This document shows, in pieces, positions 1-64,000 of a DNA stretch of 64,000 nt (position 1 is the stretch's first letter; every line of letters begins with the position of its first letter). The position numbers and the translations under genes are program-made. The notes under the pieces are model-generated. The model did no database searches, was not told the origin of the DNA, and saw only the letters and a program-made list of their open reading frames with translations. The stretch covers positions 262,616 to 326,615 of the forward strand of contig NW_002476358.1 in the NCBI RefSeq assembly GCF_000189635.1, given 5' to 3'. This DNA is from Tetrahymena thermophila SB210 (taxonomy: Eukaryota; Ciliophora; Oligohymenophorea; Hymenostomatida; Tetrahymenidae).

Positions 1-2865
1 ATAAATATAAAGTTTCTAATTAATTCTTAGTTTTTTATTTCACAAGAAATGCAAATTTTTCATTTAATGAAATTAATTCGTATCTATCGTATTATTCAAG
101 AGATTTTATTATCTTAAATGGAGAACAAACAAATTTAATTTTCAATTTTTAATAGATCAATTTTATGGTGAGGTGTTCTTATTTACAAATTTACAATGAG
201 GTTATTTCGGATTTACTCAAAACTGACAAAACTCATTTAACCATAAGAGAAGACAAGAAAAAAGGAATATATGTTGAAGACTTATCTGAATGGGCTGTCA
301 GAAATCCATAAGAAGTTTTTCAACTGATAAAAAAAGGTATATTTTTAGAAAATGAAAGCTTCGATTGAGTTTTAAATCATAAAAATTTCAGGTAATTAGT
401 CAAGAGCTACTGCAGCCACAAAAATGAATGATATGTCTTCAAGAAGTCATGCTGTTTTTATAGTAATAGTAGAGCAAGTTTTTATGGATCCAGACAACGA
501 CTTTTAACCAACAGCTGCTAAGACTGGTAAATTAAATTTAGTAGATCTTGCTGGATCTGAGAGAGTGTCAATTACGGGAGCAACTGGATAAAGGTTAGAG
601 GAATGTAAAAAAATTAACTAAAGTTTATCTGCACTAGGAAATGTTATTTCAGCATTGACAGATAAAAAAGGTCCTCGTCCCCATATTCCATATAGAGACT
701 CAAAAGTATTTAAATCTTATAAATAAAATAAATTTTCATATTATTATTTATATATAAGATTACTAGAATCTTAGAAGATTCTCTTGGAGGTAATTGCAAA
801 ACAACTATGCTTGCCATGATCTCTCCTAGCACAGATGCTTTTAATCATTCAGTATTTTTTTAATATTTAAAATGCTTTAAAATATCAACCTTATGAAAAT
901 TTATTTAGTTATCAACATTGAAGTTTGCTAATAGAGCTAAAAATATAAAAAATTGTCCTGTAGTTAATTAAGCTGATGATGACACAAAAGCATTGCTTTT
1001 ATAATATGAATCGGAGCTCAAAAAGCTAAAAGCACAGCTAGAAAATAAGAGAAAATCAATTTTTGATAAAAATTAAATACTTACTCTTTAAGTGCAGGTA
1101 AATCAAGCAGAACAAGATAAAGAAGATGCATTGGCAGCATATGAGCAAAAGATTGAAGAATTATAAAAAGAAAAGGAAGAAAAAAAAATGTTGGAAGTAA
1201 AACAAATTAAAATCATGTTTTGGTTCACAAATTAATAAAATAAATTAGGAAAAAATAAAATCAATACAAAGCCAAGTTCTTGTAGGTGGACAAAAAATAG
1301 AATAGGATAAAAAGTATATTGAAAAATTAGAAGAAAAATAAAAAAGAATAAGGTCTGAGTATGAAAAAAAAATTTAGATTTTAGAAAATGAAAGAAGAAT
1401 ATAGGCTGAAGAAAAAATTGAAGCTGAGCAGTATAAAAATTTATTGTTAAAGCAAAGAGATGTGATGGTTGGTCTATCTCAAAGATTAGTAGAAAGAGAT
1501 AAAAGGATTATAGAGTTAGAGGAAGATATTGAAGTTCTTGAGGATTGTGAACAAAAAGCTTAGAATAAAGTATTTTATTTAGAATCGATCCTTAAAGCCA
1601 ACAACATAAAAATTCCTGATTATTCTTAAATTCCTAGCAACATAACTGATTAAGTTGATTTGGGTAAGACTTATTAATAAATCTAAACCACATTTTTAAA
1701 AATTTAATTAATTTAGGTAACCAAGTTACTTTCAATATCACTGAAAATAACTTACAAACTCTTGTAGATGACAAATCTATTCAAAACAAGAGTTATCGCT
1801 AAGTCTAAATTCTTAGACAAAAGATAGAAGAGTTCTTAAGTAAGAAAAAGAAAATAAATGATTAAGAACTTAAAGAATTGTAGGATATTTAAACAATTAG
1901 AGGCCAATATGAAGAGAAGTTTTAGAAATTAGACTAGAAATTCCATAAAAAAATTGAATTTTTAGAAAAATAAAATAATGAATAGTAATAGAGCTTAGAA
2001 AAGTTTTTAGAGATAATAAATGCAAAAGAAAAGTAAATTTTTAACCTAAAAGTCGCTCTTAAGTCATAGATGAAACAATAGCCATAATCTTAAGAACATA
2101 AAGTTGACTTCCTTCAACTAAAAGAATAAAGCTCTTTGATAAAAAGTACATTTTTTGCTTACTTTAAAAAAAATTTTTTAAGTAAATATAAATTATTAAA
2201 AACTAACTTTAGATAAGGTGGACTTTATTGTTGACATTTTTAGTAATAAAAAAGAAGCGAATGCAATCAAGTCAGCAGCAAGAGAACTTGTTTCTCTTTA
2301 AATTGAAGCATCAAAGTTTAGTGATATCATTGAGGACACTTTTGCAGAAACAGAAAACAGCAAAGAATAAAGCATATTCAAATCACAGTAATCAAGCACA
2401 AATCGTTTAAATAGTCCAGATTCATAGAGACCAGAATAAACTAACAGACAAAGTTTCACAGTGACTTAAACGAGCTAAAGCTAAACTTAAAGGACACAAG
2501 AATCATATTACTCTAATCCAAATTAAATATAGAAATAAAATTACATAAATATTTACAATAGTAACCAAAATTTAGTGAGCCCAAAAAATAAAATAGATAA
2601 TATGCAAGCTTTAAATGAAAAAATAAATTAAAATTTAAATATAATAGCCAAGAATTCTAACCAGTTGTCTAATCCTTCTGTATTAAACTAGCAAACTGGC
2701 ATACCTCTTAACAATAACCTAATATCCTAACCATTTCCATAAGGTAAAGGGCCAATAAATGTTCATATGAATTTATAATCATAAATTAACAATGTTTAAA
2801 GTGATTCATCAACACCAAGCCACTCCTAAGCGTAATAAAATTTTTCTTCAATAATAACTAAATGA
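1..2865 (+). CDS. Kinesin motor protein, 5' end outside the window
   Basis: A microtubule motor ATPase; only the C-terminal half of the motor domain and the tail are in the window. The sequence shows [16 protein letters not shown] (switch I), VDLAGSER (switch II), [16 protein letters not shown] and YRDSKITRIL, then a neck ([13 protein letters not shown]), about 250 residues of coiled coil rich in Glu/Lys/Gln, and a low-complexity Asn/Ser/Gln tail. The P-loop lies upstream. Exons that fit are 156-336, 392-705, 759-851, 909-1196, 1249-1663, 1717-2145 and 2213-2865 (about 790 residues visible); introns are 52-67 bp. The part before 156 is coding or intron and I could not settle the frame. Motor first and coiled coil second means an N-terminal (plus-end type) kinesin; I cannot assign the subfamily. 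Stop TGA at 2863-2865. Confidence 0.93.
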
Positions 2866-3147
2866 ATTATTGTGATTATGAAATAATTAACTATGTTCAA
2901 ATTTTTAAAATAACAACCATAAAGTGGAGCTTATTGAACATTATTTTTTTAAAAAGAAAACATAAAATAACTTTGAGTTTTAAAAAAATTTTTAGTAAAG
3001 GCTTTAGAATATTACATGAATAACAATTAAAGCAATACATAAAGCAAAAATGGAGAATTTATAAGTTGAAAAATCAAATATTAAATAAAATTTTTTTAAT
3101 TACGATTAAATGTATTAATATGTCTTAATTAATCAAATAGGTATAAA
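2866..3147. other. Short spacer after the kinesin gene
   Basis: AT-rich sequence between the kinesin stop and the small ORF at 3148. It contains an ATG near 3051 with a short open stretch that may be a first exon of that ORF, but no canonical donor joins the two in phase. Confidence 0.4.
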
Positions 3148-3300
3148 ATGAAGCAGGAGGAAGAAGATTAAAAAAGACGATAAGCAATATAATAGATAGA
3201 TAATATACTTAAAGGATAGCTTGGTTAAGTTCCTACAAAATAAATAAGACCACCTGAGAATACTTTTTCTAAAAGTTTATAACAACCTTAATACTCATGA
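3148..3300 (+). CDS. Possible very small protein or last exon, unrecognised
   Basis: ATG at 3148 opens a 50-residue frame that ends with TGA at 3298-3300. The peptide is markedly protein-like: it begins MKQEEEDQKRRQAIQQIDNI and ends with a Pro/Gln-rich tail (RPPENTF, then SLQQPQYS). Its codon composition differs from the surrounding A/T. A possible acceptor (aaatag) lies directly before it, so it may be the last exon of a gene whose first exon begins near 3051. I do not recognise the family. It lies between the kinesin (+) and the coiled-coil gene at 4055-5539 (-). Confidence 0.4.
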
Positions 3301-4054
3301 TAAATTTAAACTATTTATAAAATTGCCTTAAAATAACATATTTAGTAATACTACTTACTACTTTTATATGCCTATAAATTATTATATAAACCAAGTTTTA
3401 ATATTTCTTTAAAAATGTAAAAATTGCTATTTCAAATTCATTTAAATAAAATAAAAATAATTTTAAATTCTAATAAAATAATAAAACAATTTATACTCTA
3501 AATTAAATTATAAAGGGAAGTATATTGAATTAATATAAATAAATTTTGAAATTATCTCCCTAAAAATAAAACAAAATAAGGAATTTTTATAAAAGTATAA
3601 AGGGAAAGTATTAGATATTTTAGATTTTTAAAACGCAAGAAAAATAATTTACTTAAGAAAGGTTATTTTCTTAATTTAAAAATTATTTTTTAAATATGTC
3701 AAAGGTATTGAATACTCTTATCTCTAAAAATAAATCTTTATAAAATAATTTGAATCTTTTAATAAATAATATTTTGTATAAGAATATATCATATAAAATT
3801 AAAGTAATAATTAGTAAAAGATATATAAATAGATAGATGAAGATATAATACACGATTTAAGTATTTAAAAAATTTATAAAAAGTACATATTTTATATATT
3901 CTGTAATGTGTTTTTAAATCTTTTAATAATTAAAAATATATAATTACAATGAAAGTTAGTTAAAATATCAAAATGTATTTCAATTAATATAGTTTTAAAG
4001 TGTATTTTAGATTCAGTTGGACATATCTTTATCTTAATGTAATTATTTAAGATT
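3301..4054. other. Intergenic A/T-rich spacer
   Basis: About 750 bp of A/T-rich sequence between convergent genes. I see no coding pattern, tRNA or repeat; it presumably holds the two 3' untranslated regions. Confidence 0.5.
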
Positions 4055-5539
4055 TCAGTGCATTCTTGTTGATTTTGTTTGATTGAATTTGCTGTTACTA
4101 TTTCCTTAATCTATTTATAATTTATTTAAATATAAAATTTATTTTTTTAAAATTTTCAAATTACTTTTAGGTTTTAATTGCTTTTCTATTTAAAGATTTT
4201 CCATTTATTGCTAAACTTCTAACTCCTTCTTTACATTTTAATATTTCTATAAAAGCCTTTTTATATAAAATTAAAATGATTAAAATCTAAAAAAGAAAGT
4301 GTTTTCTTATAGTTAAATCATTAATTCAATCTTAATACTTAGCCAAATTTATATTTTTAAACAATGGCAAGCACAAAGATTGTTTATTTATTTAATGGAA
4401 CAAAATATTTTTCAGTGCTAAAAGTTTATTTATTATATTTCTAAATTAATAGCTATTGTACCTTTCTAACTCTATTGATCTATTTTTTCTCTATTCTTCT
4501 TTACCAGAATTGATTCTTTGTCTCAAAGCATTCAATTCATTTTATTAGCGTTACTTGAGGAGAATGAGTTGCTTTCTAATTTTTTCATTACGAGTGTTCA
4601 TCCATTATTGATTTTCTGTTTTTTCTAGCTAGTTTCTCTTCAACTATACTTGATGAGCTTCAATATAACTTTTCAAATAATTTTAAATAAAAATACTTAG
4701 AAAATCTTCTATTTTATAATTTTAACAATAGTAAATAAAGAAAATGTTTTCAAACAGCTTTCTATCTAGCCAAATTCATTCAAAATACATTTTAATGCTT
4801 TAAAATTTGGTTATAGAATAAGCTTGAGTTTTGCTCTAGCTTTAAAGAAATATCCTTACTTTTTCTATTTGGCTAGGTTTTCTTCAATTTTAATGAGATT
4901 AAGTACTTCAGATGACTATTTTGGTTTATAAGGAATAGCCTTTTCAAGCTCTTCTTATACACTAGCAAATTCAGCATTTTGACGCTCAATTAATTCATTT
5001 TCGATACGCATAGCTTCCTATTCGAACTCTAACATTTTTTAATCCCAAAATTAGTTAAATTAATTAAATTCTTCTAAATGAGCTTTCTCAACATCTTGCT
5101 TTTCGTTAAGATGACGAATTCTAATTTCATCTTTTTTCTTGCGAGCAAGCTCTTCTTTGAGCTCTCTAACTTTATTTTTAGCTAATTCAGCTTCAACATA
5201 TTTTCCTTATCTCTCACAGTTTAACTAATGCTCTGAGATAACCTCAATATATTCTTCTAATTCAGCTACATTTTGAGGATGTTTATTTAAGATTTGAGAA
5301 TCTAATTTACGAAAATGAGTAAAATTTTTTTTCTTATATTTTCATTAATATTTTTTAAATATAATTTATAATCAATCTAGTCCAAAGAGCAGTTAGAAAT
5401 ATGAATTTTTTTTTAAATTGAAATTTAACCAATTAGTGCTATTACTGCTCAAAAAATAAACATTCACATCTGATAACCTTATTCTACCTATTTAAATAAA
5501 AGTGAAATTTAATTGATTACCTTAAGCTTATTGGCTCAT
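4055..5539 (-). CDS. Conserved-looking coiled-coil protein, unknown function
   Basis: A 271-residue, almost entirely helical protein. Exons on the minus strand are 5521-5539, 4860-5301, 4462-4668, 4165-4256 and 4055-4110; all joins keep phase and restore a smooth heptad-rich sequence. Near the N terminus is a block containing LEEYIEVISEHQ, CERQGKYVEAELAKNKVREL and RIRHLNEKQDVEKAH; further on come YIEAHQVQ, ALRQRI and LLQKYQNVKKELE. The basic C terminus ends STRMH. From memory it resembles a family of protist coiled-coil proteins with EAHQVQ-like repeats, but I cannot name a function; a cytoskeletal or ciliary role would be inference. The start ATG (5537-5539) is followed by a 19-nt first exon and a 219-bp intron; that first exon is the least certain part. 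Stop TGA is at 4055-4057. Confidence 0.8.
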
Positions 5540-7265
5540 TTTTTCAAAATTTTGTAAGTTTCCTTTTTAGTGCTTTAAGATTTAAGATAATTTTTTATTT
5601 AACAAATAATGATTATTAACTCTTAATTTATTACCAAGATTTGCTTTTTATCTATTTTCAAATAAAATTCATTTACATACTTAATAACTTTCTTTCAATC
5701 ATTTCTTTTATTTGTAGTATTCAAATTAATATACTGACAAGCATAAAAGATCTTTCAATCCAGCAAAGATAGCTAAGCTTTGCTTGCTGTGCAGCTTATA
5801 TTTTATTTATCAGTCTTTCTAAAGATTTAACTAATTTGTTTGAAGTATTGAAATTAACTAAATATAATTTATTTCAAAAGGATTTGTGAAGATGTGAAGA
5901 TCATATCAATTGCATCTTTAAATAAAAATTAATCAGTGAAATATCAAAGAATAAAAAACCATGAAAGTACTAAAAAAAATAATTAAATTTAAAAACTATT
6001 TTAAGGATTTCAATTTTTTTCCAAAAAAAGAAAGTTATTTTTATTATCTAAATAAGTATTGGAAAATAAATGAAATATTTAATTTAAATAATATAAATGA
6101 TATTAATTTTGCTAAATATTAGTTAATTATTTTTAAATTTAATACTTTTCAAAATAATAACAAAATATCTAATAATTTCTCAAAAATGAACAAATAATAA
6201 TTTAATTATTTTTACATCTAATTTTAAATCAAAATACAGTTAAAGTTTTCTTAAATTTATAATTCTTAGAATATAAACTTAATAAATACTTTTAAGAAAG
6301 ATAATGTTACTAATACTTGAAATATTTCAATTAATTTTTTACTTTCTAAAGTAACAATTTAATTTTTACTAACACTAATAAATTAGACTTAGGTTTTATT
6401 TTTATAAATACTTTATCAAAACGAAATAAGTTTAAAATTTGTAATATTCATTATTAATTTATATCTAAATTTAATTATATTTAATTCTGAATATAAAATA
6501 TAACCTGCTATTTTGGTTTGAGATATTTCATTTCATTTTTTTATTTTTAAATTAATTTTATTTATATTATATCTTCATTCTTTTTATCATACTATCTTTA
6601 TCAGATTTTTACAAATTTTTCAAAATATTTTTGGTTATCATTTTTAATGACCATAAAATGAAAACAATTGACAATAATCAATTATTTGTAGTAATTAAAA
6701 TTTTTAAATTTTAATACATGTATTTTGAATGATCTTAGATAAATTATAAGATAAGTTAATTTAAATATTTAAAGTAAGATTAAAATGTTATTTTAATTTT
6801 TAAAAAGAAATTAATAAATATTTAAAAACGAAAAAGTTTTCACATAAAAATTTTTTTTAATTTAGTTTTTCATTTTTTTTCTATAGAATTTTGTAATAAA
6901 AGAAATTTTATTTATATTAATGACTAAAATAATTAGAATTCGTCTGGTTTATGACATCAAAAACTAAAACATAAACACATATTAAAAAAATGCAATTTTA
7001 ATTGATATCCATTTGATGGATATATTTGAATTATGAATCCTTATTAGAAGTAATTTTATTAGTATGAGAACAAACAAACAATTACTTACTTTTATATTTC
7101 TAACTAAAATTGAAAGATAATTACTTTTAATTAATTATACACATTCATCTCTTTCATAGTAAAAATTAGCAAATTATTTCATATATATATTTTCAAAAAA
7201 ACAGAATAAAAATTAAGATACAAAAAGATAGGAAATACACCTATTAACTAAAATACTTTCTGATT
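5540..7265. other. Long A/T-rich intergenic region
   Basis: About 1.7 kb of nearly pure A/T between divergent genes (4055-5539 minus and 7266 plus). It must contain both promoters. I see no recognisable gene, RNA or repeat. Confidence 0.55.
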
Positions 7266-9989
7266 ATGGCTGAATTAATATTAAATAATATAGGGAATTT
7301 TTTATAAGATTCATGTTTAAGCTATTGCTTAATTCATACAGTAGAGCAAGTTTCTTATATTAATATATCACCTCATGATGTAGAAAATAGGTTTTTGTGT
7401 ATATAATGTTATTAGTCTGAATAATTGAACAAAGAAGAGAAGGATTATATTATTTCCCTTCGTCTTTTTTTATAAAAATAGCTAGAAAAGCCTCATTTTT
7501 AAATTTTATCTGAAGATATAAGGGAATAGGTTCAAGAAACGCTGCAAACTAAAGGTAAAGTGAATCTGAGAGAAAAAATAAAAGAGTTTAATGCAAATTT
7601 AATTGAAATTATTACAGAGGAACTTAATGCAATTTTTAAAGCCGAAGATGAAAAAACACAACTTATTAATGAAAAATTGTAGTCTCTCTTTTAAAAATTT
7701 GGCGAACTCAATAACGCTTCTGAAATATATGATATTTTTTATTAGAATAAGTCTAACATTGATGAGCTGAATACAAAATTAGATAATTATATAAAGTTAG
7801 CTTACTTAAAAGCAAATTAACTTAAAGAAGGAAGCGATGAATATGAAGAACTATTTGATGAGTTCAATTTAGATTAAGCTGAGTTTCTTAAAGAGAAAGT
7901 CTTGAAGAAGATAAAGCAAATTCACTACTATACTCCATAGAAGAATAGGAAAACAAACTCTTTAGTTGATAAAAGCATATTTGAAGAAGAAGCTATATAT
8001 ATTGATGATAGCTCTCTTACGTTGAAAAGCAAGTCGTTTCTTAAACTTTTGCATAAAATACCATCTATAAATTCTTAACTGATAAATTAAATTGAAAAAT
8101 AATTGATAATGAATCCCATATTTGAAGATATCGATTTCGAAATAGATGAAGAAGAAAATGATGAAGAATAATAATAGGAATTAGGTTAGCCATAATTATA
8201 AAATGAGGGATAAGTATCTGATAGAAATAACTAATAAATAGAAACACAGACACTAGAAAATGTAGAAAAAGGGAATTAAAATTTAGCAAATCAATTTGAA
8301 GACAAATAAATGAATATTTAGGAAAGCATTTCACCTATTTAAAAACCAAAATAAAAGTTAAAATCAATGTCAAAAAAGCAAAACTAAGAAAGTTAAAAAG
8401 GTGACATTACTGAATAAGAGCTAACTTAGTTTATAAATAATGCTTTAAACGATGATATTCCATTTAATCATTTAGCAAATTAGCATAAAAAAAATTATTC
8501 TAGATGCTTCGAATAACCAATAAATTAGAGTTAATAGGTATAGGGTAATAGACATTAATATAGTCAAAATTTCAGCAACATTTATTAGTCAACTCCGCCA
8601 ATGTTTATTAACCCTTAAAATAAATAAGAAACATACTATCAAAGCCATATCAGCTATTAAAATTAATCTAATAATTATTAAGATACTACTTATCAAACTA
8701 GAAGAATACCCGATCAGAAAGAATTTGATAGCAATGATAATTTTATCAAAGAATAATTTTCATAAATTTAGACTATTAAATAGTTGCCTTTTTAACAAGA
8801 TTAAAGTAGCACTCAAGTTTATCCATATTAAAGTGCAATAATTTAGTAAAACATTGAACCTAAATTTAATTAAACTCTATAATAAATGAATTAAGAATCT
8901 TCAAATGGTCAAAACGGTTAAAGTTCTTAAAGTAAATATCCTAATCTTTATAAGCACCAAAGTGCCAACTACGAAAATTACTTTAAAAATTAATAAGCAT
9001 ACAACTAAGAAATCAATAGCAACAATATAAATTTACAGAAAGTATAATCGAAGAGTAGAGATTAATCTCCTTCAAGCTAATTCTCTATACCTATTTAAAA
9101 TAACAAAGATATTAATAAAAATGGAGATGGTCTCTTGTAAAAGCAACTCATCAAAGAAGATGAAGATGAAAATAAAATGTCTGTAGGAGCTGGCTCAAGT
9201 GGGTTTACCTTCAAAGAAGTAGATGATGCCTAACTTGATTAAAATGCTATAGAATAAAATAAACAACCATAAAAAAAAGGTTTGCTACAAATAGACAGCT
9301 AAAGTTTTAATTTATAAATGAAAAAGTCAAAGTTAGGAAGTAGCGAAAAAGTAGAGATCAGCCACTAATCTAACAATACTATAATTATTTAATCTCCTAC
9401 TGATTCTTATGCCCATTATGTTATATCTAAAGACGTACTAGAGCCAAATAAAGAATATATTTTTTTATTCAGTATAAAATGCTAAAAGAATGATAGTATT
9501 TTAATAGGTATAACCCCAAAAGAATTTATTAACGAAAAGGTTTTACATAAATTTCCTTATTATAAAAGCTTCATAAATACAAATTTAGAAACTTTTTCTA
9601 AAAGTTGCGAGAAAATTGAAAAAGGCACCAGCATAAGAATTACAGATGATAATTGCATTCATGTTGTCATGAGAGTTTGCATTTAAAACTAAGTTTTAGT
9701 TTTCTACGACTATCCCAAAATGGAAAATGTAAACTCAATTAAAAATCCTACTGATTTAAAAGATATTAGATAATATTACTTGACAGTTGGATTTACTAGA
9801 TCGAAAGAATCATTTAACAACCCTTAATCTAATCCCTTAAGAATACAAATACTAGACATGAGAATAGCAGATCCAACAACGTTAGGTGATTTAATAAATT
9901 TTACTAAATCACAATAACAATAATAGTAACAATAATAATAACATCAGCAGCAGCAGCAACAACAACAACAACAATTATCAAGTAATTGA
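7266..9989 (+). CDS. Gln-rich protein with N-terminal zinc-site-like motif and SPRY-like tail
   Basis: A single-exon gene of 907 residues with no TGA until 9987-9989. The N terminus has a Cys/His cluster (C17, C21, H24, C45, C48) of Cx2H...Cx2C form, then about 250 helical residues (VQETLQTKGKVNLREKIKEF and onward), a long Gln/Asn/Ser-rich disordered middle, and a compact C-terminal domain from about residue 720. That domain (YAHYVISKDVLEPNKEYIFL, SILIGITPKEFI, QYYLTVGFT) looks like a beta-sandwich of the SPRY kind. The order finger, coiled coil, SPRY is TRIM-like, but no RING is present. The protein ends in a 20-Gln tract. The TRIM-like gene at 50625-52130 has the same N-terminal Cys/His pattern and a clearer SPRY domain, so the two are probably paralogues. 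Substrate or partner is unknown. Confidence 0.82.
9912..9974 (+). repeat. Polyglutamine tract in four different codons
   Basis: Twenty Gln and one His codon at the C terminus of the preceding gene, written with a mixture of CAA, CAG, TAA and TAG. A pure trinucleotide expansion is present only in the CAG/CAA half. Confidence 0.9.
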
Positions 9990-12078
9990 AGCAAATTAAT
10001 TAGTCTGTAAGTTAAATTAAAATTGAGTAAAAATTAATTTTGAAAAATGAATTTTTCTATAACTAATAAACTGACCATCTAAATAGCTTCATTCAAGCTC
10101 TTTCTTTAATTTGATGAAATAAATTAAAAATCTTCTAATTATATTATAGAATGAAAATATCTTTAGTGTTAACAAAAAAAATGATAGCAAAAAATAAAAA
10201 TAATAATTATTTTTTATTTTGTTCATATATTTTTATATTTTTATTTAAAATATTTACCCATTAATTTCATTTCTATTAGATATTATTAGATTAGAATAGA
10301 ATTTTATGGTTTATTTTTATTTTCAAAATTATAAGAATTCCTAAATTTATTTATAGATTTTCCCTCTTTTTTAAATTGATTCATTAATAGATAAATTATA
10401 AAATACTCCAGTATTAGATAAAAAATTTTGTTATAAGATAAGCAAGTACTGAATATTTAATTTCTATTTATATCAGTTTTCTTTCCACACTTACGAGAGA
10501 AAATTTGTTTGCTGTAAGGTATAGCTTATTTGAATATAAATTTTTGGTTGTAATAGCTACACTAGAATTATTGATTTTACAATGTTATTCTACTAAGTTA
10601 CATATTAATAGTAATTTAATTAAAAAACTGTAAGGTTCAAATTTAAAGACAGCAATAAATTCGATCTTTTAACTTTTATATAAAAATATGGATTTTTTTA
10701 AAAATAAATGAATATTTGCAAGATATCTAGAAAGAATTTTATCAAACAGCAGTAGAAGCTTTTGAAAGTTAAGCGAATTTTATCTTTTATAAAATTCTCA
10801 GAATTTATTTACTTGACAGAAATCGATTGAGGAAATTTCAAAATCAAAAATAAAAAAAGATCCAAAAAATTATAAGTTTTGTTGCAAAAATATTTAAAAA
10901 CATCAAGTGCTTTAATTGGTAGACTTTTGACTAATACCGTTTAAAATATTTGATAAATAAATTATGAAGTTAAAAATGGTTAAGATAAAATATAAAATGG
11001 TTTATTTATGCAGTAGATTAAACAAATTTAAAATTTATGTTATGAAGTAAAATATAAAGAATAAATTAATTTACATTAACTTTTTTTATTTTGGAAAATT
11101 AAAGTAAAGATCATAATCATTTTTAAAAAAAGAAAGCAATTTATTACTTATTGATTAAAATAATTCGTAGTTATCGTCATCTATTTGTCATTTTAGATAC
11201 ATTTATCTTAATATATGTAAAAGCAATATTACCAGTATTGCATCATTATTCAATTTCTAAAAACTCTTATTTTAATTAAGAGTTATCAATAAAATACATC
11301 TTTTTAGTATTAGATTAATATTACGCATAAGAATAGTATTTTTAACTGCAGTCATAGTATCATAGTATTAAACCAAATTATACAGAAAAAGTTATTACAA
11401 AAAATTTTGCTTTTATAGAAAAAAATTTATTTGAAATTTTTTATTTAAATGGAATTTAAATTGTGTAAGTTAGTTAGCACAGATATCTTATCTGATGTGA
11501 AAAATGAAAAGAATATTTGATAATTTAAAATTTACTTAAGTTAGATTGAAAGTATGAATTGAGTTATTAATGAATCAGTGAGTGAATAAATAAATAAATA
11601 ATTACAAAATGATAATGTATATGTATGTATGTATAAATATAAATTCAAGAGAAATTATTTTTGATTAATTAATTATTTTATTTATATAAATTTTTATTTA
11701 AACTGGTATTTTTTTGTTATCTTTTCAGAGTAGATTTGGTTATTAAGGATTGGATAAAATATATGTAAGGGTTGAGGAGGTATTTTTTAAGAAATTATTA
11801 ATTCAATAGGTTTTTAAGTTTGAAATGGTTAATTATTTTTTAGAAGTTATTAGCATTTATTTATACATGAATTTTTTAATTTATCTAGATAGAGTTTTAT
11901 TATTTGTTTGTAATTTTTAAATTTGGAAGCTGATTTTTGATAAGCCAAATTTATAATTTGAGTATATTTGTTTGAAACATGCTCTTTTAATATTTAATAA
12001 TGTAATCTAATTTTACTAAAGATATTTCTTATATAATTGAGTGAAAACAAAATATTATAATATATCTCAACTCGAAAT
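9990..12078. other. A/T-rich intergenic region with one coding-like stretch
   Basis: About 2.1 kb between two convergent genes. It includes a coding-like open stretch at 10722-10967 (listed separately) and short microsatellite-like runs near 11580-11635 (aata and tatg repeats). The rest shows nothing recognisable. Confidence 0.45.
10722..10967 (+). pseudogene. Coding-like open stretch, possible exon or gene relic
   Basis: 81 codons without TGA, ending at TGA 10965-10967. The peptide is mixed and helix-like (KEFYQTAVEAFESQ, YLLDRNRLRKF, CFNWQTFDQYRL), with more Arg, Trp and Cys than the surrounding A/T would give by chance. No in-frame ATG or convincing splice partner is visible upstream. I do not recognise it; it may be a relic or one exon of an unresolved gene. 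Confidence 0.22.
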
Positions 12079-12628
12079 TCATTCAGTTAGAATATTTTCT
12101 TCATCTTCTGCAGACATAAAGTCTATTCCAAAGTAGTTAATTATCTCTTATCTTTTCTTCAAGACATTGTTATAAAATATCATGTTGCATGAATGCTTTC
12201 TTGATTAAAGAACAGCTTCTTGACTAAGCTATTCAAAAATTTCGAATTCAGTTTGTATAAATGCAAGTTTTATTGCATTTTATCTATCAAGGAATGCTCT
12301 AATCTAAGCCTTGAGATCTTGTTTTTCTTACTATTTAATAGATCCTTAGCTTCTTAAGATGGTTAATCTTCTTCTGCATTCCTTTATGTCATCTGAGAAT
12401 GAGACAGTTGAAAGGCATTTTTATATTCCAAATAAAGGAATCTTAGAAGTCATTGCTTCATTAACAAGAGTACAATATGAATCATAGAGATAAATAGCAT
12501 CATATTTGAAACTCTCTACACTGTTCTTCTTAATATATTTACGAGTATTGGTAATCATTTTGAATATATTGTCTAGATGGTATTTTGTAAATGGAGTTTG
12601 TTTTTATTTATTTGAATTTACTTTTTAA
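12079..12628 (-). CDS. Unrecognised helical protein, start unresolved
   Basis: From ATG at 12556-12558 the frame gives 159 residues to TGA at 12079-12081. The reading frame continues upstream of that ATG with good coding character (TPFTKYHLDNIFK) to an apparent acceptor (attaaaaag) near 12629, so the true start is probably in an upstream exon I could not place. The protein looks helical throughout: SFKYDAIYLYDSYCTLV, CRRRLTIL, KAQIRAFLDRQNAIK, FEIFEQLSQEAV, acidic C terminus ending ENILTE. There is no signal peptide or membrane segment. I do not recognise the family. Coding-like stretches further upstream on the same strand (12850-13700) could be earlier exons or relics. Confidence 0.6.
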
Positions 12629-12849
12629 TTAAAATTTTTATTGTTTTATATTAATTAATTATAGGTGAAAGCAAAGACTCCAACCGCGATTTAAAATTTC
12701 TTTTTTCGATATTAAAACCCAACCAAATTAGTTTGAAAAAGTCAGATAAAATAATAGAGTAGCAAAGTCAAAATTTAATTAAGAAAATTTCCTTACACAT
12801 AAATTAAGCATCTATACATAAAACAAAAACAATACCAAATAATAAGCTG

Positions 12850-13700
12850 ATTCATATTTGGTATGTGATAGAACATAATTTAAATTAATATAGCAGCAAT
12901 ATGTTAATTTTAAGCTCAAGGCATAAAGCTTATAAAATAAACCTTTCTTCTTATGAAATGCACCAGTAGGAATTAATCATATTGATGGAAAATTATACTT
13001 ATAGTTTAAAGTATTTTACAAGAACATTCTATGCTATCAAAGTATGCTTTATTTTATAAAATAAAAAGAAAATCCAATTAGTTTGGTTTTGCTTACGTCT
13101 ACATCATATTTTTCTCTATATTAAATTTTAGAAATATTACGCAATATATCTTCAGATTAAATAAGCAATTAAAAAATAATATGTCTTGCGGCTTTTAGAC
13201 TCTAAAAGATAGCCTTAAAAATAGTTATTTATTTACATTTTTTATATTTAATAGAGTAAGATGCAAGTTAGTTCATCTCTTGGAGATAGTAAAATATAAT
13301 TTTAAAATATTTTTCATACTAATTATTTAAAATTCTGACTTCATCTACAATAAACATAAAAGCATTTGAGTTTGTGAATCAATAATTGATTTGATTGTTA
13401 AAATTTATAAAAATTAAGAAAATATCAGAAACATTTTCAAAATAATTTTCAAATTCAAAGTATTCGCATTATTGAGAGTGTATTTTATGTAATCGGGATA
13501 TTCTAATTCACTAAAAGCTCTTCTTATTTAGGATGTTTGCATTTTCATTTAAAATAAGAAATATTATTCTGTTCTGATGAAATTCAACACATTCTTTATT
13601 AATTAAGTTTCTTTTCAAAGCATTTAAAACAGTGCTTAAAATAACCACAGATCTAATTCAAGGGTTTTTGTTGAAGTTTTAGACAAAATTCAATGAAAAT
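12850..13700 (-). pseudogene. Scattered coding-like stretches on the minus strand
   Basis: Several TGA-free stretches have non-random composition but no connected gene structure. One at about 13500-13660 reads VVILSTVLNALKRNL and FHQNRIIFLILNEN. One at about 12920-13215 reads KPQDILFFNCLFNLK. A short ORF at 12852-12980 starts MINSYWCISQEERFILQAL. They may be upstream exons of the gene at 12079-12628 or the remains of a decayed gene. RNA evidence would decide. Confidence 0.2.
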
Positions 13701-16700
13701 TTTTTTCTAAAGTTGTAAATAAAAAAACGTAAATCATAATTATTTTTTCATTCAAATTTTAAATCGCACTGAATTGTCAACTTCAAAAAATAGATTTGAG
13801 ATAGCATAGTATCTTATAGAAGTAGCTTATTAAGATATAAAAATGTAATTGCATCAAATAAACTTTTATATACATTTCTTTCATAACATATAACAATTCA
13901 TGTGATTAATCATCATGCTTCTGATTGATTTTTTCTGGATAACAGAAAAATTTATTCTTTTTGATTACTCTTAATAAAAATTAATTGATATTATTTAGTC
14001 CAAGGGTTTTTTTAATTAAATATACAAGTTTTAGATTGTGAAGAATCAAAGTAAATTTCAGGTAAAAATCAATAAACTATTGAACTTTTACTTGATGCAA
14101 TAGATTTTTAAGGCAGCCATCCTATACCACAATTCAAAAAGGAAGGGGAAATGTTTAATATTTAAAAACTGATTTTACATAAATAAACTGATCTTATCAT
14201 ATCATTTAAGAATTATTTCTTGAAAAAGCGTTTTATTAAAGAAGTTAATTAAATTGAATCTATGAATAAAACGCTTAGTTGAAATAAGTTGAAAGCGAAA
14301 TTGATTTTGATATAATAATAATATTTATTTATCATAGCAAAATATTACCTGAAAAAAAAAGATTTTAATTTTCATATTTTATTGGTTATCTGCAAAGCAA
14401 TAATTTTGAAATAATTTTTTTAAATTATTGCTTAATTTAAAAGGTATTTTGTTCTAATTTTAGTGTTTAAAATAATATTTATCACATCAACTAAATAATT
14501 ATACATCAATAACTCCAATTAAATTATTTATCTATTTTTTTTATTTAATTCAGTAATATGTAAATTAAATAACATAAATCTATTTGTCTATTATTCACAT
14601 GAAAAAGAAGTAAATTTTTAATATTATTAAACATAAATTTCTAATATCAGCAAATAAATGGTCTAGATAATAATCTAATTTTCTATAATCATACAAGTTA
14701 TGCTTTACACATAAATCAATTGCACTCTAATATTAAGCTTAGATATTGCTAAAGTTTTTAAATGGGACATGTATTTTTCATCAAACAAAAATATTTTTCA
14801 GAAAATTATTTAAAAGTTTATTGGCTATAAATAACTTTACGATTCTAAATAAAGATTATTTTTGTTACTATATTAATTTATAATAAAATGTTAAGTTTAT
14901 TTGAATGCTATTTCTTTAAGCATAAAAATATATAGTAAAATGAGAACTCTCGCTCTTGTTTAAAAAATAAAAACACTTTGAATCCACAGATTCCTAATTG
15001 GGGACAGAAGGTGTAATATTTTTATAGTTTTTTTAACTGTGGTAGAGTTCTAATTTTACTATATAAAAATTATTAATTTTTAGTATTTTGTTATTAAACG
15101 CAACTATAAATACAGTTATTGTTACTAAAAACTTATTTAAATAAATATAATCTATTTTTAATACACATTTAATTGATTTTATAATTTTTTTGTTTGTCCA
15201 AATAAAATTAAAAAAAAAAACAGATTGCTGGCTAATAATTAATTAGAGATGTTATTCAAGAGTTAAAATTTATTTAATAAAAATCACTGTATAACACTTT
15301 ATAAAATAATAAAACTTAATTAATTTTTTTATTAAAATATATAAATCAATTATGGTCCTTATTTTTAATATGGATATTGTAATAAAGACTTTATAATGTG
15401 GAGAATAGGAAACATTTAACTTTCTTCTCTTTTTAAATTATTTTTATTTATTAGAAAATTAAAAATTATAATAAAAATTTTGATAGATAGCAGTTAAATA
15501 AAATTATTAATTAAAAATAATTAAAAATCCTAGAAAATATTTTCTTCCTTATTTATTTTATTCGCCTTATTTTAAATTATACGTTTATAGTCAATTATTA
15601 ATCAAATACTAGTAAAATTTTGTTGGTTTTAACAACAATCTTTACTTACAATCAAGAATCAAATTAATTATTAATAATCTCAAAATTTCAAGATTAATTA
15701 ATATGTGTATTTAATTCTTTTTTGATAAATATAGTTATAGGTATACTATTAAGTAAATAATAATTAAAAGCCCTAAATTATTACAAAATATTTGTAATCT
15801 AAGATCACCAAATACATGTTAGTGGTTAGAAAAGGATTATGTATTTTATTTAGTGCGTATGAAAATACTAGAAATGTTATAATAAAATTCCCTTTAAAAA
15901 TCTTAAATATAAAAGATTTATCTGATGGATGATTTGACAAATTGAGTTAGTTATTTTGTGATTATAAATAATTGTTTTTTTAGCAAGTATGCTATTTTCA
16001 AGTTTTATTTGTATATTCTTACAATTCAATAATTAATATTTCAATCAATCTGCGGAAAAAAGCATTTTGTGTGACAAAAATATCTTTCAATTATAGTAAA
16101 ATTAGGAAAATTCTGCTAAAGATTTGATCAGAACTAATTTTTTTCTAAAGGAACAAATTTATATTCATAGATTTTTGATCTTTTTCTGATTAAATGTATG
16201 TGATATTCTTAATTTTTAAGGCAAAAAAAGGTCTTGATGATAATATCTTTTTTTACAAAAACATATTAAATGCATAGCATAGTATCATATAGATAATTTT
16301 AGTTCTTTAGTATAATTTAATTCATATCATTAAATAGTTCCTATTATTTATATATCTAGAACAGATAATTTAACATCGATAAGATTTTAATTAAGTGAAA
16401 TGAAATAAATAATGAGAAAATTTCTAAGGTTTTATCTAATTTTATTAATTTATGGTAATATGCAGAAAGGTGAATAAAATTTTAGAGCATTTTGTTTTGA
16501 AGAGATATCGCATCCCATCTCATAAAATGAATATTAGTTGCAAATATTTTACTAGTAAAACGTCTAAAAATTCAATTGAACATTGTGCTTTTCTCAATAA
16601 TCTGTATTTAGTCTTTGAAATAATCTAAAAAGAATACAACATTATAATATATGATGGCAAATTAATCAATAAAATTTAAAAAAATTGTATCAAAAAAAAA

Positions 16701-17243
16701 TACTAAGTCACGAAAATAGTCATTTCATAGAAAAATCATCAAATATATACTGTAAAACATTAAATCATACGAGATAATTAATTTGTGATAAATAATGAAC
16801 AAAAAAAGATACTTTTTGATTAATCAAACTAATCTTATCAAGTCAATTAATCAATCAAATCAGACAATATAAACAACTACTATTGGATGATAATAAATGA
16901 TCAATATATTATAAACTAATTTGATAAAAGTATCTAACAATTTGTAACCTAACAAGCATTGTTGGTCTTGTTACAATTGGTTATTTAATTATTTCAGGAT
17001 AAAAATAGCTTTAATCTACTGGATTTAATACTGCTCTAATTAATCTCATACTTTTCTCTATATACTTTTCAATTTTGATGACACTTATAACTAACTATCA
17101 CTACGTACATGCATATATAGATTGTTATTTATAGCTATTAGATTGCTTCAAATACAGATTAGAAATTCAACACAAATAAATAACATAATTAAATTGAAAA
17201 TAAAAAGATATTTATTTATTCCAAAAAAAAATATATATTCAAA
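13701..17243. other. Long A/T-rich intergenic region
   Basis: About 3.5 kb upstream of glucokinase. Apart from the hairpin element at 14923-15071 (listed separately), I see no gene, tRNA or repeat. Confidence 0.5.
14923..15071. repeat. Long imperfect hairpin with GC-richer centre
   Basis: The left arm (about 14923-14950, containing tatagtaaaatgagaactct) and right arm (about 15044-15071, containing agagttctaattttactata) are near-perfect reverse complements over about 25 bp. Inside them a second, weaker A/T stem can form. The centre, around 14973-15014 (ttgaatccacagattcctaa, then a gggg run), is clearly richer in G/C than the flanks. It could be a MITE-like element or a structured non-coding RNA gene; it matches no U-snRNA, SRP, 5S, telomerase or tRNA signature that I know. 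Confidence 0.55.
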
Positions 17244-19121
17244 ATGTTAACTGCACTTTCAAAAATTTTAAATTAACATTAGTCTGAATACAAGCCATCC
17301 ACTAACAAGTTGAGCTAGACTGGTGAAATCATCTACAAAGCTCTTATTGGTGATATTGGTGGTACAAATATTCGTCTCAGACTTATTTCTTTTACTAAGC
17401 ATGCAAGAATCCCTACTGTTATTAAGTCAAGTGAAAATATGAAAACTAACCAATTTAACTCCTTCACTGATGCTATCGCTAAATTCCTTGAAGGTGTGGA
17501 AGAAATCGACTGGCCTGAGTTTGCAGGTATCGGTATGGCTGGTGCTGTTCTTGATAACTAAAATACTCTCACCAATGCTCCTCATTGGCCCAAAATTATT
17601 GGTAATTAATTTATTTTTGATCGAATGTTCTCAATATACAAAAAAGCTGAAATAGGTCACTCCATCCTTGTTAGTTGAAAATAACTCCCATTATTTTAGA
17701 CTATTAGCATCTCTTCCTCAAAATTTAATAAGTTTTTAATTAGGAGATCAATAAATACTATTCATTTCGCAATAAATTTAAACTGTAGAAAGTATTGAAG
17801 ATAGTATTGAAGTGGCTAAAAAATCAGTCAACAAAAACATAAAATTTATTACCACATTCTTAATTTATTGTGCTAAAATAATTATAATTTTATAATTAGG
17901 TAATGAACTTGCCTAGTAATTCAAAATTAAGAAGTTCTAACTCTTTAATGACTTCGAAGTAGCCAGTTATGCTTGTCTCAACTTAACCAAAGAAGAAGTC
18001 ATCCAAATTAATACTGCTTAGGAAATACCCAACAAAATTAAGACTGTTTGTGGTGCTGGTACTGGATTAGGTGTTGCTAATATCATCCCTTATCCTAAGT
18101 ATCCTGAAAGCTCTGAATATGTCTATTAAGTATGGCCTGGTGAAGGTGGTCATGGATCTTTTGCTCCTATTACCAAAACTTAATAGGAATTCGTTGACTT
18201 CTTATTGTAAACTATTTAAAAAATGATCTTTATATCTAATAAAATTGTTTTTTTTTATCATTTTAAAATAGGAAATACTTCCCTGAACGCACTTAAATTG
18301 CTTTAGAATATGCCTTCGTAGGTCCTGCTATTCCCTACATGTATGCTTTCTTCAAAAATAGGTACTTATTTAGATAAATTAATTAGCCAATAAACAAATA
18401 AAATAAAATTAATATCTTCTACTGATCAGTCAAATATTTTAGCAATAAAATTATGCACATAAAATTTATTCATAATCGAACTAAATTAAAATTTATTAAA
18501 TATAATAATATTTAGACATTAAGGTTCAGAATTAGCTTTAGAAAAGGCTGAAGGAGCTCACCACAGCTTTGATGTTGATGAATACCACAGAATGAAGAGA
18601 AGTAAAGATGAAAAGGAAAGAGAAAAGGCTAACTTCCCCAGTCACCTCATTTTTGAATATGGTGTTTAAGCAAAGGATGCAATTTGTGAAGAAGTTGTTA
18701 AATTCTTTGTTAGCATATATGAAACTGCTATTGGTGATATGGCTGTAAGAAATTTACCTTATTCAGGTATCTACTTAGTTGGCAGCATGAGTTTAGCTGT
18801 TCTTCCATACATTCAAAAGAACTAAGCTACCTTCATGAAGGAATACTATGACAACAGACCCTACTTAAAGGATGTCTTTGATAAGATTCCTATTTATATT
18901 GTAAAAGAAAAGGATATTGGTCTCGATGGTGCATACGTAATTAACATTTATTTAATTTTATTAATAATTAATTAATAATTAAAAAAGTATGTCAAATTTT
19001 AAAATTAAAAAAAAAAATTGCAATTTCAAATCTTATAAATTTAAATATCTTTAAATAATTTAAATAGGTTGTAACTAGATAAATGGTACAATCATATCTT
19101 TCATCGATTCCTGCCTAGTGA
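17244..19121 (+). CDS. GLK: Glucokinase (Glk family)
   Basis: Phosphorylates glucose to glucose 6-phosphate with ATP, in the cytosol, at the entry to glycolysis. The protein is 409 residues, somewhat longer than bacterial Glk (about 320). Visible motifs are the N-terminal phosphate-binding loop GDIGGTNIRL, FAGIGMAGAV, the segment TNAPHWP, the second phosphate loop CGAGTGLGVA, the GEGGH motif (WPGEGGHGSF) containing zinc/sugar-site-type residues, and YSGIYLVGSMSL near the C terminus. These mark the bacterial-type glucokinase family rather than the animal/yeast hexokinase type. Exons are 17244-17601, 17900-18206, 18272-18361, 18516-18936 and 19068-19121; all phases agree. TGA is at 19119-19121. 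The gene is notably less AT-rich than its flanks, as expected for a well-expressed gene. Confidence 0.95.
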
Positions 19122-21340
19122 GTGATGAATATACTTTAACTAAATTATACAATTTATTTAATGAAATTTGTTAATATTAACTAACAAACTATCTATCATT
19201 TAATAAAAGGTATAGAATTTATCAAAAAATATAATAAAAATATAAATAAATAAATATATAAATAACCTGCTTTTATTTGTTTTATTTTTCTGATTTATCA
19301 AATTAATTTTATTTCACTAATCATTTATTCAATCAATCAATAAATCAACATATTCACAATAATAGTTTATCAAATTTATGTATGTGTGTTTTATTCTTGC
19401 AATAAATAATATTAAATCATTTAAAAGCTGATAGTAAATGAATATTTTAATTAATAATTTCCTTTAAACCTAATTTTAATAAATATATTAATAATTAATA
19501 TAACCTATTAGTGATATAAAAATATATTTGTTAAATTTAATAAATAATACTTATATTAATATTTTTTAGACCTAGGTATTTTGAACTTAATTAATACACC
19601 AATCATTATCAAATAATCTTCTAAGCAATATTTAATAATTCATTAATATCATTTATTCTAAATACAAATAGTTTTTTATTAATTTTTTAGCTAAAATATA
19701 ATTTAATATTCATATATCTTGTTAAATAATAAATAATATTTTTTTCAAATTAGAATTTTCCTTTATTTTTAATATTACTGACACTGAAACTGTTCTTCTT
19801 CAAAAAATGATTTACTATAAATTTTATGATTTCCAATTAAAAATATTTAATAAGCTTTTTAACATTTTAAAAACATTTTCTTATTTATTTAATTTTTTAA
19901 GAAATTTATTGTGTTTAATGTAAAAATACTATGAAATTAATATAAAAATAGTTTTCATTTTTATGATCTTGGTTTGTTTTAAAACTTATTAATTAATGAT
20001 TAGCAATTTAAATGCTCGATATACTTGTTCGAGGATTATCTGATGTATAAATAAATATAAATAGTATTAAGAAATTTGATTATTTTTTTTATCTTTCAAG
20101 CAATAATAACTTCTGAGTTAACTTAATAATTTTAATAATTTTTTTATTTGTTTAAAAAATAATTAGATATAATGCATATTTAAATATTTCCCAATTATTG
20201 CTCTAATTTGTTTAATAACATTCTATTTAATAGGGCATTATTTAAAAGCTTTAATAGTACTGAATATATAATTATAAATTGAAAATATGAGTTTGACATG
20301 TTCATCGCATATTTTACATATCTATTTTCAATAGCTATAAGAAAAAGCTAAGTAGATTTTTACTAACTAGCTAATCATTTTTTATTATAGCGAATTAAAT
20401 TTAAATAAAAAGACTAAATTTGAGTCAACTTTAGAAGGTTTTATAAAAAAGTGACGTATTAATTTTTCTTTTAATTGACGAAAATTTCATCTAAACTAAA
20501 GTAGATCTCTTCAGTCCTATTTGCCTTTAAATAGAAAATGGTTTAGCGATTTTCTTATCTTTGTTAGATTTAAACTATATCTCACATCTAATTTCAAGTA
20601 AAAAATTGCGAATACCGAGAATTTATTTTAAATATTGCAATAATCTTAATTTTACTCTTGTATGGAGTTTTAAGCGAAAAACTAAAATGAATAAACTCTA
20701 CAAAAGTAAAAATGTCTTTAAAACTATTTGATATTTCTAAATAGCAACATATTTATAATTGATTTAATAATTTTTTTTCTTTTTAAAATATCTTAAAAAT
20801 AATTTTCTATGCCTAGTTTGATTTTTGTTGCTTTATGTTCATTTTTTTTAAGAAGTACCTGTAAAAAGGTAAATAATTAGAGATAGGAATTTTTTTGTGC
20901 TTTGGTGTGGTTGGGAAGAAATTGAATGGAAAGTATATCCTCTAATCTGGCAAAAAAAGAAGTATTTTAAGATATATCTATCATTGGTGAGGGAAATTTA
21001 TTAAATTTTATTTGTATCTTCAGCGATATAAAATAAATTGTTTTTATTGAAATTGTATGGTTTTTGCATGAGGTTTGAAGAATACACTCACTTAAATTAT
21101 TTATTGAATGAATTCTAAGGAAGTGTTTAATATAGAAGGGGAATAAAATTTCTGAAATAAACGTTTGTATTTCATTTGTTTTCTCCTGTAATATAGATGT
21201 GATTAAAATTAAGATTAAACACTAATTTACAATTTCTTTTAAATTATTTTTTCAGCAGCTTTGATTGATAACAATTGTTTTTTAGTAGTTCGTTAAATCA
21301 TTAAAGCACACTATTTTCACAAGTTTAAATATAATTTTTA
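19122..21340. other. A/T-rich intergenic region
   Basis: About 2.2 kb downstream of glucokinase. It holds only A/T-rich sequence in which I see no gene, RNA or repeat. Confidence 0.5.
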
Positions 21341-21423
21341 AATATGGCAGATATTTTTCATTTTTTCATGAAATCTAGTTGATAATGTTATAAAAAAAAA
21401 GCTATAAAATTAGAAAGGTGAGT

Positions 21424-22900
21424 ATCCCTAAGCTTCAGCTAGTCTAATTTCTAATAGAGTGCATCCTAACTTTAAACAGGAGAAGTACAAACATTATTAT
21501 CAAGCTTAACTTATGAATAAAGTAGAAAGTATTGATAATTAATAAAAAGTAAATAGCCGAAGCAATAATAATATATGTTTGATTATTCTAAACAATATTC
21601 ATATTGATAGTAAATTTATAATTTAATCCAATATGTCTCTAATTTAATATCAAGTTAAAAATAAATAAATAAATTTATCTTTTCATTTATTGAATAAGAT
21701 AAACAATTTTTAAAACATATCATTTTAGATTAACTATTTTTTGTTGAGAATAATTTTTGTGTAGCTATTTCATTAAAATTTATATAGAAGAGAAATCAGA
21801 CTTAAAAAGAAAAAAAAAATTGATCAAATTATACGTCATTTGCATTATTAAAAAAGTCAATTATGAATCATATTTTTAAAATCTGGAAAAATGTACAATC
21901 TAAAAGTATGCAGCAAAAGTACACTTTTAGATTTATGAATGACATAATTTTAAGAATTTACGCTCATAAAGAACTTAAAAGCTGAACAAAAATGGAATCA
22001 GTTTGATTATTCTGATAACTTCAATATTTAGTTTGTATTTATGGAAAGGTAGCAAGCTTAACTTCTAACTTAATCTTTAAAAAGTTAAGTTTTTATGGTT
22101 GGTTTCTTTCAATTCTAAGCGATACAGATTTAAATATTTCTCTTAATGCATTTAGAATTTACAATATTCCTCATTTCGTTGCACTTACAAAATGGATTTA
22201 AATATATCAAGTAAATTGTACATTGTTCAGTAGAGTAGATCAAGATAGACTTATTTTAACTTCGCTGTAATGCTTAAATAATCATTTAAATTTTTGTATA
22301 GTGATTAAAAAAGTTTTACAACAAGAATATATTATCTGTATCTAGCATGAAAACAATATTTTTATACTTAAAAATATAACGAATGCATTTATTTATAGCT
22401 GTAGATAAGTATTTTTGAAAAATATTTTAAAAATGCTAGTTATGAATTTTTTAAATACTAAGCAATATTCCAAATTTTTCTTGATTATTCTATGAAATTA
22501 TATTTTTTTAATGATATAGATAAATTTAATCATGAGCTTTCTAATCAAAATTTATTTACTACATTCAAAGGGGTAAAAAAATTTGTTTTGGTTAATCGAA
22601 GAATTCGTTGCAGGCTTATTTAAATCACAATGCTATTCACTACAAGCAAAAAGATGATATAGTTTAGTATTGCACAGTTGAAACGCATAAACACATTAAA
22701 CTATGTAAAACAGTATGGCTATTAATCTCTTTTAGGAAGCATTCAAAAATATATTTAGGTTACTTTATATCATTTTTCTACCAAACAAAGATATAAATTA
22801 TTAAATTGAGTAGTGTTATAGTGCAAATATTATAAAATTAAGCAAAAGAGAGTATTTTTTTTTGTTAGATACCATCAAGAAAACTTAAAATAAGCTGATC
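21424..22900 (+). pseudogene. Coding-like fragments, probable decayed gene
   Basis: Three TGA-free stretches with non-random peptides follow one another in different frames. About 21424-21860 contains SASLISNRVHPNFKQEKY. About 22016-22495 contains KLSFYGWFLSIL and AFRIYNIPHFVALTKW. About 22580-22890 contains YLNHNAIHYKQKDDIVQYC and THKHIKLCKTVW. I could not join them by plausible introns, and long A/T tracts interrupt them. A relic is the simplest reading; an unresolved multi-exon gene is possible. The family is not recognised. Confidence 0.25.
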
Positions 22901-23889
22901 TACTTTCGATAAATACCAGATTTAGCTTAGTGTGGTGATGGTCTTGTTGTTTTTAGTTTATATAAATGATGTTATTGATATTGGTGGGGGCAACAAAAAA
23001 GTTAAAAGTTACGTATCAGTTTTTTAATTTTGTATAAGAGGACTACGTAATTTTCAGGAAGAATTGAGTGAAAAATGATGTACAGTGCTCAAATTTTAAT
23101 TTTTCAAAGATATTAATCTCTAAAAGAATTCGACAGTCGTCTTGATTAGAAGGGTTTGATTTTTCAATTAATTAAATATAAATTTACGTGATAGCTATTT
23201 ATGATTTAAGTTGCTTTTTAAGTTTACTTTCTTATCAGTCTAATAAGAGGAAAAACATGCTATTTTCAAATTATCTGCCCATTTTTTTAACAGAAGATTC
23301 TTAATTAATATATGATTTCTATCCTTAAAAATAGCACATAATGAATCAACACAAGATTTTAGAATCAACTAAATGTGATAAATTTTTAGTTTTTACTTGA
23401 ATGATATTTTCAAATTATATTTTAGAAAAAAAGAATGAATTCATTTATCACACACTAATATACACACATGTGAAGCATTTAAAATTTTCGATTCTAACAT
23501 TCTATTTGTCAAAAGTAATTTGACTTCATCTAATTAATTAAAGATAATTGAAATCTCAAAAATAGAAATAAACAAAACTCCATAGTCTTAAACAATGACT
23601 TGAAACCAAATTTTTAGGACTATGATGATCAGATTTCTTATCAATCAAAATCAAAACACTTATCTATTCAACTAAATAAACATTAAATTTGACTTGAAAG
23701 TATTTTAAGATTAAAAAATTTAACTCCAATTTTTATTCAACTAAAAAAATAAAATTTATCAGAAAAAAAACAAAAATTTTTTTTCAAATAATACTATCAT
23801 AAAACTGTAAACACTCTTTTAAAACATATAATTATCTCTAATTTGAGTTTTATTTGCTATTAAAATTTATCAAGAGTGCTTTTAAGAAA

Positions 23890-24178
23890 TTTATTTAAAT
23901 ATACTGGTATATAATAGAGTGTTAACGGTGTTGTTGATTAAGAATATCGTTTTTATCAGTCAAAATATAGATTATATACCTTTATAATATCTTTTAAATA
24001 TATTTTGAGAAGTTCTGGAAATCTGAACATCAGAAAAAATCTTAGAAACTATCGAGCTCCAATCAAAGAAATAAGATATTATGAAAATACTATGTAAACT
24101 TTGCCTGTTTATAAGATAATTTCAAATCTTTACTCTCTGTTTAATCAGTAATATATGATCTTAAAATAAGTGTAATGA
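23890..24178 (+). CDS. Coding-like open stretch, possible exon
   Basis: About 95 codons without TGA, ending at TGA 24176-24178, with a mixed peptide: NGVVDQEYRFYQSKYRLYTF, then RNYRAPIKEIRYYENTMQ and LPVYKIISNLYSLFNQQY. Arg/Tyr content is high for random A/T. No convincing ATG or splice partner was found. The family is unknown; it could be one exon of an unresolved gene or a relic. Confidence 0.25.
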
Positions 24179-25433
24179 AAAATACATTACCGACATTTAA
24201 ATAGCTCCTTTACTAATTAATAATAGTTTTTAATAATAGCTTATTTATTATGAACGGATGAAGGTTTGTTTCAAAAAAATAATCTTATTTTTGCTCGACA
24301 AGTAGATTGATTGATTGAATGATCATTTAATTCAAATTGTATACTGTTGAGATATTGGATTTATAAATAAGATATTATCTAGAATTTTTCTTAAAATTTG
24401 ATTATAAATTTGAGTAGCTATAAGGATATTAAGCCTTTAATAAATATATTCAATGAAAGGAAATAGCTAGATTGGTTATATGTCAATTAGCCAAATTTGA
24501 TGTCAAAATCAAATAAAAATTTGGAATAGTAAAATAATATATTTCTGTGATTTATAATAAATTAATAATATTTACTTTCAAAGATTATAATTAATAAATT
24601 AAATTAGTAAGACTATCAATCTATCAATGAATCAATCCTAACTTTGCACTCCTATGCTAAGTTAAAAAAGAATCTTGACGGGGAAGAAAATAATAAATAA
24701 AAAAACAAAACAAATTTTAATTAAAAATAGAAAAAGAAGAAAAAAGATTCTCCTTTCCCAAACTAAAAAAATTATCCTATTTTTGGAAAGAGAAAGCAAA
24801 AAAAAGAAATTTAATTATCAATCGTTATCACCACCTCTTATAATCACATTTAATTAATAAAAAAAAGAAGAAGAAAAAGAAGAAAGTTAAAAGAAAAATA
24901 TAAAATTATCTAGAGATATTCCAAAAAATATTAAATTAAATAATTTCAGTACTGAGTCAAAAGAGAAATCAAAAAATAAAAACCATTCAAACCAAATCAA
25001 CTAATTTACTTCCTGCGATCAATATAAGCAATTTATTAGCCTCAGGAATATTTTATTCAAATTGAAGATCTCACTGTAATCTAAAAGAGCAAATCACATC
25101 GCAATCAACAAAATAAGCTTTCTCTTTACTTTTTGCTGATACCTTTAAAAAGTCTGTGTATAAAAAATTGAAATCGCGCAATAACTGTATCCAGCATTTT
25201 TAATTTCTACTTACCTAAAGCAATACAAATACTTAGAGCGCACCTAAGATAATTTAATTCAACCCCCTCCTTACAGTATTAGTTAAGTCATATAATTCTG
25301 ATAATAGATACACAGCTTAAAGAAGATTATTATAATTAAATTCAAAAGATAAAATTCTGAATTAAAAATAATTAAAAAAAAAAAAAAGAAGAGTAAGAAA
25401 TAAATACTATATTTATAAAACTTAATATTAATT
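24179..25433 (+). other. Upstream region of the sestrin gene with a long upstream ORF
   Basis: An ORF at 24654-25139 (161 codons, TGA at 25137-25139) is Lys/Gln/Asn-rich (MLSQKRILTGKKIINKKTKQ at its start; later LERESKKKKF and SPPLIITF). Such AG-rich sequence is also typical of long ciliate 5' leaders, so I read the region mainly as promoter and leader, with the ORF as a doubtful candidate gene. Confidence 0.3.
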
Positions 25434-27455
25434 ATGAGCTCTTCTCTTTTTAACGACAACTCCCCAATTCAACATGACTCTCGAAAAAGCTCAAATTTAA
25501 ATTTCGATGCAGCTCAACAAACAGCATCTACAAAACAGCGTTCTTCAATGGATGACTCAGTTAATATGTAATCCAGTGCTGGAATGAAAAAATCTTCCAC
25601 TCATATTCCATAATTCTGTTTTGAACCTAAAAGTGAATTGATTTTAGAAATCGAAAGTTACATGCCTCTTTACATTGATTGTCAAAGCATAGATGCTGAA
25701 TATTTATAATGGTGCTTTGAAAGCTTAAAGCAAAAGCAGCTTGAATGCAGTCTTAAAAATGATGTTGATACACTCAATTTTATTTAACAACGCCTCTAGG
25801 TACTTGTTTATCAAAGTCCTTTACCTTAAATATCTGAACTTTTTCGCCCTCTTCTACTAGAATAGAATTGCGAAGAGTAGCGCATCAGTAGATATTTCTT
25901 AAATGAGGATTTCCCCTCTATCATTTAACTACAACACATCATTTTTAGCAATGATCATTCTCAGCCAAATGCTGTTTCATAAAAAATTTCTGACATATTA
26001 AAACGCAATTCTGATTAATTGCTAAATTCAAAATAATAAGGAATAAACAACAATTCTTCAGAAAATTTAGATATTTCAACTGAGACTTCAACTGATCCTG
26101 TCAATTAACAGGATTCATTATCTGCTGTCATTAAAGAAGAATTGCACAAGCAAAAGGTTTATTCTACTGATAACGTCAATCTTGAAGATTTGTAAAAATT
26201 GCTTACTACTATTTACAATACCTTCAACGGTAGAATACCCAATATATTTCGTCCTTTCCTCTTCTTCCCAGAGTATTTGAAAACATTTTTCACTTCTTTT
26301 GAAGAGATATTTATTGAACCATCTGCTTGGCCATACGAATCTCTTTATCAAATTGCAATGATGACTGCAAGTGCTTACGAGTGCAGTTATGTTTTCTTGA
26401 TGTTTGGAGAATTGTATTAAATTTACTAAGGTAATCCTGCTTTCTTAGATGATGGATTTGAAGCTTTAGACCCTAAAGTCAAAAAGGCTTGGGATTTGAT
26501 TTACCTTTTAAAGGAAAATCACTCTGCATAGATTCTCAATTAATAATCTTATCACAACCTTTTCAATTATTTGCTTAATTAATCTCCTGCATGGAATTAA
26601 AATGAATTAATATTTGCCTTCCTTTCAATATCTTTTGCTTAGCAACTCGTTATATTGAGTCATGGAATGGGTTTGGTTGGAGATAATGACTCTCTCTATG
26701 GATCAGGAAAGAACTCTACAAAAAATAACAATTCATTCAACTAAATTAAGGTAAATGAAAAACTCACTAATGAAGTAATTGAAATTCTCAGCAATCTTAA
26801 GCCCTTAGAATTCCACAAGGAAGAAAGTGAAATGTCCGAAGAAACTGATGTCTCTGATTTTGAGTTTATCACTTCATAAATTAATTAAACTCGCTTTAAA
26901 AAATATGTAGGTTATTCTTCTATATTTTCAAATGATTCGCCATTAGCTTAACCTCTTTTTAATTCTATTTGCTCTCCTGACAAAGTTTAAAAATCAAAGC
27001 GTGGTAGAGACCAAAATAAGCTTGCTTCGAATGTTTGCGATTGGAAAACCCATACTTCTGAATTTATTGCCCACAGAAATATAAACCTTTCAAAAACTCT
27101 TAATGAAAAATATTCTCAAATCTAAGAATTAACATTAAGAAATTTTGGATCTACCTAAGAAATCGATACTCGCATTTTCCGTGAAGCTATTTGGAATTTC
27201 TGTGAAATCACAATGGGTTATACTAAAACTGATTACAATTACAGAAAAATGAATAATCTTCTCTAAAAACCATTCCGTAATTTCTTAAAGAAAATAATCT
27301 TCAAGCCTCACGAAATCAAATTAAGCGATTTCAATACTATTCCCTACCTCTTTGAAGTACATGATATGGTTCATGTAATATTCCTTGCCTCCGAAGCAAA
27401 ATTTTATACTCAAAACATCTTTCTCTTCCACAGTCTTTCTCAGTTCCTCTAATGA
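25434..27455 (+). CDS. Sestrin homologue
   Basis: A single-exon gene of 673 residues; ATG at 25434, TGA at 27453-27455. Sestrins are stress-induced alpha-helical proteins related to alkyl hydroperoxidases that restrain TORC1 through GATOR2 in animals. The diagnostic core is at about residues 300-400: WPYESLYQIAMMTASAYECS, GNPAFLDDGFEALDPKVKKA, ILNQQSYHNLF and AWNQNELIFAFLSISFAQQL. The C-terminal part has REAIWNFCEITMGYTKTDYN and DFNTIPYLFEVHDMVH. The redox-type cysteine (C317, in ECSYVF) and the Tyr two residues on (Y319) are present, but the position of the catalytic His in human SESN2 is Phe (F324). Ser/Asn-rich insertions explain the extra length over animal sestrins (about 480-550). It stands alone between long A/T spacers. 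Confidence 0.85.
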
Positions 27456-30322
27456 GAAACTAAGAAAAGACAGCAAATAATTACCCTCTTTCTCTCTAAC
27501 TCTCTCTCTCTCTTTCACTTACTCACATACTTTGTACTAAAAATGGATTTTGAAAAAGATTGAATATTTTAAAAGAGTGTAAAAAATCTAATCAAATAAA
27601 TCATCTAAATTTCTTGTAAAGTTACTCAAAACTGCTATAACAAAAAATATCTAAATATTTACAAAAAATAATTTACTTCTGATACTTTTCAAATATATTA
27701 AAATTTTCTCAGTAACTCACTAATGCAGATTATCTCTAATTCTTATAAACTCCCACTCAACTACAACATAGAACTTTATCTTATTTTAGTCGTACTATAC
27801 AGGCTCGTTTAAAAATAACTTAATCATTTTAAGTGTCTTAAAGCATAGCCCTTAATTTAATGCCAAGCAATCCTAATTTTATACATTAATCAAATTAAAT
27901 TTATATCTAGAAAAAAAATACTTAAAGTGATTAAATTAAAACTAAACCTCATTTACTATTGTAAACAGTCACCACCACTTTAATTAAATAAATAAAAAGT
28001 TCAAAGTAGATCAAAATTTTATGCTTTACTTTAGGAAAGACCTAACCAAACTACAAAACATCCTACTTAGAATTAGATAAAAAGCTTAACAAAGAAAACA
28101 ATCTTTGAGATAGCTTAAAAAAAGAAAGGAAAACAAATAATATTTGAAAAAGTATTAGATAATAATTATAAATTATATTAATAATTAACAAAATAAAAAA
28201 TTCTTACTATTAATAATTATCGTATTTTAAAATTTAATTATAATTTAAATGTATTTTAACAAACAAAAAAAACCAACCAATAAGTACTTAAACTGTATTA
28301 TTATCATTAATTATTTATACCTAAATCTATTTGTAAACATTTCTTAACACTTAGAAAATTAAAAAAATTTACATTGTAAACACTTTTTTCTTTCTATTTT
28401 ATTTATTTATAATATTATCAAATTTTCAAATTATTAGTCCTTTTGTCTCTTTCTTTATTTCCTTATTATTAAGAATTTTAAATTTTTTGATATCTCTGCA
28501 TTCAAAAGCTAATTAAAACTTTTAACTAGACTTAACTTTTTCATCAAAGCAAATTTTTTTAAATTGATGATGCTGGAATTCGACAAAATTTTTAATTTTA
28601 TGACGCTCTCTTTATGCCACCAACCAACGTATTTTTGTGCAATTTTATCATGTTTAAAAGTGTAATTTTAAATTGATAAATAAATATTTGAATTTCAAAA
28701 ACTAAATTTGGGTATCTTATTCAAAGAACTTTTTACATATTTGTCGTCTTATAATCTAAATAGATATATTTGTTCTTTTTAATTCTTTCAGATTACAATA
28801 TATTAAAGCCTTTTTTACTCTTTCTAATTAATAAAGTGATTTAAATATATTTACAATTCTAAAAATAAGCTTTATTTGTACTATTTTTGTATTCAAAAAG
28901 TATAAAAATAATTAATTTGATATCATCGAATATTTATGTGCATCAAAAATACTTATTTACCTCAATATTATCTTAACTGGCTATTTTTCTAAGATATATA
29001 TAATAACAAATTAGTTTTTCTAATTTCTATCATCAAACAACTTTAAAATCTGTTTATCCAAATAATCAAATACAAATTGAATTTATAGAAATCAAAATTG
29101 CATTTATAATTTATATTTATTTTTAGAATTTAAAAAATAAAAAACACTGACAGATCAATATTAAATAATTTGATAAAATCAATCAGAAAAATCAACTTAT
29201 GATTTTAAATTTATTTTTTTAGGATTTTAAATATATTTTGTTTTCCTCACTCACAAATTTTAATATATAGAATATTTTTAAAGAATGCAATTAAATAAAT
29301 TTTATAAAATTACAAAATAATTGCAATAGTTTGCATTATCTAAAAAACTAAAAATTTACTTTGTAAGTTTAGCAAAATATAATTATCTATATAATTTGAA
29401 ATGAAAAATATCTAGATTAATATAATGTAGCTTTTTTTCAATTTAATAACAATCAAAATATTTTGATAATTAATTCATGTAAAAATTAAAAAAAAAATGG
29501 TAAATAACAAACTTATAAAAAGAATTTAAAATTCTAAATTAATCAAACAAACTGGATAATATAAAAAAATAATAAAATAATTTCTTGCCAATACTTTAAT
29601 TGAAATAATTATATCACATTTCAAATCTTGATTTGAAGATTTTTTATTAATTCCAAATATAAAATAATTTAGTTTGAAATAAATGCAATTGATAGATTTT
29701 ATTTAGTTAATATAATAGAAATATTACTAAACAAATTATTTTTTAAAATGATAAAAAATATGTTAAAATATAATATATTTTTTTTAAGTTACTAATGAAA
29801 ATTCAATATTTGTTTAATTAAAAATATCAATTTTAATTTTATATCTATAAATTAAAGATTTATATTTAAACATATATTGTTGGGATTTATAAAATTTTTA
29901 ATCTTATTTTATTATTAAGTCAAAATAACAATCAACTTTTTATGAATATTAAACTTTTCTTAGCAATTAATTTAAATTTATTAGCTTAATTTTTAGAATA
30001 AATCTGTAATATTTTGTAGAAAATTTAGTGAAAAATAAAATAAAAAGAATCATAAATATTCATAAAAATAATTTGATTATATATAAATAAATACTACTGG
30101 AGTTTTTAGGAAAAATTTCAGAAAATTATTAAATATATATAGAAGTACTATTTATTGCTTTTTATATTTTATAGTTAAATATTACTTAATTGACATTCTT
30201 TAAAAGTATTACCAATTTTATTAGTTTTACAAAATTTAATTTTTAATCAAACATTACATAGATATTGTTGTTAATTTTTTATATTTTTAGTTAGATATTT
30301 ATCGAGTAATAATTTACAAAAA
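27456..30322. other. Long A/T-rich intergenic region
   Basis: About 2.9 kb between two plus-strand genes. A pyrimidine-rich CT repeat (about 27485-27520) lies just after the sestrin stop, in the presumed 3' UTR. The rest is A/T-rich with no recognisable gene, RNA or repeat. Confidence 0.5.
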
Positions 30323-33300
30323 ATGGGTTCTTGCGTTAACAGGCCCAAACCGTAGCCTTAAGCTTAAGTTTAATCGTCTAAACTAATGTCAGGAGTTTTA
30401 ACTAAATAGGAATAGTTGCTGTTTAAAAATTCAAAAAATAGCACTCTAAAATTTAATGTTAAAATATCAAATATAAAAGCGAAGAATCTTCCTGTGGTAT
30501 TTATAAGCATAAAACATGGATATTTCAATAATCAAATATTTTTTCAATTATATAAAAGAATGAATCATAGGTCATGATTATATTTGCCAGTATAAAAAAC
30601 AAAATAAAAACTGGGCTTATGAGAGATACCAAAAATCCGCATGTAATTATAAATATTACATTTTTTGCAAATTATTATTTATAAAAATGAAAATTATAAA
30701 AAAATAAGTGGAAAATTAACGAAGAATTCGATTTTATTTGTGAAGCTGATAAGATGAAGAGTCTTCTTTTTGATATGGTAAATGGAATATAACAATATTA
30801 TAATCTATTTAATTATTTGTTATTTATTTAATCTTCATTACAACCTTTATAAATAAAAGTTCGTGCAAGATGAAGTAGGAAATGTTATTTCTAAAATAAC
30901 TTTAACCCTCTACCAAATAGCTACTGGTCCTGTTCATAATGATTTCTTACTTAATACTTAAGATGTAATAATTAATCTATATTGAAATTTATCATATCAT
31001 AAAATATAAAAAACCAACTTTAAAAACACTTTTTATTTATTATGATTATAGCTTACAAGAAAAGGTAGAATAACTTTTGATATAAGAATGGCATAGTTTG
31101 TCACAATGAATATATCTTGTAAAAATATGATTTGTACTATGGATGAAAATCTGTAAGATAAAGCCTACAACTTCAACCTCAAAGTCAAAGTACAGTCCTT
31201 ACTATAAATTAGTGTTTTTATGTGTAAAATTTACCTTTTTTTAATGCTTCTAAAAATAGTCACATAATTAAGATTATGAAAGCGACCATTCACCAAATTT
31301 TATAAATCCGACTTATGCTTTTTCTCATATTCCTCTGTCTGAAGAGGAAAAAGTATGCAATAATAAAAAATAATTAAATAAAAACGAAGTAGAAGAGACT
31401 GGAATTGATGTAGCAGATGAGGGAGAAAATTTTAATATGACTGAAACTTAAGAATTTGCTTAAAGAAAAGCTATTCCTAAATCTATACCAACAAAGAAGA
31501 AACAAAAAGATAAAAAGTATTTATACATTTTGCAATTTTTTATATAAATTAATTGATAAATATTAATTTGAATTATTAGACGGACAGTAATTGTTGATGT
31601 CTTAAAAGGAAAAGATAGTTTTGGTGTTAAGGATAGTGCAAAAAACATTGCATCAACTGAATCATTTAAATTAAAAGGTGTAAAAATGTAACTTGGTAAA
31701 AGCGGGTTTTCAAATATCCCTTCATCAAGCTTTAAAAAAGATGGAATATTATTGAGTGATTCCAACATTATATATCAACAATAATAAGTAGATACTTCTC
31801 ATTTTAATTCTACTTTCGAATAGCTTTTAGGCCATAAAGAGGCATCTTGGGAATTCGTTGATTAGCATGATCAATTTACTCCAGCTATTGATTTTGAAAT
31901 TTTAGCAGATGAATTCTCTTAATCATCTTTTGAACTATTATTTTGGGCTGTTACTAACCCAGAAATTGAAAACGACGTTTTCTCTAATACCTAATAACAA
32001 GATTAAAGTATGAATTTGAGTTCAAAAAAAATATTTTCATCACTTTTTGTTAAAATAAAAGATGGAAAAGCAAGTGGAATAATGAGTAAATCAAGCTTTA
32101 GAAAATCTGGAATAATTAGAATTCAAAGTAATGTTTCTGGTGGTGGTGGAGGAGGAAAAGAAGTAACAAAATTACTTTTGAAAAAACAACTTTGTTTATT
32201 TGATATTAAAAAAAGGATAAAAATAATGAAATATATGTTGATTACAAAATGCTCGGTAATGGGTATGTTTCAATGATTAGATTTTTATCACAAGATGTGG
32301 GAATTAAAATAGAAAGAGATTAAGTAATTATCAGTGAAATCAGCATTGTTGATATGAAAATATGGAATCAAGGTAAGTAAGTAGGTACTTGGAAAGGATA
32401 ATTTATTGTTACAAACTAGCCTTTCATTAGACAATTAGTTGGTGGTGTTAGAACTGAAAACGGAGTTACAAAAGCAACACAACTTTATATATAAAAAGAA
32501 AATTTAACAACATAACAATCTATTCCAAGAGAAGTAAATTTTAAACTCAAATTTGAATCGTATTTATTTTAAACAAATATTTATATTAGTTTAAAAATAT
32601 TATGTAATGTAAACTATAAATTGAAGAAAATATAATCAAGCTCTATGATAAGAGCATAACATTAAGAGAAAGATACAAAATTAATGATGAAATAAAAGCT
32701 CAACTTAAGAGAATTATTTAGTATTTGCATGTTCATTCTTCAGCAGTAAAATCAATTGAAAATAATATTTGTCTAAAATATCAACTACTTTATTTACCTA
32801 GGAATCTCCCAACCTCTACAAGAATGAAGAGGAGTTAGTTCGTGCTTAAAGTATATTAATCGAAGTAGCAAAGCATTTGCTTGAGTATGCAGACTAGGTG
32901 GACGAAATACTTAGAGAATTGTATTATGAAACTCTTATTTTGATAAATAATAGAGAGGAATTAGATCTTAGCTATATGGGTTTTGATCGAGATTAAAAAG
33001 AATAATTATTCAAAGAAATTATGTAAATAGGTGATATTAAGAAAATGGAAATTGATGAAAATTAACCAATAAAGGCAAAAAAAATTAGAATATGCCTAGC
33101 TTATGAAAGTTTTTTATATCATACTTTAGAAAAAGTTCTTTAAAAATTAGATTAAAAAGGATTTAATGACAAAGAAAGGCAATTTGTTGAAAATTTTAGT
33201 GCTTTAGCTTTTTTCCGTATTCCAGCTTTTAGGTAAATTTATAAATAGTCTTATTTAAACTATTATCCTTTTTTAGGTTTTTGCTTAAAAGATATTTTAT

Positions 33301-36184
33301 AAAAGAACTTTTGATAAATCTAAATTAAAATTTTATTCTAATCTATTAATCCTTTTTTGAGCATCAATAGTGTGTAAATTACTAATCTTAAACTGATAAA
33401 TGAGTTATACAAATTAATTATTTTGAATTCTGAACTTTTTATATTCACAGACTTGATTTAGTTTGAATGATTTTAAAATTAATACTACTTTAAGAACCTA
33501 ATAGTTGATTCAGTTTATATTACCTCAAAAAAATTTGATTTATTTTTAAACCAAATTTTACAATTTTTTAGAAATTTTTGATTTTTTAATTCAAGAATAC
33601 TTTTAATTAAATTATTTTAAATGGGTAAATTTAAATAAAATACTTGTTTGTCTCTTTAATGCAGACTAAAACTTATTATTTAAAATAAATTTATATAAGC
33701 TTAAAAACAAAAATTAAAAAAAATAAATTTTAGAAATTCAATACTTTAATAAATAGGGAAAAGCTAATAGCATGCATTCTTGATATTGAATAAAATCTAC
33801 ATTAAATGAAAGACATAGATAATTGGGTATAAGATTAAATCATCATTGATGAAGCTTAAGCTGATAAAAAAAATAAATTTCTTATGAGTTTATTTGAATG
33901 GGAATAGGATTTTTATAGGTATTTGTAAAATTAGTCTAATCATATAGAGCACAAAGATTACTTGAAAAAAACGCTTGAGAGGCAAAACTGGTAAAAAAGA
34001 TTCTAAAAGAAAGGACTAGCATTCTTTTTATTTGTAGGAGAGTGGTGTTAGTACATATAAAAATTACCAAATAACTATTCAACTTTAACATGGAGTTTTG
34101 TACCAGGATTTGTTGATATACTTAGAGCATTCTTGTATGAGATTTAAAAAAGAGATACTAAAAGCTATCCAGAAGCATTAAAAACTACATCTTTTAGCTT
34201 ATTACAACATGATGAAATTATTAACATCTATCTTCGAATCATATATGCTAAAACAAAGTAAGTATTTTAATCAGTAAATATTTTACTTTAATTGTTTTTA
34301 AAAATATATCTATCTCTATAGTATTTATGATTCAACAAATGTATTTAATGCCTTTGAGATGATTGATTAGTGGTTTAAAAAGATGCAAGAAATGCAAAAG
34401 AGACTCCCTGTTAATTTTGATTATGCATTCTTTTTTAGGGGTATAAAGTTAGTGCTGGAAGGAGATCATGCAGTTTCTATATCAAAAACATTATGGCTTT
34501 TGACTAATTGCTTTTAATTACTTCCAAGTAATAACTTAAATAAATAAAAATTTTATTTTATTTTAGAAGTATCAATTTAACTTTATTTTAGTAATTTAAA
34601 AAAGAGACATTTTAAAAGTCATATTTTCTAATATGTTTTTTAAGCTTTTTATGCACTGGTCTCCTAACGTAAGAGGTATATTTCACAATTTCTTGCTGTA
34701 TAGAGTAAATCATTTGCATAGATCTCATAAAACTTAAAACAAGCTTGAGTAATTAAATTAATTAAAAATAAGTTTGAGTTTTAAAATCTTTTTAATATTT
34801 ATTTATAGTGCTCTTAAGAAAGATTTTATGATGATCAGCTAAAAAAAGTAGATAAAAAACTAAGAAGAAATGAATAACATTATGGTAATTTTATAATTTC
34901 TTTAATTTTTTTAAGTAATTTTTATTCTAAGAATGAAATGATTTATTCTGATTACACTCGAATGATAGCTATTTTAGAAGAGGCAAATAAAAGATTAACA
35001 AAATAACTTAAGAAAAACGAATTGCTTATGGCTGTTAAAAAGAATGCTAAAACCCTTAAAATGAAGTATTTCCATAAAAAAAATCAAATGAAGAAAAAAT
35101 ATATAAGAGATAAGCTGAAAGAAGAAGGATAGCACAGTGAGGCAGGATTAAATAATTCTGTCATAGAGTCTTTAGATCTATCCATTATAACCAGAAAAGA
35201 TTCCATTCATTCAATGTAGTCCATAGGTAGACAAGAAAGCAATTTTTCTGGATTAGAATTTTTAAAATCATAAAAAGATGATGAAAAATCGGACCAAGTA
35301 AATTTAAAATTGATTAATAAAGTTGCAAAAAGAATAAACATTGTATAAAAATTCAATAAAATTCATTTATTTTTAATTGTTGTTTTTAAGAGAAGAATAA
35401 GTTAAAGTTTTCCTATTTTTTTATTACTAAATAAATAGCTTAATAGTTTATTTAGTTAAAATAAAAAAATTTTATTGTAATTTTTTAGAATAAAGAGGAG
35501 GAGAATAATAGTGATCAAGAGTAAAGTAACAACAGTATAGATAGTATTTCTAATTTAGAAAGCATTTTAAGTGATTTAAATAATCTCAGCGAAGAAGATA
35601 ATAAAAAGAAGAAATTAAATTAAAAGAGTAAAGTTGCAAGAAGGAATTCTTTGAATGCTATTACTCGTAAAGCTTCTGATATAGAAAATAATAATAATAA
35701 CAACAACTTTTTGAATGTGGATAATCAAGAACTAAAACCTATTTCTAGAAATTAAACAACAATTAGTAAAAATAATAAAAAAGAAATAGAAAAAATACTT
35801 TAAAATGAAATTAAACAGAAATAAAAGATACTTTTGAAAAAGTAAGTATAAAAAAAATACCCTCACTAGTAAGGTAATAAAGGTGGTATTAAAGTATATA
35901 GAAGGTATAGAGACTAAGATGAGAATTAAGAAAAATTAAGAATACCTAAAGATTTTCTCAAGTATCTTCCTGAATCATGGGAGGAATTCGATAAATCTAA
36001 AAAAGAGTATAATAAATGGATATAGAACTGGTACAAAGAACTCTATTCTAATGAAGATTTAACTGAAGAAGAAGTTTTATAAAAAATTTTAACTTTAAAT
36101 ATCCCAGAAATTAGTGTTAAAATTCCTAAGGATGAATCTGAAGGCTAGGGTACTTATGGTACAAATTAGGAAAACGACTGGTGA
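30323..36184 (+). CDS. Large protein with NT-C2-like N terminus and DUF1765-like core
   Basis: An intron-rich gene of about 1,460 codons. Exons that join in phase: 30323-30496, 30571-30642, 30709-30777, 30860-30964, 31052-31189, 31260-31516, 31580-32162, 32216-32533, 32641-32745, 32802-33232, 33277 to about 33369, 33757-34257, 34322-34527, 34592-34748, 34809-34884, 34932-35342 and 35489-36184. It starts MGSC, a possible N-myristoylation signal. Residues about 40-185 look like an NT-C2 (EEIG1/EHBP1-type) membrane-binding domain (KFNVKISNIKAKNLP, WKINEEFDF, ISKITLTLYQIATGP). A Gly run follows in the middle, then a helical core with FSALAFFRIPAFR, TWSFVPGFVDILRAFLYEI and LFMHWSPNVRGIFHNFLLYR, which recalls the DUF1765 family. 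The C terminus is coiled coil and charged. A role in membrane trafficking is inference. Intron ends at 33369/33757 are the least certain. Confidence 0.8.
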
Positions 36185-36795
36185 GATATATAATATATTT
36201 AAAAACAATAAAATTTTATAAACTTCTTTTATCTACTGTATCACATTTATGAAAATATTTGTATCAATTAATTCAACTTTTTTTTCTTCTAAATTTAATA
36301 TTTTTTATTAGTTATGATTAAAAAAATAATTAAAAGCAAAATAAACTAAAAAGTAAAATTAATTATTTATTTTAGCTTTCAAAATACTTTGATTTTTTTG
36401 TCAATTAATATTTTTTAGCTTTATTAATCTTTCTTTAGCAAAGAGTATAATTAAAAATATTAGTTTTAAATATTTAATTGCATACAAAACTAAATCAAAT
36501 CAATAGATTAAATTTGATAACGTAATTGTAAAATAATGATTATAAAAAATGTTTGAAGCTTAGTTTAATTAGAAAATAAAACTTATTAATTAAAAGAAAA
36601 AAAGACCAAATATATTTATTTATTTAATTAATATACTATGAAAATAGTAAACGTTTTTGATGTTATGATAAATTATCTTTTGAAAATTAAGTAAGTTATG
36701 GTGGAAGGATAAATTTATTTATTTTTTTATATAAGTCAGAAATAAATATTAAAAATTTTGTTTACAAATGTAAAATAAATAATAATTATTAATAA
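36185..36795. other. Spacer between convergent genes
   Basis: About 610 bp of A/T-rich sequence separating the 3' ends of the NT-C2/DUF1765-like gene and the exchanger gene. No gene or terminator structure is seen. Confidence 0.5.
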
Positions 36796-38694
36796 TCATT
36801 GTTTTTATTCGTCTTCTACATTTATAGAGTGTTTAATTATTCCTAATTTTTTAATTCTTTCAAGATATTCGTCTTCATCATATCCAACCTTTTCATCGTC
36901 ATCTTCTTCATTTTATTCATTAATAGTTGAATTTTTATGCTAAAATTTTTCGAAATCTACACTTGTTTTTTAAATTTTAGATTTGCCAACTTCTCCTTTA
37001 AGATTTAAAACGCTTTAACGAATTAAATTTTGGCATTTTGTATATCCATCAGGTCTCATCATTTCGTATTTATCTTCTTTAAATAATTCTTTAGAAATGA
37101 CAATTTCATCAAAATTATCATAGTAATCACGTATTAAAAATGGTTTTATATACTTAGCATTGAATCTTTAAACTTTATATTTCCATTTTGATTTGAATAA
37201 TTTCTCATCATACTCACCATGAAGTAAGGCATCAGTTATTTTCTTTTTTCTTATAGTTTCATCTTCTTGTTCTTATTACTCATGATGTTCATTTGAGTGC
37301 CCTTCTTAACCATTAATGTGTTATTCTTCTTCATTTTTATGATGTTATTCATGGCCATGACCATGACCATGACCGTGGCTTACTGGTGGTAAAGTAAGAT
37401 CTATTACCTTTGGATTAACTAATCCAAAGAAAAGAGTTGTTATAATTAAGACTCCTAACATAGTGCTATTCAGAACTTCAGAGTATTCTTCAGATTCAAC
37501 TTAGTCCATTAAAATAAATCCTAAAATACCTCTGCTTATTCCTGTCATTTAAAGGATTATCTATTCTCTCAAGCCCATTGCAAAGGTTCCTTTTTTGAAG
37601 AATAGTCTCAAAATAGAGCTCATTATAAATACAGAAATAAATCTTCCAATAAATAAAATCAGGATGACCCATCCAATTAAAGTAAAACTCCAAGCGTTTC
37701 TGTAGTAAGAAAAAGTGGTGAATCCAAGGTAAGTAAATAACATATTTTCAGCACCACTTGATAAGGTTTAAAATGTAACATTTGAGCATATCTTGGCTTT
37801 TTCAGAAAGATTATAAAAGGCATAATGTCCTATTATAATACCAGAGAATAATAAAGCTATAACTCCAGAATAATGAAAGGCTTCTACAATGCAATAAGCT
37901 GAGTAGGCACTGAGAAACAATATCAGTAGTTCATGGACAACAGTTTTATTTAAAAATTTAAAGTGTTTTAAAATAAGTGTACAACCAATTCCAAAAACGA
38001 TTCCAGCTAAAACACTAATGGATATACTTTTGAACATGATAAAGAGAATTTTAGGCACAATGCTCCATTCTAAATCCTTAACGTCTTCATCTACTAAAGT
38101 CTCAAAACTATCAAAAAGTACAAGAGAAGTTGCGTCATTTATTATACCTTCTCCAAAAATAACATGGAAAAGAATAGGGTATGAGTGATGGTCAACCATT
38201 GTAGAGGCTAAGAAACTATCTTTAGAACTTAATGCTGCACTAAATAAGGATAGATCTTTAATTCCTAATTCAACTGAAGTTACTTCATACTCTCCATCTT
38301 CACTATTTTTGCTTTAAACTTATATTTTAATCATATCATTATTACAAATAGTATTGACCAACAAAAGCATAGTCACAAAAGTTATTATTGTTCCTAGTAA
38401 CCCATAAGTAAGAATGTAAGACATATTTTTGAAAAAATGCCTCTTTTTCATCATAAACCCTTCGCTAAAAATAATAGCAGGCAAAAAAACGTAAATGAAA
38501 ACAGATTTAGAAAGAGAAGATTAATAGTTGAAACCAAAGTAAGCAACTGCAGACACTACCATACCAAGAACAATCGCAACTCCTGTCTCATGAAAGTACC
38601 TAATCTTTTTTGAAGAAAAGTAGCTACCTATAATCGATTGTATGACTAAAATCATAACTAGGTAAAATGTTCCTACTCCAAAATAGTCACTCAT
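36796..38694 (-). CDS. Na+/H+ exchanger (CPA1/NHE family)
   Basis: A single-exon gene of 632 residues. It exchanges protons for Na+ (or K+) across a membrane; which membrane cannot be told. About ten to twelve hydrophobic helices fill residues 1-430. The NHE signature FGEGIINDATSLVLFDSF lies at residues 180-197, with the transport-site Asn-Asp pair at N186-D187 and Glu at 182; it corresponds to FGESLLNDAVTVVLY of animal NHEs. YSGVIALLFSGIIIGHYAF and a late helix with MTGISRGILGFILMDQ also fit the family. The cytosolic tail begins with a His-Gly run (SHGHGHGHGHEQHH, near residues 438-451), then His/Glu-rich and acidic stretches. Start ATG is at 38692-38694; TGA at 36796-36798. It is convergent with the gene ending at 36184. 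Confidence 0.92.
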
Positions 38695-41139
38695 TTTACA
38701 ATATAAATTGTATGAATCTTTATTTTTTTTAATTACAAATTAATTATTTTTAATTTGTGAATTAGAAATTTTTTTTTTAAAATCCTATTTTTTATGCCAA
38801 AAATATCTTTTTTGAATGTCAAACTTACTATTTAATTTATTTATGAATGTAAGAAATCTTTGATTGGATCATATAGGTCTACTATTGTAAATTATCTATT
38901 ACTTTTGTATGTGGGAAAAAAGTTGTTATTACAACCACAAAACTGAATTTTTTCTGTTTTTAATTAAATAATGTAAATAAACAATATGAATAAATCCATA
39001 AATTACTCAGCCTCGTCATATCAAATTTCACACACCACACTACTTCATTAAGTAATCTTCTTATCAGAAAATTTATTTTTCCTATTCTAATAAAAATTTA
39101 AGTTAATATGTCTTGAATAAAGTAAACAAAATACACCTAAAATATAAGATAACCTTCTCTCAAGCAAAAAATATTTATATTAACATTAACATTTTAATTT
39201 CAAAAACATGGTTGAACATTTATTGTATTCTTATTTTCTAATATCTTTCTTTCATTTAAATCTATAATTAATTTAAATATCAACTTATTTTTACAGAGCG
39301 TATTAATATTTTTTTGGTTTATTTCTTTTACTAATTTTTAATTTTGATGTAATTAATTATTTTTTGATATAAGAAAAAAGCACTTTAAAATCAGAAATTT
39401 GTAACTAAGACATTAAATTGATCAGATTCATAAATCTATCATATTTTTTATTTTCTAAAACAAATAAAAATAATAAAGTACCTAATAGATTGTTATTTAT
39501 TTATTACTACAATTTTAATTTAATTCTATTATTTTGCAAAAATTATGTAAATAAAATAATAAACTTCATAAACTTTTGATAAGAATTTTTTAGATTTGAC
39601 AAGAAAAAACTAAGTAGATTAAAAAACTCCTCATTTATTAATAAAAGTATTATTCTCTCACTTTATTGTAAAATTAATCTAATTATATAATTTATATTTA
39701 GCAAATAAATGTAAATTAAAGAAAATGTAATAAAGAATATTTTTCAATTTTTATTATTTATTCTCCATTTAATTTTTGATAATTTATTTATTTTCAGAAA
39801 TCACTAAGAGTAAATAATGTATTGAAACTAGCAGCAAATAATTAAGGAGATTAAATAATTAATAAAAGGATTATTCTCACATTTTAATGTAAAATTAAGC
39901 TAATTTTTTAAATTGGTTTAATAAATAAGTTAAAAATAACATATAGCGTATAAAACAATATTTTTTGATTCTTATTATGATTTATAAAATTCTTACACTG
40001 TATCACCTTACTGTAATAAAACTAGCTATTTTTCGAACAGGTATTATCCACTATTTAAACAAATTTGATTTTTTTAAAATAAATAAAATATTTTTTTAAA
40101 ATTAATATTTATGGAACTAGAATATTTTAAATTCTAAATTTTATTGCCTTTTTTATAAATACTCAAGCTGATTTAGGATAAAAGTATAAAAAACTTAACG
40201 AAAGTGTACAGTATTAATTTGGAAAGATATATTTTATTTCTGATTGTTTAGATTGATTAGATGGACTTTTCTTTATCCATTCCATATCAAAAAGTGATAT
40301 CTTTTGAGTCTTATTTAAAAATAAATTTGTTCTTTTTAATACAATAAATCAATAAATCTAAATATGCTTTTAAAATAATATATTTATATTCAAAATTAAA
40401 CATTTAATAATTATAGAAGAATTTATTTGTATTTACTATATTTATCAACAATTTTTATATTCTTATACTTTTAAAATTCTATCAGATTGATTAGATTGGT
40501 TAGATGGGCTGATCTTAATCCATTCCATCTAAAAATAACTAAGTGATATTTTTTGAGTCTTTTTAAAAAATAAATTTGTCCTTTTTAATATAATAAATCA
40601 ATAAATCTAAATATACTTTTAAAATAGTATATTTTTATTCGAAATTAAATATTTAATAAATTTAGATGAATTTATTTTTATTTACTATTTTTATCAACAT
40701 TTTTATCTTCTTATATTTTTAAATTCAAGATATTACTCTCACTAGTATATCAATAATTAACAATGATTATTTAAAGATACAAAATTAAAAATTAGAAATT
40801 TTTTATGTAATGATATTTTATTTCTAAAATAATATTTTTGAAAAATGTTAATACAAATTAATTTATTTATTTCTTTTTAATATTTTTAAACTATAAAATT
40901 TATGAAATAAATTTTGCAATAATTAATTACTTTTTAATTCAGAAAAGATTAAAAATTTTATAACTAACTCTAAAACTTTTGAACAATTTTAACAAAATTT
41001 ATTTTTTTAAAATAACTCTTAAAGTGATATACTTATTTAATTAATAGCAAATAATATATGCTTATTCATAAAATAGTTTATTTAAACATAATACAGTAAT
41101 TTTTTAATTTTCAAATAATATTTATAGATGCTTGTTAAT
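38695..41139. other. A/T-rich intergenic region with a tandem repeat
   Basis: About 2.4 kb between the exchanger promoter and the 3' end of the Rpn9 gene. It carries the two-copy repeat at 40242-40735; otherwise I see no gene or RNA. Confidence 0.5.
40242..40735. repeat. Two-copy tandem repeat, unit about 243 bp
   Basis: Copies at about 40242-40484 and 40485-40735 share gattgattag...tagatgg, ccattccat, gtgatat...ttttgagtct, aataaatcaataaatctaaa and tatttactat...tttatcaaca in the same order. Many single-base differences mean the duplication is not very recent. There is no coding capacity. Confidence 0.8.
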
Positions 41140-42851
41140 TCAATAAAGAGGTACTGGTTCTTATTCTACTAATTAAATTAAATTTCTAAGACTATTAGTC
41201 CATTCATCGAATTTATTTTTCATAATTTATATTCTTGAGTTATCTAAGATTCTAGGAATCATCCAACTTATTGTTACGTTGCCTTAAACCTGTTAACAAA
41301 TTAATAATAAATAAAGAAATAATGAATGAGTTTGCTTTAAAAATTTATTTAAATTTACCTAATTTATAGATCCTTTAACTAATCCTAAAGCCATACTTCT
41401 CATAAGCAAATATTCGATTTCGTTGACTGGTTATTTAGTTCTTTCAGCTACTTTCTAGAAGGATATGGTTCTATCATTTTTAGGTAAATTAAATACCAAA
41501 TCAAGGAAGGCCATAATTCTAATTTTTTCTTCTAATAATTTTTGATTGCTAACTAATAAGGCCTATTTATTTAACAGTTATTTGATACATGTTTATCAAA
41601 AAAGAATTTACAATAAATAATTAATTAATTACATTTTATTTAATTTATGCATCAAAAGATTTAAGATCTTAGTAATACTTATCCACGTTTCCACTATTAA
41701 AAGTTTCAATCAAAGTGTACAACCATGAGTAAGTAGTGTTTTGAAGAGATTTAACAACACTTTGTTGAAGCTATATAAAATATTTAAATTAACTTTTTAA
41801 CTAGCTGTTTTTGCTTAAAATTTTATTAATTTATTACAAGTTCACTGAAATTGTAGATCTTAGGTGAGACTAAAATAGCTATAGCCATCTTAAGAGAGAT
41901 ATCTTGTTAATAGCTAATAGGAATATCCTTTTATTAAATAAAGATTAACCATAGAATATTTTGAAACAATATATTTTACTTAAGGTTGGGTGTAAGCAAG
42001 GAATTAAAGAGCATTTAAATATAAAAGTTCATAATTTTTCTTTTGGGAATAGAACTCGTAGCTAACTCTATATAAGAAGGAATAAGCAAGAGGTTCAATT
42101 ACTTGTTGCTTTTCAATTTTTTCTTTTAATTCAGTCAACTCAATATCATTTTATTCACTGTGCTTATCATCTAATCTGTAACTAATCTATTTTTTATAGA
42201 AAATATTTATAAGTTACATTAAATGCTGATAGTGAATTATTATAGCTAAGTATGTGTTAATGTATTACTTGTTGCAATTAGATTATATATCTGGCATTAT
42301 CTTCTGAGAAATTAGATCTAGCTTATTCTAAGAAATTAAACTTCTCTTCATTAGCTTTATTTTTAAAAAGATAGTAAATAATTATAATTTTCATTGAATA
42401 TTTTATTTAAAGTAATATATTTTACTGTCAAATGCATTAGCTACGAATGTCAAGAATCTAGCTAACAAAAGTTAATCAAGCTTATTAATGAATTTTTTGA
42501 CAAAGCCATCATATAATTTTAATAAGGCTTTTCTCTCCTAAAGGACATTTTCATCTTGCAACAAAATATTCAAATTTAAGGTAATTTCATGCCACAATCT
42601 ATAATTAAATATTATAAAATGCTTAATATACAAATACTGTGCAATAATAACTAATATTCGAAATATTATGTTGATGATTTCTTTGAGATTGGAATAGAAA
42701 TCATTTATCACTTTATTATTTACTAAGTAATCTAATAGTGACTTAATAAAATAAATATGTACTTTTAAGTATATAACAAGGCTAGCTATTCTAAAATTGT
42801 TTATTGTTGAGGGAATTGAGCTTATAATTATTACAAAAGATCTGAATCCAT
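41140..42851 (-). CDS. RPN9: 26S proteasome lid subunit Rpn9 (PSMD13)
   Basis: A non-catalytic PCI-domain subunit of the proteasome 19S lid, acting in cytosol and nucleus. About 405 residues. Exons (minus): 42835-42851, 42638-42790, 42426-42598, 42269-42354, 41980-42186, 41838-41927, 41770-41633, 41562-41359 and 41289-41140, all in phase. Family landmarks are LWHEITLNL near the N terminus, EPLAYSFLYRVSYEFYSQKK, NYELLYLNALQFLAYT, the PCI winged-helix segment FQKVAERTKQPVNEIEYLLM followed by ALGLVKGSI, and the C-terminal helix ISWMIPRILDNSRIQIMKNK. The last block aligns with human PSMD13 VHMTWVQPRVLDLQQI. The first two exons are less certain, because N-terminal Rpn9 sequence is variable and the second intron would be only 39 bp. 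TGA is at 41140-41142. Confidence 0.9.
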
Positions 42852-42945
42852 ATTATTTAACTTCGCTTTTTTTTCTATCTGTATCTATAAATATATTTCT
42901 TTATTTATTTTTGCGTTTCTTGAATTATTTTAAAAATAATGATAT

Positions 42946-43194
42946 TCAATTATTATTTCTTAGCAATATCTTTTATTTATTTATTTATTTATTGTTTCTT
43001 TTCTTCTTAATTTAAAATCTTCTCTCTAATGTGTTACAAGCAATTTAAAACAAAATCAATATCTTCTATGATCTTAATGCAAACCTTTAAAGATTAATTA
43101 TGTTATCTGGCGATTCTTAATATTCTTCTTGAAACTCATATTAAGGATTTTGCTTTATTTTATTAACATCAGATTCTGCTCTTCCAAATATCAT
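42946..43194 (-). CDS. Short ORF upstream of Rpn9, doubtful
   Basis: 82 codons starting MIFGRAESDVNKIKQNPQYE and ending at TGA 42946-42948. The first 38 residues look protein-like (FQEEYQESPDNII); the rest is Lys/Asn/Gln-rich. Another frame of the same strand here is also open (contains EDIDFVLNCLQHIREKIL). It could be an upstream ORF in the Rpn9 leader, a small gene with unplaced introns, or chance. Confidence 0.25.
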
Positions 43195-45803
43195 AGATAA
43201 TCATTTATATCTTATTTTGATTAATATTCATTTAATAACTTTCTTAATCAATCCTTTAAAATACCTAAAAAATTTATTAGTAATAAATCCCAAGCTCAAT
43301 AAATTTTCATATAAAAAATAAATTAAAAAAATTAATATTAAAAATAATCAAAATGAGAAAGCAAAAAAAATCAGCAGTTAATTTTTAAATCTTGGAAGGC
43401 ATAAACTAATTATATCATGAGCAAAAAAAAATGATATAATTTAAGCGCAAATATCTAACTATAGATAGATGCAGTTTGTTTCTGTTGAAATCTTTCATAC
43501 TTTGGATTTCATTAGTTTATGTCTATAATGCTCATAGTTTTTATAAACCATCGCTGATCTATTTGTTTTATCATTTTATACTTCTTTCACTTAGAAATTC
43601 CTAGAAAAATAAATTTTATTTCTAGAGGATAAATCAAAACAGCCAATTTCTATTCCTAAAAAAATAAAATAAATGAAATTATTTCTTAAAAATCTAATCA
43701 TTTCTTAAAAAATTAACTAAAAAATAAGACCTCTATGAAAACTTTGAAAAAAAGTTAAATATCTCTTTAATCTTTCTAAAAAAATCTTTGAATCTTAAAT
43801 AATTTTAACTGAAAACTTGATTAAGAGAATATTAACTGAAAAAAAAAAACTAATTATTAAATCTTAAAATAAATTAAAAATTAAAGTAATAAAGACAGAA
43901 AGCACCAAATTGATTAAAACATAAATTAAAACTAAAAAGAAAAAAAAAAGAAAAATATAATTCACAAAGTAAAAAAGATGATAATTAATTTAATAATTTC
44001 AAATAAAATAAATTAATATTTTTATATTAAATAAGAAGTTTTAAATTTTCAAATAGACTATTTTTTATATTTTCTAAATTTAGCGAAAAGATTTTTTTAT
44101 TTATTTTTAAATATTACTAAATTTATATATCATTGCTTTTTTTCTTAGGAAATCAGTTAAAAAAGAAAATGATGCACAAAAAAAAGATATTTGAAGTTAT
44201 TTTTTTTTATTTATAAGTTCATAATTGATTATTAAATATTTATTTTTTTATGATATAATAATTTTAAATGATTAAAATAATTCATATAAAAAGATTTAAA
44301 TAATTTTATTATAATTAAAGACATAAAATTAGAGATATATTTTAGAACTCAATATTCACCAAAGAAAATTTAATATTAGATTAATCCTTAAAATTATAAC
44401 AATTTTTTTGGTAATTTCTATACCAACAACAATACATTTATTTAATTTACTTTAATTAAATTCTATTTTAATTATTATAAAATTAATCACTTACTTTAAC
44501 TTTTTTTTCTAACTTGTTTTAGATTTAAAATTCTAAAAAATAAATAATTTTTGGAAATTTTTTAAATTTATTTATTAACAATATTGTTTTCTGAAAAATG
44601 GATTTTAATTTTTATTGATTTTCTTAATAAAAGATTTTAAATAGAAATGTATTTTTTATAATTAAATATTTGAATTGTTTTTACAAAAATCTAAAGAAAT
44701 AAGTATAAAAAAAATAATTTTATAAACTTTTATTAAACTAATACAAAAAAATAGCTTTAAAACGCCTTTTTTAATAATTTTATTATATAAACAAATTCTG
44801 AGTTATTTTATTGAATTTTAAGGTTAATATGTTTCTATATTGAATATAAATAATAAATTTAATTCCAAATATTTTTTAATTATTAGGTTTGTATGCCAAT
44901 TTTTATAATTTTAAAATAAATTTAAAGCAATCTTATTAACAATTAAACTCAATACTTTGAAAATATAATAATAGATAAATAAAATTTGTTTTGTCTAATT
45001 AAGAATTTATTTACTTAAAATGAAAAAAATTATGAAAGAAATTAATTAATAAATTTGAATTATCCCAAATTATGTTTCTTATTTTTTCAGTTAAAAAAAC
45101 ACTAATAATTTCACTCACTTAAGATTAAGAAAATAGAAACTTATAAAATCAAAATATTAAGAAAACTAGACTAAGATATTGTAAAATTAAATGATAAACT
45201 TTTCTAGCTCATTAATGATAAATTAGATTTTTGTTTTTAACAAATCAATATTAAATTAAATTAGTTTATTTAAAATCTAAGTATGAAAATAAACAACTTA
45301 CTTTATATTTAGCCTATTTAATCATTTTATAATGTAATTTTTTTTAACATTCTCAATTTAATTTTTTATGTAACTAGTTTTTTTGACAATTTGTGTATAA
45401 AGGCATATTTAGCTATTCACCTTATTTTAGAGTTTTTTACAAATAATTAAAAACTTTTTCATGTATTAATAATAACTTTTACAAAATTAAAAGAAAATTT
45501 GGGTATTTTATTTGGTTTTATATTGTAAATTGCTTTTCAGTATTTATTTAGAGTACTTTATTTAAAAATAATTTTTAGTTTATTTATAAAACATCCATGC
45601 ATCAGATGATAAGTTGGGTTAGAATTATTTATTAGAATTCATATTATTATAAAAATATCCATATGTATTAATAATAATCTGATAAAGAAACTTCTAAGAT
45701 TTTAATTAAAAAAATTACAACAATATTGAATTTATTAATACTATTCAAATTATAAAATATTTTTTTATTTAAATAGAGAGTATAAGACCATTTATTGCTA
45801 ATG

Positions 45804-45856
45804 CTGGAATTAAAATATGATGAACTGGATATCATTATATTTTAATTCCTAGATTA
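45804..45856. repeat. Palindromic element, copy 1
   Basis: The arm ggaattaaaatat at about 45806-45818 and its exact reverse complement atattttaattcc at about 45837-45849 flank an 18-nt loop. It is followed by tagatta. It is related to the element at 46281-46326. Confidence 0.6.
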
Positions 45857-46280
45857 TCTTTCAAAATAATAAAAAATATTTATAAAAGTAATTGCAAAAA
45901 AAAATATAATCACTAAAATTCTTAAATTAAGAAAAATACATCAATGTTAATTTCATTATGCATTAATAAATTATATTTTTCTTTTAAGTCATAAAAGCAG
46001 AATTTAATGCTTTTTTAAATAATTTAAATTGTAAAATAATTTATTTTTTTATTTATAAAAATAATAAATTTAATAAAATGTTAAATAATATAGAATGACC
46101 TTTCATATCCATGAATCAAACCCCCCAAAAAATTAAAAAAATTATCGAATATTGTATTTGAAAGCTTTTAACACTATTTATATATTATATACAATTTATG
46201 AGTTTTATTGAATAGTGATTTTACTTGCTTTTTCATAAATATTTTAATTTATTTTTTTCATTTTAAATAAAACATAATCA

Positions 46281-46326
46281 AGGTATTAAAATATAATGCT
46301 ATCAATTTTATCATATTTTAATACCT
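46281..46326. repeat. Palindromic element, copy 2
   Basis: The arm aggtattaaaatat and its exact reverse complement atattttaatacct flank an A/T loop and are followed by ggatta. The arm differs from copy 1 at one or two bases, with compensating changes in the other arm, so the hairpin is kept. Confidence 0.6.
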
Positions 46327-46639
46327 GGATTAGCAATTTAATACGAAAATAAAAGTTTTAATTAATAAATTTATTATAAAATCATAATGTTAATTATCAT
46401 TTTATGAATTTTTTATTACTTACTTATCTATTTACTTAAATATTTAAAATAATTTTTTTTGTATCTAGTTTCAAAAATAAAAATTTTGCTCATTATAATA
46501 TTATTATGAAATATTAATCTGACCTTTTTTTTTATGCATTTTTTATTATATTTATTAATTTTTGCGCCAACTTAAATATATAAATAAATTTATCAATAAA
46601 AATTAATGTTAATAAATAAAAGAAAGTTTTAGCTGTTAG

Positions 46640-47150
46640 TCATAATTAATTTTAATAAAATAAAAGTAAAAATTGCCACAAAAAAAAGGCAAATGGAAAT
46701 TTACAAAATTCATGAGAAGAAAGGATATTAAACTAAAATGACCAAGTTTTTAATCTATTATAGATTCCAGGTTTATATACGATTTACAGCAAGTTTTTAA
46801 AGCAAATGCTCTTATATTAAAACAAAGACATAAGGATAAATATGATCAAAGTAGACCAGTACACGTTAAAAACTAGTCAAATAAATTATCCAACATTTTA
46901 GTTATTAGCTTATTTTTCACATGAATATCAAGTGATACAATCAATTACTCATAAAATTATTATATTAAACCAAAAAATTCTTTTCTCCAAACCTTATTAT
47001 TTTTCATAAATTTAGAATTTTATTTTAGCATTGAGCAATTAGAGATAGTATAGTTTAGTTTCTTGAGCTTCTTATTCCACCTCTCTATTCCAAATATATG
47101 TTAAGGGCGTTATTAATTAATATTATAAAACAAACACAATTTCTTTCAAA
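46640..47150 (+). pseudogene. Coding-like fragments, possible decayed or unresolved gene
   Basis: One frame reads LPQKKGKWKFTKFMRRKDIK, meets a TGA near 46739, and continues in the same frame as SIIDSRFIYDLQQVFKANAL and ILKQRHKDKYDQSRPVHVKN. A separate stretch near 47035-47130 reads RDSIVQFLELLIPPLYSKYM. The peptides are far from random, but no set of canonical introns joins them. I favour a relic; an unrecognised gene is possible. The family is unknown. Confidence 0.28.
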
Positions 47151-47854
47151 ATTACAACAATAAATAATGGCAGATAAAATTTTAAAATGGCAATAATCCT
47201 TTCCTCTTTTTTATTAAATAAAATAAACAAAAAAATCAGTTAAAAATAAATAAAACACAAACAAATAAATAAATACGTTAATAATAAATAAATAAATAAT
47301 TAGAATATATAAAAAAACAAAATAAAGAAAACATAAATTAATTAAGAAAAACTGCAAATCAGTTAACTAAATAAATAATGATAATAACAAAAAACTAAAA
47401 AATAAATAAAAGAATTAAAAACCAAAGCGAAATCAAATATTCATTTTTACAAACAGTTTAAATATAATAATGCGCTTCATCAATAATTAATTAATTTTTA
47501 TGATAAATAATAAATAAATAAGTATTTCATTTTGATATTTTCAATTTTATTTCCTAATATTAGTTTCTATTGTGAAAACTTTCAATTAATATTTATGAAA
47601 TCCTAATAAATATTAAACATAATATTTTTTTATAAAGTGTTTTCGCAAAGTGAGTTTTTTATATTTAATTCATGCATACTTGCGGCTTGGATATAATATT
47701 ATTTTACAAAAGATAATAAAAAATATCTTAAATTGTTAATATTACTCATTTTATTTATTAACTTATCGTTTCATATTCATGAAAATATAATTTTCAATAT
47801 TATATATAAACACAGATAAACTGTAATTGAGATGCTTTAAAAGCTTATTCATAT

Positions 47855-48258
47855 ATAAATGTTTAGATTAACAGAAAATAATTTTAAAATTAGATTTATT
47901 ATTATTTAATTTAAGAAATATTATTTTTATTCAATTTATTTTAACAACTATTTGAAATTAGATAAACTTTTTTATTATAAATTAAAGTTATTTTGGTTTT
48001 TATTTAATGTTATAAAACTAACTACTTATTTTACTTAATAAATTTATTTATTATTCACGTATAAATGTTTAGATTAATAGAAAATAATTTTAAAATTAGA
48101 TTTATTATTATTTAATTTAAGAAATATTATTTTTATTCAATTTATTTTAACAACTATTTGAAATTAGATAAACTTTTTTATTATAAATTAAAGTTATTTT
48201 GGTTTTTATTTAATGTTATAAAACTAACTACTTATTTTACTTAATAAATTTATTTATT
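47855..48258. repeat. Near-identical tandem duplication, unit 206 bp
   Basis: Copies at about 47855-48060 and 48061-48258 are identical over nearly 200 bp except for one C/T difference (gattaacag versus gattaatag). It lies just downstream of the TPR gene's stop codon. Such similarity in non-coding A/T sequence indicates a recent duplication, or an assembly duplication. Confidence 0.9.
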
Positions 48259-48291
48259 TGATTTATGAAATAAAATGTAATTTAATATTTT

Positions 48292-49755
48292 TCAAAAGCG
48301 TTCTGCAATATTTTTTAAATTTATAAGTCTTATTTGGAGATAATGTTGGATTTCTTCATGCGACTTTAAATTATATTTATCCTAGTTATACTTTAAATAT
48401 TAATTAAATTCATGAAGGGTTATTAGTTTTTTTAATCTGTTTATATTTTTTCTACTTATAAGCTAAATGGATTATTCATACAACTCTATTGCTTTTGCAT
48501 TCTATTTAAGATGTGAGTAGGAATGAGCAAGCAAAATTTAACATTATAGCATATATTAATTAGATTTTTCTTAGTTTATATTGAGATTTTCTATTGCTTT
48601 TTCATATTCATTACAATAGTAATGAGCTCTTCCTAACATATAATAGTATTGAGGTTCTTATTAATTTGAAATGTTTATAGCAGACTAAAACAATTGTAAA
48701 GCTCTTTCTTTGCAACCTATTTATAAATATTCGTTTGCAATTAAGCAAAGGACATTATGGTCTGAAGGATTTCTTTCATAATACACTTAAAGAGTGTTTA
48801 AAGCTTCTTCATGTCTACCTAGGTATGAAAGTACTTTAGCCTGAGTAATTAAAATTTTTTGATCTTTATTATAAACTTTTTAAGCTAGGTAAGTTTTATC
48901 TAAAGCTTCTTTGGCCATATCTAAACTCAAAAGTAGCTCTGACCATTGAATATAAACTTAGGCTAACTCTTCATCATTACCTTCATTTATTTCAATTAAG
49001 TTATTCATTTATCTTTGCATACTTTCGTTATCTTGCATCTAGACAAATATTCTTGAAATCTCTATAAAGGCTTTTATTTCAACAGGATTGAGTTCAATGA
49101 TTGAATAAAGGATATTCAGCGCTGATTAATGCTATTCTAAATCAGAATAGATACCTATCATAGAATAAAGAACATCATAGTCTTAATCATCAATTTATTA
49201 GCATTACTCATAATAAGTTAGGGCTATCTCTAAGCAATCATCTTCCTCATATGCTATACCCAAATTATAAAGACCCACAAATTTCTATTCTACTATCCTA
49301 TCAGATAGCTCTTGATTTTTCTCAATCATCTGAAGTCCGTATTAAAGAGCTTTTATAGCTTCATTATATTATTTCATTTCTATTAAAAGACTACCTTTTT
49401 CGAGTATTAATTAGTGTGATTTTGGATATACAGAGAGACCTATATCCAAATAGCGCATAGCTAGTCTGTACTTCTTCTATAATTTGTAATTTTAAGCAAT
49501 ATATTCAAAATTAAGTTCAGAATAATTATTGTACTTAATTCCTCTTCTCAAAATATTATTTTGTTCAATAGGGCATTATACTAATTAACCCTTAACCCTC
49601 TCTAAAATATAATCATTTCTTTTTTCACCTACAGTAAGCTTCTACAAAACTTTGAAAAATTTATGACTTTTTTAATTTTAATTTGAATCTTTGAGTCCAT
49701 AAGCTTATTCGCTTGTAAAATCTATGTAGTCTTAAGCTACGTTAAACATAGACAT
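48292..49755 (-). CDS. Tetratricopeptide-repeat (TPR) protein
   Basis: A single-exon gene of 487 residues. Starting around residue 80, successive 34-residue helical repeats with TPR-type residues can be read: YRLAMRYLDIGLSVYPKS, YNEAIKALQYGLQMIE, LYNLGIAYEEDDCLEIALTY, SALNILYSIIELNPVEIKA, HEEALNTLQVYYERNPSDH, ERALQLFQSAINIS and YYMLGRAHYYCNEYEKAIEN. TPRs form a scaffold for protein-protein binding; nothing in the sequence tells the partner, and no other domain is evident. The C terminus (LKSHEEIQHYLQIRLINL) is also helical. ATG is at 49753-49755 and TGA at 48292-48294. It is divergent from the TRIM-like gene at 50625, with which it shares an 870-bp intergenic region. Confidence 0.87.
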
Positions 49756-50624
49756 ATTTTCACAATATTCACTAATTTATTATTGAATTAATAATTTAAA
49801 TAATTTGGCGCTAGATAGATAGTGTTTCAAATGAAAAAGATATATTTGATTTTAATTAGCAACTTTTTCTTTCTTAAGCAAACTTAATCGTTTAAACAGA
49901 TCTATCAATCTGTTCATATATCAATTAATCAATATATAGATATATCTATCTACTGATAACTACTCTAATTTTCAAAATGTTAAAAAATATTATTTGTAAT
50001 TGGCATATTTAGAGTAATCATATGCAGTTAATACATTTATTTTTATTAAATCAAATGCATAACTCAATTATAAATACAAAAGATAAATAAAAAAGGAGTA
50101 TTTATATTACTTAAAACAATATTTTATATCTTAATTTTTCCTAAATAAAATTTTTTGGAATTTAGAATAAGGAGAAACTTATTTATTTTAGTATGATTTC
50201 TTATAGATTAAATATGAATATTTTTTTAATTAGATAATGAATAAAATGATATATAACATAAGATTATAATTTAATTTTTTAAACTCTTGTTTACATTTTT
50301 AAGATAATCTTAAATAGAAAAGTTTAAGTTTTATTATTATATTTGGTGTATTAAGTAAAATATGAGAATTTTTATTTTGTTAAGCATAATATATTATTTT
50401 TGAACCATGTATTATTATCATACTAATATAATTCTTATTAAAGTTATTAGTAAAATTCAAAAACAAATACTGTATCAAAGTTATGATAATGAATTTTATT
50501 AGCTTATTTTTGATAAAAGAAACTTTATTAAATTGCATTAAAATCTTTCTATATCAATTTTATCTAATAATTTAATTATTTGCGTAATTAATAACCAATA
50601 AATATTAGTTTAAAGTATAATATA
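49756..50624. other. Shared upstream region of two divergent genes
   Basis: 870 bp of A/T-rich sequence that must carry the promoters of the TPR gene (-) and the TRIM-like gene (+). Short tatagatatatctatcta-type dyad sequence occurs near 49935-49955; I can assign no regulatory site. Confidence 0.5.
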
Positions 50625-52130
50625 ATGATTGAATTTTTAGAACAAAGTGATAAGTTCATATGTTAGATTCACAGAGACTAAATTCCTTTATTCATTCAAG
50701 TAGATGAGGATGGATCTTGCTCTTTTCAATGCCAAGTATGCGTAGCCAAAAATTCTTTTAAGTCAAGAAGGTTAGTTTCTATAGGTTAAATTTTTGAAAA
50801 ATCTAAAAAGGCAGTAATACACAACTGGCCACCTTTGGATGATAGCTCTATTTATGAAAAAATAGAAGAGCTTTTCAATCAATAATAAGAATTAAGTGAA
50901 ATTGAAGAAATTAATAAATACTTCAAATAGGTAAAGAATAAAATTATTTCAAAGTTAGACGAAATTGAGGGAATCGTCATTAAAAAAGTCAATGAGTATT
51001 CTCATATTAATTTAGCTAATGTATATAATACCATGAACTAAAAAGAATAAATATAATAGCATATGATGAATCTTGATACATTTTAGTAGCAAATGAAATA
51101 AATAATACAAAAAGCATTTTAAGATAAAAATTCAAATACACAAAAGTTGATAAATACGATTGCTCAATTTGATGACAGATATAAGTTCGATAAAAATGTT
51201 TTAGATAAATTCTTAACTCTCTAACTAGAAATTTTAGGAGAAATAGAATAAATTATAGCATAAAAGTCATCATAAGAAGACAATTAAAAATTATTGAATG
51301 AAATGGAAAAGAAATAGGTTCTTATGTTGGAAAATTTAGGATCAACCATATTAAAAGATGAAAACGAAGTAGTAAATAGGTTTTCAACAAAAACACTAAT
51401 TGCAATTGAAGATGAGATAAAAAAAAATCTAGAAACTTTTTCAAGAAGCTCAAATAGTTTATCTGATAATAAATAACTTCCAGATTTTGATAAATATACT
51501 TCTTCTTATTCTTCATCTTCATTAACATTTAAGGCTTTAAACAAAAATAACTCAAAATCTAATTTATAACAGAGAATTACATAAAGCATCTAACAAAAGG
51601 CATTTAAACTTTCTAAAGCTATTCAACAAAATGGATTTTCATTCAAAAATATAGATCCAAAGGAATCATATTATATTGGCTTCATTGAAACTTATATTGA
51701 TCCTATCAAAAACGAACAATTCACAGTCAATATAAAAAATTTATAGAATTGGATTGGTATTGGTCTAGTAGAAAAGGAAAAAATAAATAAAGATATTCCT
51801 GTTTAGTAAAATAGTGGTTCTTCAGAAGCAGAAACAATAAATGGTTATTATATGCTTTCTCATAATGGATATTTTTGGCAACAAAAGTAGTAAAAGAGTT
51901 AAGATAAGCATGGTTAATTTATATTTAAGTCTGGGGATGTTGTTACAGTTACAATTAAAGGAAATCTAATGGTATTCGAAAAATAAAACTACAGGCATAA
52001 ATTCGAAATATAAATTTCGTTATCAGAAAACTCCTTGTTCTATCCTGGATTCATTTTATACTCTTAAGGAGATGAAATTGAATTTGTCAAACAGGAAAAA
52101 AATGTTTACTTTGAATAGATAAATGACTGA
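50625..52130 (+). CDS. TRIM-like protein: zinc-site-like motif, coiled coil, SPRY domain
   Basis: A single-exon gene of 501 residues. The N terminus has C13xxH16 and C36xxC39 (plus C32), the same Cx2H...Cx2C spacing as in the protein at 7266-9989. A long helical region (residues about 80-290) follows, with a Ser-rich linker, and then a C-terminal SPRY-type beta-sandwich from about residue 340: ESYYIGFIETYIDPIKN, NWIGIGLVEKEKI, NGYYMLSHNGYFW, FKSGDVVTVTI and LFYPGFILYSQGDEIEFV. The pattern Tyr/Met-Leu-Ser-x-Asn-Gly followed by a Gly-Asp-Val-Val strand is typical of SPRY. There is no RING, so ubiquitin ligase activity cannot be claimed; binding of a protein partner through SPRY is likely. TGA is at 52128-52130. 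Confidence 0.85.
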
Positions 52131-54038
52131 ATATAATTATTTCGAGTTGTTGATTTATTTACTTTTATCATTAGATGGATAATTTTTAATAATGCATAAA
52201 TATATTTTTAATCCACCAATGAAATGATTTAATTAAAATCTTATTATTTTATTTAATTTTAAAATGCAATAAAGTATTTTTTAAACTTTTGTTATGTTTC
52301 TTTTTATTTTTAATTAATATTTTTTTTATTAAATTAAAATAAACAAAAAAACTACAAAATATTAAATTACATAAAGTTATATTTTATTTGTATTATATTC
52401 AGAAGCTTTTAGCGTTTTTTATCAGCGTTTGTTTTCTATATTTATAGAAAAATACATCAAATACTATTTCATATTCATAATTAATATAATTTATAAAACT
52501 GTTATATTTAATTAAAGGAATTTGGTTTATTCTTATTTATGATGATATGAATGAAATAGAAATCTGTTTTATAAACTAATTAAGCATTAAATAAATCGGG
52601 TTAAGATTTTATATGTTAATCACTAAATTTTATTTATTTATTTAAAAGATATTAATCAATTTATTTTGAAAATAGGTAGTGGGAAAATAAGAAATTGAAA
52701 TTATTTATGAAAAAGAAGAAAAATAAAAATTAAATTTTAGAAAGATTAGTTAGTTAGTTATTAACTACAGAAAATAAATAAATCGTTATAAGAGAATCCA
52801 TCTCCATTTTAAAATTAAAAATTTTTTAAACCCCTTAATTGCAGTGTGAAAACCTTACGAGATAACAAGTTTTTAAGTGATAAAAATAATTTTAATATGG
52901 AAGATAGAATAATCAAAGATGGATTGTCTATAATCGAAAAAAAAAATAATAACTAATTAATTGAATCTATTCATTTAATTTTAAAATGTAATATTAGCTG
53001 ATAGATAATGCTTTAGATAAATGATAAATTACCCACTTTTAAAGTTTTAGAGATAAAAGTTTTTAATACCCAAAAAAAATGGTTTCAATTTTCGCTAGGC
53101 AGATAGAAAAGTGGAAAATTTCATCAAATTATTTAAAGCAAACTATTATGCGAAACATTACAAAAAAATTTAATGAGTTATTCAATTAAGTAAATTCTCT
53201 CTTAGTTCTAATTAAAAACTTTTAACATATATTTATCAAATAGATTTTTATTTTCATGACAATTTTTTAGTTTTACAATCGAATATTTATAAAGATAACC
53301 CATTTGTAGCATAAATACACAGAACAAAAACAAAAAAAAACAAAAATTAAATTAAATTAAACAAAAGAAATAGAAAAATAAATACTTGATCCATAAAAAA
53401 AATAAATATAGTAAATAATACTTAGCAATAAATAAAAAGTTAAACCATAAAAGTTAAACTCAAACAAACACAAAATTTAATTATATCCTAACATTTAATA
53501 TTTACCTTCCATTATTTATTTTATTTTGTTTTTATTAATATTTTTTGTTTTGTTTAATATAGGATATTTGGATTTTGATTTTAGTTAATTGGGAGCAATT
53601 ATAATTTTTATTTAATTAAGAATGCAAATATCTCTATTTCGCATTAACTTTTCTCAAAGCAATTAAAAAAAATATTTAAAATTTTACTAGCTTAATAAAT
53701 TTAATAATTTTTTAATAAGAATTCAATCTTTTTTAAATTTTTTGAAAATAAAAAATAGTTTTATTAATAAATGAATGGATTATTTATTACTTTAATATTA
53801 TTATTATTATACTTATTATTTATACCTAATTAATTATTTAGAGTAGTATTTATTTTTGCATTTAACGGTGATAAAAATAGCTAGCAAAATCATAGATTTT
53901 AGCTGGTTTATAAAATATGAATTAAATTTTCTAAATCTCTTTATTGAAAGAAAGTAAAAAATTTTCAATTCAATTTATTTATTTGTTGGTAATAATTAAA
54001 ATAATAACTTGCAATTTTTTGAAACTAAATTTTAGGAA
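52131..54038. other. A/T-rich intergenic region with one coding-like stretch
   Basis: About 1.9 kb between two plus-strand genes. It includes the interrupted ORF at 52897-53259 (listed separately). The rest shows nothing recognisable. Confidence 0.5.
52897..53259 (+). pseudogene. Coding-like frame interrupted by one TGA
   Basis: ATG at 52897 opens a 34-residue frame (MEDRIIKDGLSIIEKK and onward) that ends at TGA 52999-53001. The same frame then continues for 85 more codons with good coding character (INDKLPTFKVLEIKVFN, WFQFSLGRQKSGKFHQIIQ, LLCETLQKNLMSYS) to TGA at 53257-53259. It may be a pseudogene, a gene starting at ATG 53008, or, less likely, a UGA read as selenocysteine, which ciliates can do. 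The family is not recognised. Confidence 0.3.
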
Positions 54039-55925
54039 ATGTCATATATTGGTTTGAATACCTAATACGTTCAACATTTAGGAGGTTAAGCAGGGTGTCA
54101 ATAACACAAAAATAACCATTGCTGCCATCATGTTCCTCCTACTCTAGAAGTTTAGGATGTAAATTACGAAGTAATAAGAGAAAGAGAAGAACTGAGAATA
54201 AAAATAGCATAGTTAGAGCAAAATCATTTATAAGAATTAGAAATATTAAAAAATAATATTATTGCTTAATGCGAATCAACTTTAGTATGACATTTCAAAA
54301 TTTCATAAAAATTTTTAGAATTATAAACTAAATATTTATTAGGAAAAGGAGCTGAGAGAATAGGAATTATCTTATGAGAATTAAATTTCTATTTTAAACT
54401 AAAAGATAGACTCTCTAAGTAAAAAATGTGCTTAGTAAGATTAGGTGATTTAGACTATGAAAAAAGAAAATGCAGATTTAGAAGAATCAAGCAAGTAAGC
54501 AAATATTAAAGTTGCAAAATTAAAAAGAAATGTTACTGAATTGGAGTAAAAACATGAAAAAGATATTAAAGATTTGAATGAAAGTTTGAATGCAAAGCTA
54601 AAGAGGGAATTAGTAAATAAATACATTTATTATTACTTTTACTACTTTCTTATATTTAAAAAGATTTGTTTTTCAGTACTAATAGATATATGTATAGATT
54701 ATTAAAGAATCAAAATTTTACTGCTTTTTTAAATTGTTATTAATTCAAAAATTTGATTTATTAATTATTTATTTATTTTATTGTCTTTGGATATTCAAAA
54801 TATAAATAATTGCTTTACATCAAAATAAAATCATCTATTTTTTATTTAAGTTAATAATTAAATAATTACATATATTTTTAACATAGGAAGAATAAGAAAA
54901 TATATTAAACAATGCCTTTGAAAGAGAAAGAATTAGATAAAACTCTTAAATAGAAGAGCATAAGTTAAAAATCAATGAATTTTAATCCAGAATGAAATAA
55001 GTTGCATCTGAACTTGAAAAAATCAGAAGTGAACTTCATGCTAAAAAATTGATTGCTGATGAATGGAGACTTAAATACGAAAGTTTATAAAGATCTACAG
55101 AACTTGAAATTTACTAATTGAGAAGGTTACTATTTTAAATATTTCTTAAGCAGCAAAATATCTTATTTTATAAAATTATATAGGGAAGTAGATGTTTATA
55201 AGCTTACTCCACCTCAAAAGAATTTAGAGTATGAAATAAAAGAACTAACAGAAAAGCTCTAAAGAAAGAAATTAAAAATTCAAAAGGTGAGAGAAGAAGT
55301 TAGGGTAAAAACAGAAACTATTGTTGTTGAGAAACCAGTAGAAGTTGAAAAAATTGTTGAAGTTGTCAAATACATCCCAGTCGTAAAATAAAATTGAAAT
55401 TAAAAAAATTGAAATTAAATTTAATCTTGAATAGGAAAAAATCGTAAAAGAAATATAACCTCCCAAATAGCCAATTATCATTCAAGAATGTGGCGTAGCT
55501 GATAAGTCTGACACCTTAATTAAAGACTATCAGAGAGAGTTAGAAGACAGAGATAGGACTATAGAAAGATTGAAAATAGAAAATGAGGATTTAATTGTAT
55601 AATTAAGAGAACTTTAATTACAATTCGATCAGCTCCAAGCCGATTATCTTTTACTTCAACATGACAGAGAAAATTTGTAACAAACAAACTATATAAAATA
55701 GCTTTTTAAATTTTTATTAATAATTTTTAAAAATAAAGAATAGCATAAATTAGCAGCTTCAACTCGTATTTATAATAATTAGAGCAAGCCTATGGATAAA
55801 AGAATTAAGAATTAATGAATAAAGTACAATAGTTGTATTCCTAAATTACTAATTAACCTAAAAATGTTGGTAAAATATTGGTTAGAATTGGCAAAGATGG
55901 TAAACCAGTTGTAGAAACTAAGTGA
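54039..55925 (+). CDS. Coiled-coil protein with His/Cys-rich N terminus
   Basis: 460 residues from six exons: 54039-54284, 54343-54612, 54887-55125, 55184-55382, 55435-55676 and 55739-55925, all in phase. The N terminus carries a His/Cys cluster (CQQHKNNHCCHHVPP, residues about 20-34). Most of the rest is long coiled coil (VIREREELRIKIAQLEQ, VAKLKRNVTELEQKHEKDIK, RIRQNSQIEEHKLKINELQS), then a Val/Glu/Lys repeat (EKPVEVEKIVEVVKYIPV), more coiled coil and a compact basic end (KILVRIGKDGKPVVETK). There is no membrane segment. I do not recognise the family. Alternating EKPVEVEK-type repeats occur in cytoskeletal proteins of alveolates (the alveolins), so a cortical role is conceivable, but this is inference. 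The donor after 55125 (GTTACT) is unusual. Confidence 0.82.
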
Positions 55926-56777
55926 TTTAACTTAATTAGAATAAAAAAACATCTAATTAAGTTAGTTATTATTTAATTAATTTGTAAATAAAATTAGAGT
56001 TATGAAAATTCAATTTAAATATTTATAAGATTCAATTAATGTTTTGATAAAATCTTCTTTTTATTTTGAATACTCTTTATTTGTTTGTTGTAGCTTAATA
56101 TTTTAAAGATAATTTATATAAATAGTATAGAGCAATCTTATTTGAAATATAGATTTTTTTATTTAAATTAATAGAAGCAAATTAATATTTAATAAAAAAT
56201 TAAATATTTTTGCTTATTTCATTCACATTTTTTGAGTGAAGAACATTTATTGTCAAAACTGTTTTTACAAGCGTTTTATAAAAGCGTATATTTTTTAAAT
56301 AGATTTGCTTATTAGTAATAATTATTAGTTTTAGTATTTTCTAATACCTATAAGATTTAACATTAAAAAATATCCTAAATTTAAACTACTAATCGGGCAT
56401 TTTTATTGGTAAAAATAGTTTATTTTTTAAAAAAAAAAGTATTTACATGGTTGTGGTTTGGTACTATTAACTACCTTTGATAATTTACATTCTAAATAAA
56501 TGAAATTAGTGAAATCTATTTATTATTGATGATAATAAGTAAACAGGGCCAATCGATTAAATTGAATGAATAAAGTTGTAAATGATAACTTATGATATTT
56601 TCTTGTATTTTACAAAATCTCTCATATACTTATTTAAAGAGAGAAAGAAAGCGAGCAAGAAAGAGATAATTTCAATCTTATTCATTAAAGTGGAAGAAAA
56701 GTAGGTGAAAAAGAATAATTTTTAAAGGAAATTATAAATAAAAAGATAAAGGGAGTATTAGCAATAATAAGGTAAAA
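55926..56777. other. Upstream region of the MT-A70 gene
   Basis: About 850 bp. The last 150 bp are purine-rich (gagagaaagaaagcgagcaa and similar), as in ciliate 5' leaders. No gene or RNA is seen. Confidence 0.5.
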
Positions 56778-59700
56778 ATGTCAGAGGAAGATACGAGGTA
56801 TCCTCATGAAAGCGCATTGAATAAAGTAGGCAATTTTAATTTACATAAATATATCATGCAAATATTCATTTTCATAATTAGAAGAAGTTTTTTAAAGCTT
56901 AAAAGAAATTATTTAAGTATAAAAGTTGACATTTTTAAATTTTTATCAAGGGAAAGCATAAAATGGATGGTCTGCTTCGTGGGCTGGATCTAAATAATGT
57001 AGTTATAGAAAAACGCTCTAGAAATAATTCAGAATCATCGCATTCCGTATCAGGTAGAACATTTTAACAATAATTTAAACTTGTTCATTTTTAATCGTGC
57101 ATTTTTCTTAGCAAAATAAAGATAAAATAAGAAAAGGAAAATTTAAATTTTTTAAGTTTATTTTTTTATTGCATCTTTTTTAAAAAACTGATATATATTC
57201 ATAATAAAAAGGGGAAGCTGCATCTAAAAAAAAATCAAACACCACTTTATCTGACACAAGCAAAATAACTAAGCACAGGAAAAGTAGCAATGAAATTTAT
57301 TTGGCAAAAGTAATCGAGGAATAGGAAGATTCATAAGAGGATAATCGTAAAGCAAATCAATAAAAAGATTTAAAAGAGGTTAAAGTAAAAAATTCTACAG
57401 AAGATTTAAATTCTTAGAGGAGAAAATTGAGATCTTCAGGAATAGAAAAGTAAGATGAAATATCAAATATTAAAAGTAAAAAGCATCAGAAAATTAATGC
57501 TAAAGTTACATAGCATACTGAAAAAATTATGAACTAAAAAGTCTAGTAGGAGTAGAGTACATTTAATTTGAATAACTCGAACGAAGAAGGATTATCTTCA
57601 ACTTCTTGCTCTTCAGATTTATTAAAAAAGACCAGTAAAATACTTGAAAATTTAATTCAAAATACCTATATTTTAAATAAAATCAACCTATTTCTACTCT
57701 AAACCCTTAATTAATTAAGAATTTATAAATAAATAACACTTAGAATAATATTTATGCTTTCTTAAATTAAATTAAGATTTTGTCAAACAAAATTTTATAA
57801 TTTTATATCTTATCAAAATTTCCGAATTCTGCCATCAATAAATATAATTTATGCTAAATAAAAAGGAAATAAATCAAATTATGAGGTTGAAGTACTCAGT
57901 TCTCATAAAAATCCTATTCATGTTTTAGGAAGTACTTTGAAAATTGAAAAGCAGGTAGAAAAAAAAAGGAAAACTTCTGATTCTTAAAAAGTAGAGCCAT
58001 CTGCTGAGTAATCTAAAGTAGTATCTAAAGAAAAATAAAAATCCTCTCAAAATAAAAAAGAAGAAGCTTAATTTCAGAGTCAAAAGTAAATGTTAGATAA
58101 AGGCAATGTATTTGGCTAAGAAAATTTTAGAAAATCAACACGCTCAAATTCACTGAGTAGTGAATCTATTAGAAAACATAGTTCTGAAGATAATACAAAT
58201 TCTTTGAAAAAGTAAGCACATAAAAAAAAGGATTTGTCGTCTACTCCTTTAAAAAGTTAAAGTTAGAGAGATCTAAGAGCTTCAAAGAGAGAGATATTTA
58301 AAAATTAAGAATTGCAAGAACTTCAATAATTAGAAAAGATTTCATCAGAATAAAAATAAATTAAACAAACCGATTAATTAAAAACTTTAAAAAAGTAAGA
58401 TAACAACAAAGAAAATTTAGCTAGCAAAATAGAAAATTAGAAATATAATTCCAATGAGCATACAATAAAAAAATAGGTTACATTCAAAGAAAAATTAAGT
58501 GAGATAATAGGGGAAGAAGCAGAGTCTGCACCAGTTAAAGGAAGCTTTAACAACGCCTACGACTATAATGTTCATTAGGATTCTGATTCGGAAAAAGATT
58601 ACTTTCCTTCTAAAAAAGCATTAAAAAATCATAAGAAGGAGAAAAGAATTAAAAAAAGGTAAGAAAATAAATTAGAAATAGCAATTAAAAAAACTTAAAA
58701 ACTCCTCAAAACTAAGAGTATGTAAATGAGGCAATAAAGAACTATAATTAGTGTGGAAATTCCTTCTGAGTCATCTTTCGAAGATGATGAAGATGAAGAG
58801 ACTGCTGGGTAGAATCATAAAACAAACCATTTAAAAAATTAAAAAGTTGCATTTTTCTCAAAAAAATTAAATGATTTAGATAAAACAAATAGCTATAAAT
58901 CAAAAAGAGAAAAAGTTATTTAAGAGAATTGTTCTAGTTTGTAAATATAAGGTAAAGATAATAAATAATATACCTTAATTTTATTTTTTTAATTTATTTC
59001 AATCTAATTAATAGAAGGAAAAAAAAGTCAATAAATTTTAGAAATCTCAGACAATAGAAATGGAAAAAATAAGTCTAATGATGTTATGCTTACATCTTTA
59101 TAGCAGAAAAATATAAAATCTTTATCTTTAGAAGCTTCTGGCTAAAGTAATTACATTATTTTCTTCAAAGCATTGGTTACTAATTATTTTTTAATTTTTA
59201 ATTGTATAAAAAGAAAATTTAAATAGCAATCTATAAATAAATTCTTAAGGTGTAGAGAATGAAGCTTAAACACAAAATGGCAAAATAATTCAAAAAAATT
59301 AAAATGCATATGGCAAGAATAAAAATAGCGAAAGCAAGTCTGGCAATAATAGTTTAGAAATTTAATCCTAAAAAAAAAATTTATAGATATAATAAATTCA
59401 TTCTACTAATTAGTAAGTAAAAGCTGAGATTGAATTTAAAGATAAATAAATTAAGAAAAAACAATCTTTTACAACAAATCTTTAAAACTAAATGAATTTA
59501 AAAGATAAGCAATTTTAAAACACAAATAATTTTAACTCAGAAATAGGAATTACCCAAAGAGAAAATAACTCAGACCAAAACGAAACCGACTTAAATCTAG
59601 AATAAAAAAATCTTAAGCGCTTAAACAATTTTAATACACCATTAGAAGGTTACCCAACGAATATATGCTCCTCCTCTTCTCTACTTATTATTGAGGAGGA

Positions 59701-62700
59701 TAAGTTAGTAAAAGATGTAAATAACGATCCACATACTTTGAGCCAAGATTAGGCTAACTAATTTACCAATTAATAAGAATCATCTAAAACATAACTTATC
59801 CCTAAATGCGCTCATTAAGATGGCCAATAAAAACTATAAAATGAAGAAAATTTTTAACAATAAGAAGAAGACTATCAAGATAATTTTGCTAGTAATTCCT
59901 AATAAATAAGAAGTGCTGAACAAGATATTACAGGCTAAGTAGAAGTAAATTAAACCTAATAAAAGAACATTTTCAGTTAATAAAGACAAATTTAGAATGA
60001 AAATCGTAAAAGAGATGTAAGTAGCCCCTTCTTCTATGATCCTAAAATAGAATTTATAAACACCAACATTTTCTTTAAAAACTTTTATACAGAGTTTCAA
60101 CCATAAAATAGAAAAACCTTCTATTAAAAAGTAGCATATTAACACCACTTATAAACTTACTCACTAACTTAGTAACATACTCCCAGTTAGTAAACCCAAT
60201 CTATTGTTTAATAAAGTTAGAAACCTGAAAGCAATAATCAAATCTAAGTTGTTTCTTAACAAAATGAATAATAAAAAGAAGAGTAATTGTTATAAGCAGA
60301 AATATAGGATGAGGAAAAATTACTCAAAGAGTAATTAAGTATTGAATAAAATTACTAAAATCATAGTAACTAATTGATTAGTATTGGCTAGAATGATAAT
60401 TTTATAGAAAAAAATATTTGTTAGGAAAATTCATAAGATTTAAATCAAACTAATAGCAAAGTCCAAAAAGACATTACTAGCAATGAAATGCAAATTGAAA
60501 AGTAAGCATTAAGCTAATAAGCTTAATCAAACTTATAAAATGCCTAAGATGAGTAGAATTAAGAGCTAAAAAAGAAACATATTGGAATTTTAGCGGATAA
60601 AAATAAGGAATCAGGCGAAAATATGGTTTAATTGCAATCTGAGCTAGACCTATTATATGAAAAGTATTACCCAAGCTAAACTTATATAAATTGTGATTTG
60701 AAGTACTTTAACCTAGAATTGATAATTTAAAATACGGGATTATTTGATAGTAAAAAATTAATTAATTATTTATTTATTTATTCAATTATTAAAGAAAGAA
60801 ATTAATTATTTCAGAGAATAAAAATTAGAGGGAGAGAGAAGAAAGGAATAATTAAATTTTATTTTATTTATGAATTTTCACAATCTGCTTAATTTATTTT
60901 TTACCCTTTTTTAAATTTTCTATTTAGAAGCTAAATTTTCATAAATTTAAAAAGTCTTAAAAAATTTTATAAAAAATAAAACGTATTTATTTTATTAATT
61001 ATAAAATTGTTTTAAAATAGTTGTTTACATGGATCCTCCTTGGAGAATAAAAGGTGGTTAGCAATTTGATAGTTAGTTCATGTTTTCTAATAGTAAATTT
61101 TCTTTGGATTATGATACAATGTCTAATAAAGAAATTATGGACATTCCAGTTGAGAGGTTATCAAACAAAGGTTAGTTTTTATAATATCTATTCTTTTTCT
61201 TTAGGATTATTTCCTAGATTTTTGATTATGTATGAATTGGTTTACTTACTATATTCTTATTATTTTAGGTTTCTTATTTTTATGGATTTTGAACACATAA
61301 ATGAATACTGCTATATAGATGATGCAAAAATGGGGATACAACTTGGTTGATAAAATCGTGTGGGTTAAAATGAAAGATAAAAATGTTTATCTATCCCATG
61401 GATATTATTTTATGCATTCTTTTGAACTTTGTCTTATTGGATATAAGAATGATACCAAAGATGACCTTACTAGCATATATCCAGCATCAAACCCTTTTTC
61501 AGTTATAGATGAAAATATTTTAGAAGAAAACAAGTCGAAAGGAGGCAACAAGAAAAGTGAAATAAACTTGGAATACCCTCATTTTTTTAACAAAATTTCT
61601 AACAATGTCATCTTTGCCGAAGTTAGAAAGAAATCGCAGAAGCCTGATGAAATTTATGAAATTATAGATCTATTAATACCCGGAGCTAAAAAAATTGAAT
61701 TATTTGCTCGTAATAATAATTTGCGTCCAGGCTGGGTAAGGTAAAATGAAATAATTAGAAGAATAAAAATTAAAATAAGTTATTTTTTACCCACTAAGAA
61801 TAGAAATCATAAATATTTAAATTTTAACAAGTTATAATTTGAGCAAAATAAATAAAATCTATCTATATTAAATAAAACATTCTGTCTTGAGAGACAATTT
61901 TTCTTAAAAATATTAAAATAATCATCTTTTTTTTATTTTAAGCATTGTTTTATGAAAATCTACTTACTTAAATATTATTTTCAAACTAAATTAGTGTTGG
62001 CAACTAACTAGGTGAAACTTACGAAAAATGGATGCATTAAGTAAATTGTGATAACTGTCACTAGGAAATTGTAAAGGGAAAGCTAAAAAGATATAAGTCT
62101 CGTAGGATAAATAATTATGATATATGCGAAAATTGTGTGTTGAATTTTGATAAGAAAGATTTTTATGAAATACAAAACAAAGTAAATGAGGATATTTTGC
62201 ATAATTATCAAAGTTGTAATCGTTGTGAAGCTGAACCAATATGGGGAATCAGATTCCATTGTATGATTTGCAAAGATTTTGATTTATGTGAAGGTAAAAT
62301 AATTTAAAAGTTACCCTTATTTTAATTTTTAAAAATCAGTATCCTCATCAATTTTTTTAAATTAAAAAGCTTGTGTAGATGAAAATACGAAGTTATGTGA
62401 AGAAGAGTAGTTCCATAACTTGCAACATGACATGAAAATTATCGAAGTGCCAGTATTTGCAGATGGATTTCCTGTTCATGATAGAAAGTAAAAAGATCTA
62501 AAAATTTTAATTGATTATGTTAACTTTAAATTTTTTATTTTAATATTTATTATCTAATTTAGATGTTAATCTTGCTTTATGAGCCCGATCATAGGCACTT
62601 GTTTTACATGCAAGTAATGCTAAGGGAACTTTAATCTTTGTAAATATTTTATAATTTTAGCTTTATACTTAATGATTTTTGCTATTATTTTAAAGGTTAG

Positions 62701-63963
62701 AACTGTTATTTTAGCAAGCCAATAGAGACCATTAAAAACAAAAGACATAGACCAGAACATTAAATGGATGCACTTATAAGTCCAGTCAAAAATACTAAAA
62801 CTAAAAAGATTTAGTTTAAATGTGCAGGATGTGGAGTTTTAAATTTAAAAGATATGTACAAGTGTGAAAACTGTTATGGTTTTTATTTCTGTCTATCATG
62901 TTATGAGACTAAATGCGATGATTTTAAAACTTACATGGCGAGTTCCCATAAAAATTACCATTCACTTATTAGATATAATCTTGAAGAAATTGAGAGTTAG
63001 AACGAATAGAAAGTTGAACTGCAAGATGCTTAGGCTTAGTAGATCAACAACGGTAATAAATGCTTATGAAATAATTTAAAAATAATATTTTTTTTATTTA
63101 GATCCTATAAATAGTCAACTTATACTTAATGTTATATCTCAAATCTTAGACACAGATGAAGTCAATAAACCATAAAATATTGATAATTATGCTGAAGAAG
63201 GGAGATAAGACTAATTAAAAGAATTGAATTAGAAATAAATTGATGAAGATGAAGATAATATCCTAAAAAATAAAACAGAAATATAAGAAGAGTCTAGAAA
63301 TATTAATTAAGACACTAAAAATAAAAAAAATGGCTAAACTAAAAGACCCTATAATAGAAAGTAAAAAGTTAAATCAATAGAAGACAAAGATGAGACCAAT
63401 TTGGATAAATAAAATAATAATTAAGTTGAATTATAAAATGATAAATAAAATGAGTAATTAAATATTGAATAAGATTAATCAGGAAATTAAAATATGAATC
63501 AGCTAAAGGAAGATCAAGATGAGTTGGAAAAGGCTGAAGAATAAAATTTAAAAAGCAATTTAGTGAAAAAAATAAGAAAAAAAAGGGTGAGTAAGAAATA
63601 AAAATAATAACTAGAAGATTAAAGTGAGGAAAAAAAAGAAGAAAATAATGACTAATTAATTGATAAGAAGTCCGACTCAATTAACAATGAAAACAAAAGT
63701 GTAGACGAGTCTAAATAAAATTAGATGGAAGAGGAAGAAGATTAAAAAGAGGAAAGCAATAAAAATGAAGATGATAAAGAGGAGAATGAAATACAAGAAG
63801 AAAATAAAGTTGTTAAGAAAAGGAAAAGAAGAACTAAAGAAGAGATAGAAAAATTCAAACAAGAAAAAGAATAAAAAAATTTGGAGTACTTGATCGGTCT
63901 ACAAGATGGTAAAGAAAAGAAAAAAAGAGGAAGACTTCCTAAATTAAAAGATAATTCCAAACT
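56778..63963 (+). CDS. Large MT-A70 adenine-N6 methyltransferase with four ZZ-like zinc fingers, 3' end outside the window
   Basis: Transfers a methyl group from S-adenosylmethionine to N6 of adenine in DNA or RNA; ciliate MT-A70 proteins are known to make DNA 6mA. Thirteen exons join in phase: 56778-56825, 56951-57053, 57212-57634, 57866-58951, 59015-59146, 59214-60749, 61021-61170, 61269-61740, 61995-62293, 62370-62487, 62563-62639, 62696-63052 and 63102 to about 63963 (GTAAGT donor; gene continues), giving about 1,887 residues. Residues 1 to about 1080 are disordered, Lys/Ser/Gln/Asn-rich. The catalytic domain (about 1085-1325) has DPPW at 1114-1117, FLFLWILNTQMN, WGYNLVDKIVWVK, KPDEIYEIIDLLIPGAKKIE and RPGWVSVGNQLGE, closely like METTL3's KPDEIY and PNWITLGNQL. 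Four Cys-rich ZZ-like fingers follow (first Cys at 1335, 1391, 1457, 1524), then a charged tail with KKRGRLPK. Confidence 0.9.
60750..61020 (+). other. Intron joining the disordered region to the catalytic domain
   Basis: A 271-bp A/T-rich intron, GTAAAA...TTTTAAAATAG. Splicing joins NTGLFD to IVYMDPPW in phase; GLFD-I-V-x-x-DPPW is the expected MT-A70 continuity. This is the evidence that the long N-terminal region and the methyltransferase are one gene. Confidence 0.8.
61995..63052 (+). other. Exons encoding the four ZZ-like zinc fingers
   Basis: Finger 1 has Cys 1335, 1338, 1361, 1364. Finger 2 (CNRCEAEPIWGIRFHCMICK, then DFDLCEAC) has Cys 1391, 1394, 1406, 1409, 1415, 1418 and is the most canonical ZZ. 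Finger 3 has Cys 1457, 1460, 1469, 1472, 1482, 1485. Finger 4 has Cys 1524, 1527, 1538, 1541, 1547, 1550 and His 1566, 1570. ZZ fingers bind zinc and often recognise histone H3 tails or other protein N termini. Confidence 0.8.
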
Positions 63964-64000
63964 GTAAGTATTGTTGAATAGTTAAATAGAATAAAATTAA

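Follow-up and report, generated by a model that had tools for sequence, protein, structure and literature searches.

The gene at positions 56778-63963 (+ strand) of the window, by which we mean the whole 64,000-nucleotide stretch of DNA analysed, appears to encode a ciliate MT-A70 DNA N6-adenine methyltransferase of the AMT2/5 family; Tetrahymena AMT2 (TAMT-1), or an orthologue close to it, is the most likely identity. We place the probability of this reading, in which the predicted protein is likened to AMT2/5 through published descriptions, at about 0.88. An MT-A70 domain combined with C-terminal ZZ fingers is a known hallmark of AMT2/5, and the gene is unremarkable as a member of that family; the novelty that an earlier note on this DNA had implied for the fusion does not hold, as the architecture is already described in the available text of three papers (PMC6245762, PMC8265677, PMC12695648).

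Gene model, catalytic domain and family assignment

The gene model comprises 13 exons and 12 introns and was built by eye from the genomic sequence alone, the splice sites being picked by phase, GT-AG ends and composition. Translated with the ciliate code (TAA and TAG read as Q), it gives a product of 1,887 residues with no stops inside the model, and the phase-consistent arrangement of disordered part, MT-A70 domain, ZZ units and charged tail claimed for this locus could thus be rebuilt. GT-AG ends are present at 12 of the 12 introns by construction of the model; the introns are 49-271 bases long and have a G+C content of 10-19% vs. 24-40% for the exons. Other splice sites are possible, chiefly at the small exons 1, 2, 5 and 11, and the reading frame stays open up to the window end. 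Code 6 gives rise to long open frames, and G+C in the window is about 14-29%. Exon 6, a single exon of 1,536 bases, has no TGA in the model frame vs. 5 and 20 in the other two frames; second-order Markov simulation gave a mean of 8.2 and one TGA-free sequence in 1,000. The spliced N-terminal part is likewise free of TGA (null mean 16.8, TGA-free simulations 0 of 1,000), in a test that is biased because the exons were selected as open.

Of the 112 stop-to-stop frames in the window with at least 180 aa, 20 were also searched with Pfam, and five of these 20 gave matches, namely glucokinase (two frames), sestrin, a Na+/H+ exchanger and TPR. PDB matches of the TPR protein, with E up to 1e-5, were engineered or consensus repeat proteins only.

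The MT-A70 domain (aa 1088-1325; 60683..62019, + strand) is encoded by parts of exon 6 (60683-60749), exon 7 (61021-61170), exon 8 (61269-61740) and exon 9 (61995-62019). Pfam analysis of residues 1068-1887 returned MT-A70 at 1.4e-33 and ZZ at 2.1e-16 (three stretches). The catalytic motifs are in place: intact DPPW at aa 1114, E1212, K1284 of KPDEIY, and GNQL at 1319. Among the PDB matches listed (60 of 77), the catalytic domain matched MTA1 at 8.7e-40, METTL3 at 5.3e-30, METTL14 at 6e-13 and MTA9 at 1.5e-5; the best were MTA1 chains, which appear in the PDB as MT-a70 family protein, and no AMT2/5 chain was recognised. The entries 7f4l-7f4t and 7yi8/7yi9 come, as far as the available text tells, from the MTA1-complex papers.

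On these values METTL3 was ruled out as the closest MT-A70 family among the PDB chains listed, and the domain described earlier as METTL3-type is by sequence closer to Tetrahymena MTA1/AMT1. A METTL3 member that methylates RNA would share with the predicted protein the motifs KPDEIY, IELFAR and GNQL, the MT-A70 fold, an upstream CD(I/L)(R/K)Y motif and the 5.3e-30 match, and a short piece around the exon 6/7 junction scores METTL3 slightly over MTA1 (0.09 vs. 0.56). The whole domain, however, fits Tetrahymena MTA1/AMT1, a DNA enzyme, about ten orders better among the matches listed; METTL3 is an RNA methyltransferase without C-terminal ZZ, no other domain turned up in the 1,072 of 1,087 N-terminal residues searched with Pfam, and C-terminal ZZ domains are reported, in the available text of a 2025 survey, to be exceptional to AMT2/5 among six families (PMC12695648). 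We regard the RNA methyltransferase as highly improbable.

AMT1/MTA1 (PDB 7f4r, 7f4l, 7yi8) is the closest solved catalytic domain among the matches listed and shares DPPW, SQKP(D/E)EIY and GN(Q/E)L. It differs in being a catalytic subunit without ZZ, its chains giving no match to the ZZ part among the matches listed, whereas the predicted protein carries a ZZ array (PF00569) C-terminal to its MT-A70 domain; it is also described, in the text available, as acting with MTA9, p1 and p2. A further difference concerns the distance between the conserved E and K, which is 72 here (E1212-K1284) vs. 34 in Tetrahymena MTA1 (E130, K164), the insertion relative to MTA1 lying between E1212 and K1284.

In the available text of PMC6245762, two T. 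thermophila genes, TTHERM_00136470 and TTHERM_00388490, are described as MTA70 plus ZZ; knock-out of TTHERM_00388490 (TAMT-1) decreased 6mA by 37.8%, and somatic knock-out of TTHERM_00136470 gave no significant change. In vitro, a construct of the MT-A70 and ZZ part of TAMT-1 was active on DNA, with a tenfold preference for a single-stranded probe, and because this construct suffices, TAMT-1 catalysis requires nothing beyond MT-A70/ZZ. The same two genes (TTHERM_00388490 and TTHERM_00136470, respectively) are AMT2 and AMT5 of PMC8265677, which have several C-terminal ZZ fingers, form their own subclade and are proposed for asymmetric 6mA. The 2025 survey finds the eukaryotic MT-A70 families in most supergroups and draws family architectures with the same two Pfam models, MT-A70 and ZZ (PMC12695648).

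The predicted protein resembles both AMT2 and AMT5 in this architecture. The spacing of 72 equals that of E111 and K183 in TAMT-1 (PMC6245762), provided that these are the residues aligned to E1212 and K1284, as we infer, and for this reason AMT2 is favoured; AMT5 or an orthologue from a related species would also fit. Were it AMT5, the role of the gene would be less clear, because of the insignificant 6mA change in the TTHERM_00136470 knock-out. A 384-residue MT-A70/ZZ piece gave nine pattern matches in prokaryote contigs, none of which was confirmed, and none in viral contigs, an unsurprising outcome given that these collections cover prokaryotes and viruses.

The low-complexity region and its join to the enzyme

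Residues 1-1087, encoded by exons 1-6 (56778..60682, + strand; introns 56826-56950, 57054-57211, 57635-57865, 58952-59014 and 59147-59213), form a low-complexity region composed of 13% Q, 13% K, 11% S and 10% N, in which E is also abundant. FoldIndex was negative at 98% of these residues, and a Pfam search of 1,072 of the 1,087 with E up to 10 listed zero matches, HMMER filters discarding most matches above E of about 0.1 despite that limit. A disordered region of about 1,080 residues, as claimed, is therefore borne out, while we found no evidence for the condensation that it was suggested to drive. At the other end, the charged tail (aa 1601-1887; exon 13, 63102..63963, + strand) contains acidic stretches and four basic patches at about aa 1686, 1756, 1839 and 1873; the 3′ end of exon 13 is a possible splice donor, and a stop is absent up to the window end.

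Joining the low-complexity region to the enzyme depends on the exon 6/7 junction, where exon 6 ends within aa 1110. Among the matches listed for an MT-A70/ZZ query of 509 residues, the best METTL14 stretch began at aa 1080, still within exon 6, and continued past the junction (whole-sequence E 6e-13 or weaker). A 106-residue junction query aligned METTL3 from aa 1080 with a whole-sequence E of 8e-5, no single METTL3 stretch reaching 0.01 or below. A 55-residue query aligned EKYYPSQTYINCDLKYFNLELIIQNTGLFDIVYMDPPWRI with a METTL3 stretch ending in DPPWDI at E 0.09, which is weak alone; just upstream of DPPW, INCDLKYF is paired with ICCDIRYL of METTL3. Since the METTL14 and METTL3 alignments begin inside exon 6, this exon very probably encodes the beginning of the catalytic domain, and since the two parts share exon 6, the low-complexity part would be in frame with the enzyme.

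These alignments across the junction argue against a split at 60750 into two mis-joined neighbours, one coding for a low-complexity protein and ending at about 60750, the other coding for the MT-A70/ZZ enzyme from about 61000. Such a pair would account for the 271-base intron of 14% G+C between exon 6 and DPPW, for a join seen in the genomic model alone, and for the published TAMT-1 numbering (E111/K183), which would put DPPW at about residue 13 if it counts from the full gene (PMC6245762); the junction is also modest by itself, given the E of 0.09 and single METTL3 stretches all above 0.01. Yet a single METTL14 alignment takes in the last 30 or so residues encoded by exon 6, starting at aa 1080, and crosses the junction, the residues just before DPPW align with METTL3, and the 1,536 bases of exon 6 contain no TGA in the model frame. 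If E111 and K183 are the residues aligned here, the TAMT-1 numbering begins about 12 residues before DPPW and would then follow either the construct or a gene model that is shorter. We consider two separate genes improbable; a single gene joining the disordered part to the enzyme, as the earlier note had claimed, is supported, with a start possible within exon 6 or an earlier exon.

Zinc ligands and acidic cages of the ZZ array

Downstream of the catalytic domain we found four ZZ units on the + strand: ZZ1 (aa 1335-1364, 62047..62136), ZZ2 (aa 1391-1436, 62215..62428, in exon 9 to 62293 and exon 10 from 62370), ZZ3 (aa 1457-1503, 62564..62760, in exon 11 to 62639 and exon 12 from 62696) and ZZ4 (aa 1524-1570, 62821..62961). 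CxxC pairs start at 1335 and 1361; at 1391, 1406 and 1415; at 1457, 1472 and 1482; and at 1524, 1538 and 1547, respectively, with an extra CxxC at 1469 that overlaps 1472, and HxxxH is found at 1432, 1499 and 1566. By sequence pattern, ZZ2, ZZ3 and ZZ4 hence contain three CxxC and one HxxxH, that is, all eight zinc-ligand positions. ZZ1 has two CxxC pairs only; the middle CxxC and the HxxxH are missing, so that one zinc site is gone. Of the four tandem fingers claimed, all were recovered as units, but only three have the eight ligands.

Scored singly, ZZ1 gave a Pfam E of 3.6e-6, ZZ2 4.2e-10, ZZ3 6.7e-4 and ZZ4 0.43, and ZZ3 (19.9 bits vs. a Pfam gathering score of 21.4) and ZZ4 both fell below the gathering score. 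PDB searches matched ZZ1 to dystrobrevin (9.7e-4) and HERC2 (0.01), and ZZ2 to BIG (1.6e-7), P35G2.11c (5.7e-7), HERC2 (4.5e-6), ZZZ3 (5e-4) and p300 (7.6e-4). P35G2.11c we take to be S. pombe Nbr1. A joint ZZ3 and ZZ4 query matched ZZ3 to PRT1 (5.2e-7) and ZZ4 to BIG (0.025). The ZZ domains of HERC2, p300, ZZZ3, PRT1, BIG and p62 have the same zinc ligand pattern, and we know of none among them that is fused to a methyltransferase. Two pieces translated from exons (99 and 118 aa) were modelled from single sequences with low confidence (mean pLDDT 42.0 and 51.6); exon 9 stops within ZZ2.

According to the available text of PMC6138639, H3-binding ZZ domains all keep one Asp (D848 of ZZZ3), located before the third CxxC, and a second cage residue after the first Cys that is Asp (D824 of ZZZ3), or Asn in p300/CBP; HERC2 ZZ uses D2709, D2728 and D2730 (PMC9001736). 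Read from the motifs at these positions, the cage residues are D/D in ZZ1, N/D in ZZ2, which is the p300/CBP pattern, Q/N in ZZ3 and A/F in ZZ4. On this reading ZZ1 and ZZ2 keep acidic-cage residues like those of the known ZZ domains listed above, from which the cage-less ZZ3 and ZZ4 differ. The suggestion that the fingers are reader modules can be kept in part: ZZ1 and ZZ2 may read H3, but ZZ3 and ZZ4, in which the acidic-cage residues are absent, are unlikely to do so. The acidic pattern is in any case insufficient for H3 binding, as TADA2 ZZ domains did not bind H3 after acidic residues had been added (PMC6138639), and the pocket of ZZ1, which lacks one zinc site, may not form.

Within the AMT2/5 assignment, and compatible with it, the array could instead dock either a protein partner or the N-terminus of a non-histone protein without reading H3 at all, for which we see somewhat less than even chances. 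The top single-finger matches include BIG, P35G2.11c and PRT1, the PRT1 structures being listed as complexes with degron fusions, and the cage residues are missing in ZZ3 and ZZ4. Precedents in the available literature are yeast Nbr1 ZZ, which binds cargo enzymes, p62 and HERC2 ZZ, which bind N-terminal degrons, and degron binding by PRT1. However, the H3 binders HERC2, ZZZ3 and p300 are also among the matches of ZZ2, histone tails are met by any nuclear 6mA enzyme, and the cage of ZZ1 and ZZ2 suits either ligand.

A more specific and rather unlikely arrangement is a split array, in which the one-zinc ZZ1 and the p300-like ZZ2 would grip free H3 N-termini, the pocketless ZZ3 and ZZ4 would brace the array against the catalytic domain or a partner, and H3 reading would steer the de novo methyltransferase to nucleosome linkers. 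If true, it would give a role to the AMT2/5 ZZ domains, which the available text of the 2025 survey calls "of unknown function" (PMC12695648). No cage-pattern analysis of these domains was found in the literature searched, which lay outside the primary AMT papers, and we make no claim that it is unpublished.

A possible role in macronuclear adenine methylation

AMT2 has been named the 6mA hemimethylase of Tetrahymena (PMC11441545, available text), and one review sentence states that the new macronucleus needs AMT2 and AMT5 to acquire 6mA de novo. If the gene belongs to AMT2/5, its enzyme would newly (hemi-)methylate ApT sites of macronuclear chromatin, and AMT1 would then complete and maintain these marks. 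The ZZ array may help the enzyme to dock on chromatin or to bind a partner protein: ZZ1 and ZZ2 could in principle hold a free protein N-terminus, e.g., Ala1 of H3, with ZZ3 and ZZ4 serving as a scaffold. The disordered N-terminus and the charged tail may be linkers, or nuclear-targeting and DNA-contact segments. The adenine methyltransferase guided to chromatin by its own reader modules, as envisaged in the earlier note, agrees with the published AMT2/5 family as far as the enzyme is concerned; reader modules are possible in ZZ1 and ZZ2 and unlikely in ZZ3 and ZZ4.

AMT2/5 are reported, in the sources available, as the starters of adenine methylation in ciliate macronuclei, and in the literature searched, as far as its text was available, we found no mechanism for their choice of sites. 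The ZZ fingers are an obvious candidate for AMT2/5 targeting, and the presence of two cage-bearing and two cage-less fingers in one protein would lend itself to a direct mutational test, a modest addition to what is described of the ZZ role in this family.

Short motifs in the MT-A70/ZZ protein

Inside the disordered N-terminal region of the MT-A70/ZZ protein model, an aromatic-rich island spans residues 868-892, from SPFFYDPKIEF to YTEF (about 60023-60097, + strand), and is a candidate binding motif. The charged tail contains the sequence KKKRGRLPK at residue 1873 (63917-63943, + strand), which resembles an AT-hook, the core of which is RGRP.

Two long frames without a Pfam match

The Pfam search gave no match for two long frames on the + strand (7068-9986 and 50514-52127). 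By eye the two look alike, each having a start containing Cys and His followed by a long coiled middle. Paralogy of the pair is not supported, as their pairwise BLASTP comparison gave a best E of 0.52.

Neighboring frames with Pfam matches

Pfam identified a sestrin (PA26, PF04636; 4.4e-40) at 25302-27452 (+ strand) and a sodium/hydrogen exchanger (PF00999; 2.2e-36) at 36799-38868 (- strand), the latter frame carrying a His-rich stretch downstream of its matched part. For the TPR protein at 48295-49920 (- strand, Pfam), PDB matches (E up to 1e-5) were to engineered or consensus TPR proteins only. Glucokinase (PF02685) matches at 17082-19122 (+ strand) fall in two overlapping frames, and therefore probably represent a single gene split by an intron.
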